The notes under the pieces were generated by a model. It was given only the letters and a program-made list of their open reading frames with translations, was not told the DNA's origin and did no database searches. Shown piece after piece: positions 1 through 44,637 of a stretch of 44,637 bases of DNA. The translations under genes were made by a program, and so were the position numbers. How positions within the stretch are numbered: the first letter of the stretch is position 1; each line of letters starts with the position of its first letter. The DNA is from Prosthecobacter debontii. Its GTDB lineage: Bacteria; Verrucomicrobiota; Verrucomicrobiia; Verrucomicrobiales; Verrucomicrobiaceae. Where the stretch lies: the NCBI GenBank assembly GCA_945860295.1, contig CAMAQH010000033.1, positions 1 to 44,637 on the forward strand. Direction: 5' to 3'.

Positions 1-102
1 GAACTCTTCTGCGAGCTGGGGCACCGTTTTACCAAGATTGAAGAGATCAATGATCTGCGCTTTGAAATCACTGCTGTAACGTTTTCGGAGGGTTGTTTTC
101 AT
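1..102 (-). CDS. IS3-family transposase OrfA, N-terminal fragment
   Basis: 34 codons are visible from ATG at 102 to the window edge. The product begins MKTTLRKRYSSDF and continues with KAQIIDLFNLGKTVPQLAEE. This matches the start of the helix-turn-helix OrfA of IS3/IS911 elements (basic 'K-R-Y-S-x-D-F-K' followed by a helix and 'T-x-x-Q-L-A'). OrfA recognises the element ends and is joined to OrfB by frameshifting to give the active transposase; OrfB is outside the window. The gene is cut by the edge, so activity cannot be judged. Confidence 0.72.
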   Translation of the reverse strand, partial: MKTTLRKRYSSDFKAQIIDLFNLGKTVPQLAEEF

Positions 103-148
103 GCTGCTTATTCCCTTATCTCCTGGTCCAACATTCTAGCGCACCTCA
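1..148 (-). mobile_element. end of an IS3-like insertion sequence (partial)
   Basis: This stretch holds the 5' end of an IS3-type transposase gene and about 46 bases of leader. The element runs off the left edge, so its other end and any target duplication cannot be seen. Reading the minus strand, a plausible terminus is TGAGGTGCGC at 139-148, which fits the TG...CA ends usual for IS3 elements. To the right of base 148 the sequence becomes clear M20 peptidase coding sequence. The exact boundary is inferred from where peptidase homology starts, not from a matched inverted repeat. Confidence 0.6.
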
Positions 149-1059
149 AAGAGATCGGCAGCCCGAATCTAAAGCCCTTTCTTGAAGCACATCGCCAGGA
201 GTTAGCCTGCGATGTGGTCGCGATCTCCGACACTGGCATGGTGGCTGAAGGCGTGGGAACTTTCACTTATGGGCTGCGCGGCATCGCCTGCATGGAGGTC
301 AAAGTTCATGGCCCCAGCATCGACCTTCACTCTGGTATCTTCGGCGGTGCTGTGGCAAACCCCGCAACGATGGCAGCGCGCCTCGTTTCGACCCTCCACG
401 ATGCCGAAGGCCGCGTGCAGATCGCTGGTTTTTATGATGGCGTGCGAACCCTGCAAGAGTGGGAGCGCACCGCCTGGGCCGGCCTCGGTGATGGCGCTGC
501 GGAGACACTGGCTCTCACCGGCGTCCCAGCTCTCTTTGGCGAACCTGGTTACACCGAGCGCGAGTGCCGCTGGGCACGCCCGACAGCCGAAGTGAATGGC
601 ATCGGCGGCGGCTATCAGGGCGAAGGCTCCAAAACTGTTATCCCTCGTGAAGCCTTCTTCAAACTCTCCTTCCGACTCGTGCCTGACCAAAACCCCGAAC
701 GCATCCTCGATCTCGCCGAAGCCCATCTGCGCGGATTTGCCAACAAAGCCTTACGACTCGAAATCAAGCGCGGCCACACAGGCAACGCCTACCTCATGGA
801 GCCGAATTCACCACTCGGGCAGGCAGCCCAGCGCGCCTTAAAAACCACGTTCGGTGGCAACGTCGCACTGATTCGCGAAGGAGGCAGCATCCCCATCGTC
901 CAAGCCTTCAAAGACGTTCTCAATGCCGACACCCTGCTCCTCGGCCTAGCCCTGCCAGACTGCCAAGCTCACGCCCCCAACGAGAACTTCCCCATCGCCA
1001 ACCTAGAAGCAGGCATCCGCTTGAATCAAGCTCTGCTACGTGAACTAGGCTGCGCCTAA
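149..1059 (+). pseudogene. M20-family dipeptidase/amidohydrolase, 5' end lost to IS insertion
   Basis: The remaining ~303 codons encode the C-terminal two thirds of an M20 zinc peptidase of the dipeptidase type. Signatures seen in order: EIGSPNL just inside the break, CDVVAISDTGM, DLHSGIFGGAVANP (start of the dimerisation lid), GEGSKTVIPREAFF, REGGSIPIV and the metal-ligand region AHAPNEN. The family normally has about 450 residues; the N-terminal part with the first metal-binding His and Asp is missing. Homology stops abruptly at about base 149, where IS3-like DNA begins. A GTG at 214 could start a shortened protein, but it would lack most of the metal site. I call it an inactivated gene; the front half may survive on the other side of the element. 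Confidence 0.82.
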
Positions 1060-1637
1060 AGCCAATCACCGCCTTCCCGCTCAAAGAAGCACAGCGCTTA
1101 TAGAATAAGCCGCAAGAGCAGCTGCCTATAAAAAACTGGTTTGGCAAGTGACTCAGTGATGTCGTGGTAGTGGGCTTCGCGATAGTTGAGTTACACATTG
1201 ACCGCCTCAGTCAAGCGCAGCTTCCAGCCAGTAAAAACTGTACTCATGACGGCCCGCTGTTCACGTTTGCGGTTCATTGCTCAAGTCAGCATACAGACCC
1301 GCAAAGAGCTGTCTTTCGGCTCGCCATCCGTGTTCAGATCACTACCCCAGCCGCCTTGGGCCAGGTCCTGCCGGCGCGGCGGGCTAGGTCAGTTGTAGCC
1401 GTTGTCTGAGCACTCAATACATTCGCAAAACACTAGAAGAATACCCCAGCACAACACATGCGGGCGAAAGCGAAAAAGGCTGCGCGTGTAGGTGACATCA
1501 TCAAAGTAATTGGAAGAGTTAGAGAACAATAAACCGGATAAATCTAGCAATTCAAATCCTCTACTGTTTTCCAAACAGATTGTTACAACCTTAGTTAGAC
1601 TTGCCTGCTTCTTGTCAGATCCAGAGATATAAACGGA
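1060..1637. other. 578-bp region without a recognisable gene
   Basis: No reading frame here resembles a known protein and none has a convincing start. Short minus-strand stretches look faintly coding, for example WGSDLNTDGEPKDSSL near 1300-1350 and LNYREAHYHDITESL near 1145-1190. They are broken by stops and lie in different frames, as in an old gene remnant. No clear hairpin terminator follows the peptidase remnant and no second tRNA was found. Confidence 0.4.
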
Positions 1638-1708
1638 AGCGGGTGATCAGAATCGAACTGACGTGTCATGCTTGGGAAGCACGTGTTCTACTATTGAACT
1701 ACACCCGC
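1638..1708 (-). tRNA. tRNA-Gly (anticodon CCC)
   Basis: The minus strand folds into a complete cloverleaf of 71 nt. The acceptor stem is GCGGGTG with CACCCGC, the D stem GTTC/GAAC, and the anticodon stem CGTGC/GCATG around loop TTCCCAA. The variable loop is four bases and the T arm is GTCAG-TTCGATT-CTGAT. The anticodon CCC reads the glycine codon GGG. The discriminator base is U and the 3' CCA is not encoded, so it must be added enzymatically. The gene is divergent from thrC, and a sigma70-like promoter lies just upstream. Confidence 0.93.
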
Positions 1709-1726
1709 AGATATCCGCTAATTTCC

Positions 1727-1754
1727 ATTCTGTCGCTGGCTGTTGGGTTGTCAA
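1727..1754 (-). promoter_or_regulatory. sigma70-type promoter of the tRNA-Gly gene
   Basis: On the minus strand a perfect -35 box TTGACA (1749-1754) is followed after 16 bases by CAGAAT (1727-1732), a 4-of-6 match to the -10 consensus. The -10 box ends 18 bases before the first tRNA base, leaving room for a start site about 7 bases downstream and a short 5' leader. Position and orientation fit the tRNA gene rather than thrC. Confidence 0.6.
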
Positions 1755-1815
1755 TCTTGGAGGCTTCTCTTGGCTTGAGTTACGGCGGAGTCTGGGCAGA
1801 CTCGCAGTCGCACCC

Positions 1816-3168
1816 ATGTTGTACATCTCCACACGCGGTCAAACTCGCCCGCATAATTTTTCTGAAGCCGTCGAAGTCGGTCTCGCCACAGACGGCGGGC
1901 TTTTTTTGCCTGAGAAGCTGCCCTCTATTGCGGACAAATTGGCAGGCTGGGAAGCGCTCTCCTACCCACAGTTAGCAGCAGAATTCCTGACCTTGTTTGC
2001 TCCTGAAATACCGAATGCTGAATGGCACTCGCTGACAAGGCAGGCCTATTCACACTTTGATTCACCGGACGTGGCTCCTTTGAAAAAGATCACCGATAAG
2101 ACTTATGTGCTAGAACTGTGGCATGGGCCGACGCTGGCCTTTAAAGATTTCGCGCTACAACTGCTCGGGCTGCTCTATAAGCGTCAGGTGAAGCTGAAAG
2201 GTAAAAAGCTTGCGGTACTCGGTGCGACCTCGGGCGATACAGGCAGTGCGGCAATCCATGGCTGCATGGGACAGGATGGGATTCAAATTTTCATCCTCTA
2301 TCCGAATGGGCGCGTGGCCCCACTTCAAGAGCGCCAAATGGCCTGTACGGGAGCGGCCAACGTCTTTGCCATGCCAGTGCCGGGTACATTTGATGACGCA
2401 CAGCGCGTGGTGAAGGAGTGCTTTGGTGATCAGGCATTCGTGAGCGCGGTGAATCTCTCAGCGGTGAATAGTATCAACATCGCCCGCGTGCTGGCGCAGT
2501 GCGTCTATTACATCTGGGCCTGGCTAAAGCTGCCGGAAGAAGCGCGCGCCACGGTCGAGTTCGTGGTGCCGACGGGAAACTTTGGCAATGTGATGGCGGG
2601 ATGGCTTTGTCAACAGATGGGCCTTCCCTGTGGTGGCTTCCGTGTGGCGACGAATCAGAATGACATCCTGCACCGCTTTTTTTCCACGGGAGAATATAAG
2701 CAAGGCGATGTAAATCCTAGCCACGCGCCAAGCATGGACATCCAGGCAGCATCAAACTTTGAGCGCTATCTTTATTATATGCTCGGCGGCGATCAGCGCC
2801 TAGTACGTGAAACGATGGTGCGGATGAAGTCGGGTGATCGCGTCACACTACCGCACGCGTCATCAAGTTTTCGCAGCTCTCGTATGGATGATGAAACGAT
2901 CCCCAAGGTCATCTCCCAAATGTGGCAGGACTGGCAGTATGTGATTGATCCGCATACCGCCTGCGCCTTCACCGACATGGCAAAAGATCGTGTTAGTGTC
3001 GTGCTCAGCACCGCCAGTCCGGCGAAGTTTCCCGAAGTGGTACAGGCCGCTACGGGTAGCGAACCGACTCATCCATCACTTGAATTGCTGAAGTCGAAAC
3101 CGTTGCAGACATACCCGCTGGAAGCCACGTCTGAGGCTGTGAAGGCGTTCCTGCGTGCTCACGCTTAA
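1816..3168 (+). CDS. thrC: threonine synthase
   Basis: This 450-residue PLP enzyme converts O-phosphohomoserine to threonine, the last step of threonine synthesis, in the cytoplasm. The N-terminus MLYISTRGQT and the GLATDGGLFLPE segment are typical of the family. The PLP lysine lies in TLAFKDFALQ (about residue 110). The phosphate-binding loop is GATSGDTGSAA, and NSINIARVLAQ and PTGNFGN are further family signatures. I chose ATG at 1816 because the open frame upstream runs through the divergent tRNA-Gly gene and has no family resemblance. No Shine-Dalgarno sequence is visible. Other threonine genes are not nearby. The next gene starts five bases after the stop, so the two are probably co-transcribed. 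Confidence 0.95.
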   Translation: MLYISTRGQTRPHNFSEAVEVGLATDGGLFLPEKLPSIADKLAGWEALSYPQLAAEFLTLFAPEIPNAEWHSLTRQAYSHFDSPDVAPLKKITDKTYVLELWHGPTLAFKDFALQLLGLLYKRQVKLKGKKLAVLGATSGDTGSAAIHGCMGQDGIQIFILYPNGRVAPLQERQMACTGAANVFAMPVPGTFDDAQRVVKECFGDQAFVSAVNLSAVNSINIARVLAQCVYYIWAWLKLPEEARATVEFVVPTGNFGNVMAGWLCQQMGLPCGGFRVATNQNDILHRFFSTGEYKQGDVNPSHAPSMDIQAASNFERYLYYMLGGDQRLVRETMVRMKSGDRVTLPHASSSFRSSRMDDETIPKVISQMWQDWQYVIDPHTACAFTDMAKDRVSVVLSTASPAKFPEVVQAATGSEPTHPSLELLKSKPLQTYPLEATSEAVKAFLRAHA

Positions 3169-3173
3169 CCCTG

Positions 3174-3662
3174 ATGTTGCGCGAACTGACAACCCTCTGG
3201 AAAAGTGTGCTCGACCCAGAGTACGCTCATTTACTTATGGAGTCTCTGCCGCTCTATGGACTGGCTTTTGGTGTGACTCTACTCATCGTCGCCTATGTCG
3301 TGAATGAGCGGAAGTGCCGCATGCTGGCTCTCGGTCTCATCTTCCTTTCTTGTGCCAGCGTCTGGCCCTATCTCGACTTTCGACTGAAAGCCACGCCACG
3401 TATTCTGGCGACACGCGCTGTGGAGTATGGCCCTATCATTCGTGCTCAGACGCAGCTCCGCCAAGACACCGCTTGGCCCTACTATCTCATGGCAGGCACG
3501 AGTCTTGTCGTCATGGCCATGACACACTCACGCCATGCTCGCTGGGGTGTCGTGGTGGTGATCATCGGCAGCGTCGCACTCTTCTGGCTCAACGTCTGGC
3601 TGCACAAAAAAGAGTGCGAGGTCTATCACCCCAACATCAAACGCTATGTGGCACCACGGTAG
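3174..3662 (+). CDS. small integral membrane protein of unknown function
   Basis: The 162-residue product has four hydrophobic segments: about residues 25-45 (LYGLAFGVTLLIVAYVV), 50-68 (LALGLIFLSCASVWPYLDF), 102-117 and 124-142. A polar loop of some 33 residues lies between the second and third. Basic residues flank the membrane segments (NERKCR, HSRHAR), as expected for a real membrane protein. I do not recognise the family. It starts five bases after thrC, which suggests translational coupling but does not prove a link to threonine metabolism. It converges on queA with 58 bases between the stops and no clear terminator hairpin. Confidence 0.75.
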   Translation: MLRELTTLWKSVLDPEYAHLLMESLPLYGLAFGVTLLIVAYVVNERKCRMLALGLIFLSCASVWPYLDFRLKATPRILATRAVEYGPIIRAQTQLRQDTAWPYYLMAGTSLVVMAMTHSRHARWGVVVVIIGSVALFWLNVWLHKKECEVYHPNIKRYVAPR

Positions 3663-3720
3663 GTCATGTTCTTGGTAGCCGCGCTAGAGTGGAGGCGTCC
3701 AACATGTAACCACAATCGCT

Positions 3721-4695
3721 TCACAAGATCAGCATGCAGTCCCCATAACTGAAGAAGCGGTAGCGCTCACGGATTGCTTCTTCATAGGCTCGCATGATCA
3801 AGTCCTTACCTGCAAAGGCGCTCACCAGCATGATGAGTGTGGACTTGGGTAGATGAAAGTTGGTCAGCATCGCTCCCACAGCGCGAAACTCGAAACCGGG
3901 GTAAATAAAAATATCTGTGCTGCCTGACGCGGCGACGAGGCCGCCATGATCACGCGCTACAGTTTCAAGGGTTCGCATAGCTGTGGTGCCAACGGCGATG
4001 ACACGACCTGCATCACGGATTTTCTGGGCAGTCTCAGCACTAACTTCATAGCGTTCTGAGTGCATCTGATGCTCTTCTAACTTGTCCACTTTCACTGGCT
4101 GAAATGTTCCCACACCAACATGCAGCGTGACAAAGGTGTGTGGCAACTGCGCCAGCAGCTCAGGTGTAAAATGCAGACCGGCGGTTGGCGCGGCGATGGC
4201 TCCTTTGGCTTTGGCAAAGACTGTTTGGTAGCGCTCGCGATCTGCAGGTTGATCCTCACGCCCCATGTAGTGCGGTAAGGCCAAATGACCGTGCTGCGAG
4301 TCATCCACTGGCACGTCCCATTCGATGACTCGATCTCCATTTTCCAAGATGTCACGCACAGTGCCTGTGGAATCTCCGATCATCACGGTATGACCTAGCC
4401 GGAACCGTTTGCCCGGCTTCACCATGCAACGCCATAGGGTGAGACTTAGTGGCTCCACGCGCAGCACTTCACGCGTGCCGTCATTGGAAAAGAAGCGGGC
4501 AGGAACCACGCGCGTGTCATTCAAAACCAGCAGATCGTCTGGCTTCAAAAACTCTGGCAACTCACAAAACATCCGATGTTCGACGACTCCACGCTCGCGG
4601 TACACGACAAGCATCCGTGAAGCCGAACGATCCTGAAGCGGCTCGCTGGCGATGAGTTCAGGTGGGAGTCGGTAATCGAAGTCGGTGGTAAGCAC
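3721..4695 (-). CDS. queA: S-adenosylmethionine:tRNA ribosyltransferase-isomerase
   Basis: QueA moves the ribosyl group of SAM onto 7-aminomethyl-7-deazaguanine in tRNA to form epoxyqueuosine. The 324-residue product starts LTTDFDYRLPPELIA and carries the family landmarks AAPTAGLHFTPELL, HVGVGTFQPV, TNFHLPKSTLIML and the C-terminal YRFFSYGDCMLIL. I chose GTG at 4695 because homologues begin right at this 'SDFDYxLP' segment; an upstream GTG at 4728 would add 11 unlikely residues. It is the last gene of a minus-strand run beginning with glcF. Other queuosine genes (tgt, queG/queH) are not in the window. Confidence 0.94.
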   Translation of the reverse strand: MLTTDFDYRLPPELIASEPLQDRSASRMLVVYRERGVVEHRMFCELPEFLKPDDLLVLNDTRVVPARFFSNDGTREVLRVEPLSLTLWRCMVKPGKRFRLGHTVMIGDSTGTVRDILENGDRVIEWDVPVDDSQHGHLALPHYMGREDQPADRERYQTVFAKAKGAIAAPTAGLHFTPELLAQLPHTFVTLHVGVGTFQPVKVDKLEEHQMHSERYEVSAETAQKIRDAGRVIAVGTTAMRTLETVARDHGGLVAASGSTDIFIYPGFEFRAVGAMLTNFHLPKSTLIMLVSAFAGKDLIMRAYEEAIRERYRFFSYGDCMLIL

Positions 4696-4782
4696 GAGGA
4701 AAGAGAAGCACGTTCGCACCACTGTCACAGCAGCAACTGTGCACAGCCATCAAAGGGTGAGCAAAATCATCCATGCTAATGG

Positions 4783-5274
4783 CTAAAAACCGGCCTGCTG
4801 CATCAGTAGGTCGAGCTGCTGCTGGAAGTTGGAAATGTCTTCTTTCGGCGGTTGGTAGCCCTGCGGTGCGCCACTGAGTCCGAGGCGTCCCATCTGATCT
4901 AGATACCAAGCGGCTTCTTGGCCGTCGCTAAACGTGACCTTACCGCTAATGAGGGCACCCGGCGTTGCGACTTGGTCGGATGTAAGAGTGACATTGCTGA
5001 TCCCTGCGGATTCGCCTGCGGGTTCATCGAATCCCTCATCGCCTAACGCATTCTCAGCAGGCGGAGGCGCTGGCACTAGAGCGACAACCTTCTCCACCTC
5101 GCGTGGTTTTTCCTGAAGTCGCACGCCGACATCGACCATAAGCAGTCGTGCATCGAGGTAGGTGAGGCTAATACCAAATTCTGTCTTCAGACGATCCTGC
5201 ACATGGTTAAGATTGGCACCATCGGCAGCCCATTGTTCGACATGGGTGAGTTGTTCGGGAGTAAGTTGTGACAT
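4783..5274 (-). CDS. conserved-looking protein of unknown function
   Basis: This 163-residue protein has three visible parts. Residues 1-55 are predicted helical (LTPEQLTHVEQWAADG, then HVQDRLKTEFGISLTYLDAR), resembling a small helix-turn-helix or three-helix domain. Residues 56-100 are a proline/glutamate-rich linker. Residues 100-145 look like a compact beta domain (ATPGALISGKVTFSDGQEA, WYLDQMGRLGL), ending in a Gln-rich helix. There is no signal peptide or membrane segment, so it is probably cytoplasmic. It lies 27 bases after the secreted-protein gene and 87 bases before queA, so it is probably in their operon. I do not recognise a named family. Confidence 0.7.
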   Translation of the reverse strand: MSQLTPEQLTHVEQWAADGANLNHVQDRLKTEFGISLTYLDARLLMVDVGVRLQEKPREVEKVVALVPAPPPAENALGDEGFDEPAGESAGISNVTLTSDQVATPGALISGKVTFSDGQEAAWYLDQMGRLGLSGAPQGYQPPKEDISNFQQQLDLLMQQAGF

Positions 5275-5301
5275 TAGATTTAACGGAGTCAGATAGGCTT
5301 G

Positions 5302-6204
5302 TCAGTTCTTCATGGGATCGGTCACAATGTGAGCGAGCGCAGAGGCTTTTTCTGCTAGAAATTGGGTCTGCTCTTGGGTGAGACCTTTGCCCGCTGGAGC
5401 TGCCATGAGAGGCATCATGGTCGTAAGACCTGCTTGAAGCAATTTGAGCGCTGGACTGGCGAGAATGGTGGGATTCAGATCAGCCAGGCTGGCAGCGTAA
5501 TACTCGGCGATGTCCACGCGCATGAGGCGGCGTGTCTTCTCCTCGGAATAATTGTCCGCCACACTTCGACTGGCGATTTCTAGGGCACGCAGCCAGCCGC
5601 CGAGGCTGACCAGATGGGCAATATCGACATCACGAAGCTGCACCATTTCGGCTTCAACATCTGCTTGAGTGAGTGCGAGTTCGCCACGGAGTTTATCCCA
5701 ATCACCGTCGATGCTGTGCTCGAACAAACTCTGTGTGTGGCGATTCATGCGACTGCCGGCGCCGATGACTTTGGCATACTTGATGAGGGCGCGACCCACG
5801 TCTTCCATGGCCTCGACTTTTTCACACTGAACAATAAGAAACCCATCCGCAATGAGGCTGCCAAGTCCCAATGAAACCAGCACGCGGTCAGAGGGTGTCT
5901 GGCGGCTGATGGGGCGCTTCAAGGCGTCATAGGAGAGCTTACCGAGTCCATCGAGCATCTCGAAGAGCTTGCGGATGCTGGGCGTGGTGAATTGATTCAC
6001 ACCAAACTCTTCTCGCACGTGTTCATCTCCAATGAGATCTTCTGGCAGTGGTGATTTTGCCGTCCCTGTTGCGGGAGTCGGCGGCACGGGTGGTTTAGGT
6101 GGCACGATGGCGTCTGGAGTTTGCGCCAAACTGACCATGAGGGTCAGTGAACCGATGAAGCTCAAGAGAGCAAGACGGGTGATGGAGGTGCAAAGTGGGT
6201 GCAT
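5302..6204 (-). CDS. secreted or periplasmic helical protein, unknown function
   Basis: The product has 300 residues from ATG 6204. Residues 1-26 form a signal peptide (MHPLCTSITRLALL plus a hydrophobic run ending near SLAQ). A proline-rich spacer (PPKPPVPPTP) follows, then a mainly alpha-helical domain to the end (for example YDALKRPISRQTPSDRV, RVDIAEYYAASLADLNP). An alternative ATG at 6276 overlaps the glcF stop as ATGA, which would couple translation, but would place 24 extra residues before the signal peptide. I favour 6204 for that reason. It belongs to the glcF-to-queA run. The family is not recognised. Confidence 0.68.
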   Translation of the reverse strand: MHPLCTSITRLALLSFIGSLTLMVSLAQTPDAIVPPKPPVPPTPATGTAKSPLPEDLIGDEHVREEFGVNQFTTPSIRKLFEMLDGLGKLSYDALKRPISRQTPSDRVLVSLGLGSLIADGFLIVQCEKVEAMEDVGRALIKYAKVIGAGSRMNRHTQSLFEHSIDGDWDKLRGELALTQADVEAEMVQLRDVDIAHLVSLGGWLRALEIASRSVADNYSEEKTRRLMRVDIAEYYAASLADLNPTILASPALKLLQAGLTTMMPLMAAPAGKGLTQEQTQFLAEKASALAHIVTDPMKN

Positions 6205-6272
6205 AATGCAGGAGATTACTTGGGCATGGCGCATATTTCCACCGAATGCAATGGGTCTGAAAAAAAGTCCGC

Positions 6273-7550
6273 TCATTCGGCCCGGTAGGCACGTGCCAGA
6301 AGTGTCACCGGCTGAGTGACTGCTACCCTGCCCTGCAAGCCGCTGGCGAGCTGGAGATGACAGCCTGGATTCGATGTGGCAACGATGGGCACTTGTGTAC
6401 TCTCAATATGGGCCACCTTGCGATTGAGGAGTTTCGCCGACTGCTCAGGCTGGGTGATGTTATAAATGCCTGCGCTGCCGCAGCACCAGTTGCTCTCGGG
6501 CAGCTCTTTTAAAACGAGGCCGGGAATGGCCTGCAAGACCTGGCGTGGCTGCGAGCTGACTTTTTGACCATGACAAAGATGGCAGCTCTCATGGTAGGTC
6601 ACTTCCGTGACGCCTGCCCCATGCTTGGGCTTGCGAATGCCAATCTGCACGAGCCACTGGTGAATGTCTTTGACCTTGCTGTCCCATTGCCGAGCACGCT
6701 TCAAATAAAAGGGATCTTCATGCAGGAGATGTCCATACTGCTTCAGATGCGCGCCACAACCGCCAGCATTGGTGATGATGGCATCCAGGTGATCTAGATC
6801 AAAGCTGTCGATCTGCCGACGAGCGAGTTCGCGAGCCAACTCGACCGCGCCATTATGTGCGTGAAGCGAGCCACAGCAGTGCTGAGAACGCGGGGTGATG
6901 ACTTCACAGCCGTTGGCCAAAAGCACATCAGCCGTGTCACGATTGACGTCTGAGAAAGCAAGGTCCTGCACACAGCCAGTGAGTAACCCGACACGAAAGC
7001 GCGGTGTTGTTTTAGGCGACTCCACGGGCGCGATCAAAGCATCTGAAAAAGCCGCTGCCACGCGTGGTGTTTGCGGCTCTAAATCACGTAGATGCTTTGG
7101 CAGCAGGCCAAAGAACTTCGCCCTGCGAAGCAACAGATCGAGTCCTGTTTTCTGCCAAAGTCGCAGACTCCAGCCGACCAGGCGTAGCAGTCGTGGGTGC
7201 ATGAACAAGACCGTGAGAGTGAGCCAGCGCCAAAAATCCCGCTCAGGTGCCTGCGCAACCCCGCTGCGTTCCACCTCAGCCCGAGCTGTTTCAAAAAGCT
7301 CCGCGTAGTTCACTCCAGCCGGGCAAGCTGTCTGGCAGGCTAGGCAGCCAAGGCAATAATACATTTCATCTGAGAAAGACTTGGTGACGCTCAGCTCGCC
7401 ATCAGCCACACTGCGCATCAGAGAGATGCGACCGCGTGGGCTATTACGCTCGCGCTTTGTTTCCACGTAGGTGGGACAGGTGGGTAGGCACATGCCGCAG
7501 TGCATGCATTGTTGGAGCACCGAGTAGTCGAGCGACTGGAGGAGATTCAT
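6273..7550 (-). CDS. glcF: glycolate oxidase iron-sulfur subunit-like (GlcF)
   Basis: The 425-residue product has the GlcF layout. Two 4Fe-4S ferredoxin motifs lie near the N-terminus: CMHCGMCLPTCP (residues 15-26) and CLGCLACQTACP about 50 residues later. Two cysteine-rich CCG domains follow, with QHCCGSLHAH and SNWCCGSAG. In glycolate dehydrogenase this subunit carries electrons from the GlcD/GlcE flavin subunits to the respiratory chain. No glcD or glcE is nearby, so the partner is encoded elsewhere or the protein serves another FAD oxidase. I chose ATG 7550 since it begins right before the conserved region. The gene heads a minus-strand run and diverges from the phosphatase gene. Confidence 0.88.
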   Translation of the reverse strand: MNLLQSLDYSVLQQCMHCGMCLPTCPTYVETKRERNSPRGRISLMRSVADGELSVTKSFSDEMYYCLGCLACQTACPAGVNYAELFETARAEVERSGVAQAPERDFWRWLTLTVLFMHPRLLRLVGWSLRLWQKTGLDLLLRRAKFFGLLPKHLRDLEPQTPRVAAAFSDALIAPVESPKTTPRFRVGLLTGCVQDLAFSDVNRDTADVLLANGCEVITPRSQHCCGSLHAHNGAVELARELARRQIDSFDLDHLDAIITNAGGCGAHLKQYGHLLHEDPFYLKRARQWDSKVKDIHQWLVQIGIRKPKHGAGVTEVTYHESCHLCHGQKVSSQPRQVLQAIPGLVLKELPESNWCCGSAGIYNITQPEQSAKLLNRKVAHIESTQVPIVATSNPGCHLQLASGLQGRVAVTQPVTLLARAYRAE

Positions 7551-7639
7551 GGGAGTATGGAGAATAGTGTAATTCGACAAAAGTCATGCTTTCATTGCAC
7601 CACTCTTGCACATAGGCCGAAGCAGGCAAGAATGGGTGG

Positions 7640-8347
7640 ATGCGAACCCTGGTGATCGGTGACATCCACGGCTGCGCCACTGCTCTAGAGACGATCCTTG
7701 AAGCAGCGCGCCCCGGTCGTAACGACGTACTCATCACTCTAGGCGATTATGTGGATCGTGGACCGTCCTCTAGAACCGTGATTGATACGCTCATCGCGCT
7801 CGAGTCGAAGACGCAACTCAAGCCCATTCTCGGCAACCATGAAATCCTCTTTCTGGATGCCATGACACGGCGCATCGACCCTGAAGGATGGCTGCGAGTC
7901 GGTGGCAAAGAAACCATGCTTTCGTATGCGCCAGATCATGCCACGCTGTCGTGGGAGAATGTTACACCAGCGCATATTGAATTTCTCACAGAGCGCTGCC
8001 TGCGTTACTTCGAAGACGAAACGCATCTCTACGTCCATGCCAATGCTAACTCGGTCTATGCGCTCAGAGATCAGAGTGACGACTGGCTTTTCTGGACCCG
8101 CTTTGAAGACGCTTACCCCCATGTCTCAGGCAAGCAGATGATCTGCGGACACACTGCACAAAAGTCTGGCCTACCCTTGATCAAGCCTTCGGCCATCTGT
8201 CTGGACACTTGGGCTTATGGTCAAGGCTGGCTGACCTGCCTGGATATCGAGACGGGAGATCTGATTCAAACCAATCAAGCCGGAGAAATCCGGCGCATGA
8301 CATTGGCGGATCTACCATCCGCTAAAGAACCGGTCACAGATCGATAG
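7640..8347 (+). CDS. PP2A-type metallophosphoesterase (serine/threonine protein phosphatase family)
   Basis: The 235-residue cytoplasmic protein has the three dinuclear-metal motifs of bacterial PrpA/lambda-type phosphatases: GDIHG (residues 7-11), GDYVDRGP (35-42) and GNHE (65-68). Further metal-ligand histidines are likely in YVHANAN and CGHTAQKSG. Such enzymes remove phosphate from protein Ser/Thr/Tyr or hydrolyse diadenosine polyphosphates; the sequence does not choose between these. No kinase gene lies beside it. It diverges from glcF across 89 bases. Its stop lies one base from the moxR stop on the opposite strand. Confidence 0.88.
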   Translation: MRTLVIGDIHGCATALETILEAARPGRNDVLITLGDYVDRGPSSRTVIDTLIALESKTQLKPILGNHEILFLDAMTRRIDPEGWLRVGGKETMLSYAPDHATLSWENVTPAHIEFLTERCLRYFEDETHLYVHANANSVYALRDQSDDWLFWTRFEDAYPHVSGKQMICGHTAQKSGLPLIKPSAICLDTWAYGQGWLTCLDIETGDLIQTNQAGEIRRMTLADLPSAKEPVTDR

Positions 8348-8348
8348 G

Positions 8349-9329
8349 TCAGGCCGCTTCCATCGCGGGTGTTTTTACCTGATCGAGCAGTTTTGTGATA
8401 ACGTCGTCTACCTTCACCTGCTGCGCTTCGCCTTCAAAATTAAGGATGATGCGATGACGCAAAGCCACATGGGCGACGGCTCGAATATCATCCGTGGAGA
8501 CAGCCGTGGCCCCACTCAAAGCGGCCCAGACACGTGCTCCACGAATCATACTCTGAAGGCCACGAGGACTACTGCCATAGGCGACAAATCTTTTCACCTC
8601 AGGTAGCACCCCCGGCTGCTCGGGATGCGTGGCAAGCACGAGCCGACTCGCATAATGGGCAACCGGATCAGCCACCGGCATCTGTGCTAACTCATGCTGG
8701 AGACGGATGATGTCAGCACCATTGCTGATAGGTTCCAGCTTCGGCTCTGTAAAACCTGTGGTGCGGCGGCTAATTTCAACCAGCGATTCCAAATCTGGAA
8801 ACGGCACGCGGATCTTGAACATGAAGCGATCTAGCTGTGCTTCTGGGAGAGGATAAGTACCCTCCATTTCCATCGGATTCTGAGTCGCTAGCACAAAGAA
8901 AGGCTCTGGTAGAATGTGACGCTCACCGCCGGTGGTCACAGCGCGTTCCTGCATAACTTCGAGCAGCGCCGCCTGAGTTTTCGGCGTGGCGCGGTTGATT
9001 TCATCCACGAGTAGCAGGTTTTTAAATACAGGTCCTTTTTCAAAAAACATCATGCGCCGACCATGCTCGTTTTCATTCACGATATGTGTCCCCAAAATGT
9101 CCGCCGGCATGAGATCCGGCGTGCATTGCACACGCCCAGGCTCCAATCCGATGACTTGGGATAGGGTGCGCACAAGGAACGTTTTCCCAAGACCTGGCAC
9201 ACCTTCAAGGAGCACATGACCGCCGGAAAAGATCGCCACTAAAACATCTGTCAGCAGATGATCATAGCCCACGATGGCTTTTTGCATTTCAGACTTCAAC
9301 TGGCCGAAGAGAGTGCGGAAGGGGGACAT
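8349..9329 (-). CDS. MoxR-family AAA+ ATPase
   Basis: The 326-residue protein has Walker A GVPGLGKT (residues 43-50), Walker B LLLVDEINRATPKTQAALLE, the sensor segment FFVLATQNP and the C-terminal lid with RHRIILNFEGEA. MoxR ATPases act as chaperones that insert cofactors or assemble complexes, usually with VWA-domain partners. ATG 9329 starts the conserved N-terminus (SPFRTLFGQLKSEMQKAIVG); a longer open frame upstream overlaps the divergent dehydrogenase gene and is not homologous. The usual DUF58 and VWA genes do not follow it here; a VWA protein is encoded 32 kb away at 41703. A 10-bp inverted repeat lies in the divergent control region. Confidence 0.93.
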   Translation of the reverse strand: MSPFRTLFGQLKSEMQKAIVGYDHLLTDVLVAIFSGGHVLLEGVPGLGKTFLVRTLSQVIGLEPGRVQCTPDLMPADILGTHIVNENEHGRRMMFFEKGPVFKNLLLVDEINRATPKTQAALLEVMQERAVTTGGERHILPEPFFVLATQNPMEMEGTYPLPEAQLDRFMFKIRVPFPDLESLVEISRRTTGFTEPKLEPISNGADIIRLQHELAQMPVADPVAHYASRLVLATHPEQPGVLPEVKRFVAYGSSPRGLQSMIRGARVWAALSGATAVSTDDIRAVAHVALRHRIILNFEGEAQQVKVDDVITKLLDQVKTPAMEAA

Positions 9330-9357
9330 GAGATAGGCGGACTGTCGATAAATAGAC

Positions 9358-9421
9358 GGTTGCCGCCCGCGTGCAAAGGAAAGCACAGCTTGCTTGCCAG
9401 AAGCCGTATCAGGCGGCAACC
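9358..9421. repeat. perfect 10-bp inverted repeat in a divergent promoter region
   Basis: GGTTGCCGCC (9358-9367) and its exact complement GGCGGCAACC (9412-9421) are separated by 44 bases. They fill the gap between the moxR start (9329) and the dehydrogenase start (9422), and the right arm touches the ATG. Inside the loop is a smaller pair, GTGC (9371-9374) and GCAC (9383-9386). It could be an operator for two protein dimers or an RNA hairpin hiding the dehydrogenase start. Which of these applies is inference. Confidence 0.6.
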
Positions 9422-10270
9422 ATGGGCATGAGCACAACACTTCCCAACGTCGGCCTTCTTGGCCTCGGCATCATCGGCAGTCGTGTCGCCGATAGACTGC
9501 GCGAAGCAGGACATCAGGTCTTTGTCTGGAGCCGAACAAAGCGCGACATTCCAAACTTCCAATCCACTCCGCGTGCTGTAGTTGAGTCAGCGCACATCAT
9601 TCAAATTTTCGTGCGTGATGATGCCGCGCTACTCTCCGCGATCCGTGAGATGCAGCCCGTGCTCACGAGTGAGCATATCGTGATGAATCATTCCACGGTG
9701 AGCAAGGCAGCAACGCTGGAGTCCGCTGCGATCTGCGCTAGTGCTCACACTGCCTTTCTCGATGCGCCTTTCACCGGCAGCAAGATGGCAGCACAGAATG
9801 GAAAGCTCGTTTATTACATCGGCGGATCGGCTCCAGTCCTTGAGCGCGCGCGCCAAGTGCTCGAAATCAGTTCTCAGAAAATCCTACCACTTGGTGAAGT
9901 GGGTGAAGCCATGGTGCTCAAAATCGTCACCAATCTCGTCAGCTCCATTACTGTGAAAGCACTGGCCGAAGCCGCCGCCATTACTCAGAGCCAAGATATA
10001 TCACTCGACTTACTCAAGACCGCTCTGGAGGCGAATGCCAATCACAGCACACTTATTGGCATGAAGTTGCCGACGATGATGAGCGGAAATTTCGAACCTC
10101 ACTTCTCGCTGCAAAACATGCTCAAGGATGCCGACTTTGCCCGCTATTTGGCATCAGAAGCAGACATCAAAACACCCGCTCTTGATTGCACAGCAGAGGC
10201 CATGCGAGCGGGTGTTAAAGCTGGGATGGGGGATCTCGATTTCTCGGTGATTGGCAAGCTTAGCGATTGA
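9422..10270 (+). CDS. NAD(P)-dependent beta-hydroxyacid dehydrogenase
   Basis: The 282-residue enzyme belongs to the 3-hydroxyisobutyrate / tartronate-semialdehyde reductase / GLYR1 group. The Rossmann nucleotide loop is GLGIIG (residues 14-19). The substrate loop is DAPFTGSKMAAQNGKL and the catalytic lysine is K167 in GEVGEAMVLKIVTN. A C-terminal helical domain follows (FSLQNMLKDADFA, typical of the family). The true substrate cannot be read from the sequence. Starts at 9422 and 9428 (both ATG) are equally possible. The gene diverges from moxR behind an inverted repeat, and its last 11 bases overlap the end of the opposing membrane-protein gene. Confidence 0.91.
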   Translation: MGMSTTLPNVGLLGLGIIGSRVADRLREAGHQVFVWSRTKRDIPNFQSTPRAVVESAHIIQIFVRDDAALLSAIREMQPVLTSEHIVMNHSTVSKAATLESAAICASAHTAFLDAPFTGSKMAAQNGKLVYYIGGSAPVLERARQVLEISSQKILPLGEVGEAMVLKIVTNLVSSITVKALAEAAAITQSQDISLDLLKTALEANANHSTLIGMKLPTMMSGNFEPHFSLQNMLKDADFARYLASEADIKTPALDCTAEAMRAGVKAGMGDLDFSVIGKLSD

Positions 10271-10784
10271 ATCCAGAGAATGACATAGGGAGCAATTCAG
10301 CAGAAACAGGAACGGTCTCTCCTGAAACACTGACCACAGTCGTTTCGTCCGGCAACGCGACACCTTCGCTCTCGAAATGACGGCTGAGCAGGATGCCTTC
10401 GATTTCGAGCTGCCTACCCTGCTCGGCTTCACGAATCAATTCACTATCGACAACGAGAGCCACCTGAGCAGGCATGGGCGCGGGTTCAGCAGCGATCATT
10501 GCCACAGATGACTGCTGACCTCCACCACTCACGATGTTCATAGCTCCCCAAGCAGCCACGATGGCCATGCAGGCAGTGACACCAGCCATAACCCATTTCG
10601 GTGAGACTAGATCATCAAAATAAGTCGCCACCCGCTCCCAGAGCAAACCGCGAGCCGAATGACGCAGCAATTCGGAGCGCTGACGTTGGTGAAATTGGGC
10701 CAGAAAATCTTCGACAAAATCTTCACTTGGGGTCTCATACCGCTTCAGTCTAATTAGTCGCTGAATGTCTTCGAATTCACTCAT
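10260..10784 (-). CDS. single-pass membrane protein downstream of an ECF sigma factor, probable anti-sigma-like regulator
   Basis: The 174-residue protein has an N-terminal soluble part (residues 1-60, SEFEDIQRLIRLKRYE, then EDFLAQFHQRQR), one membrane helix around residues 64-86 (WVMAGVTACMAIVAAWGAM) and an outside tail. It starts 52 bases after the sigma gene, the classic position of an anti-sigma factor, and its membrane layout fits. It lacks the HxxxCxxC zinc motif of ZAS-type anti-sigma factors, so the role is inferred from context. Signal-free N-terminus and N-in orientation are expected. Its 3' end overlaps the convergent dehydrogenase gene by 11 bases. Confidence 0.7.
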   Translation of the reverse strand: MSEFEDIQRLIRLKRYETPSEDFVEDFLAQFHQRQRSELLRHSARGLLWERVATYFDDLVSPKWVMAGVTACMAIVAAWGAMNIVSGGGQQSSVAMIAAEPAPMPAQVALVVDSELIREAEQGRQLEIEGILLSRHFESEGVALPDETTVVSVSGETVPVSAELLPMSFSGFNR

Positions 10785-10836
10785 AGGATCGTGGTATTGG
10801 ATGTGTGTTTGAACTGAAATCTAGGGGAATGAAAAG

Positions 10837-11454
10837 CTACTTCACAAGGTCTTCAAGATGGGTCTGGAGGAGTCGGTGTGCATAAAACAAACGTGATCTG
10901 ATCGTGCCTTCTGACACTCCAAGCATCTTACTGATCTCATTGTGCTGATGGCCTTGAATATCGTACAGTGTGACCACTACGCGATGGTCGTCGGACAGCT
11001 TCGACATAGCGTCGTTCAATCTTTTTTGCAGCTCATGAATATTCACTTCCCGGATGGTGTCCCGGTGGGCTGTGGTGATCTTGATGAACTCAGGATCGTT
11101 CTGAATGCCATTGTCCACATCATCCAGACTCACCTTAGTGTAGCGACCCCGCTTCTTCAGGAAATTGAGCGTCATGTTCACTGAGATCGAGTAGATCCAA
11201 GTGTAGAACGACGACTTACCCTGAAAACGCTTCACTGACCGATAAGCCTTCGCAAAAATCTCCTGCAATAAGTCCGCCGTATCTTCTCGATTGGAGGTCA
11301 TGTTATAGACCAACCCATAAAGCTTCGTGGTGTATTTACGCACCAGATCATCAAACGCCCTGGTGTCGCCAGCCTGAGCACGCTCCACGAGAACCCGATC
11401 TTCAGCGGCGCTGCTAGTCGGGGTCGGTGGGGAGGGTTCGCTGGTGTTCTCCAT
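10837..11454 (-). CDS. ECF RNA polymerase sigma factor (sigma-70 family, group 4)
   Basis: The 205-residue product has sigma region 2 (RAFDDLVRKYTTKLYGL, DLLQEIFAKAYRSVKRF, then YTWIYSISVNMTLNFL) and region 4 with a helix-turn-helix (HNEISKMLGVSEGTIRSRLF). Regions 1 and 3 are absent, as in all ECF factors. It directs RNA polymerase to a small stress or envelope regulon. The ATG at 11454 opens a short Ser/Pro/Thr-rich leader before the conserved part; an ATG at 11547 would add 31 residues and cannot be excluded. The following gene encodes a single-pass membrane protein that may hold the factor inactive. The regulon's promoter motif could not be deduced. Confidence 0.9.
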   Translation of the reverse strand: MENTSEPSPPTPTSSAAEDRVLVERAQAGDTRAFDDLVRKYTTKLYGLVYNMTSNREDTADLLQEIFAKAYRSVKRFQGKSSFYTWIYSISVNMTLNFLKKRGRYTKVSLDDVDNGIQNDPEFIKITTAHRDTIREVNIHELQKRLNDAMSKLSDDHRVVVTLYDIQGHQHNEISKMLGVSEGTIRSRLFYAHRLLQTHLEDLVK

Positions 11455-11562
11455 CGGTGATGTATTGGCGGTGTGAATACAAAGAGACTTAACAAACCAT
11501 TCTCTCGCAACGGAAACAAGTCTTTCTTCAACCAATGATCTGTTCATCGTGCCGCCGCCCCA

Positions 11563-13743
11563 TCATCTCCCTAAATTCTCCTTTAAAAATTGGAAACTGC
11601 CGACGCCATTAATGGTATGTGGGCCGTCGAAGTGTTCGATCGTGGCACGGTCACCGATCAGGAGTTTATTGTAGAGGCGGCGGACTTTAGCGAACTCGTA
11701 GTTCACCCATTCATCGCTGCCGACGCCGTCATTGTGGCCGCGCTCAACCATGAAAGGTCGCGGGGCGATGAGTGCGGCCATTTCGGCATAATTAAAAGTG
11801 CGGCCCATGTTCCACTCCCAGATTTCATATTCACCAGTTGCGATGTAGCTCATCGGCATCTCCGTGCTCACGCACTTACGCACCCACTCATTAAAATCGC
11901 CGCTGCAAATGCTTAGGCAGTAATCGGTAAGCACAGCGGGCGTGCGCATGGCCGATTTACCGCCGTAGCTGAGGCCGTAAAAGGCGATCTTGTCCGAGTG
12001 GGTGAAGGGCTGTGCCTTCAGCCATTCGAGAATGCGCTGATGCTGGCCATTGATGACGCTGTAGAGCGTGAGTCCTAGTGGATTGAGTTTTCGCTGCAAG
12101 GTGCGGAAGGCATCCTTACCGCGATACGGATTGTGTGGCGCGAAGGTCACGTATCCCTGCTCAGCAAGCCTCAGAGCAAAAGCCTTGTAGGGAGCGAATG
12201 CTTTGGATTGGGGATCGTCGTTGAAGACATCTTCGGGGATGCTTTCTAATCCGTGCTGACAGACAACAATAGGACGCCGCTCACCCGGTTTCAGATCTTT
12301 GGGAAGACACAACCAACCCCAAGCAAAGACATCCTGCCAGACATCCAGAGTGACCTCATAGATAGCAAGCTTGTCCGTCTCGCGAACGAGGCGACTTTTC
12401 ACATTCATCGGTAGATCAGGATTCGGTAGGCGACCGATGACTTCTCCCCAAAAGCGGTCGCGCTCACTCGCCGTATGTTTTTCATAGTCGGCCACGGGTT
12501 TGAGCGGCAACTTCTTCCAGAACAACTCATTCCGCTCAATCTCAGAAATCACCAGCAACCGCTGCGTGTAAGCTCCTAGCTCGCGCACCATGCGCTGCTG
12601 GCGCGTCGGATCAGATGCCACACGCTGCTCATTTTTCTGCGGCATGATCGGCTCGATGCACTTCACGATCTTCTCCGCCACTTCCGAAGGCAAGAGATGG
12701 GCCACAACCTCTTTCAATCCGTGCTCCTCAGTGCAGAGCTTCAGCCAATCTCCAGGCGTGGCGCGGGCGATCTCTGCCTGCACAGCTTCCAGCATAGGCT
12801 TGAAGATTCTCCCTGGAGCAGCAATGGCGCGCTCACCAGGCTTAGCTGCGGGCGGTCCCGGCACATTCGGAAAGCCATGATTCTGAATTACCAAATGCCG
12901 TGGCGCGATGAGTGAAGCAATCTCAGCATCGCCAAAATCACGCAGCAGACCAAAGACGTTGCGGTAGATGGGTTCTGCCCAAACGCCCTCACGCGGTGAA
13001 AAGTAGCCCCAGACATAGACAGAGCTGATGCGCGTATCGATAGCACCTGAATAAAGGGCGATCAGTCCCCCTTCACCGAAACCAGCGACGAGTAACGGAA
13101 GCTGCTCTTTTTGCGCGCTGAAGTAATCCATGAGTGACAGGACCTTCTGAACCTCATAGCCAATGATGTGGCGACCTAACTCAAACGACTGACGATAGAT
13201 CCACTCACGATGCGGGATATTCGTCTTTAGGCCAAACTTGTCATTGGTGCTGTATTCACTACCGCGACTGATGAGAGCGGGGATCACGATCTCACAGCCG
13301 CTGTAGGCAAGCATGGCATCATTGGCGAGCTTCTCCGGCTCCGTATCAGCATCGGGGATGTAGATCACACGAGCCACCGCCTTCTCCTTCGGCTGTATAA
13401 AAATTCCCTCACCATGCACGCCATCCAACACCGGCCAACGCACGCGAAAAAGGCGCGCAGTTACTGTTTCGGCAAGTAGTGCTGGTGCATCTGTATCGCC
13501 GACAAATTCGAGCGCCTTAATAGGCAGGCGTTCATCCACCAAACCGATAATCGCCTTCAACTTCTCACGAGTCGGTTTGCGCGTGTCCTTTGATTTCTCG
13601 ATGAGTTGCAAAGCAAAGCGATCAATCCCAGCAACCATCTTGGCTGAGAAATCAGGATTCGGCTCCAGCAGTTGCGTGCCAGAGAGTTGGGCCACAGCAT
13701 TCGATGCATGCAGAAGCCCGATTAGGACAGAGCGTATCTTCAT
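11563..13743 (-). CDS. tandem alpha/beta-hydrolase protein, first domain without nucleophile
   Basis: The 726-residue product starts with a probable signal peptide (residues 1-19) and contains two alpha/beta-hydrolase domains. In the first (about 100-350) the nucleophile elbow reads GFGEGG, so Gly223 stands where Ser is expected. In the second (about 430-720) the elbow is GLSYGG with Ser592, followed by the Asp region ERGHNDGVGSDEW and a C-terminal HFDGPHTING that can supply the His. Only the second domain should be catalytic. The fold resembles acetyl-xylan-esterase/dienelactone-hydrolase-type proteins (Abhydrolase_7-like) common in this phylum, which cleave ester groups from plant or algal polymers. 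The substrate is unknown. It lies upstream of the sigma gene, 108 bases away. Confidence 0.85.
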   Translation of the reverse strand: MKIRSVLIGLLHASNAVAQLSGTQLLEPNPDFSAKMVAGIDRFALQLIEKSKDTRKPTREKLKAIIGLVDERLPIKALEFVGDTDAPALLAETVTARLFRVRWPVLDGVHGEGIFIQPKEKAVARVIYIPDADTEPEKLANDAMLAYSGCEIVIPALISRGSEYSTNDKFGLKTNIPHREWIYRQSFELGRHIIGYEVQKVLSLMDYFSAQKEQLPLLVAGFGEGGLIALYSGAIDTRISSVYVWGYFSPREGVWAEPIYRNVFGLLRDFGDAEIASLIAPRHLVIQNHGFPNVPGPPAAKPGERAIAAPGRIFKPMLEAVQAEIARATPGDWLKLCTEEHGLKEVVAHLLPSEVAEKIVKCIEPIMPQKNEQRVASDPTRQQRMVRELGAYTQRLLVISEIERNELFWKKLPLKPVADYEKHTASERDRFWGEVIGRLPNPDLPMNVKSRLVRETDKLAIYEVTLDVWQDVFAWGWLCLPKDLKPGERRPIVVCQHGLESIPEDVFNDDPQSKAFAPYKAFALRLAEQGYVTFAPHNPYRGKDAFRTLQRKLNPLGLTLYSVINGQHQRILEWLKAQPFTHSDKIAFYGLSYGGKSAMRTPAVLTDYCLSICSGDFNEWVRKCVSTEMPMSYIATGEYEIWEWNMGRTFNYAEMAALIAPRPFMVERGHNDGVGSDEWVNYEFAKVRRLYNKLLIGDRATIEHFDGPHTINGVGSFQFLKENLGR

Positions 13744-13784
13744 CCAAGAACTACGCTAGCCGCGTCATGCTCTTGTTGCTGAGC

Positions 13785-16163
13785 CTACTTTTTCTTCGCT
13801 GGCCATGTAATAATTGGCTTCACAGCGTGCGCTGGTGGAGCCTCATCAAGGGCAAAAGCGACTGAGACAGTCTGCGGCCCTTTAATACCCGCAAGCGACA
13901 CCTTGAGGACATGAATGCCTGTGAGTTTCTTCATCTGCTCATTCGTTGGCTCAGGAGCATCTTCAGTCGAGAAAGTAGCGCCTGCTGGAGAAAGGATGGA
14001 CGCATGAAGCACCTGCTTAGCATCGGTAAGCGTGGCGCTCTTTCCATCCACTGTGACCGCAGCACGGGTGTGCATTTTCCAGGTAACGTTGGTGCTGTTC
14101 TTAATGGCGACATCATCCTGAATAACGACATAAGGCTTGGCTCCGCGCACCACCATCACGCCGCGGTAAGCATCTTTGGCAGCCTTGGAATAGGCTTTGC
14201 TGAGATCCACAGCAGCGATGCCAAGTTCAGGCGTGCTCTGCGTAAAGACCACCGTGCCTTTAGCGTCGAGTTTCTGATTCGTGCTGATCACGGGCTTTGG
14301 CGGAGGAGCACCTTTTTTTGCTGCTGGCAGCTCTTCTTCTTGACCGATCTCCAGTGTGTTTTGTCCCGGCGTGCCTTCCAGATAAAGATTGTAGCGTTTG
14401 GTGCGATCAGCTGCTTTTGGGTCGAACCCCGCAGCGCGGTCACTTTCAGCACCAAGCTCAATCCCCCAGCGCTTACCGCCCATATCGAGAACGAAAGTAC
14501 CGAGATCCAACTGCGATGTCGGGATGCCATTGTCCCCGCCCTTGATCGCCACAAAGGCAGCGGTCTTGTCCCAAGACGTACGCATGGTCGCCATCTGCCC
14601 ACCGGCTACGCCGTAGTCCAGAGTGTCTTGCGCACCATCCCCAGCAGCCTGGGCGTTATAATACATGAAGTGACCGGCCAGATTCAGGAAGGCGGTGTCA
14701 GCACCAGGAGCGACACCTGCGGCCAGAGCTTTTATGCCGAAATTTCCGTGAACGCCAGCCAGCCATGTGGAAACCCACGGACGAGAAAGTGACGAGCCTG
14801 CGGCATCCCCATAATTAAAGAGCTGGCCAGTAGGTCCCACGAGATGAATGCGCGCCAAACCTGCCTGCGGCAAGCCTTCGAGCAGACTGAAACCAAAGTC
14901 GGTGTTCACATTTGCCTTCAATGTTTGCATGACCATGATCGCATAATCGAGCACCTGCTCACCAGCCTCCATACCCTCAGGCCAAATGCCTGCGGGAGCA
15001 AAGCGTCCCATGCCTTTGCCAAACACTTTGCCGGCAGCATCAACCGCCTGACGCGCGGCGCCGACATCATCATCGTGCAAGCAGATGGCTGCGAGGATCA
15101 GCGCGGATGCCATGGCCATGTGCTCAGCGTCAGGCTCAGTGTCCTCTTGTTTTTTTGGAGTGCCCTTTGCAGGAGCCTTGGTTTTAGCGTCACTGACACC
15201 AGCAGCTTTGCCCTTGGCACTCTCAGGGATCGGGTCACCCTTCAGGCGGGCCGCTAGCGCACCGATGCCTTTTTCAATCATGTAGGTCCGCGCATCCGTG
15301 ACCTGCTTTTCCGTCATGCCATCTTTAAAGTAATCATAACCGAGGCAGGCTGCGATCAGGAAATCCGCCGTCACCATTGGCTCATCGACATACCAGTTTT
15401 GGAAAGTCGCGGGATCAGTGATGGCCACCATTTCGCGAATGCCACGCTCTTTCCAGCGTGGATCTCCATCCACAAAGTGCAGAGTGCCGAGTGTGGCCAT
15501 ACGGAACATCGCCTTTGATCCTGGAGTCACCGTGCCTTGTTGCTCACCAAAGATGCGCGTCAGCTCAGGCGCTTCGAGCACTTTCTCGCCACCTGCTTTC
15601 AAATTGGCCAACATCTTGGCAGCAACAGCGTCCGTTGCAGGCAGAGCCTTCAGCATCTGCCAACCAGCGGCAGCATGAATAAGGCGCGGGCGGGTCTTGA
15701 GCACCGCGCGGATATAATCAGCACTGTTGGGAGCCTTGAAGCTTTTCAATGGAGTGATCGCAATCATTGGGCGGGGCGGCGCAGGTTTACTCGCGGCGGC
15801 AGGGGTCGCTGGAGCAACAGGTGCTGGTGGTGTAGCTGGCGGCGTGGCGGGCATGGCAGCGGGTGCTATAGGCGCGGCAGGAGTTGCTGGGGCGACTGCT
15901 GGAGCAGGTCCAGCCTGCATCTTTTTCCACTCAGCAGCGGCAAAAGCTTTGTCCGTATCACTGAGTGAATCAATAGGGATCGTGAAATCCTTACCATCAG
16001 CTTTTTTGATTGTGATCGTGCGAGCTGCAATGTCCACCGCAGTCATCTCAGCTTCGATGGCGACACCGGCCTTATTCGTCCACTTCCGCATTTCAGCAGT
16101 GGCGAGAACAGGCAGAAGCAAGGTAAGAGCAAGCGTAAAACAGGGGCAGAGACGCACTTTCAT
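13785..16163 (-). CDS. SHD1-domain protein with degenerate heparinase II/III-like region
   Basis: The 792-residue secreted protein has a signal peptide (1-24, ending LATA) and an SHD1-type beta domain (about 26-80: RKWTNKAGVAIEAEM to PIDSLSDTDKAFAAAEW). A low-complexity Ala/Pro linker follows (about 80-130), then an alpha-toroid plus beta-sandwich resembling heparinase II/III polysaccharide lyases. Family features include FLIAACLGYDYFKDGM, GIWPEG and GTFVLDMGGKRWG. The usual N-H-x-H-L-D motif of the beta domain reads TSQLD (Q551), and the toroid motif with conserved Asn/Trp/Cys is missing, so lyase activity is doubtful. A Lys/Ala-rich insert interrupts the toroid. ATG 16163 is preferred over GTG 16172 because the signal peptide starts there. 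Confidence 0.75.
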   Translation of the reverse strand: MKVRLCPCFTLALTLLLPVLATAEMRKWTNKAGVAIEAEMTAVDIAARTITIKKADGKDFTIPIDSLSDTDKAFAAAEWKKMQAGPAPAVAPATPAAPIAPAAMPATPPATPPAPVAPATPAAASKPAPPRPMIAITPLKSFKAPNSADYIRAVLKTRPRLIHAAAGWQMLKALPATDAVAAKMLANLKAGGEKVLEAPELTRIFGEQQGTVTPGSKAMFRMATLGTLHFVDGDPRWKERGIREMVAITDPATFQNWYVDEPMVTADFLIAACLGYDYFKDGMTEKQVTDARTYMIEKGIGALAARLKGDPIPESAKGKAAGVSDAKTKAPAKGTPKKQEDTEPDAEHMAMASALILAAICLHDDDVGAARQAVDAAGKVFGKGMGRFAPAGIWPEGMEAGEQVLDYAIMVMQTLKANVNTDFGFSLLEGLPQAGLARIHLVGPTGQLFNYGDAAGSSLSRPWVSTWLAGVHGNFGIKALAAGVAPGADTAFLNLAGHFMYYNAQAAGDGAQDTLDYGVAGGQMATMRTSWDKTAAFVAIKGGDNGIPTSQLDLGTFVLDMGGKRWGIELGAESDRAAGFDPKAADRTKRYNLYLEGTPGQNTLEIGQEEELPAAKKGAPPPKPVISTNQKLDAKGTVVFTQSTPELGIAAVDLSKAYSKAAKDAYRGVMVVRGAKPYVVIQDDVAIKNSTNVTWKMHTRAAVTVDGKSATLTDAKQVLHASILSPAGATFSTEDAPEPTNEQMKKLTGIHVLKVSLAGIKGPQTVSVAFALDEAPPAHAVKPIITWPAKKK

Positions 16164-16361
16164 AGTTGGCACGGTGGTTGGGGGAGCCGAGTTTGCGTAC
16201 GACAGACGCTACGGACAAGGGCAAAGTTTGACAAGAAGCACCTTTTTTATGGCCCGGATTGCTCCACCACATTCGCATTCCAGTTTAGCTATGAGCGATC
16301 ATTCTCTAATTGATTCTCATCACATTGAAGCACTTTGAAAAATTCCTTCACTCCTCACTTC

Positions 16362-16757
16362 ATGATCTTCGATGACTTACCCCATTTGGTCGTGGGTGCC
16401 TGCGTGACCGCACACCGCACCCTCGAGCCGGGTTTGTCGAAAGAAGCCTATGAAAAATGTCTGGCTGTGGAACTACGCGGACTAGAATTCAAAGCTGAAC
16501 GCGGCAGAGCGCTGAGCTTTGACTACGGTGGCCATCACATCACAAGCGCAGCTAGTCTGGATTTCGTGGTTGATGACACGCTGCTCTTGCAAATTCTCGC
16601 CGTAGATCAGGTGGGTGATCTGGAACGCCAAAAGATGGAGACGCTGATCAGGCTCGGCGGATTAAAATCCGGCCTACTGGTGAATTTTCAGGTTTCAGTC
16701 ATGCGCAAGGTCATCGCGCGCTTTCTGGTGAAAAGGCGTGCCTCTGAGCCGGAATAA
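16362..16757 (+). CDS. GxxExxY-like protein
   Basis: The 131-residue product resembles the GxxExxY family: GLSKEAYEKCLAVELRG near the N-terminus, then LDFVVDDTLLLQILAV, and LGGLKSGLLVNFQV at the C-terminal side. Family members look like small restriction-endonuclease-fold proteins of unknown role. The usual second acidic core 'D...E-x-K' reads D...Q-I-L here, so nuclease activity is unlikely. ATG 16362 is chosen; a TTG at 16335 would add nine residues. It is divergent from the SHD1-heparinase gene and followed after 89 bases by the heme-binding protein gene. Confidence 0.75.
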   Translation: MIFDDLPHLVVGACVTAHRTLEPGLSKEAYEKCLAVELRGLEFKAERGRALSFDYGGHHITSAASLDFVVDDTLLLQILAVDQVGDLERQKMETLIRLGGLKSGLLVNFQVSVMRKVIARFLVKRRASEPE

Positions 16758-16786
16758 TGCGGACTCGCGTCTGATTTCGACCAAAA

Positions 16787-16811
16787 GATGTCAGTAAATC
16801 TGCATGACATC
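16787..16811. promoter_or_regulatory. 7-bp perfect dyad upstream of the heme-binding protein gene
   Basis: GATGTCA (16787-16793) and TGACATC (16805-16811) are exact complements separated by 11 bases, and end 35 bases before the ATG at 16847. Position and symmetry suit an operator for a dimeric regulator. A related but looser TGTCA/TGACA pair lies before the next gene. No matching regulator is known. Confidence 0.4.
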
Positions 16812-16846
16812 ACAACGTTGATTTTGCATCGATACAAAAGCCAACC

Positions 16847-19561
16847 ATGAAAGCCATCCTGCTCTACCTTGTAGCCACCGTTTCAGCCTCTGCCGGCCCC
16901 ATCCGCGTGCTCTACCTCGACACTGAAGGCAAAGCTCAAACCACCGTCGGCCCACTACATGAGGCCATGCGTGATCTCGGGCGCGATGCCATCTGGTTTG
17001 ATTACGCCAAAGAGAAAGTGGATGCCGACTACGATCTCATCGTGAAGTCCGGCGACGATCTCAGCCGCGACGCCATCCTTTCAAAACTCACCGCCGAGCG
17101 CAAAGCCAGCTACGAGACATTCCTGAAACAGCGTGAGATCGAAGAGCGCAAAGTACACCCGCAAGTAGCCAACTACGAGAAGCGCCCGAAGCCACTTACT
17201 CTGCAGCTGCCCATGAGCGTGAAGGCCAGCATGGAGCGCACGCAGGTGCCCGCTGATTGCGAACTAAAACTCTTCGCCAGCGAGCCAGACATCGCCAAGC
17301 CAATCGCCTTCGCGTGGGATGAGCGCGGGCGCTGCTGGGTGGTCGAGACAAGAGATTACCCGCATGGCATCAGCGAAAGCGGCGAAGGCCAGGACAGCAT
17401 CAAGATTTGTGAGGACACGAATGGCGATGGCAAGGCGGACAAGTTCACCGTCTACGCCGATAAGCTCAACCTGCCAACCGGCATCGTTTTCGCACGCAAA
17501 GGCATCATCATAGCCGCGCCGCCGAAGTTCATCTATTTGGAAGACACTGATGGCGACGACAAGGCCGATAAGCGCGAGACGATCATCGACTGCTGGGGCA
17601 TCAAGGACACGCACGCTCAGGCGAGTAATCTTCACTACGGCTTTGATAACTGGATCTACGGCTGCGTCGGTTACAGCGGCATCGAAGGCATCGTCGGTGG
17701 TAAGAAGCATCAGTTCGCGATGGGAACGTATCGCTTTCAGCCAGACGGCAGCGCCATCGAGTTCCTGCATCAGTTTACCAACAACGCATGGTCGCACAGC
17801 ACCAACGACGCGGGAGATCAATTCGGCGGCACGGCCAATGGCGCACCCATCTTCTTCGGCGGCATCCCCGCCACCGCTTATCCCGAAGGCCGTGGTTTCA
17901 CCGCGAAGAAGATCAACGTCGTGGATACCGTCCACACCATCACGCCAAACTTTCGTCAGGTGGATGTCTTCGGTGGCTACACCGCCGCCGCCGGTTCGAA
18001 CTTCATCTACAGCAATGCCTTGCCGAAGCGCTTCCAAGGCAAAGCCATGATCTGCGAGCCGACGATGAAGGTCGTGGCGCTCGTCGATGTGCAATCGGAC
18101 GGCGCAGGCTACAAAGCCCTCGACGACATGAACATCTACGCCAGCAGCGACGAGTGGAACTCCCCCGTCCAAGCCGAAGTCGGCCCTGACGGTGCCGTGT
18201 GGGTGGCCGATTTCCAAAACTTCATCATCCAGCACAACCCCACGCCAAGTAAAGAGCGCGGCGGCTTTGTAGCGACTACAGGCGTCGGCGGTGCACATGA
18301 AAATGATCTGAGGGATCACTCAAGAGGAAGGATTTATCGGATCGTTGGGAAAACTTCACCCAAGGTCGCGAATACGCTTTATGGGCGACTTATGGCGCAG
18401 CGTGTGGCCATTGAAAATAGGTCCTATAAGCCCTATTCGACCTACGAGTCCCATGATCTATGGACACAGCACGCTCTCGGCCAACTCGACTCCAAAACCC
18501 ACCAGGCCGCTCTCATCTCCAAAGACGCCAAGCTCCGCCGCAATGCCATCCGCGCGCTCGGCAGTGACAAAACTGCGCAGGATCTCTTCTTCGGGTCGGG
18601 CGTGTTTGCGGACCCGGATTTGCACACACGCCTCGCCGCGTTTGTGAAGCTGGCGGACTTCGCCACCACGCCAGAAATCCAAACGCTCGTCAAAAAGCTC
18701 GCGGCAGATCCCATCGTGAAAAACGACGAATGGCTTACCGAAGCGGCTAAAATGCTCGGTAAGAGGCACAAGGCGCTCAACTTCAAAGAAGGCCCGAATC
18801 TGCTGCCGAATCCCGGCTTTGAAGAAATCGCCGCGAACAATAAAACGCCAGTGGGCTGGGCGCATCGCGACTACGGCAAGAAACCCGGCAACGCCGGAGC
18901 TGACTGGGGAATCGTGATCGACAAAAAGATGGTCCACAGCGGCAAACACGGCTTCCGCGCCATCACGAGAGAGGATGCCGATACGAGCTTCTTTACCGAT
19001 GTCACTCTGAAACCAAACACGGAATACAAACTCAGCGCTTGGATCAAAACGCACGCATTTCGTGGTAAGGCTAGCCTCAATGACCACATCGGTCGTGCTG
19101 AGACTAATTCGCTGAAACGCGACCAGGACTGGACCGAAGTGGAAGTGACCTTCAAAAGCAAGGACCGCTCCAAAGCCAGCATTAACCTCCTCCACGTCGG
19201 TAAGGGCGACATCTACTTCGACGACGTAAAGCTCTGCGAGCTGATCTTGGAAACCGAAGACGACGAATCCAAGCTCGCTGGTGATGTGAAACGCGGTGAG
19301 AACATCTTTTGGACCCACCCCATCGCCGCCTGCAAAAACTGCCACATCCTCAAAGGCCAAGGCAGCGCCGTCGGCCCCGCACTGGATGGCATCGCCACAC
19401 GTAAAGACGCCGCCTACATTTTAGAGAGCCTCATCAATCCGAACGCCAAGCTCGCGGAAAGCTACACCGCCACACCGATCTCACCGATGCCGCCAATGAA
19501 CCTCATCTTAAAGCCGCAAGAGTTCGCCGATGTGAAGGCGTTCATTCTGAGCTTGAAGTAG
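16847..19561 (+). CDS. PVC-type heme-binding protein with membrane-bound-dehydrogenase-like propeller
   Basis: The 904-residue exported protein (signal peptide 1-16) has several parts. A short ThuA-like start (GPIRVLYLDTEGK, residues 17-80) is followed by the 'membrane-bound dehydrogenase' beta-propeller (about 125-500) with calcium-type loops DTNGDGKADK and DTDGDDKADK. Next come HEAT-like helices (about 520-640) and a carbohydrate-binding-like beta domain (about 650-790, LLPNPGFEEI). A C-terminal cytochrome c carries heme motif C829-K-N-C832-H833 and candidate axial Met881 or Met884. Such proteins are a hallmark of Planctomycetes and Verrucomicrobia and probably oxidise sugars at the cell surface; the substrate is unknown. 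The ThuA part is much shorter than usual. The CotH gene follows in the same direction. Confidence 0.9.
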   Translation: MKAILLYLVATVSASAGPIRVLYLDTEGKAQTTVGPLHEAMRDLGRDAIWFDYAKEKVDADYDLIVKSGDDLSRDAILSKLTAERKASYETFLKQREIEERKVHPQVANYEKRPKPLTLQLPMSVKASMERTQVPADCELKLFASEPDIAKPIAFAWDERGRCWVVETRDYPHGISESGEGQDSIKICEDTNGDGKADKFTVYADKLNLPTGIVFARKGIIIAAPPKFIYLEDTDGDDKADKRETIIDCWGIKDTHAQASNLHYGFDNWIYGCVGYSGIEGIVGGKKHQFAMGTYRFQPDGSAIEFLHQFTNNAWSHSTNDAGDQFGGTANGAPIFFGGIPATAYPEGRGFTAKKINVVDTVHTITPNFRQVDVFGGYTAAAGSNFIYSNALPKRFQGKAMICEPTMKVVALVDVQSDGAGYKALDDMNIYASSDEWNSPVQAEVGPDGAVWVADFQNFIIQHNPTPSKERGGFVATTGVGGAHENDLRDHSRGRIYRIVGKTSPKVANTLYGRLMAQRVAIENRSYKPYSTYESHDLWTQHALGQLDSKTHQAALISKDAKLRRNAIRALGSDKTAQDLFFGSGVFADPDLHTRLAAFVKLADFATTPEIQTLVKKLAADPIVKNDEWLTEAAKMLGKRHKALNFKEGPNLLPNPGFEEIAANNKTPVGWAHRDYGKKPGNAGADWGIVIDKKMVHSGKHGFRAITREDADTSFFTDVTLKPNTEYKLSAWIKTHAFRGKASLNDHIGRAETNSLKRDQDWTEVEVTFKSKDRSKASINLLHVGKGDIYFDDVKLCELILETEDDESKLAGDVKRGENIFWTHPIAACKNCHILKGQGSAVGPALDGIATRKDAAYILESLINPNAKLAESYTATPISPMPPMNLILKPQEFADVKAFILSLK

Positions 19562-19663
19562 CGGGCAATGGAGTGCGTGTATAACTACAGCGAACTCGCC
19601 TAAATCTCCAAGTGACGAGCGATCCGACCCTGCCAAAAAAATATTGAGCCATCATGAGATTTA

Positions 19664-19690
19664 TTGTCAAAAGGGAGCCATTTCTGACAA
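19664..19690. promoter_or_regulatory. TTGTCA/TGACAA dyad upstream of the giant CotH gene
   Basis: TTGTCA (19664-19669) and TGACAA (19685-19690) are exact complements separated by 15 bases, ending 19 bases before the chosen ATG at 19710. It could be an operator or a leader hairpin. It shares the core TGTCA...TGACA with the dyad at 16787-16811, but the spacing differs by four bases. Confidence 0.3.
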
Positions 19691-19709
19691 GGTGAGGCTT
19701 AACACATTC

Positions 19710-22700
19710 ATGCCATTGTTTTCCCGCTCCATTTGTTGCACCTCACTCATCAGTCTTCTGGCGGTACTCTGCCTGCCACTACACGGAGCCTCTTTCACTG
19801 GCGGTAACATCGTTGTCTATCGCATCGGCACGGGCACGGGCAGCCTCGTGAATACTGGCAACCCAGTGTTTCTCGACGAATACAATGTTTCGGGCACACT
19901 CGTGCAGTCCATCGCGCTGCCAACAGTGGTGAGCGGTGCGCAAAAACGGCTCGTGGCGAGTGGCACAGCGTCATCGGAGGGGCAAATGACCCGTTCTACA
20001 GATGGCCGGTATCTGCTGCTGCCGGGGTATGATGCTACGCCGCCGCACTCTTCCTCTCTGATAAGCACGACATCGGCCACAGTGAATCGTGTCATCGGGC
20101 GTGTCGATGCAACGGGTTTGATCGACACGAGCACAGCACTGGCGGATGCCTTTGATGCCAATAATTTTCGTGGCGTGTGCTCGCAGAATGGCTCGCAATT
20201 TTGGGTGGCTGGCAATGGCAGCATTGCCACGGGCGGCGTGCGCTATGTCTCGGCACTCGGGGCCACGACTTCGACCCAGCTCAGCACCACAAACATCAAC
20301 CTGCGCCAGCCTGCTATTTTTGGCGGACAGCTCTATGTTTCCTCCGGCAATGGCTCGACGGTGCGGCTCGGTGCAGTGGGCACAGGCTTGCCAATCAGCG
20401 CGTCACAGACCATCACAACACTACCTGGGTATCCAGTGAATCTCAGCCCTAATGCCTTTGTGCTGCTGGATTTGGACTCTGGCATCGCGGGTGTGGATAC
20501 ACTTTACATCGCGGATGACAACACGACCTCCGGAGGCCTGCTCAAATACAGCTTCAATGGTACGACATGGACCGCGCGCGGCAGTGCGGGTGCTGCAGCA
20601 GATTTGTATCGCGGACTCACTGTGGTGGTCACTGAGATTCCCAGCCCAGCGGTGGTGCTTTACGCCGTTCGCAAAGGTGGGGGAGCAGCAACGGGAGGCG
20701 GAGAGATCGTCACTCTCACGGACAGCAGCGGCAGCACTGGGACACTCACTGAAACGCCGACATTACTCGCCACGGCAGCTGCAAACACCACCTTTCGCGG
20801 CATCGCACTCGCTCCACAGCGGACTGACCTCACGGTGGAATTGATCGGCCCTTCGAGTGCGCTTTTCACTCGTGAGCCGTTTCATCTGCGAGTGGTGACG
20901 CGCAATAGCGGCGGTGGCACGGCTTATCAAGTCGGTGGTCAGTTCACTCTGCCACCGGGCCTGAACTATGTCAGTGACACGGCGACTGGAACGGGCTTTC
21001 AGAGCAGCTTTGCAAGTGGAGTGCTGACCTACACTGGCGGCACCTTGGCGCCTCAAACTGAGGTCACATTCACCGTTCAAGTCGTCACGGAGATCGCCAC
21101 CGCCTACACGCTCGGCGCAGAAGCTGTGATCGTCGATCCTCTGGGCCTCTTGGATGAGTCGGATGAGGCCAACAACGGCTCCACCTCTGTTGGTGACATC
21201 TTGGTCGGCCACGCGCCTGATCTCAAAGTCAGCCTCAACGCTCCATCAACCGCGCTCACTGATTCCACAGGCTTTGCGGAATTTCAGTACACGATCATCG
21301 CAGAGAATGAAGGTCTCGCCAATGCGGCCTCCGTGCGTGTGGCTTTGTCTCTGCCCAGCGGTTTGAGCTTTGTCAGTGGCAGCGGAACGGGCTTCACCGC
21401 CATTGAAGCCGCCGGAGTCGTGAATCTCGATGGCATGCTAGCCGCAGACAGCAGCACCTCGCTCACTGTGCGTGTCACGGCGGCAGCAGACGGCAGCTAC
21501 ACAGCGCCTATTGGTGCAGCCAGCATCGGCGCGCAGCCATCGAACCTCTTCGTGGACAGTGACCTAACAAACAACAGCTCAACCACCGCCGCCACGACCG
21601 AAGTGCTGACAAGTGATCTGACTCTGAGCAATGTGGCAAACGGCATCTTCCAAGCTGGCGACAGTGCCAGCTACACCATCACGATCTCAAACGTCGGCAC
21701 CGGCAGCAGCGAGGGCGGCGTGGCTTTCAGTGAAACACTGCCCACTGGATTCACAGTAACCTCACTCACCGGCACGGGCTGGACAATCGTGCAAGGCACA
21801 GGAGCCAGCGTGAGTGCGACGCGCATTGATTCTTTAGCCGCGGGACAAAGTTATCCGGCACTCACTTTGCAGGCCACTATCGCCACCAATGCCCCGACCT
21901 CGGTGACCAGTATTGCGAATGTGAGTGGTGGTGGTGACTTCAATACTGCGAACAACTCCGCCAGCACGACGACGTTTATCCTGAGCGAGGGGCCTGGAGT
22001 CATCTCGCTCACAAGCACGAACTTCATCGTGAATGAAGAAGCTCTCACCCTGAGCTTTGATCTAACCCGCACCTTGGGCCGCACGGGGGCTGTCAGCGTG
22101 ACCGTGATGACGAGCAACGGCACCGCCACAGCAGGCACCGATTACACTGCGCTCAACACGACCATAGAGTTCGCCGATAAGCAAATCAGCCGCAGCGTGA
22201 TCGTGCCACTGATCGGTGATAACATCTCCGAGCCAAACGAGACCTTCATGATCACCCTTAGCGCTCCAGCAAGCGGAGCCACCTTGGGCACACTCTCGTC
22301 AGCTAGCGCGCTCATCCTTGATCCCGACACGACCGACCCAAAACTCCTAATGCAAAGCCCCACGGTCTCTCAGCGCCTCAATGAAGGCGTTGTCACAGCC
22401 ACGGGTGAGGCCACGGATAACAAACAAGTTAGCCGCGTTCAGATGAGGCTGAACAACGGCAGTTTCACCAATGCGGCCCTAACTCCCGCCGGCGCGGGCA
22501 AGGTGACTTATTCACTGCCTTTAAACCCTGTGCCAGGCCTGAACGTAATTCGAGTTATAGCGTCTGACTTTCGCGGCAATGAGACGGACGAGCTTTTACG
22601 CAGCTTCTCTTATGTCGTGAAGCGCCCGCTGACATTGACGAACGGTACTGGCGTCACAGTTACTCCCGCTGAACCGCTCACTGCGCTCGAACTAACCAAG

Positions 22701-25700
22701 ACCTACACCCTCACCGCCAAGCCATCAGGGGGCAAAGTGTGGAATGGCTGGTCATCACCTCAACTTACATTGACCGAAGCGCAGCGACTCAGCAAGACGC
22801 TGAACCTCACCATGACCGAGGGGTTAAGTATCACCGCGAACACAGTCGATGATCCTTTCCTGCCTAGCGTAGTCGGTGACTACAGCGGACTTGTGCGAGC
22901 AGACACGGTCATCACGCCAACGCATGAAAACGAAGGCGCGATCCAGGTGAAAATCTCACCGACAGGCAGCTTCACCGGCACGCTGCGCATCGCTGGAGTG
23001 AGCCTGCCTTTCATCGGCGTTCTCGATACAGAAGGCATCGCCCGCTTTGACTCGGCGCTTGAAACCACTGTGCTGCTAGCGCGTGCGCCACAGGCTGGCT
23101 ATGTGCTCGCTTTCACAGCGGATCTAGGCGCAAAGAGGATCACGGGTGCGCTGCGCCGCCAGACTCGTTTGGGATCGGAGCCGCTGTCGATCATCGAAGC
23201 CAATCGACATGTCGGTGCTGCAACGGAGACCTTTTATACTTGGGCCATGCCCGCGCAGCTACAGACAAGTGGCCTGACCGCCATTCAATATCCGCAGGGT
23301 GATGGCGTGGGTTCGATGAAGCTCAGCAAACTCGGTGCAGCAACTCTCGCGGGCGTTCTGGCCGATGGCACGAACTTCACCTCCAGCGCAGCGATGGGTG
23401 CCGACATGTCGTTGCCGATGTTCGTGAGTTTGGAAAGAGGCGCTGGCTCTTTGAATGGCTGGCTGGCCGTGGATCACACACGCCCAGACTCGGATATCAG
23501 CTGTTCGGCGCTGAATTGGTTCAAACCAGTGATTGCTGTTGCTACGCATTATCCTTTTGGCTGGCCAGAGGGTGTGACACTGCCGCTCATCGGCGCGCGC
23601 TTCAGCGTGCCAGTCAGTGAGAGCGTGCTGCCAGATCTTAGCGCCGTATTGGGAGCGAACGCACTGCTCAGATTCACACAAGGCGCGCTCACCAGAGCTC
23701 TACAAAAAGAGCTGATAATCAGCGCAAAGAATCTCGTGACGAAGGAGCCTGCCAGCAACCCGAGCTATACGATGAAACTCACAACCACCACCGGCCAGTT
23801 TACCGGCAGCTTCACCCACAGAGACGGCGCGGTGGCAAACTACACGGGCGTCATTTTGCAAAAGGGCACGAACAGGCGCGGCTTCGGCCACTTCCTCACG
23901 GCCAAGCCAAAGGTGATCACAGGCGCGGGGCAGTCGGGCGTCGTGAGTTTGAAGACGAAGTTCAATCCGCGTCTCACGCTAGTGATCTCCGAGTTCATGG
24001 CAAACAATGCAAGCACCATCGCTGATGAAGACGCCGCATTCTCCGACTGGATCGAGATCTACAATCCTGGACTCGAAGAGGTGAACCTCACCGACTGGTA
24101 TCTGACAGACAGTGCCAGCCTTCTCAGCAAGTGGCGCTTCCCAAACGTGACGCTGGCCTCGCGTGAGTTCATCATCGTTTGGGCTAGCAGCAAGAACCAC
24201 CGCACGCCCGGCCAGCCTCTGCACACCAATTTCAATCTTAGTGCTGGTGGCGAATACCTAGCGCTGGTGCGACCGGATGGAGTAACGGTGGAGCATGAGT
24301 TCTCACCCGTTTATCCCGCGCAGGCGAATGATGAGAGCTACGGAATCAACTTCACCGGCACGGCCTTACTAAGCCAGGGCACAGCGGTGAAGTATCACGT
24401 TCCGACGAATGCCACTCTCGGTACGACATGGACGGCCAAAGACTTCGCTGATAGCTCATGGACGAGTGGTAAGACTGGCATCGGCTTTGGCGTCGGCGTG
24501 CCAGGATTCACCGTGCGCCAGGTTGCTGCCAAACCAGCCTTTGGTGGCGTGAACAGCATTGCCACATGTGAGGCGCTGCTGGCTTTGCCAAAGGGTCACG
24601 CGAACATCCTGAGCGAGGCCACAGTGATCGCGCCGCTGATCAATTATGTGGGTGATGGCAGCGATGGCAACTACGCTGACGGTGCTGCATTGCCCAATGG
24701 AACGGCGGAACCTTATGCCTTCAAAGCCACAGGAATCCTCACCATCCCGGCGGCTGGGAGCTACGTCTTCGGTCTGAACTCTGATGATGGCGGACGCATC
24801 AAGATCGACGGTATCGCCGTCATGAGGGACGACACGAATCATGGACCAGAGGATCACCTTAGCGCGCCAGTGACACTCACCGAGGGACCACACACGGTGG
24901 AAGTCATCATGTGGGAAGGTGCCGGAGGTGACTGTGTGGAGTTCTATGCCAAAGCAGGCACGGACACAGCATGGAATACGGACTTCAAGCTCGTCGGCAG
25001 TGCTGGCGGATTGCCTGTGGTGACGATACCTCTCACCGCGACGGGAGCAGCGAGCAGTGTCATCTCCACCAATGTGCAGGCAACGATGCGCACGAAGAAT
25101 GCGAGCTGCTATATGCGCCTGCCATTCACCGCCACGAGCGTGAGTTCACTCACCGGTCTGACGCTGCGAATGCGCTACAATGATGGCTTTATCGCTTATC
25201 TCAATGGCACCGAAGTCGCACGGCGAAATACGCCGATGATAACTGCCTTTGACTCCGCCGCCATACTCGCGCGCTCAGCCACGGAGACGCTGACTGCAGA
25301 GATACTGGACCTCTCCGCGCATATCCCACTGCTGGTCAGTGGCACGAACGTCCTCGCCATCCATGGCTTAAACGACACGCGCGATGAAGACTCATTCCTC
25401 GTGCTGCCTGAACTGAGTGCAACGGCTGGCCTAGCAGGGAATGCCGTGTTCTTTCGTCCGACTGATACGACCATCACCGCGACACCTGGCACACTCAACG
25501 GCACACCGCTTTTTGTCGAAGTGGTACAGCCGCTTGTCTTCAGTCAAAAGCATGGGTTTTACCAAAGCCCGATCTCACTCGCCATCACCACGGCCACACC
25601 AGGCGCAAGCATTCGCTACACACTGGATGGCAGCATGCCGACGGCTACGAAGGGCACGGTTTATAGTGGCCCGATTTCTGTGAGCAAGACGAGCATCGTG

Positions 25701-28700
25701 CGCGCTATCGGCTACAAGAGTGGCTCGGAGCCGACAAGCCTGCTGACGCAGAGTTACCTCTTCCTCGATGACATCATCCGCCAGTCTGCCACTGGCACGC
25801 GGCCTGCGACTGGCTGGCCTGTGGGTGCTGTGAATGGCCAAGTTTCCGATTACGGCATGGACCCAGACATCGTGAATAACACGAACCCGGAGATCGGCGG
25901 TCTGGACAAAGTTAAATCAGCTCTCACGGCCATCCCGACCATCTCCATCGTCACTGATTTGCCGAACCTCTTTTCCACTGACTCAGGCATTTGGGTAAAT
26001 CCGTATGGTCGAGGTGAAGCCTGGGAGCGCCCTGCCTCAGTAGAAATGATCGGTGACAGCGGCCCTGAGGGTGGATTCGAGATCAACTGCGGACTGCGTC
26101 TGCGTGGAGGCTTCAGTCGCAGTGGAGACAACCCAAAGCACGCACTGCGTCTCTTCTTCCGCAGTGAGTATGGCGCGTCAAAACTGAACTATCCACTCTT
26201 TGGAAATGAAGGCGCATCGACCTTCGACAAGATCGATTTCCGCACCTCGCAGAACTATTCATGGTCGTTCGGTGGTGATGGCAACAACACCTTCATCCGC
26301 GAGGAAAGCACCCGTGAACTGCTAGGTGCGATGGGCCAGCCCTACACTCGCAGCCGCTACTATCATCTCTATCTCAACGGCCAGTATTGGGGCCTCTACG
26401 AAAGTGAAGAGCGGCCTGAAGCTGCCTTTGCTGAGACCTACATCGGTGGTGATGCTGATGACTACGACACCGTTAAGGGCGAGCAAGATCAGGGCTACAT
26501 AACAGGCGTGACGGATGGCAATCTCGATGCCTGGGAAGAACTGCGAGTGAAAGCCCGCGCTCATGCCGGTGCGCCCACGAATGCCAACTTCTTCGCCATC
26601 TCCGGCAAGGCTGCGGATGGCCTGACGCCAACTGCTGATCCTGTGCTGCTGGAGGTAGATAACCTCATCGACTACATGCTGCTCACCTTTTGGTCTGGCA
26701 ATCTCGATGGTGCCACCTCTGCCTTCCTCGGTGACTCGCGGGCGAACAACTGGTTCGCCGTGCGCAATCGACTCGGCGCGCAGGGTGGGTTCAGATTCTT
26801 CGCGCATGACTTCGAGCACACATTCTTCAATGTGGATGAGGACCGCACCGGACCGTTTGCGTCAGGCGACCCTACTTTGGTGGAGACGTACAACCCGATG
26901 TTCATCCATCATGATCTACGGCCAAACGCCGAGTACTGCATTATGTGGGCGGACCGAGTGCAGCAGCATCTATTTGGACAAGGGGCGCTGACTCCTGATC
27001 AAGTGCAGACTCGGATGCGTGCACGCACGGCGCTGCTGGATAAAGTCATCATCGCCGAATCCGCCCGCTGGGGTGATGCGAAGCGAGGCACTGATTCGCC
27101 TTTGACCCGGCAGGACTGGCAGGGTGCTGTCAGCTATGTGATCAATGATTATGTGCCTCAGCGCGGCAGCCGAGTGCTGGCTCAACTGCGTGAAGATGGA
27201 CTCTACCCCAGCTTCGATGCACCCAGCTTGAGCCAAAATGGTGGCCCTATCGCCAGTGGTGCGGAAGTCGTTATCACCAGCAACGGAGGAACGATACACT
27301 ACACACTCGATGGATCTGATCCACGCCAGATAGGAGGCACTTTAAATCCTACCGCGCAGACCTACACAAGCAGCACTGAGAGCAGCACAGTGGTTCCTTT
27401 GTCACAAAGCTGGAAGTATCTGGCAGACGGCAGCAATCAAGGCACGGCTTGGCGGGCGAGCACGTTTGATGACTCAACGTGGTCCAGCGGCGCCGCCGAA
27501 CTTGGTTACGGCGATGGTGATGAAGTGACGATGGTTCCCTTCGTCGATGCCCAGTCAGATGTGAGCGGCATCCAGAAGAATGCCACGACCTACTTCCGCA
27601 CCAGTTTCCAAGTGCCGAATCTAGCAGGACTTACTTCGACAGAGCTACGGGTGAAGTATGACGACGCAGTTATTCTCTATCTCAACGGCACTGAGGTGGC
27701 TCGCTCACCAAACATCGGCAGTGATGCATCCTATGATCAGTACGCTAGCGGCACCGCGCCTGATGAGGCTGCTTTCTTCACCTTTCAGGTCAATTCCTCA
27801 CTACTCATGGCAGGCACGAACGTGCTTACAGCGGAGGTGCATCAGGCCACTCCAGACAGCAGTGACATCAGCTTCCAGGCATCATTGATTGTCACCCGTT
27901 CTGACACGCCTTCACCACTAGTTTTCATGGGTTCCGGCAGCCGTACACTGAAGGTGCGCGCACGGCAAAATGATGAGTGGAGCGCTCTAGTAGAAACGAA
28001 CTTCGAGGTGTCGCAGGCTCCTGACCTCACGACGGCGCTAGGGCACACAACACCCTTTATTGCAGGCAGCAACGGCAGCTATATGCTCATCGTGATGAAT
28101 GGTGGCAGCGTGCCCACGAGCGACCTCGTGACATTGACGGCGACTCTCCCAGAAGGACTCAGCGCCACCTCTCTCAGTGGCTCGGGGTGGACCATCTTGC
28201 AGGGCACAGGAAGCAATGTAAGGGCCACCTACAGCGGTGCGGTACCAGCTGTGACCGCCTATCCCCAGCTAACTTTAAATGTAGCCATCGCGTCAACGGC
28301 TCCTGACTACGTGTCCACCTCACTTACGGCAAGTGGTGGAGGTGAAATCACGACGAGTAATAACTCGTCCACGCATCTGACTCCGGTAAGCTCAGTCGGT
28401 GATAGTCAGTTCGCTTTCAGCCATAGCGCGTTCGCTTCGCCAGAGGCTGATGGCGTGGCCGCTGTTACGATTTTGCGCACCGGTAATCGCAGTGGAGCTG
28501 CCACAGTCAGACTAACCACGAGCAATGGCACGGCAAAGTCGTCCAGCGACTACAGCGCACAGGAGGTCCTGCTCAATTTTGCCGATGGTGAGTCTGCACA
28601 GACAGTGCAGATCAGCATTAGTACAGATAGCATTACGGAGATCCATGAGCACTTCACCGTGAAGCTGGACAGTGTGACTGGAGCCGCCGCGCTTGGTCTT

Positions 28701-30011
28701 CCGAATCAGGCTCGTGTGACGATCCTCGAAGCCGACACCAAAGCACCAGCCGTGTCGCTGACGACTCCGAGTGCGAATGCGCGCGTAGTTCTGCCATCTG
28801 TCACACTGATCGGTAATGCAACGGATGACAAAGGACTCGGCAAAGTGCAGGTGGCTCTGAATGGTGGCACATTCACGGATGCCGTGACCGCGATCGATGC
28901 AGTTGGCACGGGCGCTAAATGGAGTCTCGCCGTGCCAGCCATCAACGGAGTGAATTCGGTTCAAGTGCGCGCCGTAGATGCGCGTGGACTCACCTCAAAC
29001 GAAGTCGTGCGCACCTTTATCTTCATACCACTGCGACCACTGGACTTAACGATCACGCCTAGCAATGGCGGTACAGTTTCTGGTAGCCTGCCACTGCTTG
29101 AAGTGGGCAAAAGCTACACGCTGACCGCCACGCCCAAGCTGGGATTTCTATTCGATCACTGGACTGGCCCGAGCATAAACAGTGCGGCTAAATCACTGAC
29201 TTTCTCCATGAGCAAAGGCTTGGCGATCACGGCTAACTTTGCCGCGACACCCCTAAGTGCGATCAATGCCGGAAGCTACCTTGGACTGGTCAGTTCTGGG
29301 ATTGGCGTGACACCTCAGCAGGACAATCAAGGACTCATCACGATCACACTCACACCTGCGGCCCTGTTCTCAGGCACACTAAAACTCGGTGAGGCAAATC
29401 ATACCTTTTCAGGAGAGCTGCACCCAGACGGTACTGCGCGTTTTGGCAAAGACCGCTCCGCTTCATTTATGATCTCCCGGGCGGGCCGCACGCCGCTTGT
29501 GCTCTCCCTCCAATTCAATCTGACACTGCGAACCTTCATGGGTCATGTTGGAGAACAAACACGATCAAGTGTGGCAGCAATGTCCGTCTTCGGAGGTGCT
29601 AGAAAACGTGCCGCACTAGCTGTTGATTCTCCTTTGTTGGGTAGTGGTGGAAAGTATCGTACAACACTGGCTCAAGTGAATCCTGTAGCGGGATCTCCCG
29701 GCTATCCGAGTGCCTCCACGAGTCTGCTCATGGGCACCTTATCCAAAGCAGGCGTGCTAACTCTTGTCGGGACGCTTACCGACGGTTCCAAAGTCACCGC
29801 TTCCGCAGATCTCCTGGAATCAGGCCGAATGGCACTTCATGAGTTGCTCGATGCCAAGGCCGGGAGCCTAGCGGCGACATTGGTCTGGAGCGAATCCACT
29901 CCTGGCTTCATGAGCACAGGCGCCCTGTGGTTCAAGCCCGTAACGAATGCCGGAGCGTTCCCCTTCGGCTGGCCGGAAGGGGTGGTCTTCAGTCTCGAAG
30001 GAGAACCCTGA
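19710..30011 (+). CDS. giant secreted CotH-kinase/lamin-tail/Calx-beta surface protein (3,433 residues)
   Basis: Signal peptide 1-29 (MPLFSRSICC...LHGA), then a propeller-like region to about 370. Three DUF11/CARDB repeats start at 373, 504 and 636. Then Calx-beta (about 763-870, NGTATAGTDY), an Ig-like domain (about 876-970), a 'bacterial repeat' (about 971-1045) and an unnamed module ending PFGWPEGV (1283). Next come a lamin-tail domain (about 1418-1540, ISEFMANN), a jelly-roll-like domain split by PA14 (about 1574-1900) and a chitobiase-type domain (YTLDGSMP at 1970). The CotH kinase-like core (about 2065-2490) holds RLRGGFSR and HDFEH (2366-2370). A second YTLDGSDP (2531), jelly roll (2581-2730) and a copy of the 636-1288 block (2772-3424) follow. 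CotH kinases phosphorylate secreted proteins in spore formers; here the substrate is unknown. ATG 19710 was chosen because the signal peptide begins there. Confidence 0.9.
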   Translation: MPLFSRSICCTSLISLLAVLCLPLHGASFTGGNIVVYRIGTGTGSLVNTGNPVFLDEYNVSGTLVQSIALPTVVSGAQKRLVASGTASSEGQMTRSTDGRYLLLPGYDATPPHSSSLISTTSATVNRVIGRVDATGLIDTSTALADAFDANNFRGVCSQNGSQFWVAGNGSIATGGVRYVSALGATTSTQLSTTNINLRQPAIFGGQLYVSSGNGSTVRLGAVGTGLPISASQTITTLPGYPVNLSPNAFVLLDLDSGIAGVDTLYIADDNTTSGGLLKYSFNGTTWTARGSAGAAADLYRGLTVVVTEIPSPAVVLYAVRKGGGAATGGGEIVTLTDSSGSTGTLTETPTLLATAAANTTFRGIALAPQRTDLTVELIGPSSALFTREPFHLRVVTRNSGGGTAYQVGGQFTLPPGLNYVSDTATGTGFQSSFASGVLTYTGGTLAPQTEVTFTVQVVTEIATAYTLGAEAVIVDPLGLLDESDEANNGSTSVGDILVGHAPDLKVSLNAPSTALTDSTGFAEFQYTIIAENEGLANAASVRVALSLPSGLSFVSGSGTGFTAIEAAGVVNLDGMLAADSSTSLTVRVTAAADGSYTAPIGAASIGAQPSNLFVDSDLTNNSSTTAATTEVLTSDLTLSNVANGIFQAGDSASYTITISNVGTGSSEGGVAFSETLPTGFTVTSLTGTGWTIVQGTGASVSATRIDSLAAGQSYPALTLQATIATNAPTSVTSIANVSGGGDFNTANNSASTTTFILSEGPGVISLTSTNFIVNEEALTLSFDLTRTLGRTGAVSVTVMTSNGTATAGTDYTALNTTIEFADKQISRSVIVPLIGDNISEPNETFMITLSAPASGATLGTLSSASALILDPDTTDPKLLMQSPTVSQRLNEGVVTATGEATDNKQVSRVQMRLNNGSFTNAALTPAGAGKVTYSLPLNPVPGLNVIRVIASDFRGNETDELLRSFSYVVKRPLTLTNGTGVTVTPAEPLTALELTKTYTLTAKPSGGKVWNGWSSPQLTLTEAQRLSKTLNLTMTEGLSITANTVDDPFLPSVVGDYSGLVRADTVITPTHENEGAIQVKISPTGSFTGTLRIAGVSLPFIGVLDTEGIARFDSALETTVLLARAPQAGYVLAFTADLGAKRITGALRRQTRLGSEPLSIIEANRHVGAATETFYTWAMPAQLQTSGLTAIQYPQGDGVGSMKLSKLGAATLAGVLADGTNFTSSAAMGADMSLPMFVSLERGAGSLNGWLAVDHTRPDSDISCSALNWFKPVIAVATHYPFGWPEGVTLPLIGARFSVPVSESVLPDLSAVLGANALLRFTQGALTRALQKELIISAKNLVTKEPASNPSYTMKLTTTTGQFTGSFTHRDGAVANYTGVILQKGTNRRGFGHFLTAKPKVITGAGQSGVVSLKTKFNPRLTLVISEFMANNASTIADEDAAFSDWIEIYNPGLEEVNLTDWYLTDSASLLSKWRFPNVTLASREFIIVWASSKNHRTPGQPLHTNFNLSAGGEYLALVRPDGVTVEHEFSPVYPAQANDESYGINFTGTALLSQGTAVKYHVPTNATLGTTWTAKDFADSSWTSGKTGIGFGVGVPGFTVRQVAAKPAFGGVNSIATCEALLALPKGHANILSEATVIAPLINYVGDGSDGNYADGAALPNGTAEPYAFKATGILTIPAAGSYVFGLNSDDGGRIKIDGIAVMRDDTNHGPEDHLSAPVTLTEGPHTVEVIMWEGAGGDCVEFYAKAGTDTAWNTDFKLVGSAGGLPVVTIPLTATGAASSVISTNVQATMRTKNASCYMRLPFTATSVSSLTGLTLRMRYNDGFIAYLNGTEVARRNTPMITAFDSAAILARSATETLTAEILDLSAHIPLLVSGTNVLAIHGLNDTRDEDSFLVLPELSATAGLAGNAVFFRPTDTTITATPGTLNGTPLFVEVVQPLVFSQKHGFYQSPISLAITTATPGASIRYTLDGSMPTATKGTVYSGPISVSKTSIVRAIGYKSGSEPTSLLTQSYLFLDDIIRQSATGTRPATGWPVGAVNGQVSDYGMDPDIVNNTNPEIGGLDKVKSALTAIPTISIVTDLPNLFSTDSGIWVNPYGRGEAWERPASVEMIGDSGPEGGFEINCGLRLRGGFSRSGDNPKHALRLFFRSEYGASKLNYPLFGNEGASTFDKIDFRTSQNYSWSFGGDGNNTFIREESTRELLGAMGQPYTRSRYYHLYLNGQYWGLYESEERPEAAFAETYIGGDADDYDTVKGEQDQGYITGVTDGNLDAWEELRVKARAHAGAPTNANFFAISGKAADGLTPTADPVLLEVDNLIDYMLLTFWSGNLDGATSAFLGDSRANNWFAVRNRLGAQGGFRFFAHDFEHTFFNVDEDRTGPFASGDPTLVETYNPMFIHHDLRPNAEYCIMWADRVQQHLFGQGALTPDQVQTRMRARTALLDKVIIAESARWGDAKRGTDSPLTRQDWQGAVSYVINDYVPQRGSRVLAQLREDGLYPSFDAPSLSQNGGPIASGAEVVITSNGGTIHYTLDGSDPRQIGGTLNPTAQTYTSSTESSTVVPLSQSWKYLADGSNQGTAWRASTFDDSTWSSGAAELGYGDGDEVTMVPFVDAQSDVSGIQKNATTYFRTSFQVPNLAGLTSTELRVKYDDAVILYLNGTEVARSPNIGSDASYDQYASGTAPDEAAFFTFQVNSSLLMAGTNVLTAEVHQATPDSSDISFQASLIVTRSDTPSPLVFMGSGSRTLKVRARQNDEWSALVETNFEVSQAPDLTTALGHTTPFIAGSNGSYMLIVMNGGSVPTSDLVTLTATLPEGLSATSLSGSGWTILQGTGSNVRATYSGAVPAVTAYPQLTLNVAIASTAPDYVSTSLTASGGGEITTSNNSSTHLTPVSSVGDSQFAFSHSAFASPEADGVAAVTILRTGNRSGAATVRLTTSNGTAKSSSDYSAQEVLLNFADGESAQTVQISISTDSITEIHEHFTVKLDSVTGAAALGLPNQARVTILEADTKAPAVSLTTPSANARVVLPSVTLIGNATDDKGLGKVQVALNGGTFTDAVTAIDAVGTGAKWSLAVPAINGVNSVQVRAVDARGLTSNEVVRTFIFIPLRPLDLTITPSNGGTVSGSLPLLEVGKSYTLTATPKLGFLFDHWTGPSINSAAKSLTFSMSKGLAITANFAATPLSAINAGSYLGLVSSGIGVTPQQDNQGLITITLTPAALFSGTLKLGEANHTFSGELHPDGTARFGKDRSASFMISRAGRTPLVLSLQFNLTLRTFMGHVGEQTRSSVAAMSVFGGARKRAALAVDSPLLGSGGKYRTTLAQVNPVAGSPGYPSASTSLLMGTLSKAGVLTLVGTLTDGSKVTASADLLESGRMALHELLDAKAGSLAATLVWSESTPGFMSTGALWFKPVTNAGAFPFGWPEGVVFSLEGEP
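20826..21990 (+). repeat. three tandem DUF11/CARDB-type repeats, period about 131 residues
   Basis: Within the CotH protein three beta-sandwich repeats begin with similar strands: DLTVELIGPSSALF (residue 373), DLKVSLNAPSTAL (504) and DLTLSNVANGIF (636). Start-to-start spacing is 131 and 132 residues. Each has a 'GLxFVSxxGTGF' or 'TVTSLTGTGWT'-type centre. A fourth related unit begins at residue 2772. Such domains are spacers in surface adhesins. Confidence 0.7.
21615..23573 (+). repeat. long internal duplication of the CotH protein, copy A (N-terminal wing)
   Basis: Residues 636-1288. Order: DUF11, Calx-beta, Ig-like, 'bacterial repeat', then an unnamed module starting DYSGLV and ending WFKPV...PFGWPEGV. 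Landmarks measured from D636: N of NGTA +167, K of KTYTLTA +361, Y of DYSGLV +422, F of FGWPEG +647. The same landmarks occur in the same order in copy B. Confidence 0.8.
28023..29981 (+). repeat. long internal duplication of the CotH protein, copy B (C-terminal wing)
   Basis: Residues 2772-3424. Landmarks measured from D2772: N of NGTA +167, K of KSYTLTA +362, Y of SYLGLV +418, F of FGWPEG +647. Overall length equals copy A exactly between the outer landmarks, with only small offsets inside. The copies are clearly diverged at protein and DNA level, so the duplication is old and selected for. Confidence 0.8.
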
Positions 30012-30015
30012 TGGA

Positions 30016-31455
30016 TCAGGCAATCAACTCTTCCACCACACTGCATTCGTTCACACCGGTCAGACGAAAATCGAGGCCAGCGTACTTGTAGGTGAAGCGC
30101 TCGTGATCGAATCCGAGCAACTTCAGCAGCGTGGCGTGCAGGTCGTGGACGTGGACTTTGTTTTCGATAGCGGCAAAGCCGAATTCATCCGTGGCACCAT
30201 GGGTGTAACCACCTTTGGCACCACCACCTGCGAGCCAGTAACTGAAGCCGTAGTGATTGTGGTCACGACCGCGCTGTTTGCCAGCGTTGGAGCCGGGTGT
30301 TGGCAGTTCGACAGCAGGTGTACGGCCAAACTCACCGCCCCAAATCATAAGTGTGTCGTCGAAGAGACCACGCTGCTTCATGTCATACATGAAAGCGGCG
30401 ATTGCTTGGTCCACATTCTTCGCGAGACGCGCGTGATCGAGAATTTCATCATGGCTGTCCCAGGGCTGACCTGCTCCGGTCCAAAGCTGAATGAAGCGGA
30501 CACCGCGCTCCAGCAAGCGACGCGCAATCAGCGTCTGTCTGCCAAAGGGGTTCTCGCCATAAGCCTGGCGCACGGCTTCAGACTCCTTGCTAATGTCGAA
30601 GGCATCTGTCGCTTCCATCTGCATCCGGTAAGCGAGTTCGTAGCTTTGGATGCGTGCATCGAGCTGCTGATCATTCTGGCGCTGCTTGAGATGATTTTCG
30701 TTCAGTTCATGCAGCAGATCGAGCTGGCGACGCTGTTGCTTGAGATCGAGCGAGCCGTTCTTGATAAACTCCACCAACTTATCCACGTCTGTGTCTTCGG
30801 TGTTGATGTAAGTGCCCTGATAAACGCTTGGCAGAAAAGCAGACTGCCAGTTCTTCGTGCGCCGTGTCGGCATGCCATTAGGGCACATGGAGATGTAACC
30901 CGGCAGGTTTTCATTTTCGGAACCCAAACCATAAGTCACCCACGAACCGAAGCTGGGACGATGCAAACGACCATCACCGCAGTTCATCAAACCGAGAGAA
31001 GGCTCATGATTCGGGACATCGGCATACATGGAGCGGATGACGCAAAGGTCATCGGCAAACTCGGCAGTTTTGGCAAAGATCTCGCTCACTTCCAAGCCGC
31101 ACTGGCCGTACTTCTGAAACTTGAACGGCGACTTCAAGCCCGCGCCCGTGGGACGTTCCGTCTTTAGCAAACTAGGCAGCGCCTTGCCATCATACTTCTC
31201 AAGCATCGGCTTCGGATCAAAGGTATCCACCTGTGACGGGCCGCCATTCATGAAGAAGTGAATCACGCGCTTTGCCTTCGGTTCAAAATGCGACTGCCGC
31301 ACACCGAACGGATTCGTGGCATTCAATCCAGCCTGAGCCTTGCCAGCGCCTATGAGTTCGCCAAGGGCAACGGCCCCCATTCCCATGCCCATGCGATTGA
31401 GCAACTGGCGGCGGGTGAGAAAACGGTGTTCGAGATTCGGGGCGTGATGGGACAT
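30016..31455 (-). CDS. DUF1501 protein (sulfatase-like fold), Tat-exported
   Basis: The 479-residue product begins with a twin-arginine signal (FLTRRQLLNRMGMG, hydrophobic to about residue 36). It then shows DUF1501 features: HFFMNGGPSQVDTFDPK, NHEPSLGLMNCGDG, FIQLWTGAGQPWDSH and MIWGGEFGRTP, with a later RDHNHYGFSYWLAGGG. The fold is related to alkaline phosphatase/sulfatase enzymes, but no activity is established for the family. In planctomycetes and verrucomicrobia it nearly always pairs with a PSD1/DUF1549 cytochrome gene, as here. It converges with the CotH gene, four bases separating the stops. Confidence 0.93.
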   Translation of the reverse strand: MSHHAPNLEHRFLTRRQLLNRMGMGMGAVALGELIGAGKAQAGLNATNPFGVRQSHFEPKAKRVIHFFMNGGPSQVDTFDPKPMLEKYDGKALPSLLKTERPTGAGLKSPFKFQKYGQCGLEVSEIFAKTAEFADDLCVIRSMYADVPNHEPSLGLMNCGDGRLHRPSFGSWVTYGLGSENENLPGYISMCPNGMPTRRTKNWQSAFLPSVYQGTYINTEDTDVDKLVEFIKNGSLDLKQQRRQLDLLHELNENHLKQRQNDQQLDARIQSYELAYRMQMEATDAFDISKESEAVRQAYGENPFGRQTLIARRLLERGVRFIQLWTGAGQPWDSHDEILDHARLAKNVDQAIAAFMYDMKQRGLFDDTLMIWGGEFGRTPAVELPTPGSNAGKQRGRDHNHYGFSYWLAGGGAKGGYTHGATDEFGFAAIENKVHVHDLHATLLKLLGFDHERFTYKYAGLDFRLTGVNECSVVEELIA

Positions 31456-31477
31456 GGGGGGGATATTGAAACGTTGC

Positions 31478-31666
31478 TCAGGTCAATTCTTGATCCAGAC
31501 CATGATCTGGATGTTGGCGATCATCCTTAAATGCGACTATCAAGATGATGCCTGACTGCTCGTCGGCCGTATAGATGAAGTGTCGATTAAACTTCTTGAT
31601 GTTCGCCCTGCGATGTCTGCGATAGCGGTTCCCAAAATGGAAATACTGTGTAGCGGCGATGGACAT
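31478..31666 (-). CDS. 62-residue RelE/ParE-like protein with strong ribosome-binding site
   Basis: The product begins MSIAATQYFHFGNRYRR. Its C-terminal two thirds (RRANIKKFNRHFIY, then GIILIVAFKDDRQHPD) resembles the last beta strands of RelE/ParE toxins, including the 'R-x-x-x-x-x-F-P/N-x-x-I-Y' strand and the final 'V-A-F-x-x-D-R' strand. Typical ParE proteins have 90-100 residues, so the N-terminal helices are missing and toxin activity is doubtful. No antitoxin gene adjoins it. It lies between the PSD1 stop (46 bases upstream) and the DUF1501 start (22 bases downstream), inside a pair that is normally adjacent. AGGAGGT precedes the ATG, so translation looks real. Confidence 0.62.
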   Translation of the reverse strand: MSIAATQYFHFGNRYRRHRRANIKKFNRHFIYTADEQSGIILIVAFKDDRQHPDHGLDQELT

Positions 31667-31672
31667 TTTTTG

Positions 31673-31679
31673 ACCTCCT
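31673..31679 (-). promoter_or_regulatory. consensus Shine-Dalgarno of the ParE-like gene
   Basis: The minus strand reads AGGAGGT, a full anti-16S match, six bases before the ATG at 31666. It decides the start of the 62-residue protein over an upstream in-frame ATG at 31723. It stands out because none of the other starts in this window shows a comparable site. Confidence 0.75.
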
Positions 31680-31712
31680 AGGTTTGGGTTGCAAGAAAAT
31701 GCTTCTTTAGTC

Positions 31713-34700
31713 TCAGTCCACAAACTGAAACTCGTTCGACATCATCAGCACCTGCGCGAACTGCGACAGGGTTGATTGGGGTTTCGGGCGCTTGAGCGGC
31801 CAACCTTCAGGACCGCAGAAGTCGGTGTCGGCCTTGGTGATGACAGTGGCCTGACCAGTGAGTTGGTCAATGCGCTCAATGACGGGCACCCAGGTGAAGC
31901 TGTCACTGTTCGTGTCTTGGTTTTCAGATTCGATGACAAACGAAAGCACCTCGTTTTGACTGACTTCGAGTTCGGCGCTCATCTCGACGCTATCGACAGG
32001 TTTTAGCAACTGTTCACGCACCTTGCCTGCGCGATTGGAGATGATCCAGGCGCGGATGCCGTTGCCTGCTTCGTTGCTGCGTTTGACGGTGCCACGGATG
32101 CGGATCAGCTCTTTCTCAAAGGGAGAGGTCCACTGCATCACCACCGGCCATTTGCTGCCGGGGTGACCACTGCCTGCACCCATGAAGAGATGACCGTATT
32201 GTTTGTCAGGATACTTCGGCGCAGGATACCAGCGCGTCGTGCTCTGGCCCATCTTGCCGTAGTGTTTGAAGGCCTCGAAGCCTGCAAGAGACACCTTACC
32301 CGTGGCCGCATCTTTCTCCACCTGACCAGAGCCGTAGCGCCACACGAAAGCATTGCCACGACGGCTAAGGTTTTCAGCATCGTTGACGAAACGTTGCGCG
32401 ATTTCAATCTCTTCAGGCTTGGCATCACGATGCAGCACACGGTGATACATCGACTGGATGACTTGCGAGTCGGTGGTGCTGCCTGGAACCGGTGCCTGCG
32501 ATGCGGCGCGCATGGCACGCTGACTCATGAAGGGGCTGTTCATCAAAAACAAAGCCTGCTGCGGCACAGTGGTGACGTAGCGCATCGGGCTGTGATTGTC
32601 TGGATTCGCAAAGTCGAACATCGCCGGCACGGTGGCCTGATCATAACGATTCACGATGAGGTAAACACTGCGGCGGGTGTCGGCGTCCTTGTCGGTGAGT
32701 TCCACGGCGCGTCCACCTGCCTTGCTCAGATCGAGATCGCTGGTGGCTTGCAGCATGGCATCACGCATCGATTCATAATCGAGGCGCTGGCGGTTGTAGT
32801 GGCCGAGCAGATCGTTCTCGGCATCCTTGATATCCTTATGCGGCGTGCTCTGAGCGCTCTGTTGATAGGTGCGGCTGGTGAGAATCACCTGATGCAGCTT
32901 CTTCAAGCTCCAGCCATTTTCCATGAGCGTCGCGGCCAGGTAATCGAGCATGTCAGCCTGCGCAGGCTTCGGTGACTGCACACCGAAGTCGCTCGTCTGC
33001 CCAACCAATGGTTTGCCAAAATGCTGCGTCCAAATGCGGTTCACGATCACACGAGCAGTCAGTGGGTTGTCCTTGCTGGCGATCTTCTTCGCCAGCTCGA
33101 GGCGTCCGCTGCCATCGGTGAACTTCTCGCCACCGAACATCGTCAGCCAGGCGCGTGGCGCGGCATCACCCTGACGCGCTGGATTGCCACGGACAAAAAC
33201 ATGCACGTCACTCGGCTTCGGCTTGTCGAGCGAGACCATGGCGCGTGGTGGTGCACCAGGGTGGCCGGATTCCAGCTTCACTCGCTCGTTGCTGAGTTTA
33301 ACGATAGTGTCCAGATCCCGGCGGGTGAAAAAGAGGTTCGCTTCTTCCACAGGCACAGCCATTGGCGAGGGGTCGCTTTGCAGGATCTCGCGCACCTGTT
33401 TCCAGTCAGCGTTGTCAGGCTCCTTACCGTCGAGGCAGGCGGCAAAGATCTGCGCATAGACAGTGGCAACCTCCTGGAGACTCTTCGGCGCAGGGCGCTT
33501 GGTGAATTCATTGCGCGCCACGGCATTCATGCCGCGCTCAGGCTTGGAGATGGCGGCTATCACCGCAGGTGCCTTCGCGGCAAACTCCGATGCTGACAGC
33601 GCGGCGAATTCTTTCCATGCGAGCATCACGGGATGCGGCTTGTCCTTCAAGGCATAGCGCAGCAGGAAGTCGCCCCACTTGTCCGCCACTTTCTCACGCA
33701 GCTTGAGTTGCCCGGCGCGGCCTTTGAGGGTGTTGCGTTCTTTGATGAAGGCCGCCTCTTGGGCAAAGGCAAGGTACTCGGCCATGCGCTCCGGCTTGCG
33801 GATCTCTTCATGAACGGTGCGCTTGAAGTCCATCTCCTTCTTGGCGATCTCCGCAACCTTGCCTTCATACTCGTGGAAGGTCTGCTCGTTCGCTGGCTTG
33901 CCGATCATCGGTAGATCCTTTTGGTCCGGCTCCATGCTGCTGCTGAAAATGGAATACATGGCGTAGTAATCCTTGCTTGGGATGGGATCAAACTTGTGGT
34001 TATGGCAGCGCGCGCAGCCGATGGTGATCCCCAGCATCCCACGGCTGACGACATCAATGCGGTCGTCGATTTGCAGATTTCGATCACTGATGAAACGGTC
34101 GCCCACATTCAGGAATCCAAGCGCCGCAAGTGAGGGGTGAGTGGGTTCGTTCGGGTGCAGCTTGTCCGCCGCGAGTTGGTGCATGAGAAACTGGTCATAC
34201 GGCAGGTCTTCATTCAGTGATTTCACCACCCAATCACGGAAGGTGTAGGCATATGGGTAATTGATGTTTTTGGCGGCGACCTGATAGCCGTCCGTGTCGG
34301 CATAGCGAGCTACATCCAGCCAGACACGAGCCCAGCGCTCACCGTAGGCCGGGGTGGCGAGGAGCTTCATGATTAGTTTCTCCGCATTCGGTTCCTTAAT
34401 GAACGACTGCACGTCTTCATAGCTCGGCTGCAAGCCCGTCAGCGTCACAAACAAGCGGCGGCAAAGTGTGGCAGGATCAGCGGCTAAGGCAAAGTCCAAG
34501 CCTGCGGCTTTGAGTTTTGGCTCTACTAGCGCATCGATCGAACTGGTTGCAGGTTTCTTCACTGGCAGATAGGCCCAGTGCTGCATCGGGTCCGGCTTCG
34601 GGTGTATATCCACCACCTCTTTCTCTACTGGCCAGGGCAGGCCTATCTTCACCCATTTTTCCAGCAGCACGATCTGCGCAGGCTTCAGCTTGTCACCCTT

Positions 34701-35015
34701 CTTTGGCATCGCTTCCACGCCTGGGGCATGATTGATGGCCTTGATCAGCTTCGAGATGGCCGGATTCCCTGGCTCCACTACCTTGCCATAGTCACTCCCA
34801 CGCAGGATGGCGCTGCGCAGGTCCAGGCGCAGGCCGTTTTCGTGCTTGTGGGCACTGTGGCAGTCGTAGCAGTTGTCCGCCAGCAGCGGGCGGATCTCTT
34901 TCTCAAAGAAGACGATCTGCTCCGGCGGAAAGGCATCGGCAGCATGGGCTTGAGTCACATGAATGGCGAGGGCGCCACCCATCAGAGTCAGCAGGTGTGG
35001 AAAACGGGAAATCAT
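31713..35015 (-). CDS. PSD1/DUF1549-DUF1553 planctomycete-type cytochrome c protein
   Basis: The 1,100-residue exported protein (signal peptide about 1-25) begins with a planctomycete cytochrome C domain carrying C49-Y-D-C52-H53 and the following HKHENGLRLDLRSA. A DUF1549 domain comes next (about 155-370, PAYGERWARVWLDVARYADTD, CARCHNHKFDP with a second C-x-x-C-H). The C-terminal DUF1553/PSD1 domain lies about 620-960 (NPLTARVIVNRIWTQHFG, SRTYQQSA, PQQALFLMNSPF). A beta-rich insert near 960-1070 precedes the end. These proteins always accompany DUF1501 proteins and are thought to act in the periplasm on polymer-derived substrates; no reaction is known. Here a tiny ParE-like gene sits between the two partners. 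Confidence 0.93.
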   Translation of the reverse strand: MISRFPHLLTLMGGALAIHVTQAHAADAFPPEQIVFFEKEIRPLLADNCYDCHSAHKHENGLRLDLRSAILRGSDYGKVVEPGNPAISKLIKAINHAPGVEAMPKKGDKLKPAQIVLLEKWVKIGLPWPVEKEVVDIHPKPDPMQHWAYLPVKKPATSSIDALVEPKLKAAGLDFALAADPATLCRRLFVTLTGLQPSYEDVQSFIKEPNAEKLIMKLLATPAYGERWARVWLDVARYADTDGYQVAAKNINYPYAYTFRDWVVKSLNEDLPYDQFLMHQLAADKLHPNEPTHPSLAALGFLNVGDRFISDRNLQIDDRIDVVSRGMLGITIGCARCHNHKFDPIPSKDYYAMYSIFSSSMEPDQKDLPMIGKPANEQTFHEYEGKVAEIAKKEMDFKRTVHEEIRKPERMAEYLAFAQEAAFIKERNTLKGRAGQLKLREKVADKWGDFLLRYALKDKPHPVMLAWKEFAALSASEFAAKAPAVIAAISKPERGMNAVARNEFTKRPAPKSLQEVATVYAQIFAACLDGKEPDNADWKQVREILQSDPSPMAVPVEEANLFFTRRDLDTIVKLSNERVKLESGHPGAPPRAMVSLDKPKPSDVHVFVRGNPARQGDAAPRAWLTMFGGEKFTDGSGRLELAKKIASKDNPLTARVIVNRIWTQHFGKPLVGQTSDFGVQSPKPAQADMLDYLAATLMENGWSLKKLHQVILTSRTYQQSAQSTPHKDIKDAENDLLGHYNRQRLDYESMRDAMLQATSDLDLSKAGGRAVELTDKDADTRRSVYLIVNRYDQATVPAMFDFANPDNHSPMRYVTTVPQQALFLMNSPFMSQRAMRAASQAPVPGSTTDSQVIQSMYHRVLHRDAKPEEIEIAQRFVNDAENLSRRGNAFVWRYGSGQVEKDAATGKVSLAGFEAFKHYGKMGQSTTRWYPAPKYPDKQYGHLFMGAGSGHPGSKWPVVMQWTSPFEKELIRIRGTVKRSNEAGNGIRAWIISNRAGKVREQLLKPVDSVEMSAELEVSQNEVLSFVIESENQDTNSDSFTWVPVIERIDQLTGQATVITKADTDFCGPEGWPLKRPKPQSTLSQFAQVLMMSNEFQFVD

Positions 35016-35174
35016 CGGGGGGAATGACAGAACTGGGGCGGCTGTAATGCCACATCAAACAAACGCAAGTTTCAGGGCGCTCCTTGCAGGTTCAGCGGGG
35101 TGTCGTGGGTTCATGGATGCCATGAAAACTTCGCGGTTGCGCGGCTGCATGGCTGCATCCTTCATCGTGACCTT

Positions 35175-35861
35175 ATGGATCCTATCTCCAACACGACTCC
35201 GCTCATTCTCCCTTCATTGCTGGCTTCAGATTGGTCAAAGATCGGCTCGGAGGTGCATCGTGCTGAACAGGCTGGGGCGCAGTGGCTGCATCTGGATGTG
35301 ATGGACGGCAGCTTTGTCGATAACATCTCCTTTGGCCCGCAAATGGTTCAGACGGTGCGTATGTGCAGCGGCTTGTATCTAGACGTGCATCTCATGATGC
35401 ACCGTGCCGATCACTATTTAGAACGCTTCCTCAAAGCTGGGGCGGATAATATCACGATCCATGTTGAAGCGGACTACGATACGTCCGTGCTCGACACCCT
35501 GCGTCGCATCCGAGCTGCTGGCAAACATGCCGGACTCGCACTGCACCCTGACACGCCTTTTGAGGCGGTCATTCCGTATGCGCATGAGATTGATCTGTTG
35601 CTGATCATGACCGTCGTCCCCGGCTTCGGTGGTCAGCCCTTCATGGAAAAGGAAACCATGCCAAAGCTGGCCGCCGCGCGTGATTACCGCGATGCTCATG
35701 GCCTTAAATACCACCTCGAAGTGGATGGCGGTATCTATATGTATACAGCCCCGATTGCGAAGCAGCATGGCGCGAATCTTTTCGTCTGCGGCACCTCCTT
35801 CTTCGGTCCGCCAGATGCGAAAGTGGCGATAGAGCAGTTAGCCGCAGCGGTCGCTGATTGA
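35175..35861 (+). CDS. rpe: ribulose-phosphate 3-epimerase
   Basis: The 228-residue TIM-barrel enzyme interconverts ribulose 5-phosphate and xylulose 5-phosphate in the pentose phosphate pathway. Motifs: LILPSLLASDW at the first strand, WLHLDVMDGSFVDN with the metal-ligand Asp, DVHLMM, MTVVPGFGGQPFM and LEVDGGI with the second catalytic Asp. Length is normal. ATG 35175 is preferred because the conserved part starts nine residues later; an ATG at 35100 would add an unrelated leader. It is divergent from the PSD1 gene and followed after 67 bases by a sugar kinase gene, so it may head the polyphosphate cluster. Confidence 0.94.
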   Translation: MDPISNTTPLILPSLLASDWSKIGSEVHRAEQAGAQWLHLDVMDGSFVDNISFGPQMVQTVRMCSGLYLDVHLMMHRADHYLERFLKAGADNITIHVEADYDTSVLDTLRRIRAAGKHAGLALHPDTPFEAVIPYAHEIDLLLIMTVVPGFGGQPFMEKETMPKLAAARDYRDAHGLKYHLEVDGGIYMYTAPIAKQHGANLFVCGTSFFGPPDAKVAIEQLAAAVAD

Positions 35862-35928
35862 GGGTCGTCTGCACGAGAAACTGGGTTGTCACTTGCCCAC
35901 AGGGGGCCGTCCGTGCTCTGTTGGGGAC

Positions 35929-37020
35929 ATGGCAAATAAGAACACCAAAACCAAGGCGATAGCCAAGCCCATAAAGTCCAAAGCCACTCAGTCTGAAAAG
36001 ATCAAGCCGGCCAAGGCCAAGCCAGCGGGCAGCTCTGCGGTTAAATTTAAATCCATACCTTTCTGGATCGGGTTCGATCTAGGTGGCACCAAGATGCTGG
36101 CCTGCGTGCTGGATAATGATTACAAGGTTCTGGGTTCGGCACGGAAATCGACCAGCGGCTCAGATGGTCAGGTCAAGGGGCGGCAAAAGATTCTCAAGGC
36201 CATCCATGAAGCGATCGCTAATGCAGGCGTGGACCCAAAGGGACTGCAAGGCATCGGCATTGGCTGCCCAGGATTGGTGAATCCAGAGAAGGGCATTTTG
36301 ATCAATGCGCCGAACCTCGGCTGGAACAACATGGGCCTGACGACAACGCTGAAGGGTGTCTTTAAAAAACCTGTGGCGGTGCTCAATGATGTGGATGCTG
36401 GCACCTTTGGTGAATACAAGCTCGGTGCAGGCAAGGGCGCACGCTCACTGCTCGGTGTGTTTCCCGGCACGGGAGTCGGAGCGGGCTTTGTGTACGATGG
36501 TAAGCTGATCATGGGGCGCACCGTCTCCGCCATGGAACTGGGCATGATTTACCTGCCTGGCACGCATCTTGGCAGTCCAGAGGCGGGCACAGTTTTGCTG
36601 GAGGACCTGACCAGTCGGCTCGCGCTGGCCAGTCAGGCGGGAATCGCTTGCTATCGCGGTCAGTTGCCTGAGCTCGATAAAAAGACCCGTGGCAATCTGC
36701 GTGACATCCGCAGCAAGGCTCTCGCGACTGCCTTGAAGACGGGAGAAGAAGCCTCGATAATCATGTTCCGTAACTCTCTACGCTACCTCGGCATGGGAGT
36801 CGCCGCTGTGGTGAACTTGCTGGCCCCAGATCACATCACACTCGGCGGTGGGCTGGTCGAAGAATTGCCTGATTTGTATTTAAATCTGCTCAAGGAAGAA
36901 GTTGCGCGTTTCGCCGTGCCTGGACTTGCCAAGGGACTCAAGTATTCAATCGCCAAACTCGGCGGCACCGCCGTGGCCGCAGGGTCAGTGGCGTGGCTGC
37001 GACAGAGGGAGGGCAAGTAA
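35929..37020 (+). CDS. ROK-family sugar kinase with lysine-rich N-terminal tail and no zinc motif
   Basis: The 363-residue protein starts with about 40 disordered residues, 12 of them lysine and one glutamate. The kinase follows with phosphate loop DLGGTK (50-55), GIGIGCPGLVN, catalytic Asp in LNDVDAGTFGEY (D154), FPGTGVGAGFV and the late GGGLVEE loop. ROK glucokinases normally carry E-L-G-H followed by a C-x-C-G-x-x-G-C zinc site; here it reads E203-L-G-M206 and the cysteines are absent. Glucokinase is the likeliest activity, but sugar and phosphate donor are unknown. Polyphosphate glucokinases belong to this family and ppk lies two genes downstream. It ends three bases before the Ppx-like gene. 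Confidence 0.87.
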   Translation: MANKNTKTKAIAKPIKSKATQSEKIKPAKAKPAGSSAVKFKSIPFWIGFDLGGTKMLACVLDNDYKVLGSARKSTSGSDGQVKGRQKILKAIHEAIANAGVDPKGLQGIGIGCPGLVNPEKGILINAPNLGWNNMGLTTTLKGVFKKPVAVLNDVDAGTFGEYKLGAGKGARSLLGVFPGTGVGAGFVYDGKLIMGRTVSAMELGMIYLPGTHLGSPEAGTVLLEDLTSRLALASQAGIACYRGQLPELDKKTRGNLRDIRSKALATALKTGEEASIIMFRNSLRYLGMGVAAVVNLLAPDHITLGGGLVEELPDLYLNLLKEEVARFAVPGLAKGLKYSIAKLGGTAVAAGSVAWLRQREGK

Positions 37021-37023
37021 ACT

Positions 37024-38565
37024 ATGAATGAACTACCCGCGAACCCCGCCGAGCAGGCCGTGATCTATGTCGGCGCAGCCTCGCTCTCAATGGTCATCGG
37101 CACCAAGAACGTCGCCAAAGGCTTCCATGAAGTGGAGCATCTGGACCGCCCTCTTCCCATAGCGCGAGACATCTTCCGCTCAGGCACTTTGACACGAAGT
37201 ACGATGGAGCAGGCAGCGGGCATCCTGCGTGATTTTTTGCGCACCGCGCGTGAGTACAGCCTGCCTCTTGAGGCCATCCGGCTCTACACTACCAACATCC
37301 TTTCAGAAGCCACGAATCACGAGATCTTCCTCAATCGCCTGCAAGTCACCACCGGCCTCAGTGCACGCCTCATCGATGACGGCGACATGACACGCCTCGT
37401 CTATCAGATCGCACGTCGTCTGCTGGAAAAGAATCCCAAGCTCGCCGAGGGCCACACCTTCGTCTCCCACATCGGACCGGGGAATACGCGGGCGCTGTAT
37501 TTCAAACAAGGCCGCCTCGCCGCTTACAGCAACTATCGCCTCGGTATCTTCCGCGCTCGCGAGGCGGTGGCCGGTATGGACAGTGAATCGCCGCAGCATC
37601 TCTCTCATCTCGAAGAGCAAATTCGCGGCGTGGTAGATCACTTGGCCCAAGATTATGCAGGCTACAAAATGGACCACCATGTGGCCATTGGAGCCGAGAT
37701 TCAAAGCGTCGCCGAGCAGCTCGCGACACCCAAACTGGGCGTCTTCAGAATCAATGAAGATGACCTGGAAGTATTCACCGAAAAGCTCGCCGCCCTGAGT
37801 CCTGATGAGCTCGTGCGCCGACTGCACATGCATTACACCGGCGGTGAAGGCATCGTGCCTGCACTGCAAACCAATCTCGCCCTAGCGCGCCGTTTTGGGG
37901 ACAAAACCATGTGGGTGCCACAGGGTGATTTTCAGCGTGAACTGATGCAGGATCTCGTCACCTCCCGACCACGCACGGCCACCTTTCAAGAAGAAGTCAT
38001 GCAAGCCGCTGGTGAAGTTGGCGCCCGCTACAAGACCGACCGCAAGCACGCCGAACACGTCGCCAACTTTGCTCAGCAACTCTTCCGTGAACTGCAACAC
38101 CTGCACACCCTGGAGCCGCGCTATGAACTCGTGCTGCGGGTCGCCGCCATGCTGCATGAGGTGGGCATGTTCATCAGCCCGCGTGAGCACCACAAACACA
38201 GCCTCTACATCCTTCTGCAAACCGAGATCTTCGGCCTGAGCACGAGCGAGCGTGAACTCGTAGCGCTGCTGGCGCGCTACCACCGCCGCTACAATCCAGA
38301 GCGCAATCACCCTCACTTTTCCGACCTCTCGCGCGAGGAGCGCATGGTCGTATTCAAACTTGCCGCTCTACTCCGTATCGCCGATGCCCTGGACCGCAGT
38401 CATGCCCAGCGCATCAAGACCATCCAACTCCGCCCCGAAGGCAGCCGCCTCACCATTGTGACCCCCGGTATCGAAGACACCACCATCGAGCAAATCGCCA
38501 TCAATTCAAAGAGCGACATCTTCCGCGAAATCTACGGCTTCGACATCGTGCTAGCACAACCCTGA
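37024..38565 (+). CDS. Ppx/GppA-like protein with degenerate active site and HD-type domain
   Basis: The 513-residue protein follows the Ppx/GppA layout: two ASKHA-type halves (about 10-310) and a C-terminal HD-type helical domain (about 320-510) with H342, H378-E379 in MLHEVG, and EHHKHSLYILLQ. The helical part keeps the E. coli Ppx pattern. The phosphatase site does not: the AIDxGSNS motif reads VIYVGAAS (Y15), the GGGSTE loop reads H149-I-GPGNT-R156 (Asp to His, Glu to Arg), and the catalytic Glu segment reads GDMTR (120-124). Exopolyphosphatase or pppGpp hydrolysis is therefore unlikely, and a sensor or HD-domain hydrolase role is inferred. ppk starts ten bases after its stop. Confidence 0.87.
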   Translation: MNELPANPAEQAVIYVGAASLSMVIGTKNVAKGFHEVEHLDRPLPIARDIFRSGTLTRSTMEQAAGILRDFLRTAREYSLPLEAIRLYTTNILSEATNHEIFLNRLQVTTGLSARLIDDGDMTRLVYQIARRLLEKNPKLAEGHTFVSHIGPGNTRALYFKQGRLAAYSNYRLGIFRAREAVAGMDSESPQHLSHLEEQIRGVVDHLAQDYAGYKMDHHVAIGAEIQSVAEQLATPKLGVFRINEDDLEVFTEKLAALSPDELVRRLHMHYTGGEGIVPALQTNLALARRFGDKTMWVPQGDFQRELMQDLVTSRPRTATFQEEVMQAAGEVGARYKTDRKHAEHVANFAQQLFRELQHLHTLEPRYELVLRVAAMLHEVGMFISPREHHKHSLYILLQTEIFGLSTSERELVALLARYHRRYNPERNHPHFSDLSREERMVVFKLAALLRIADALDRSHAQRIKTIQLRPEGSRLTIVTPGIEDTTIEQIAINSKSDIFREIYGFDIVLAQP

Positions 38566-38575
38566 TCCCCTTCCC

Positions 38576-40681
38576 ATGCCCTACCCTGAAGATCATTTCC
38601 TAAACCGAGAGCTGAGTTGGCTCGCTTTCAATGAACGCGTGCTCGCTGAAGCTGCGCGTGAAGAACTGCCCGTGCTAGAGCGCGTGAAGTTCCTGGCCAT
38701 CACTGCATCAAACTTTGACGAGTTCTTTATGGTGCGCGTCGGCGCCCTGCAATTCATGCGGGACAAAGGCCTGCGGGCCAAAGATCCTAGCGGCCTGACA
38801 CCGAGCCAGCAGTGGGATCAAATCCACGAGCGCGTCTCCGCCTTCATCGCTCGTCAGTATGAGATTCTCGGTCTGCATCTCATTCCGTTGATGCGAGAGA
38901 AAGGCATCCGCCGACTTTTGCCAGATGAACTGACTCCCACTCAGCGCACGCACTTGGAGGACCACTTCATGGAGCATATCTTCCCCGTGCTCTCACCCAT
39001 CGCGCTTGACGAGTCACCTCGCGCCAATATTCCCGCGCTTCAAATTGCTCTGCTTTGCTCGATCCTCAGTGAGACGAATGATAAGCCCTCACGCCGCCTC
39101 GTTCTCTTCACTCTGCCTAGCAGTCTGCCGCGCCACATCACGGTGCCAGATGCTGAGGGTGTGCAGCACGCTTACCTGAATCTTGAGGACGTGCTCACCC
39201 TGTTCCTCCATCATTACTTTCCCTCTGAAAAGGTCACCGGCTCAGCGCGCTTCCGCATCAGTCGGAACTCAGACATCGCTGCTGACGATGACGCCGTCGA
39301 AGACCTTGCTGCGGCCATGGAGGGCATCCTCGATAAGCGCCTGCAAAGCCCCGCCATCCGCATCGAAATCGAAGAAGGTGCACGCCGCGATCTCGTCGCG
39401 GCCATCCGTGACATGTGCGAAGCAAAAAACGCCCAAGTCTTCACCATTCCTGGCGAACTGGATCTGACCGCGTATTTTGCCATCGCTGGATTGCAGGGGT
39501 TCGATGCGCTTAAAGTCGAATCATGGATCGCTCAAACGCCTCCCGAGATCGACCCTAGCGAAAGCATGTTTGAAGCTATCAAACGTAGCGACATCCTTCT
39601 GCATCATCCCTATGAGGCCTTTGAACCCGTGGTGAAACTCATTGAGGAAGCCGCCAGCGATCCCAACGTCATCGCCATAAAACAGATCCTTTATCGCACG
39701 GCAAAAAATAGCCGAATCGTCGCAGCCTTGGTGCGTGCGGCAGAGGCTGGTAAGCACGTCACCGTGCTCGTCGAATTGAAGGCCCGCTTTGATGAAGCCC
39801 GCAATCTGGATCGTGCCAATGACCTGCTCAATGCCGGTGCCCAAATCATCTATGGCGTCCACGGTTTAAAAACCCACGCCAAGGTCTGCCTCATCATGCG
39901 CCGTGAGTCTGGGCATCTTGTGCGCTACATGCATTTTGGCACGGGCAATTACAACGAGGCCACCTCAAAGCTCTACACCGACATCAGCTACCTCACCTGC
40001 CGCACCGACTACGCCAGTGATGCCAGTGCCTTTTTCAACACCGTCACCGGACGCTCACGTTTCGTGCATTTCCAAAAGATCAGCATGGCTCCCTTTGGCC
40101 TACGTGAGCGCTTGCTCAGCATGATCCGCAGTGAGACCGAGCGTGCGAAGCAGAAAGAGCACGCCGAGATCATGCTCAAGATGAACTCGCTGGAAGATCG
40201 TGAGATGATCGAAGCTCTCTACGAAGCCTCACAAGCAGGTGTGCAGATCAAGCTCAATGTGCGCGGCATCTGCTGCCTGCGCCCTGGAGTCAAAAGCCTG
40301 AGTGAAAAGATCAGCGTCATCAGCATCATCGACCGCTACCTGGAACACGCGCGCATTTATATTTTCCGTCAGGGTGGACGTCATTCCGTTTTCATTTCCA
40401 GCGCGGACTTCATGAATCGCAACCTCTCTAAGCGAGTCGAGCTGCTCGTTCCTGTCGAGGATAAGGAGGCCAAGAAACGCCTCATCCACATTCTCGAAAC
40501 ACATTTCACCGACACCGCTCGTGGCCGAACTCTGCGCCCTGACGGCACCTGGCATCAAGCCACCGCACCCGCTAAGAAAGCTCTGCGCTCTCAGGAGGTC
40601 TTTGCCAAAGAAGCCGCCAAACGCAGCAAGCAACGCAACCAAGCACCCGACGTCCTCGTCCCGCACATGCCAAAAGTGTAG
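38576..40681 (+). CDS. ppk: polyphosphate kinase 1
   Basis: The 701-residue enzyme polymerises the gamma-phosphate of ATP into inorganic polyphosphate. All four PPK1 domains are present: N-terminal helical (FLNRELSWLAFNERVL), head domain, and two phospholipase-D-like C-terminal domains. The autophosphorylated histidine is H434 in HGLKTHAKV, and the second catalytic histidine is H591 in YLEHARIYIF. Both align with H435 and H592 of the E. coli enzyme. A Lys-rich tail of about 30 residues (AKEAAKRSKQRNQ) ends the protein. It is the last gene of the rpe-ROK-Ppx-like-ppk run; 65 bases separate it from the next gene. Confidence 0.96.
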   Translation: MPYPEDHFLNRELSWLAFNERVLAEAAREELPVLERVKFLAITASNFDEFFMVRVGALQFMRDKGLRAKDPSGLTPSQQWDQIHERVSAFIARQYEILGLHLIPLMREKGIRRLLPDELTPTQRTHLEDHFMEHIFPVLSPIALDESPRANIPALQIALLCSILSETNDKPSRRLVLFTLPSSLPRHITVPDAEGVQHAYLNLEDVLTLFLHHYFPSEKVTGSARFRISRNSDIAADDDAVEDLAAAMEGILDKRLQSPAIRIEIEEGARRDLVAAIRDMCEAKNAQVFTIPGELDLTAYFAIAGLQGFDALKVESWIAQTPPEIDPSESMFEAIKRSDILLHHPYEAFEPVVKLIEEAASDPNVIAIKQILYRTAKNSRIVAALVRAAEAGKHVTVLVELKARFDEARNLDRANDLLNAGAQIIYGVHGLKTHAKVCLIMRRESGHLVRYMHFGTGNYNEATSKLYTDISYLTCRTDYASDASAFFNTVTGRSRFVHFQKISMAPFGLRERLLSMIRSETERAKQKEHAEIMLKMNSLEDREMIEALYEASQAGVQIKLNVRGICCLRPGVKSLSEKISVISIIDRYLEHARIYIFRQGGRHSVFISSADFMNRNLSKRVELLVPVEDKEAKKRLIHILETHFTDTARGRTLRPDGTWHQATAPAKKALRSQEVFAKEAAKRSKQRNQAPDVLVPHMPKV

Positions 40682-40746
40682 TCCTCTAACTCTCCATTCT
40701 TCCTGCACTAACAGAGCAGATACTAAATTCCAGACACTCCAGCCTA

Positions 40747-41613
40747 ATGAGAATCCTCCAACTTTGCCTCCTGGCCAGTGTGCCTTTCGCACACGCTGCC
40801 GAACTCGTGATTCCTGACAGTTTGAGCTTCGAGAAAGGCATCGAGTTTTCCAATTCAGCGGATCAACACCTGCAACTCAACATCGCCCGCCCTAAGAGTG
40901 CGAGTGGTGCGCTGCCGACCATCCTTTGCATTCATGGTGGCGGATTCCGAGCGGGTACTCGCGAAAGCCACGACAAGCTGTGCATCACACTCGCCAGCCA
41001 TGGATATGTCGCTGCAACCATGACCTATCGTCTTGCACCTACTTTCCCCTTCCCTGCCGCCGTGATCGATTGCAAAGCCGCCGTTCGCTGGCTGCGAGCC
41101 AATGCTGAAAAGCACCATGTCGACCCAAAGAGGCTCGGCGTGACTGGAGGATCAGCCGGTGGACATTTGGTACAGTTTCTCGGCGTGACTTCTGACGTCG
41201 AAGAGTTCGACGTCGGCAACCACATTGATCAATCAAGTGCCGTGTCCTGCGTGGTGAACTATTACGGACCGAGTGATCTCACCAAGTCCTATGGCAAGAG
41301 CGTCGATGCGGCCGAAGTGCTGCCGCTATTTTTTGGTGGTGCGCTCGACACCAAGCTCAAAGAACATGTGCGTGGCAGCCCCTTGTATTGGGTGACCCCG
41401 AATGCCGCGCCCACCCTGATCATTCACGGCACCAACGACAAGTATGTGAATTACGAACAAGCCGGCTGGATGGTGGACAAACTCAAGGCCGCGCAAGTCG
41501 AGGTCGAACTACTCACCCTAACCGGAGCCGGACACGGCTTCAAAGGCCCCGATGCCGAAAAGGCTGAAGTTGCGATGATTGAGTTCTTTGATCGTCATCT
41601 CAAGACGCCGTAA
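40747..41613 (+). CDS. secreted alpha/beta-hydrolase (carboxylesterase type)
   Basis: The 288-residue protein has a signal peptide (1-17, ending AHA). The esterase/BD-FAE-like fold shows oxyanion motif HGGG (from H63), nucleophile S136 in GGSAGG, Asp D231 in HGTNDKYV and His H263 in GAGHGF, a complete triad. Homologues remove acetyl or feruloyl groups from polysaccharides or hydrolyse small esters; the substrate is not readable. No lyase or glycosidase neighbours it. It may be separate from the ppk operon, since 65 bases without a clear terminator lie between. Confidence 0.88.
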   Translation: MRILQLCLLASVPFAHAAELVIPDSLSFEKGIEFSNSADQHLQLNIARPKSASGALPTILCIHGGGFRAGTRESHDKLCITLASHGYVAATMTYRLAPTFPFPAAVIDCKAAVRWLRANAEKHHVDPKRLGVTGGSAGGHLVQFLGVTSDVEEFDVGNHIDQSSAVSCVVNYYGPSDLTKSYGKSVDAAEVLPLFFGGALDTKLKEHVRGSPLYWVTPNAAPTLIIHGTNDKYVNYEQAGWMVDKLKAAQVEVELLTLTGAGHGFKGPDAEKAEVAMIEFFDRHLKTP

Positions 41614-41702
41614 AAATCCTGCTCCTTTACAGCCGCGATGGGCAATCACTCCAGAATCCCAGTTGCACATACAGCGTGGCGTGATGAAGTCGGCCAACTC
41701 TG

Positions 41703-44294
41703 ATGGACTGGGCCTCACCGAAACTACTACTGCTAGCGCTACCTGCCTTTGCGCTGCTGCTGTGGTTTGAAAACCAGTCGGCGCACCCCATGCATGGCAT
41801 GCGGAAGCGACTACTGCTCGTCGTTCGCGCGCTGCTCATCTTACTGACTCTGACTGCGCTCGCAGGCCCGGCGCGGGTATCGCAGACAGGGAAGAAAGCA
41901 CTGGGAATCATCGTCGATGAAAGTCAAAGCATGGGAGCTGAAGGACTAGCCGAGGTGCTAGCAACGGCTCAGAAACTACAAGCGCAGATCGGCAGCGGAG
42001 CAGAGACTTTTGTCGTGCGACTGGGAGACAAGCCCGAGCTAATCACAGGTGAAGCTCCGCCCACAGCAGCGCAGCAAACTGCATGGCAGACCACACACGG
42101 CGGAGATAGCCAATACGGCGCAGCGGTGGAATATGCGCTGGCCATGTTTCCTGCCGGAGCCAGCCGCGATCTCGTCATCATCGGTGACGGTCATGAGACG
42201 CGAGGCAGCCTTCTCGAGGCGGCGCGTGATGCTGCTGTATCAAACACACGACTCCATGCCATCCCCATCGCTGGGCCACGCAAGCCAGATGCACGCATGC
42301 GTGAACTGGTGCCGAATCGCTCCCGCCTTAATGAAGGCGCAACTCTGAAACTCACCGCTCTCCTTGAAGCCACGATGGGGACACAGGGCCTGCTAAAGCT
42401 TTATGAAAACGGGGTCCAGGTCGAGCAGCGTGGCGTGACGCTGAAGCCCGGCCAACCGCGCAGCGAAACATTTACTCGCACACCCGCTGCGCGGAACATT
42501 TACAAATACCGCGCTGTCCTCGAAGGCGTGGCCGATGACACTTTGCCAGCCAATAATGACGCGCTAACGCTAGTGGATGTGCGCGGCAGACTTCGGCTAC
42601 TCTACATCGAAGGCGATGCCACTGAAGGCCAGTATCTCATGCAGGCGATGGAGAAAGAAGGCGTGCAACTCGAACTGCGCCAGCCTGGCGGCATCCCCAG
42701 CTCGCTGGATCAGCTCGCCGGTTATGATGGCATCATCCTCAGCGACGTGCCCGCGCATCAGCTCGGTGAACCAACGATGAACGCCATGCGCGACTACGTG
42801 GACAAGCTCGGTGGCGGACTCATCATGCTCGGTGGCCCGCAGAGCTTCGGTGTCGGAGGCTACTACCGCACACCGATTGAGGAAATCCTGCCGCTCCGTT
42901 TGAAATCACCGGATGAGGAGGAGAAGCAAAGCGCGGCCGTCGCCATCGTCATCGACCGCTCTGGCTCCATGGCAGGTGAGAAACTGGAGATGGCCAAGAG
43001 TGCCTCAATCGCCACCGCTGAGGTGCTGGGCAGGACAGATTTCATCGGCGTGTATGCATTCGATAGTGAAGCACATGTCGTGGCCCCGATGACGCGACTA
43101 ACCAATACCGGTTCCGTAGCCGGACAGATCGCAGCCGTGGCCTCTGGTGGTGGCACGAACTTGCAGCCCGCCTTTGAACAAGCGCGCACCGCACTCCAGC
43201 GCGTGAAGGCCAAGGTGAAGCACATGATCATCCTCACCGATGGCCAGACCTCTGGCAGCGGCTATGAAGGAATCGCTTCCCAATGCCGTGGCGAGGGCAC
43301 GACCATCTCTACCGTCGCCATTGGCGAAGGCTCACATGTCGCGCTGCTACAAGCCATCGCCAGTGCTGGCGGCGGTCAGTCTTACAGCACGATGGATGCG
43401 AGTACGATCACCCGCATCTTCACTCAGGATACGCTCATGCATACCGCGCGCATGATTCGTGAGGAACCTTTTGAGCCAAGATTTGTCGAGAAACACCCCA
43501 TGCTCGCGGGCTTTGAAAAGTGGGATTCCCCTGCCCTGCTCGGCTATGTGAAAACGATCCGCAAAGCCACCGCGCAGATTCCACTCGTCACGGATCTAGG
43601 TGATCCGCTGCTCGCACACTGGCGATTCGGTCTCGGCAAAGTCACCGCCTTTACCAGCGATGCCAAAAGCCGCTGGGGTTCACTTTGGATCACTCGCTGG
43701 TCGGGTTTCAGCCGCTTTTGGTCCCAGGTGCTACGCGAGACCGCACGGCCGCCGCAAGGCCGCAACATGGACCTCGCCACTGAGATACAGGGTGATGAAG
43801 CGCTTCTGCGTGTGGACCTCCAGCAAGATGCCGGCACCCGCGCCAATGATGCCCGAGTCGAAGCCGAGATATTCTTCGTCGCCGCCGATGCACTTGGAGC
43901 GCCGCTGAAGCCCGTGCAAAAAATCACGCTCAACCAAAGTGGCCCCGGATTGTATGAAGGAGCCTTTCGCCCCGATCAGCCCGGCGTCTATCTCATCCGG
44001 GCGCAAAGCGGTGCCGAGATGGTGTCCGCCGGCATCGACCATAATCCCAGTTCCGAAGCCAGCCTCGGCACCGTCAATGAAAGCCTGCTCACCGAAGCCA
44101 CACGTCTTACTGGCGGCATGATGCTGAAGGCAGGCCAAGTTCCCGAGCTGAACACGATCAAAGCCCTGCAATACATCGAGATGTGGCCACCACTTGTCAT
44201 CGCCCTGCTATTCCTTTTCCTACTCGATGTCGCCATCCGCCGCTGGGAGCATGTCCAAGGCATCTGGGAGATGATCTCTCTGTGGTCAGTGTAA
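41703..44294 (+). CDS. membrane protein with two VWA-type domains and amidotransferase-like middle
   Basis: The 863-residue protein has two N-terminal membrane helices (about 7-22 and 37-55) and one near the C-terminus (WPPLVIALLFLFLLDVAI). A first VWA-like domain (about 66-190) begins VDESQS with D72. A class-I-glutamine-amidotransferase-like segment (about 295-400, RLLYIEGDATEGQYL and GGGLIMLGGPQSFG) follows. The second VWA domain (about 412-580) has a complete MIDAS site: D418-R-S420-G-S422, T485 in GGGTNLQ and D513 in LTDGQ. A beta-rich domain precedes the last helix. Such proteins typically follow MoxR and DUF58 genes; here MoxR is 32 kb away. It probably assembles envelope complexes. 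Confidence 0.88.
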   Translation: MDWASPKLLLLALPAFALLLWFENQSAHPMHGMRKRLLLVVRALLILLTLTALAGPARVSQTGKKALGIIVDESQSMGAEGLAEVLATAQKLQAQIGSGAETFVVRLGDKPELITGEAPPTAAQQTAWQTTHGGDSQYGAAVEYALAMFPAGASRDLVIIGDGHETRGSLLEAARDAAVSNTRLHAIPIAGPRKPDARMRELVPNRSRLNEGATLKLTALLEATMGTQGLLKLYENGVQVEQRGVTLKPGQPRSETFTRTPAARNIYKYRAVLEGVADDTLPANNDALTLVDVRGRLRLLYIEGDATEGQYLMQAMEKEGVQLELRQPGGIPSSLDQLAGYDGIILSDVPAHQLGEPTMNAMRDYVDKLGGGLIMLGGPQSFGVGGYYRTPIEEILPLRLKSPDEEEKQSAAVAIVIDRSGSMAGEKLEMAKSASIATAEVLGRTDFIGVYAFDSEAHVVAPMTRLTNTGSVAGQIAAVASGGGTNLQPAFEQARTALQRVKAKVKHMIILTDGQTSGSGYEGIASQCRGEGTTISTVAIGEGSHVALLQAIASAGGGQSYSTMDASTITRIFTQDTLMHTARMIREEPFEPRFVEKHPMLAGFEKWDSPALLGYVKTIRKATAQIPLVTDLGDPLLAHWRFGLGKVTAFTSDAKSRWGSLWITRWSGFSRFWSQVLRETARPPQGRNMDLATEIQGDEALLRVDLQQDAGTRANDARVEAEIFFVAADALGAPLKPVQKITLNQSGPGLYEGAFRPDQPGVYLIRAQSGAEMVSAGIDHNPSSEASLGTVNESLLTEATRLTGGMMLKAGQVPELNTIKALQYIEMWPPLVIALLFLFLLDVAIRRWEHVQGIWEMISLWSV

Positions 44295-44308
44295 TCTCAC
44301 CAGTGAAT

Positions 44309-44491
44309 TCATGACTTGGCACTGATTCTCTTATGGATGCTTCCTGGAAGAGGTCCCCAGATCTCAGCCATGAGGGCAAATATTTCGGGTTCATCTCGCT
44401 TCAGTTCACCAGCGACGAAGGGATAAAAATCATTCGAGCCGAAGTAGCTCTCAGTCATCTCGGCAAAGAACTCTTTCTGATTATTAAGCCC
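44309..44491 (-). pseudogene. C-terminal remnant of a zincin-like metallopeptidase
   Basis: About 60 codons encode NNQKEFFAEMTESYFGSNDF, then YPFVAGELKRDEP and MAEIWGPLPG, ending at TGA 44309. This matches, from family memory, the C-terminal part of secreted metallopeptidases of the anthrax-lethal-factor-like zincin group found in this phylum, where 'x-x-K-E-Y/F-F-A-E' carries the third zinc ligand Glu. The HExxH part is missing, the frame hits a stop at 44522-44524, and no start codon precedes the conserved segment. Homology breaks at about 44490, where unrelated sequence begins. I call it a truncated gene. Family assignment is moderate in confidence. Confidence 0.6.
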
Positions 44492-44502
44492 GGATTCCGA
44501 AG

Positions 44503-44637
44503 TTAGGCAGCGTTTTTGAGTTCATTATCGTTCGGTGGTGAGTGGTCAGGAGGCAACTTCGGCGAAGTTCGTTTCTGCCACTCCAAGACCTTGTCGATCA
44601 GGGGCTTGTGCTTGCCCGCACCACCCCAGCTTTGGGC
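44503..44637 (-). CDS. C-terminal end of an unidentified protein (partial)
   Basis: The frame is open from the window edge to TAA at 44503, 44 codons. It reads SWGGAGKHKPLIDKVLEWQK and ends with a Pro/Asn-rich tail NDNELKNAA. It abuts the broken metallopeptidase remnant. A mobile-element gene would explain this arrangement, but I do not recognise a transposase family from so short a tail. Confidence 0.4.
   Translation of the reverse strand, partial: AQSWGGAGKHKPLIDKVLEWQKRTSPKLPPDHSPPNDNELKNAA

Follow-up and report, generated by a model that had tools for sequence, protein, structure and literature searches.

A Ppx-like protein without its catalytic residues between a ROK kinase and PPK1: a candidate polyphosphate module in Verrucomicrobiota

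How bacteria sense and set their polyphosphate levels is, to our knowledge, a largely open question. For the exopolyphosphatase (Ppx/GppA) family, PMC3411833 gives catalytic or metal-binding roles to Arg84, Glu112, Asp135 and Glu142 of MTB-PPX1, assigns hydrolysis to the N-terminal site of Ppx and says that the C-terminal region of E. coli PPX binds the polyphosphate chain. The same paper describes Rv1026, a Ppx-family protein with no detectable exopolyphosphatase activity or pppGpp hydrolysis, to which the Ppx-like protein reported here (PPXL) can be likened, although Rv1026 retains the catalytic residues and PPXL does not. For ROK-family kinases, PMC6406325 describes the zinc motif CxCGxxGCxE in the ATP glucokinase of B. 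subtilis and reports polyphosphate glucokinases of methanotrophs that lack it. Among the matches listed from open-licence PMC articles, no title or abstract opening describes a ROK–Ppx-like–PPK1 operon or a PPK1-linked pseudo-Ppx.

The window analysed here is the whole 44,637-nucleotide stretch of DNA from Prosthecobacter debontii. As originally predicted, four + strand genes at positions 35175-40681 (rpe, ROK, Ppx-like and ppk1) run in one direction with gaps of 67, 3 and 10 bases, and profile matches uphold the families assigned to them, namely Ribul_P_3_epim (203 bits for the rpe product), ROK, Ppx-GppA with Ppx-GppA_III, and PPK1 TIGR03705.

35175..35861, + strand: rpe, ribulose-phosphate 3-epimerase, a neighbour outside the conserved unit (TIGR01163, 216.8 bits, cut-off 212.6)
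35929..37020, + strand: ROK-family kinase without the zinc motif (PF00480, 149.6 bits)
35929..36066, + strand: lysine-rich N-terminal tail of the ROK protein, residues 1-46 (sequence count)
36535..36546, + strand: ELGM in the ROK protein, in place of the EXGH motif, with the histidine replaced
37024..38565, + strand: PPXL, a predicted pseudo-exopolyphosphatase with a C-terminal HD-like domain (PF02541, PF21447)
37375..37398, + strand: DDGDMTRL motif of PPXL, in place of the catalytic-Glu loop (M122)
37468..37491, + strand: HIGPGNTR motif of PPXL, in place of the metal-binding DxGGGSTE (H149, R156)
38014..38430, + strand: HD-like domain III of PPXL, residues 331-469 (PF21447)
38576..40681, + strand: ppk1, polyphosphate kinase 1 (TIGR03705, 793 bits, cut-off 465.85)

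Between 34900 and 40900, shuffling predicts 2.5 promoter-like and 5.4 terminator-like sites; one and 11 were found, numbers that are uninformative for the operon ends.

Conservation of the gene order

As judged from gene neighbourhoods, the conserved unit is ROK – Ppx-like – PPK1, and it is present in the order to which this genome belongs as well as in other classes of the phylum. Within the order, PPK1 was matched in 109 of 112 genomes, ROK and the Ppx-like gene are adjacent in 36 of the 37 genomes that have both, and the Ppx-like gene adjoins PPK1 in 46 of 71; in the family of this genome, PPK1 lies away from PPXL in 12 of 33 genomes. In other classes, the matches listed, with partial Ppx matches excluded, include 52 cases with both genes on one contig, and in 50 of these ROK is the gene immediately upstream of Ppx. 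PPK1 is encoded on the same strand no more than 375 bases from Ppx at 93 of 100 loci at which Ppx was read in other lineages. Clustering of neighbouring proteins at 46 loci, several of which may come from one genome, recovered ROK and PPXL at all 46, PPK1 at 20 and, at 40, frames antisense to these genes; no further conserved module gene emerged, the next protein cluster being present at 6 of the 46. In the tree, a single clade (97/96) unites the order's 17 ROK proteins and stands beside the ROK proteins of other classes, a pattern consistent with vertical inheritance.

The genes also occur apart. No ROK orthologue was found at E<1e-30 in 31 of 31 genomes of the Akkermansia-like family f2; these genomes carry other ROK proteins, which score roughly 150-162 bits with the A2 profile and were taken as paralogues. 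PPXL was not found in 26 genomes of family f3 that have ROK and PPK1; these two genes are non-adjacent in 20, and in six f3 genomes ROK adjoins PPK1, in three arrangements (one of the six, G127, has an in-frame stop in its ROK match).

The original prediction had also placed rpe in the polyphosphate gene system and drawn from it a link to the pentose pathway. Conservation of gene order across relatives holds for ROK, Ppx-like and PPK1 but fails for rpe, which adjoins ROK in one of the 45 loci that extend 900 bases or more upstream (loci not deduplicated by genome) and whose tblastn matches are confined to the own-genome loci L001, L002 and L186. Membership of rpe is ruled out by this count, and because rpe is no member of the conserved unit, the pentose-pathway link is left unsupported.

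A Ppx fold with replaced catalytic positions

PPXL has the fold and domain architecture of an exopolyphosphatase. It matches Ppx-GppA (PF02541, 39.7 bits) and Ppx-GppA_III (106 bits), PF02541 and PF21447 both being over cut-off, and its predicted structure (pLDDT 91.6) resembles the exopolyphosphatase 3mdq (Z 28.5, 3.2 Å over 301 residues) and E. coli PPX 2flo (Z 26.8, 6.9 Å over 481 residues); for Ppx/GppA chains spanning the N-terminal part, Z is 23.0-28.5. PPXL shares domain order, fold and the C-terminal HD-like domain with the PPX of E. coli and D. radiodurans, whereas the catalytic Arg and Glu and the metal-binding Asp and Glu are all replaced: S94, M122, H149 and R156 occupy the positions of MTB-PPX1 Arg84, Glu112, Asp135 and Glu142, and new DDGxMTRL and HxGPGNTR motifs are present. 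The claim that the Ppx-like partner has lost the residues needed for degradation is borne out, and at the level of its sequence PPXL is confirmed as a Ppx without its catalytic residues.

In an alignment from which 16 redundant or truncated loci had been removed (69 rows, 68 distinct, with G055 counted twice), M, H and R fill the last three quartet positions in 69/69 rows and the first-position Arg occurs in none. D118, G120 and M122 of the DDGxMTRL loop and seven of the eight positions of HxGPGNTR are invariant in all 69; three other loci read GPGNAR instead of GPGNTR. The presence of HxGPGNTR in 77 of 80 named loci is not independent evidence, as the seed patterns included it. Because the replacement motifs are nearly invariant, the change of the catalytic site is not decay. 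In domain III, H392, Y395, R418, Y419, H420, P425 and R451 are invariant (93/93 and 16/16).

The loss of the catalytic residues is specific to the Ppx copies linked to PPK1. All four catalytic residues are kept in 2 of 93 PPK1-linked copies from other classes, in contrast to 36 of 39 scorable stand-alone copies (Fisher value 2e-26, which ignores relatedness), with every quartet taken from one MAFFT alignment; the remaining 3 of the 39 likewise lack the full quartet. The stand-alone control comprised 40 loci, one of which (L330) was in the wrong reading frame, and was drawn from the higher-scoring PF02541 matches plus G082, so that it is biased towards canonical sequences. Compared by eye with the listed PPK1 positions, all 40 are farther than 14 kb from any PPK1, but the list lacks entries for PPK1 in G312, G308 and G385 and for a second PPK1 in G254; in G308 and G385, PPK1 adjoins the module Ppx copy. 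Where both kinds were read in one genome (18 genomes, paired by hand, including G312, with no PPK1 seen in its module locus), an intact stand-alone copy is present in 15 and an intact module copy in none. Both catalytic Glu residues are retained in 12 of the 93 linked copies (two intact, eight reading REEE with only Asp changed to Glu, and two more without the Asp); therefore, some of these copies may still be active.

The ROK kinase and the role of the module

The kinase has the ROK fold, DxGGT, the catalytic Asp and the ATP-binding motifs, with GTGxG and GGG of the ATP type intact, and D50, D154, T181-G182, E203, E225 and G306-G308 are invariant in 31 aligned sequences. Its predicted structure (pLDDT 85.9) matches the glucokinase 2qm1 with Z 34.4 (3.3 Å over 317 residues). 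The ATP glucokinases of S. griseus (3vgk) and E. faecalis (2qm1) are its top matches by sequence and among its top matches by fold, tied there with ManNAc kinases; they share its catalytic Asp and ATP motifs, whereas the module ROK has lost the zinc cysteines and the EXGH histidine and sits with ppk1. The zinc motif is absent from 18 of 18 ROK sequences of the order and from 7 of 7 order ROKs in a second alignment, whereas among ROKs that neighbour Ppx in other lineages 48 of 49 carry it; for the ROK alignment, 17 redundant or truncated loci were removed before counting and G055 was counted twice (66 distinct of 67). The motif is not universal in the ROK family.

Membership of the polyphosphate glucokinase (PPGK) family was considered and is ruled out by model score and tree. 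The kinase scores 43.2 bits on the PPGK model NF045942 (cut-off 250), and the PPGK clade (10 PPGKs, 100/99) excludes all 25 module ROK proteins in a tree that covers 10 of 15 PPGK loci and two of the four additional own ROK genes, those whose frame was found. At E<=1e-20 the model matched none of the genomes sampled from the own order; it exceeded its cut-off in 24 of 288 genomes of the phylum, each belonging to the same class but to another order. The two groups are alike in ROK fold (1woq, Z 26.6, 2.4 Å over 248 residues) and in their genomic tie to polyphosphate, but the module ROK differs in its lysine-rich tail and the missing EXGH histidine. As 1woq ranks 32 of 50 rows, every one ROK or hexokinase-type, the fold listing, built on a predicted model, does not tell kinases that use ATP from those that use polyphosphate.

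The strongly basic tail of the original prediction is indeed there, at the N terminus, where the first 46 residues include 12 Lys and a single Glu; model residues 1-35 have pLDDT under 50, and the tail is probably disordered. Tails are net positive in 89 of 90 ROKs read (loci not deduplicated). Many module ROK proteins, both those read from other classes and those at loci with ROK directly beside PPK1, have only a short tail or none; the tail is therefore no general requirement, and its candidacy as the key polyphosphate site is weakened.

The reading we prefer, to which we give about even weight, is a three-gene polyphosphate module in which PPK1 would make polyphosphate and PPXL, predicted no longer to hydrolyse it, would still use its cleft and C-terminal domain to bind polyphosphate (or a nucleotide), the grounds for polyphosphate binding being domain conservation and fold similarity only. 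PPXL would then act on PPK1 and the ROK kinase as a sensor or regulator. The ROK protein is probably a functional sugar kinase, and its activity would be tied to polyphosphate, as donor or through PPXL. Because the active site is lost yet the gene is kept next to PPK1, the arrangement suggests that the dead enzyme senses or handles polyphosphate rather than destroying it, and we infer a non-hydrolytic polyphosphate-binding partner of PPK1.

It is possible, if rather unlikely, that the ROK protein is itself a polyphosphate-dependent sugar kinase of separate origin from the PPGKs, to which PPXL holds or delivers polyphosphate. The adjacency of ROK and PPK1 in f3 genomes without PPXL, the lack of PPGK matches in the own order, the missing zinc motif, as in the methanotroph enzymes, and the lysine-rich tail in the own family would fit such a kinase; the intact ATP-type motifs, the low PPGK score and separate clade, the zinc motif of same-operon ROKs in other lineages and the short or absent tails argue against it. 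We are doubtful, too, of a wider proposal, in which PPK1-linked pseudo-Ppx proteins across the phylum would have lost catalysis several times and would sense or present polyphosphate, with Verrucomicrobiales adding a new GPGNTR-type binding motif and a ROK that uses polyphosphate independently of PPGKs.

That PPXL is still a hydrolase, with a re-built active site (M122, H149, R156) or through its HD-like domain, seems improbable. Its almost invariant replacement motif, the retention of H378, E379 and D454 in 16 of 16 sequences of the order, and the finding of only one other Ppx match over the PF02541 cut-off among those listed for 112 genomes of the order (G082, which lacks PPXL) would suit a working enzyme, but neither the two acidic metal ligands nor the catalytic Glu remain and those positions carry no acidic residue, the C-terminal residues are common to solved Ppx such as 8jgo in the alignment, and the published hydrolysis lies at the N-terminal site. 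Most doubtful to us is an old shared operon with no joint mechanism, in which ROK would be an ordinary ATP sugar kinase and PPXL would be drifting: each gene does occur without another in some families, but the gene order kept in other classes, the three ROK–PPK1 arrangements and the near-invariant PPXL motifs, with no drift, speak against it.

On the preferred reading of a regulatory module, PPXL is a concrete candidate polyphosphate sensor, conserved, without catalytic residues and beside PPK1, and it is kept in 15 other-class genomes that also carry an intact stand-alone Ppx; its ROK partner is a candidate polyphosphate-linked sugar kinase of a new type. In this phylum, an 'exopolyphosphatase' annotation beside ppk1 should be read with caution, and the dead-Ppx type also occurs in records labelled Akkermansia muciniphila.

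Linkage of the ROK, Ppx-like and PPK1 genes

The window is contig C33 of an assembly totalling 4.68 Mb, and among named organisms it is closest to Prosthecobacter and other members of the Verrucomicrobiaceae, in the order Verrucomicrobiales. The four genes at 35175-40681, all on the plus strand, are separated by gaps of 67, 3 and 10 bases, and their assignment to rpe, ROK, Ppx-GppA with domain III (the Ppx-like protein, PPXL) and PPK1 was borne out in each case. The original prediction joined all four in a polyphosphate-linked sugar-kinase system. When gene order was compared across Verrucomicrobiota, the linkage of ROK, Ppx-like protein and PPK1 was retained but that of rpe was not, as only 1 of the 45 loci that extend 900 bases or more upstream, the window's own, has rpe next to ROK. 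Besides ROK, PPXL, PPK1 and frames running antisense to these, no protein cluster recurred as a neighbour in more than 6 of 46 loci.

Within the order, 112 genomes were searched for the three genes and the positions were then compared. PPXL was present in 72, PPK1 in 109 and a ROK orthologue (E<1e-30) in 65; of the 37 genomes carrying both ROK and PPXL, 36 have them side by side, and PPXL adjoins PPK1 in 46 of 71, contig ends counted in. In the window's own family, all 33 genomes showed the ROK–PPXL pair and 21 of these 33 the full triplet. Among Akkermansia and its kin, 20 of 31 genomes showed PPXL–PPK1; a ROK orthologue at E<1e-30 was found in none of them in this survey. A further family includes 26 genomes with ROK and PPK1 that lack PPXL; the two genes adjoin in 6 of these, in three arrangements (ROK then PPK1, PPK1 then ROK, and divergent), and lie apart in 20. 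The PPK1 proteins at these six loci (L087, L095, L091, L092, L093 and L089) are of two very different types, with ~32-33% and 45-47% identity to that of the window.

The wider search covered 288 genomes of the phylum, using profiles built from two alignments (A1 and A2). Among the matches listed, at least 65 genomes of other classes hold both a ROK orthologue (at least 200 bits) and Ppx; the two share a contig in 52 of these, and in 50 of the 52 ROK immediately precedes Ppx on the same strand, within 500 bases. PPK1 is on the same strand and at most 375 bases away in 93 of the 100 Ppx loci examined in other lineages. In a tree of 37 ROK proteins, the order's 17 group as a single clade (97/96) next to the proteins of other classes. 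The polyphosphate glucokinases (PPGKs) used fall in a separate clade (100/99); given the long branches of L228 and L221, only the separateness of this clade, not its placement, can be taken as settled.

Catalytic positions of Ppx beside PPK1

The catalytic residues of MTB-PPX1 are given as Arg84, Glu112, Asp135 and Glu142 in PMC3411833. The window's PPXL carries Ser94, Met122, His149 and Arg156 at these positions, in keeping with the proposal that it would lack the residues needed for degradation. We aligned 69 proteins of the order (48 from the own family and 21 others; 68 distinct), leaving out 16 redundant or incomplete loci. The last three positions were invariably Met, His and Arg, and the first was never Arg. 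Two motifs replace them: IDDGxMTRL, and HxGPGNTR with 7 of its 8 positions invariant. Such conservation is a mark of strong constraint, not decay. Variants reading GPGNAR occur at L178, L181 and L183. In fold, the predicted PPXL model (pLDDT 91.6) resembles exopolyphosphatases, among them 3mdq (Z 28.5) and E. coli PPX, 2flo (Z 26.8). Among the matches listed, the only other Ppx of the order over the PF02541 cut-off is in one genome (G082) that lacks PPXL itself; three weak second matches fall under it (G013, G100 and G103).

The four positions were read in 116 Ppx proteins, 16 from the order and 100 from other lineages. The full quartet was kept in three (L206, L209 and L223), the last without PPK1 beside it. 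PPK1-linked Ppx of other classes kept it in 2 of 93, with eight more differing only by Asp to Glu, and both catalytic Glu in a total of 12 of 93; the remainder had lost one or more catalytic residues in many different ways, which suggests that loss occurred repeatedly. In a control set, 36 of 40 stand-alone genes, selected for high PF02541 scores and hence biased towards canonical sequences, had an intact quartet (three were not intact and one was read in the wrong frame). All 40 lay more than 14 kb from every PPK1 position listed, a few PPK1 positions being absent from that list. Both kinds were read in 18 genomes: 15 had an intact stand-alone copy and none an intact module copy, and PPK1 stood in the locus read for 17 of these module copies. 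The C-terminal domain was retained, with H392, Y395, R418, Y419, H420, P425 and R451 invariant in 93/93 linked proteins and 16/16 of the order. Judged by sequence, loss of the catalytic residues beside PPK1 is general and extends beyond the order. The component families are already known; neither their combination nor this widespread loss appeared among the matches listed in searches of open-licence PMC papers, two of which showed only some of their hits.

The ROK kinase and a possible polyphosphate partnership

The closest solved relatives of the ROK protein by sequence are ROK glucokinases; in fold it comes equally close to glucokinases and ManNAc kinases. The ATP motifs and the catalytic Asp154, Glu203 and Glu225 show little or no variation. 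The zinc motif is missing from the order's proteins in both sets examined (18/18 and 7/7); in other lineages, 48 of the 49 ROK proteins encoded next to Ppx carry it. The EXGH histidine is replaced by Asn, Met or Leu in all 48 own-family rows, being His in 11 of 19 others. Methanotroph polyphosphate glucokinases likewise lack CXCGXXGCXE, as reported in PMC6406325, a likeness that is no more than a hint. The strongly basic tail was confirmed (12 Lys and 1 Glu in 46 residues); it has low confidence in the predicted model and is typical of the own family, and many ROK proteins of the module from elsewhere have only a short tail or none.

The ROK protein scores 43 bits against the PPGK model NF045942 (cut-off 250). 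PPGKs over this cut-off occur in 24 of the 288 phylum genomes, none of them among the own-order genomes of that set. Those at L230-L244 belong to genomes from other orders within the class; among the matches listed, no module ROK reaches 200 bits in these genomes, and the PPGKs possibly replace it. Besides the module gene, the own genome carries four ROK genes, on contigs C4 (L225), C10, C38 and C64; that at L225 lacks the zinc cysteines too.

What the sequences show is the conserved linkage, together with the loss of catalytic residues and the new conserved motifs. PPK1 would make polyphosphate, as its established enzymology implies. PPXL may bind it without cutting, because it keeps the C-terminal domain, a region to which PMC3411833 attributes chain binding in E. 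coli PPX. From their linkage, PPXL could regulate PPK1, and the ROK kinase could be tied to polyphosphate either as its phosphate donor or through regulation. We regard this non-hydrolytic partner model as a whole as evenly balanced, and the use of polyphosphate as ROK phosphate donor as unlikely. The absence of hydrolysis by PPXL is a prediction from residue loss; Rv1026 is described in the same source as having kept its catalytic residues yet showing no exopolyphosphatase activity, so activity cannot be judged from the residues alone.

Other genes in the window

Three further genes lie together:
19644-30011, plus strand: 3455-aa open frame with Calx-beta, DUF11, CotH kinase, lamin-tail, PA14 and Ig-like domains
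30016-31455, opposite strand: DUF1501 gene, next after the 3455-aa frame
31713-35015, minus strand: 1100-aa PSCyt1-PSCyt2-PSD1 protein of the planctomycete-type cytochrome family, adjoining DUF1501

The 3455-aa modular giant is probably secreted. PSCyt1-PSCyt2-PSD1 with DUF1501 is a known pairing in Verrucomicrobiota.
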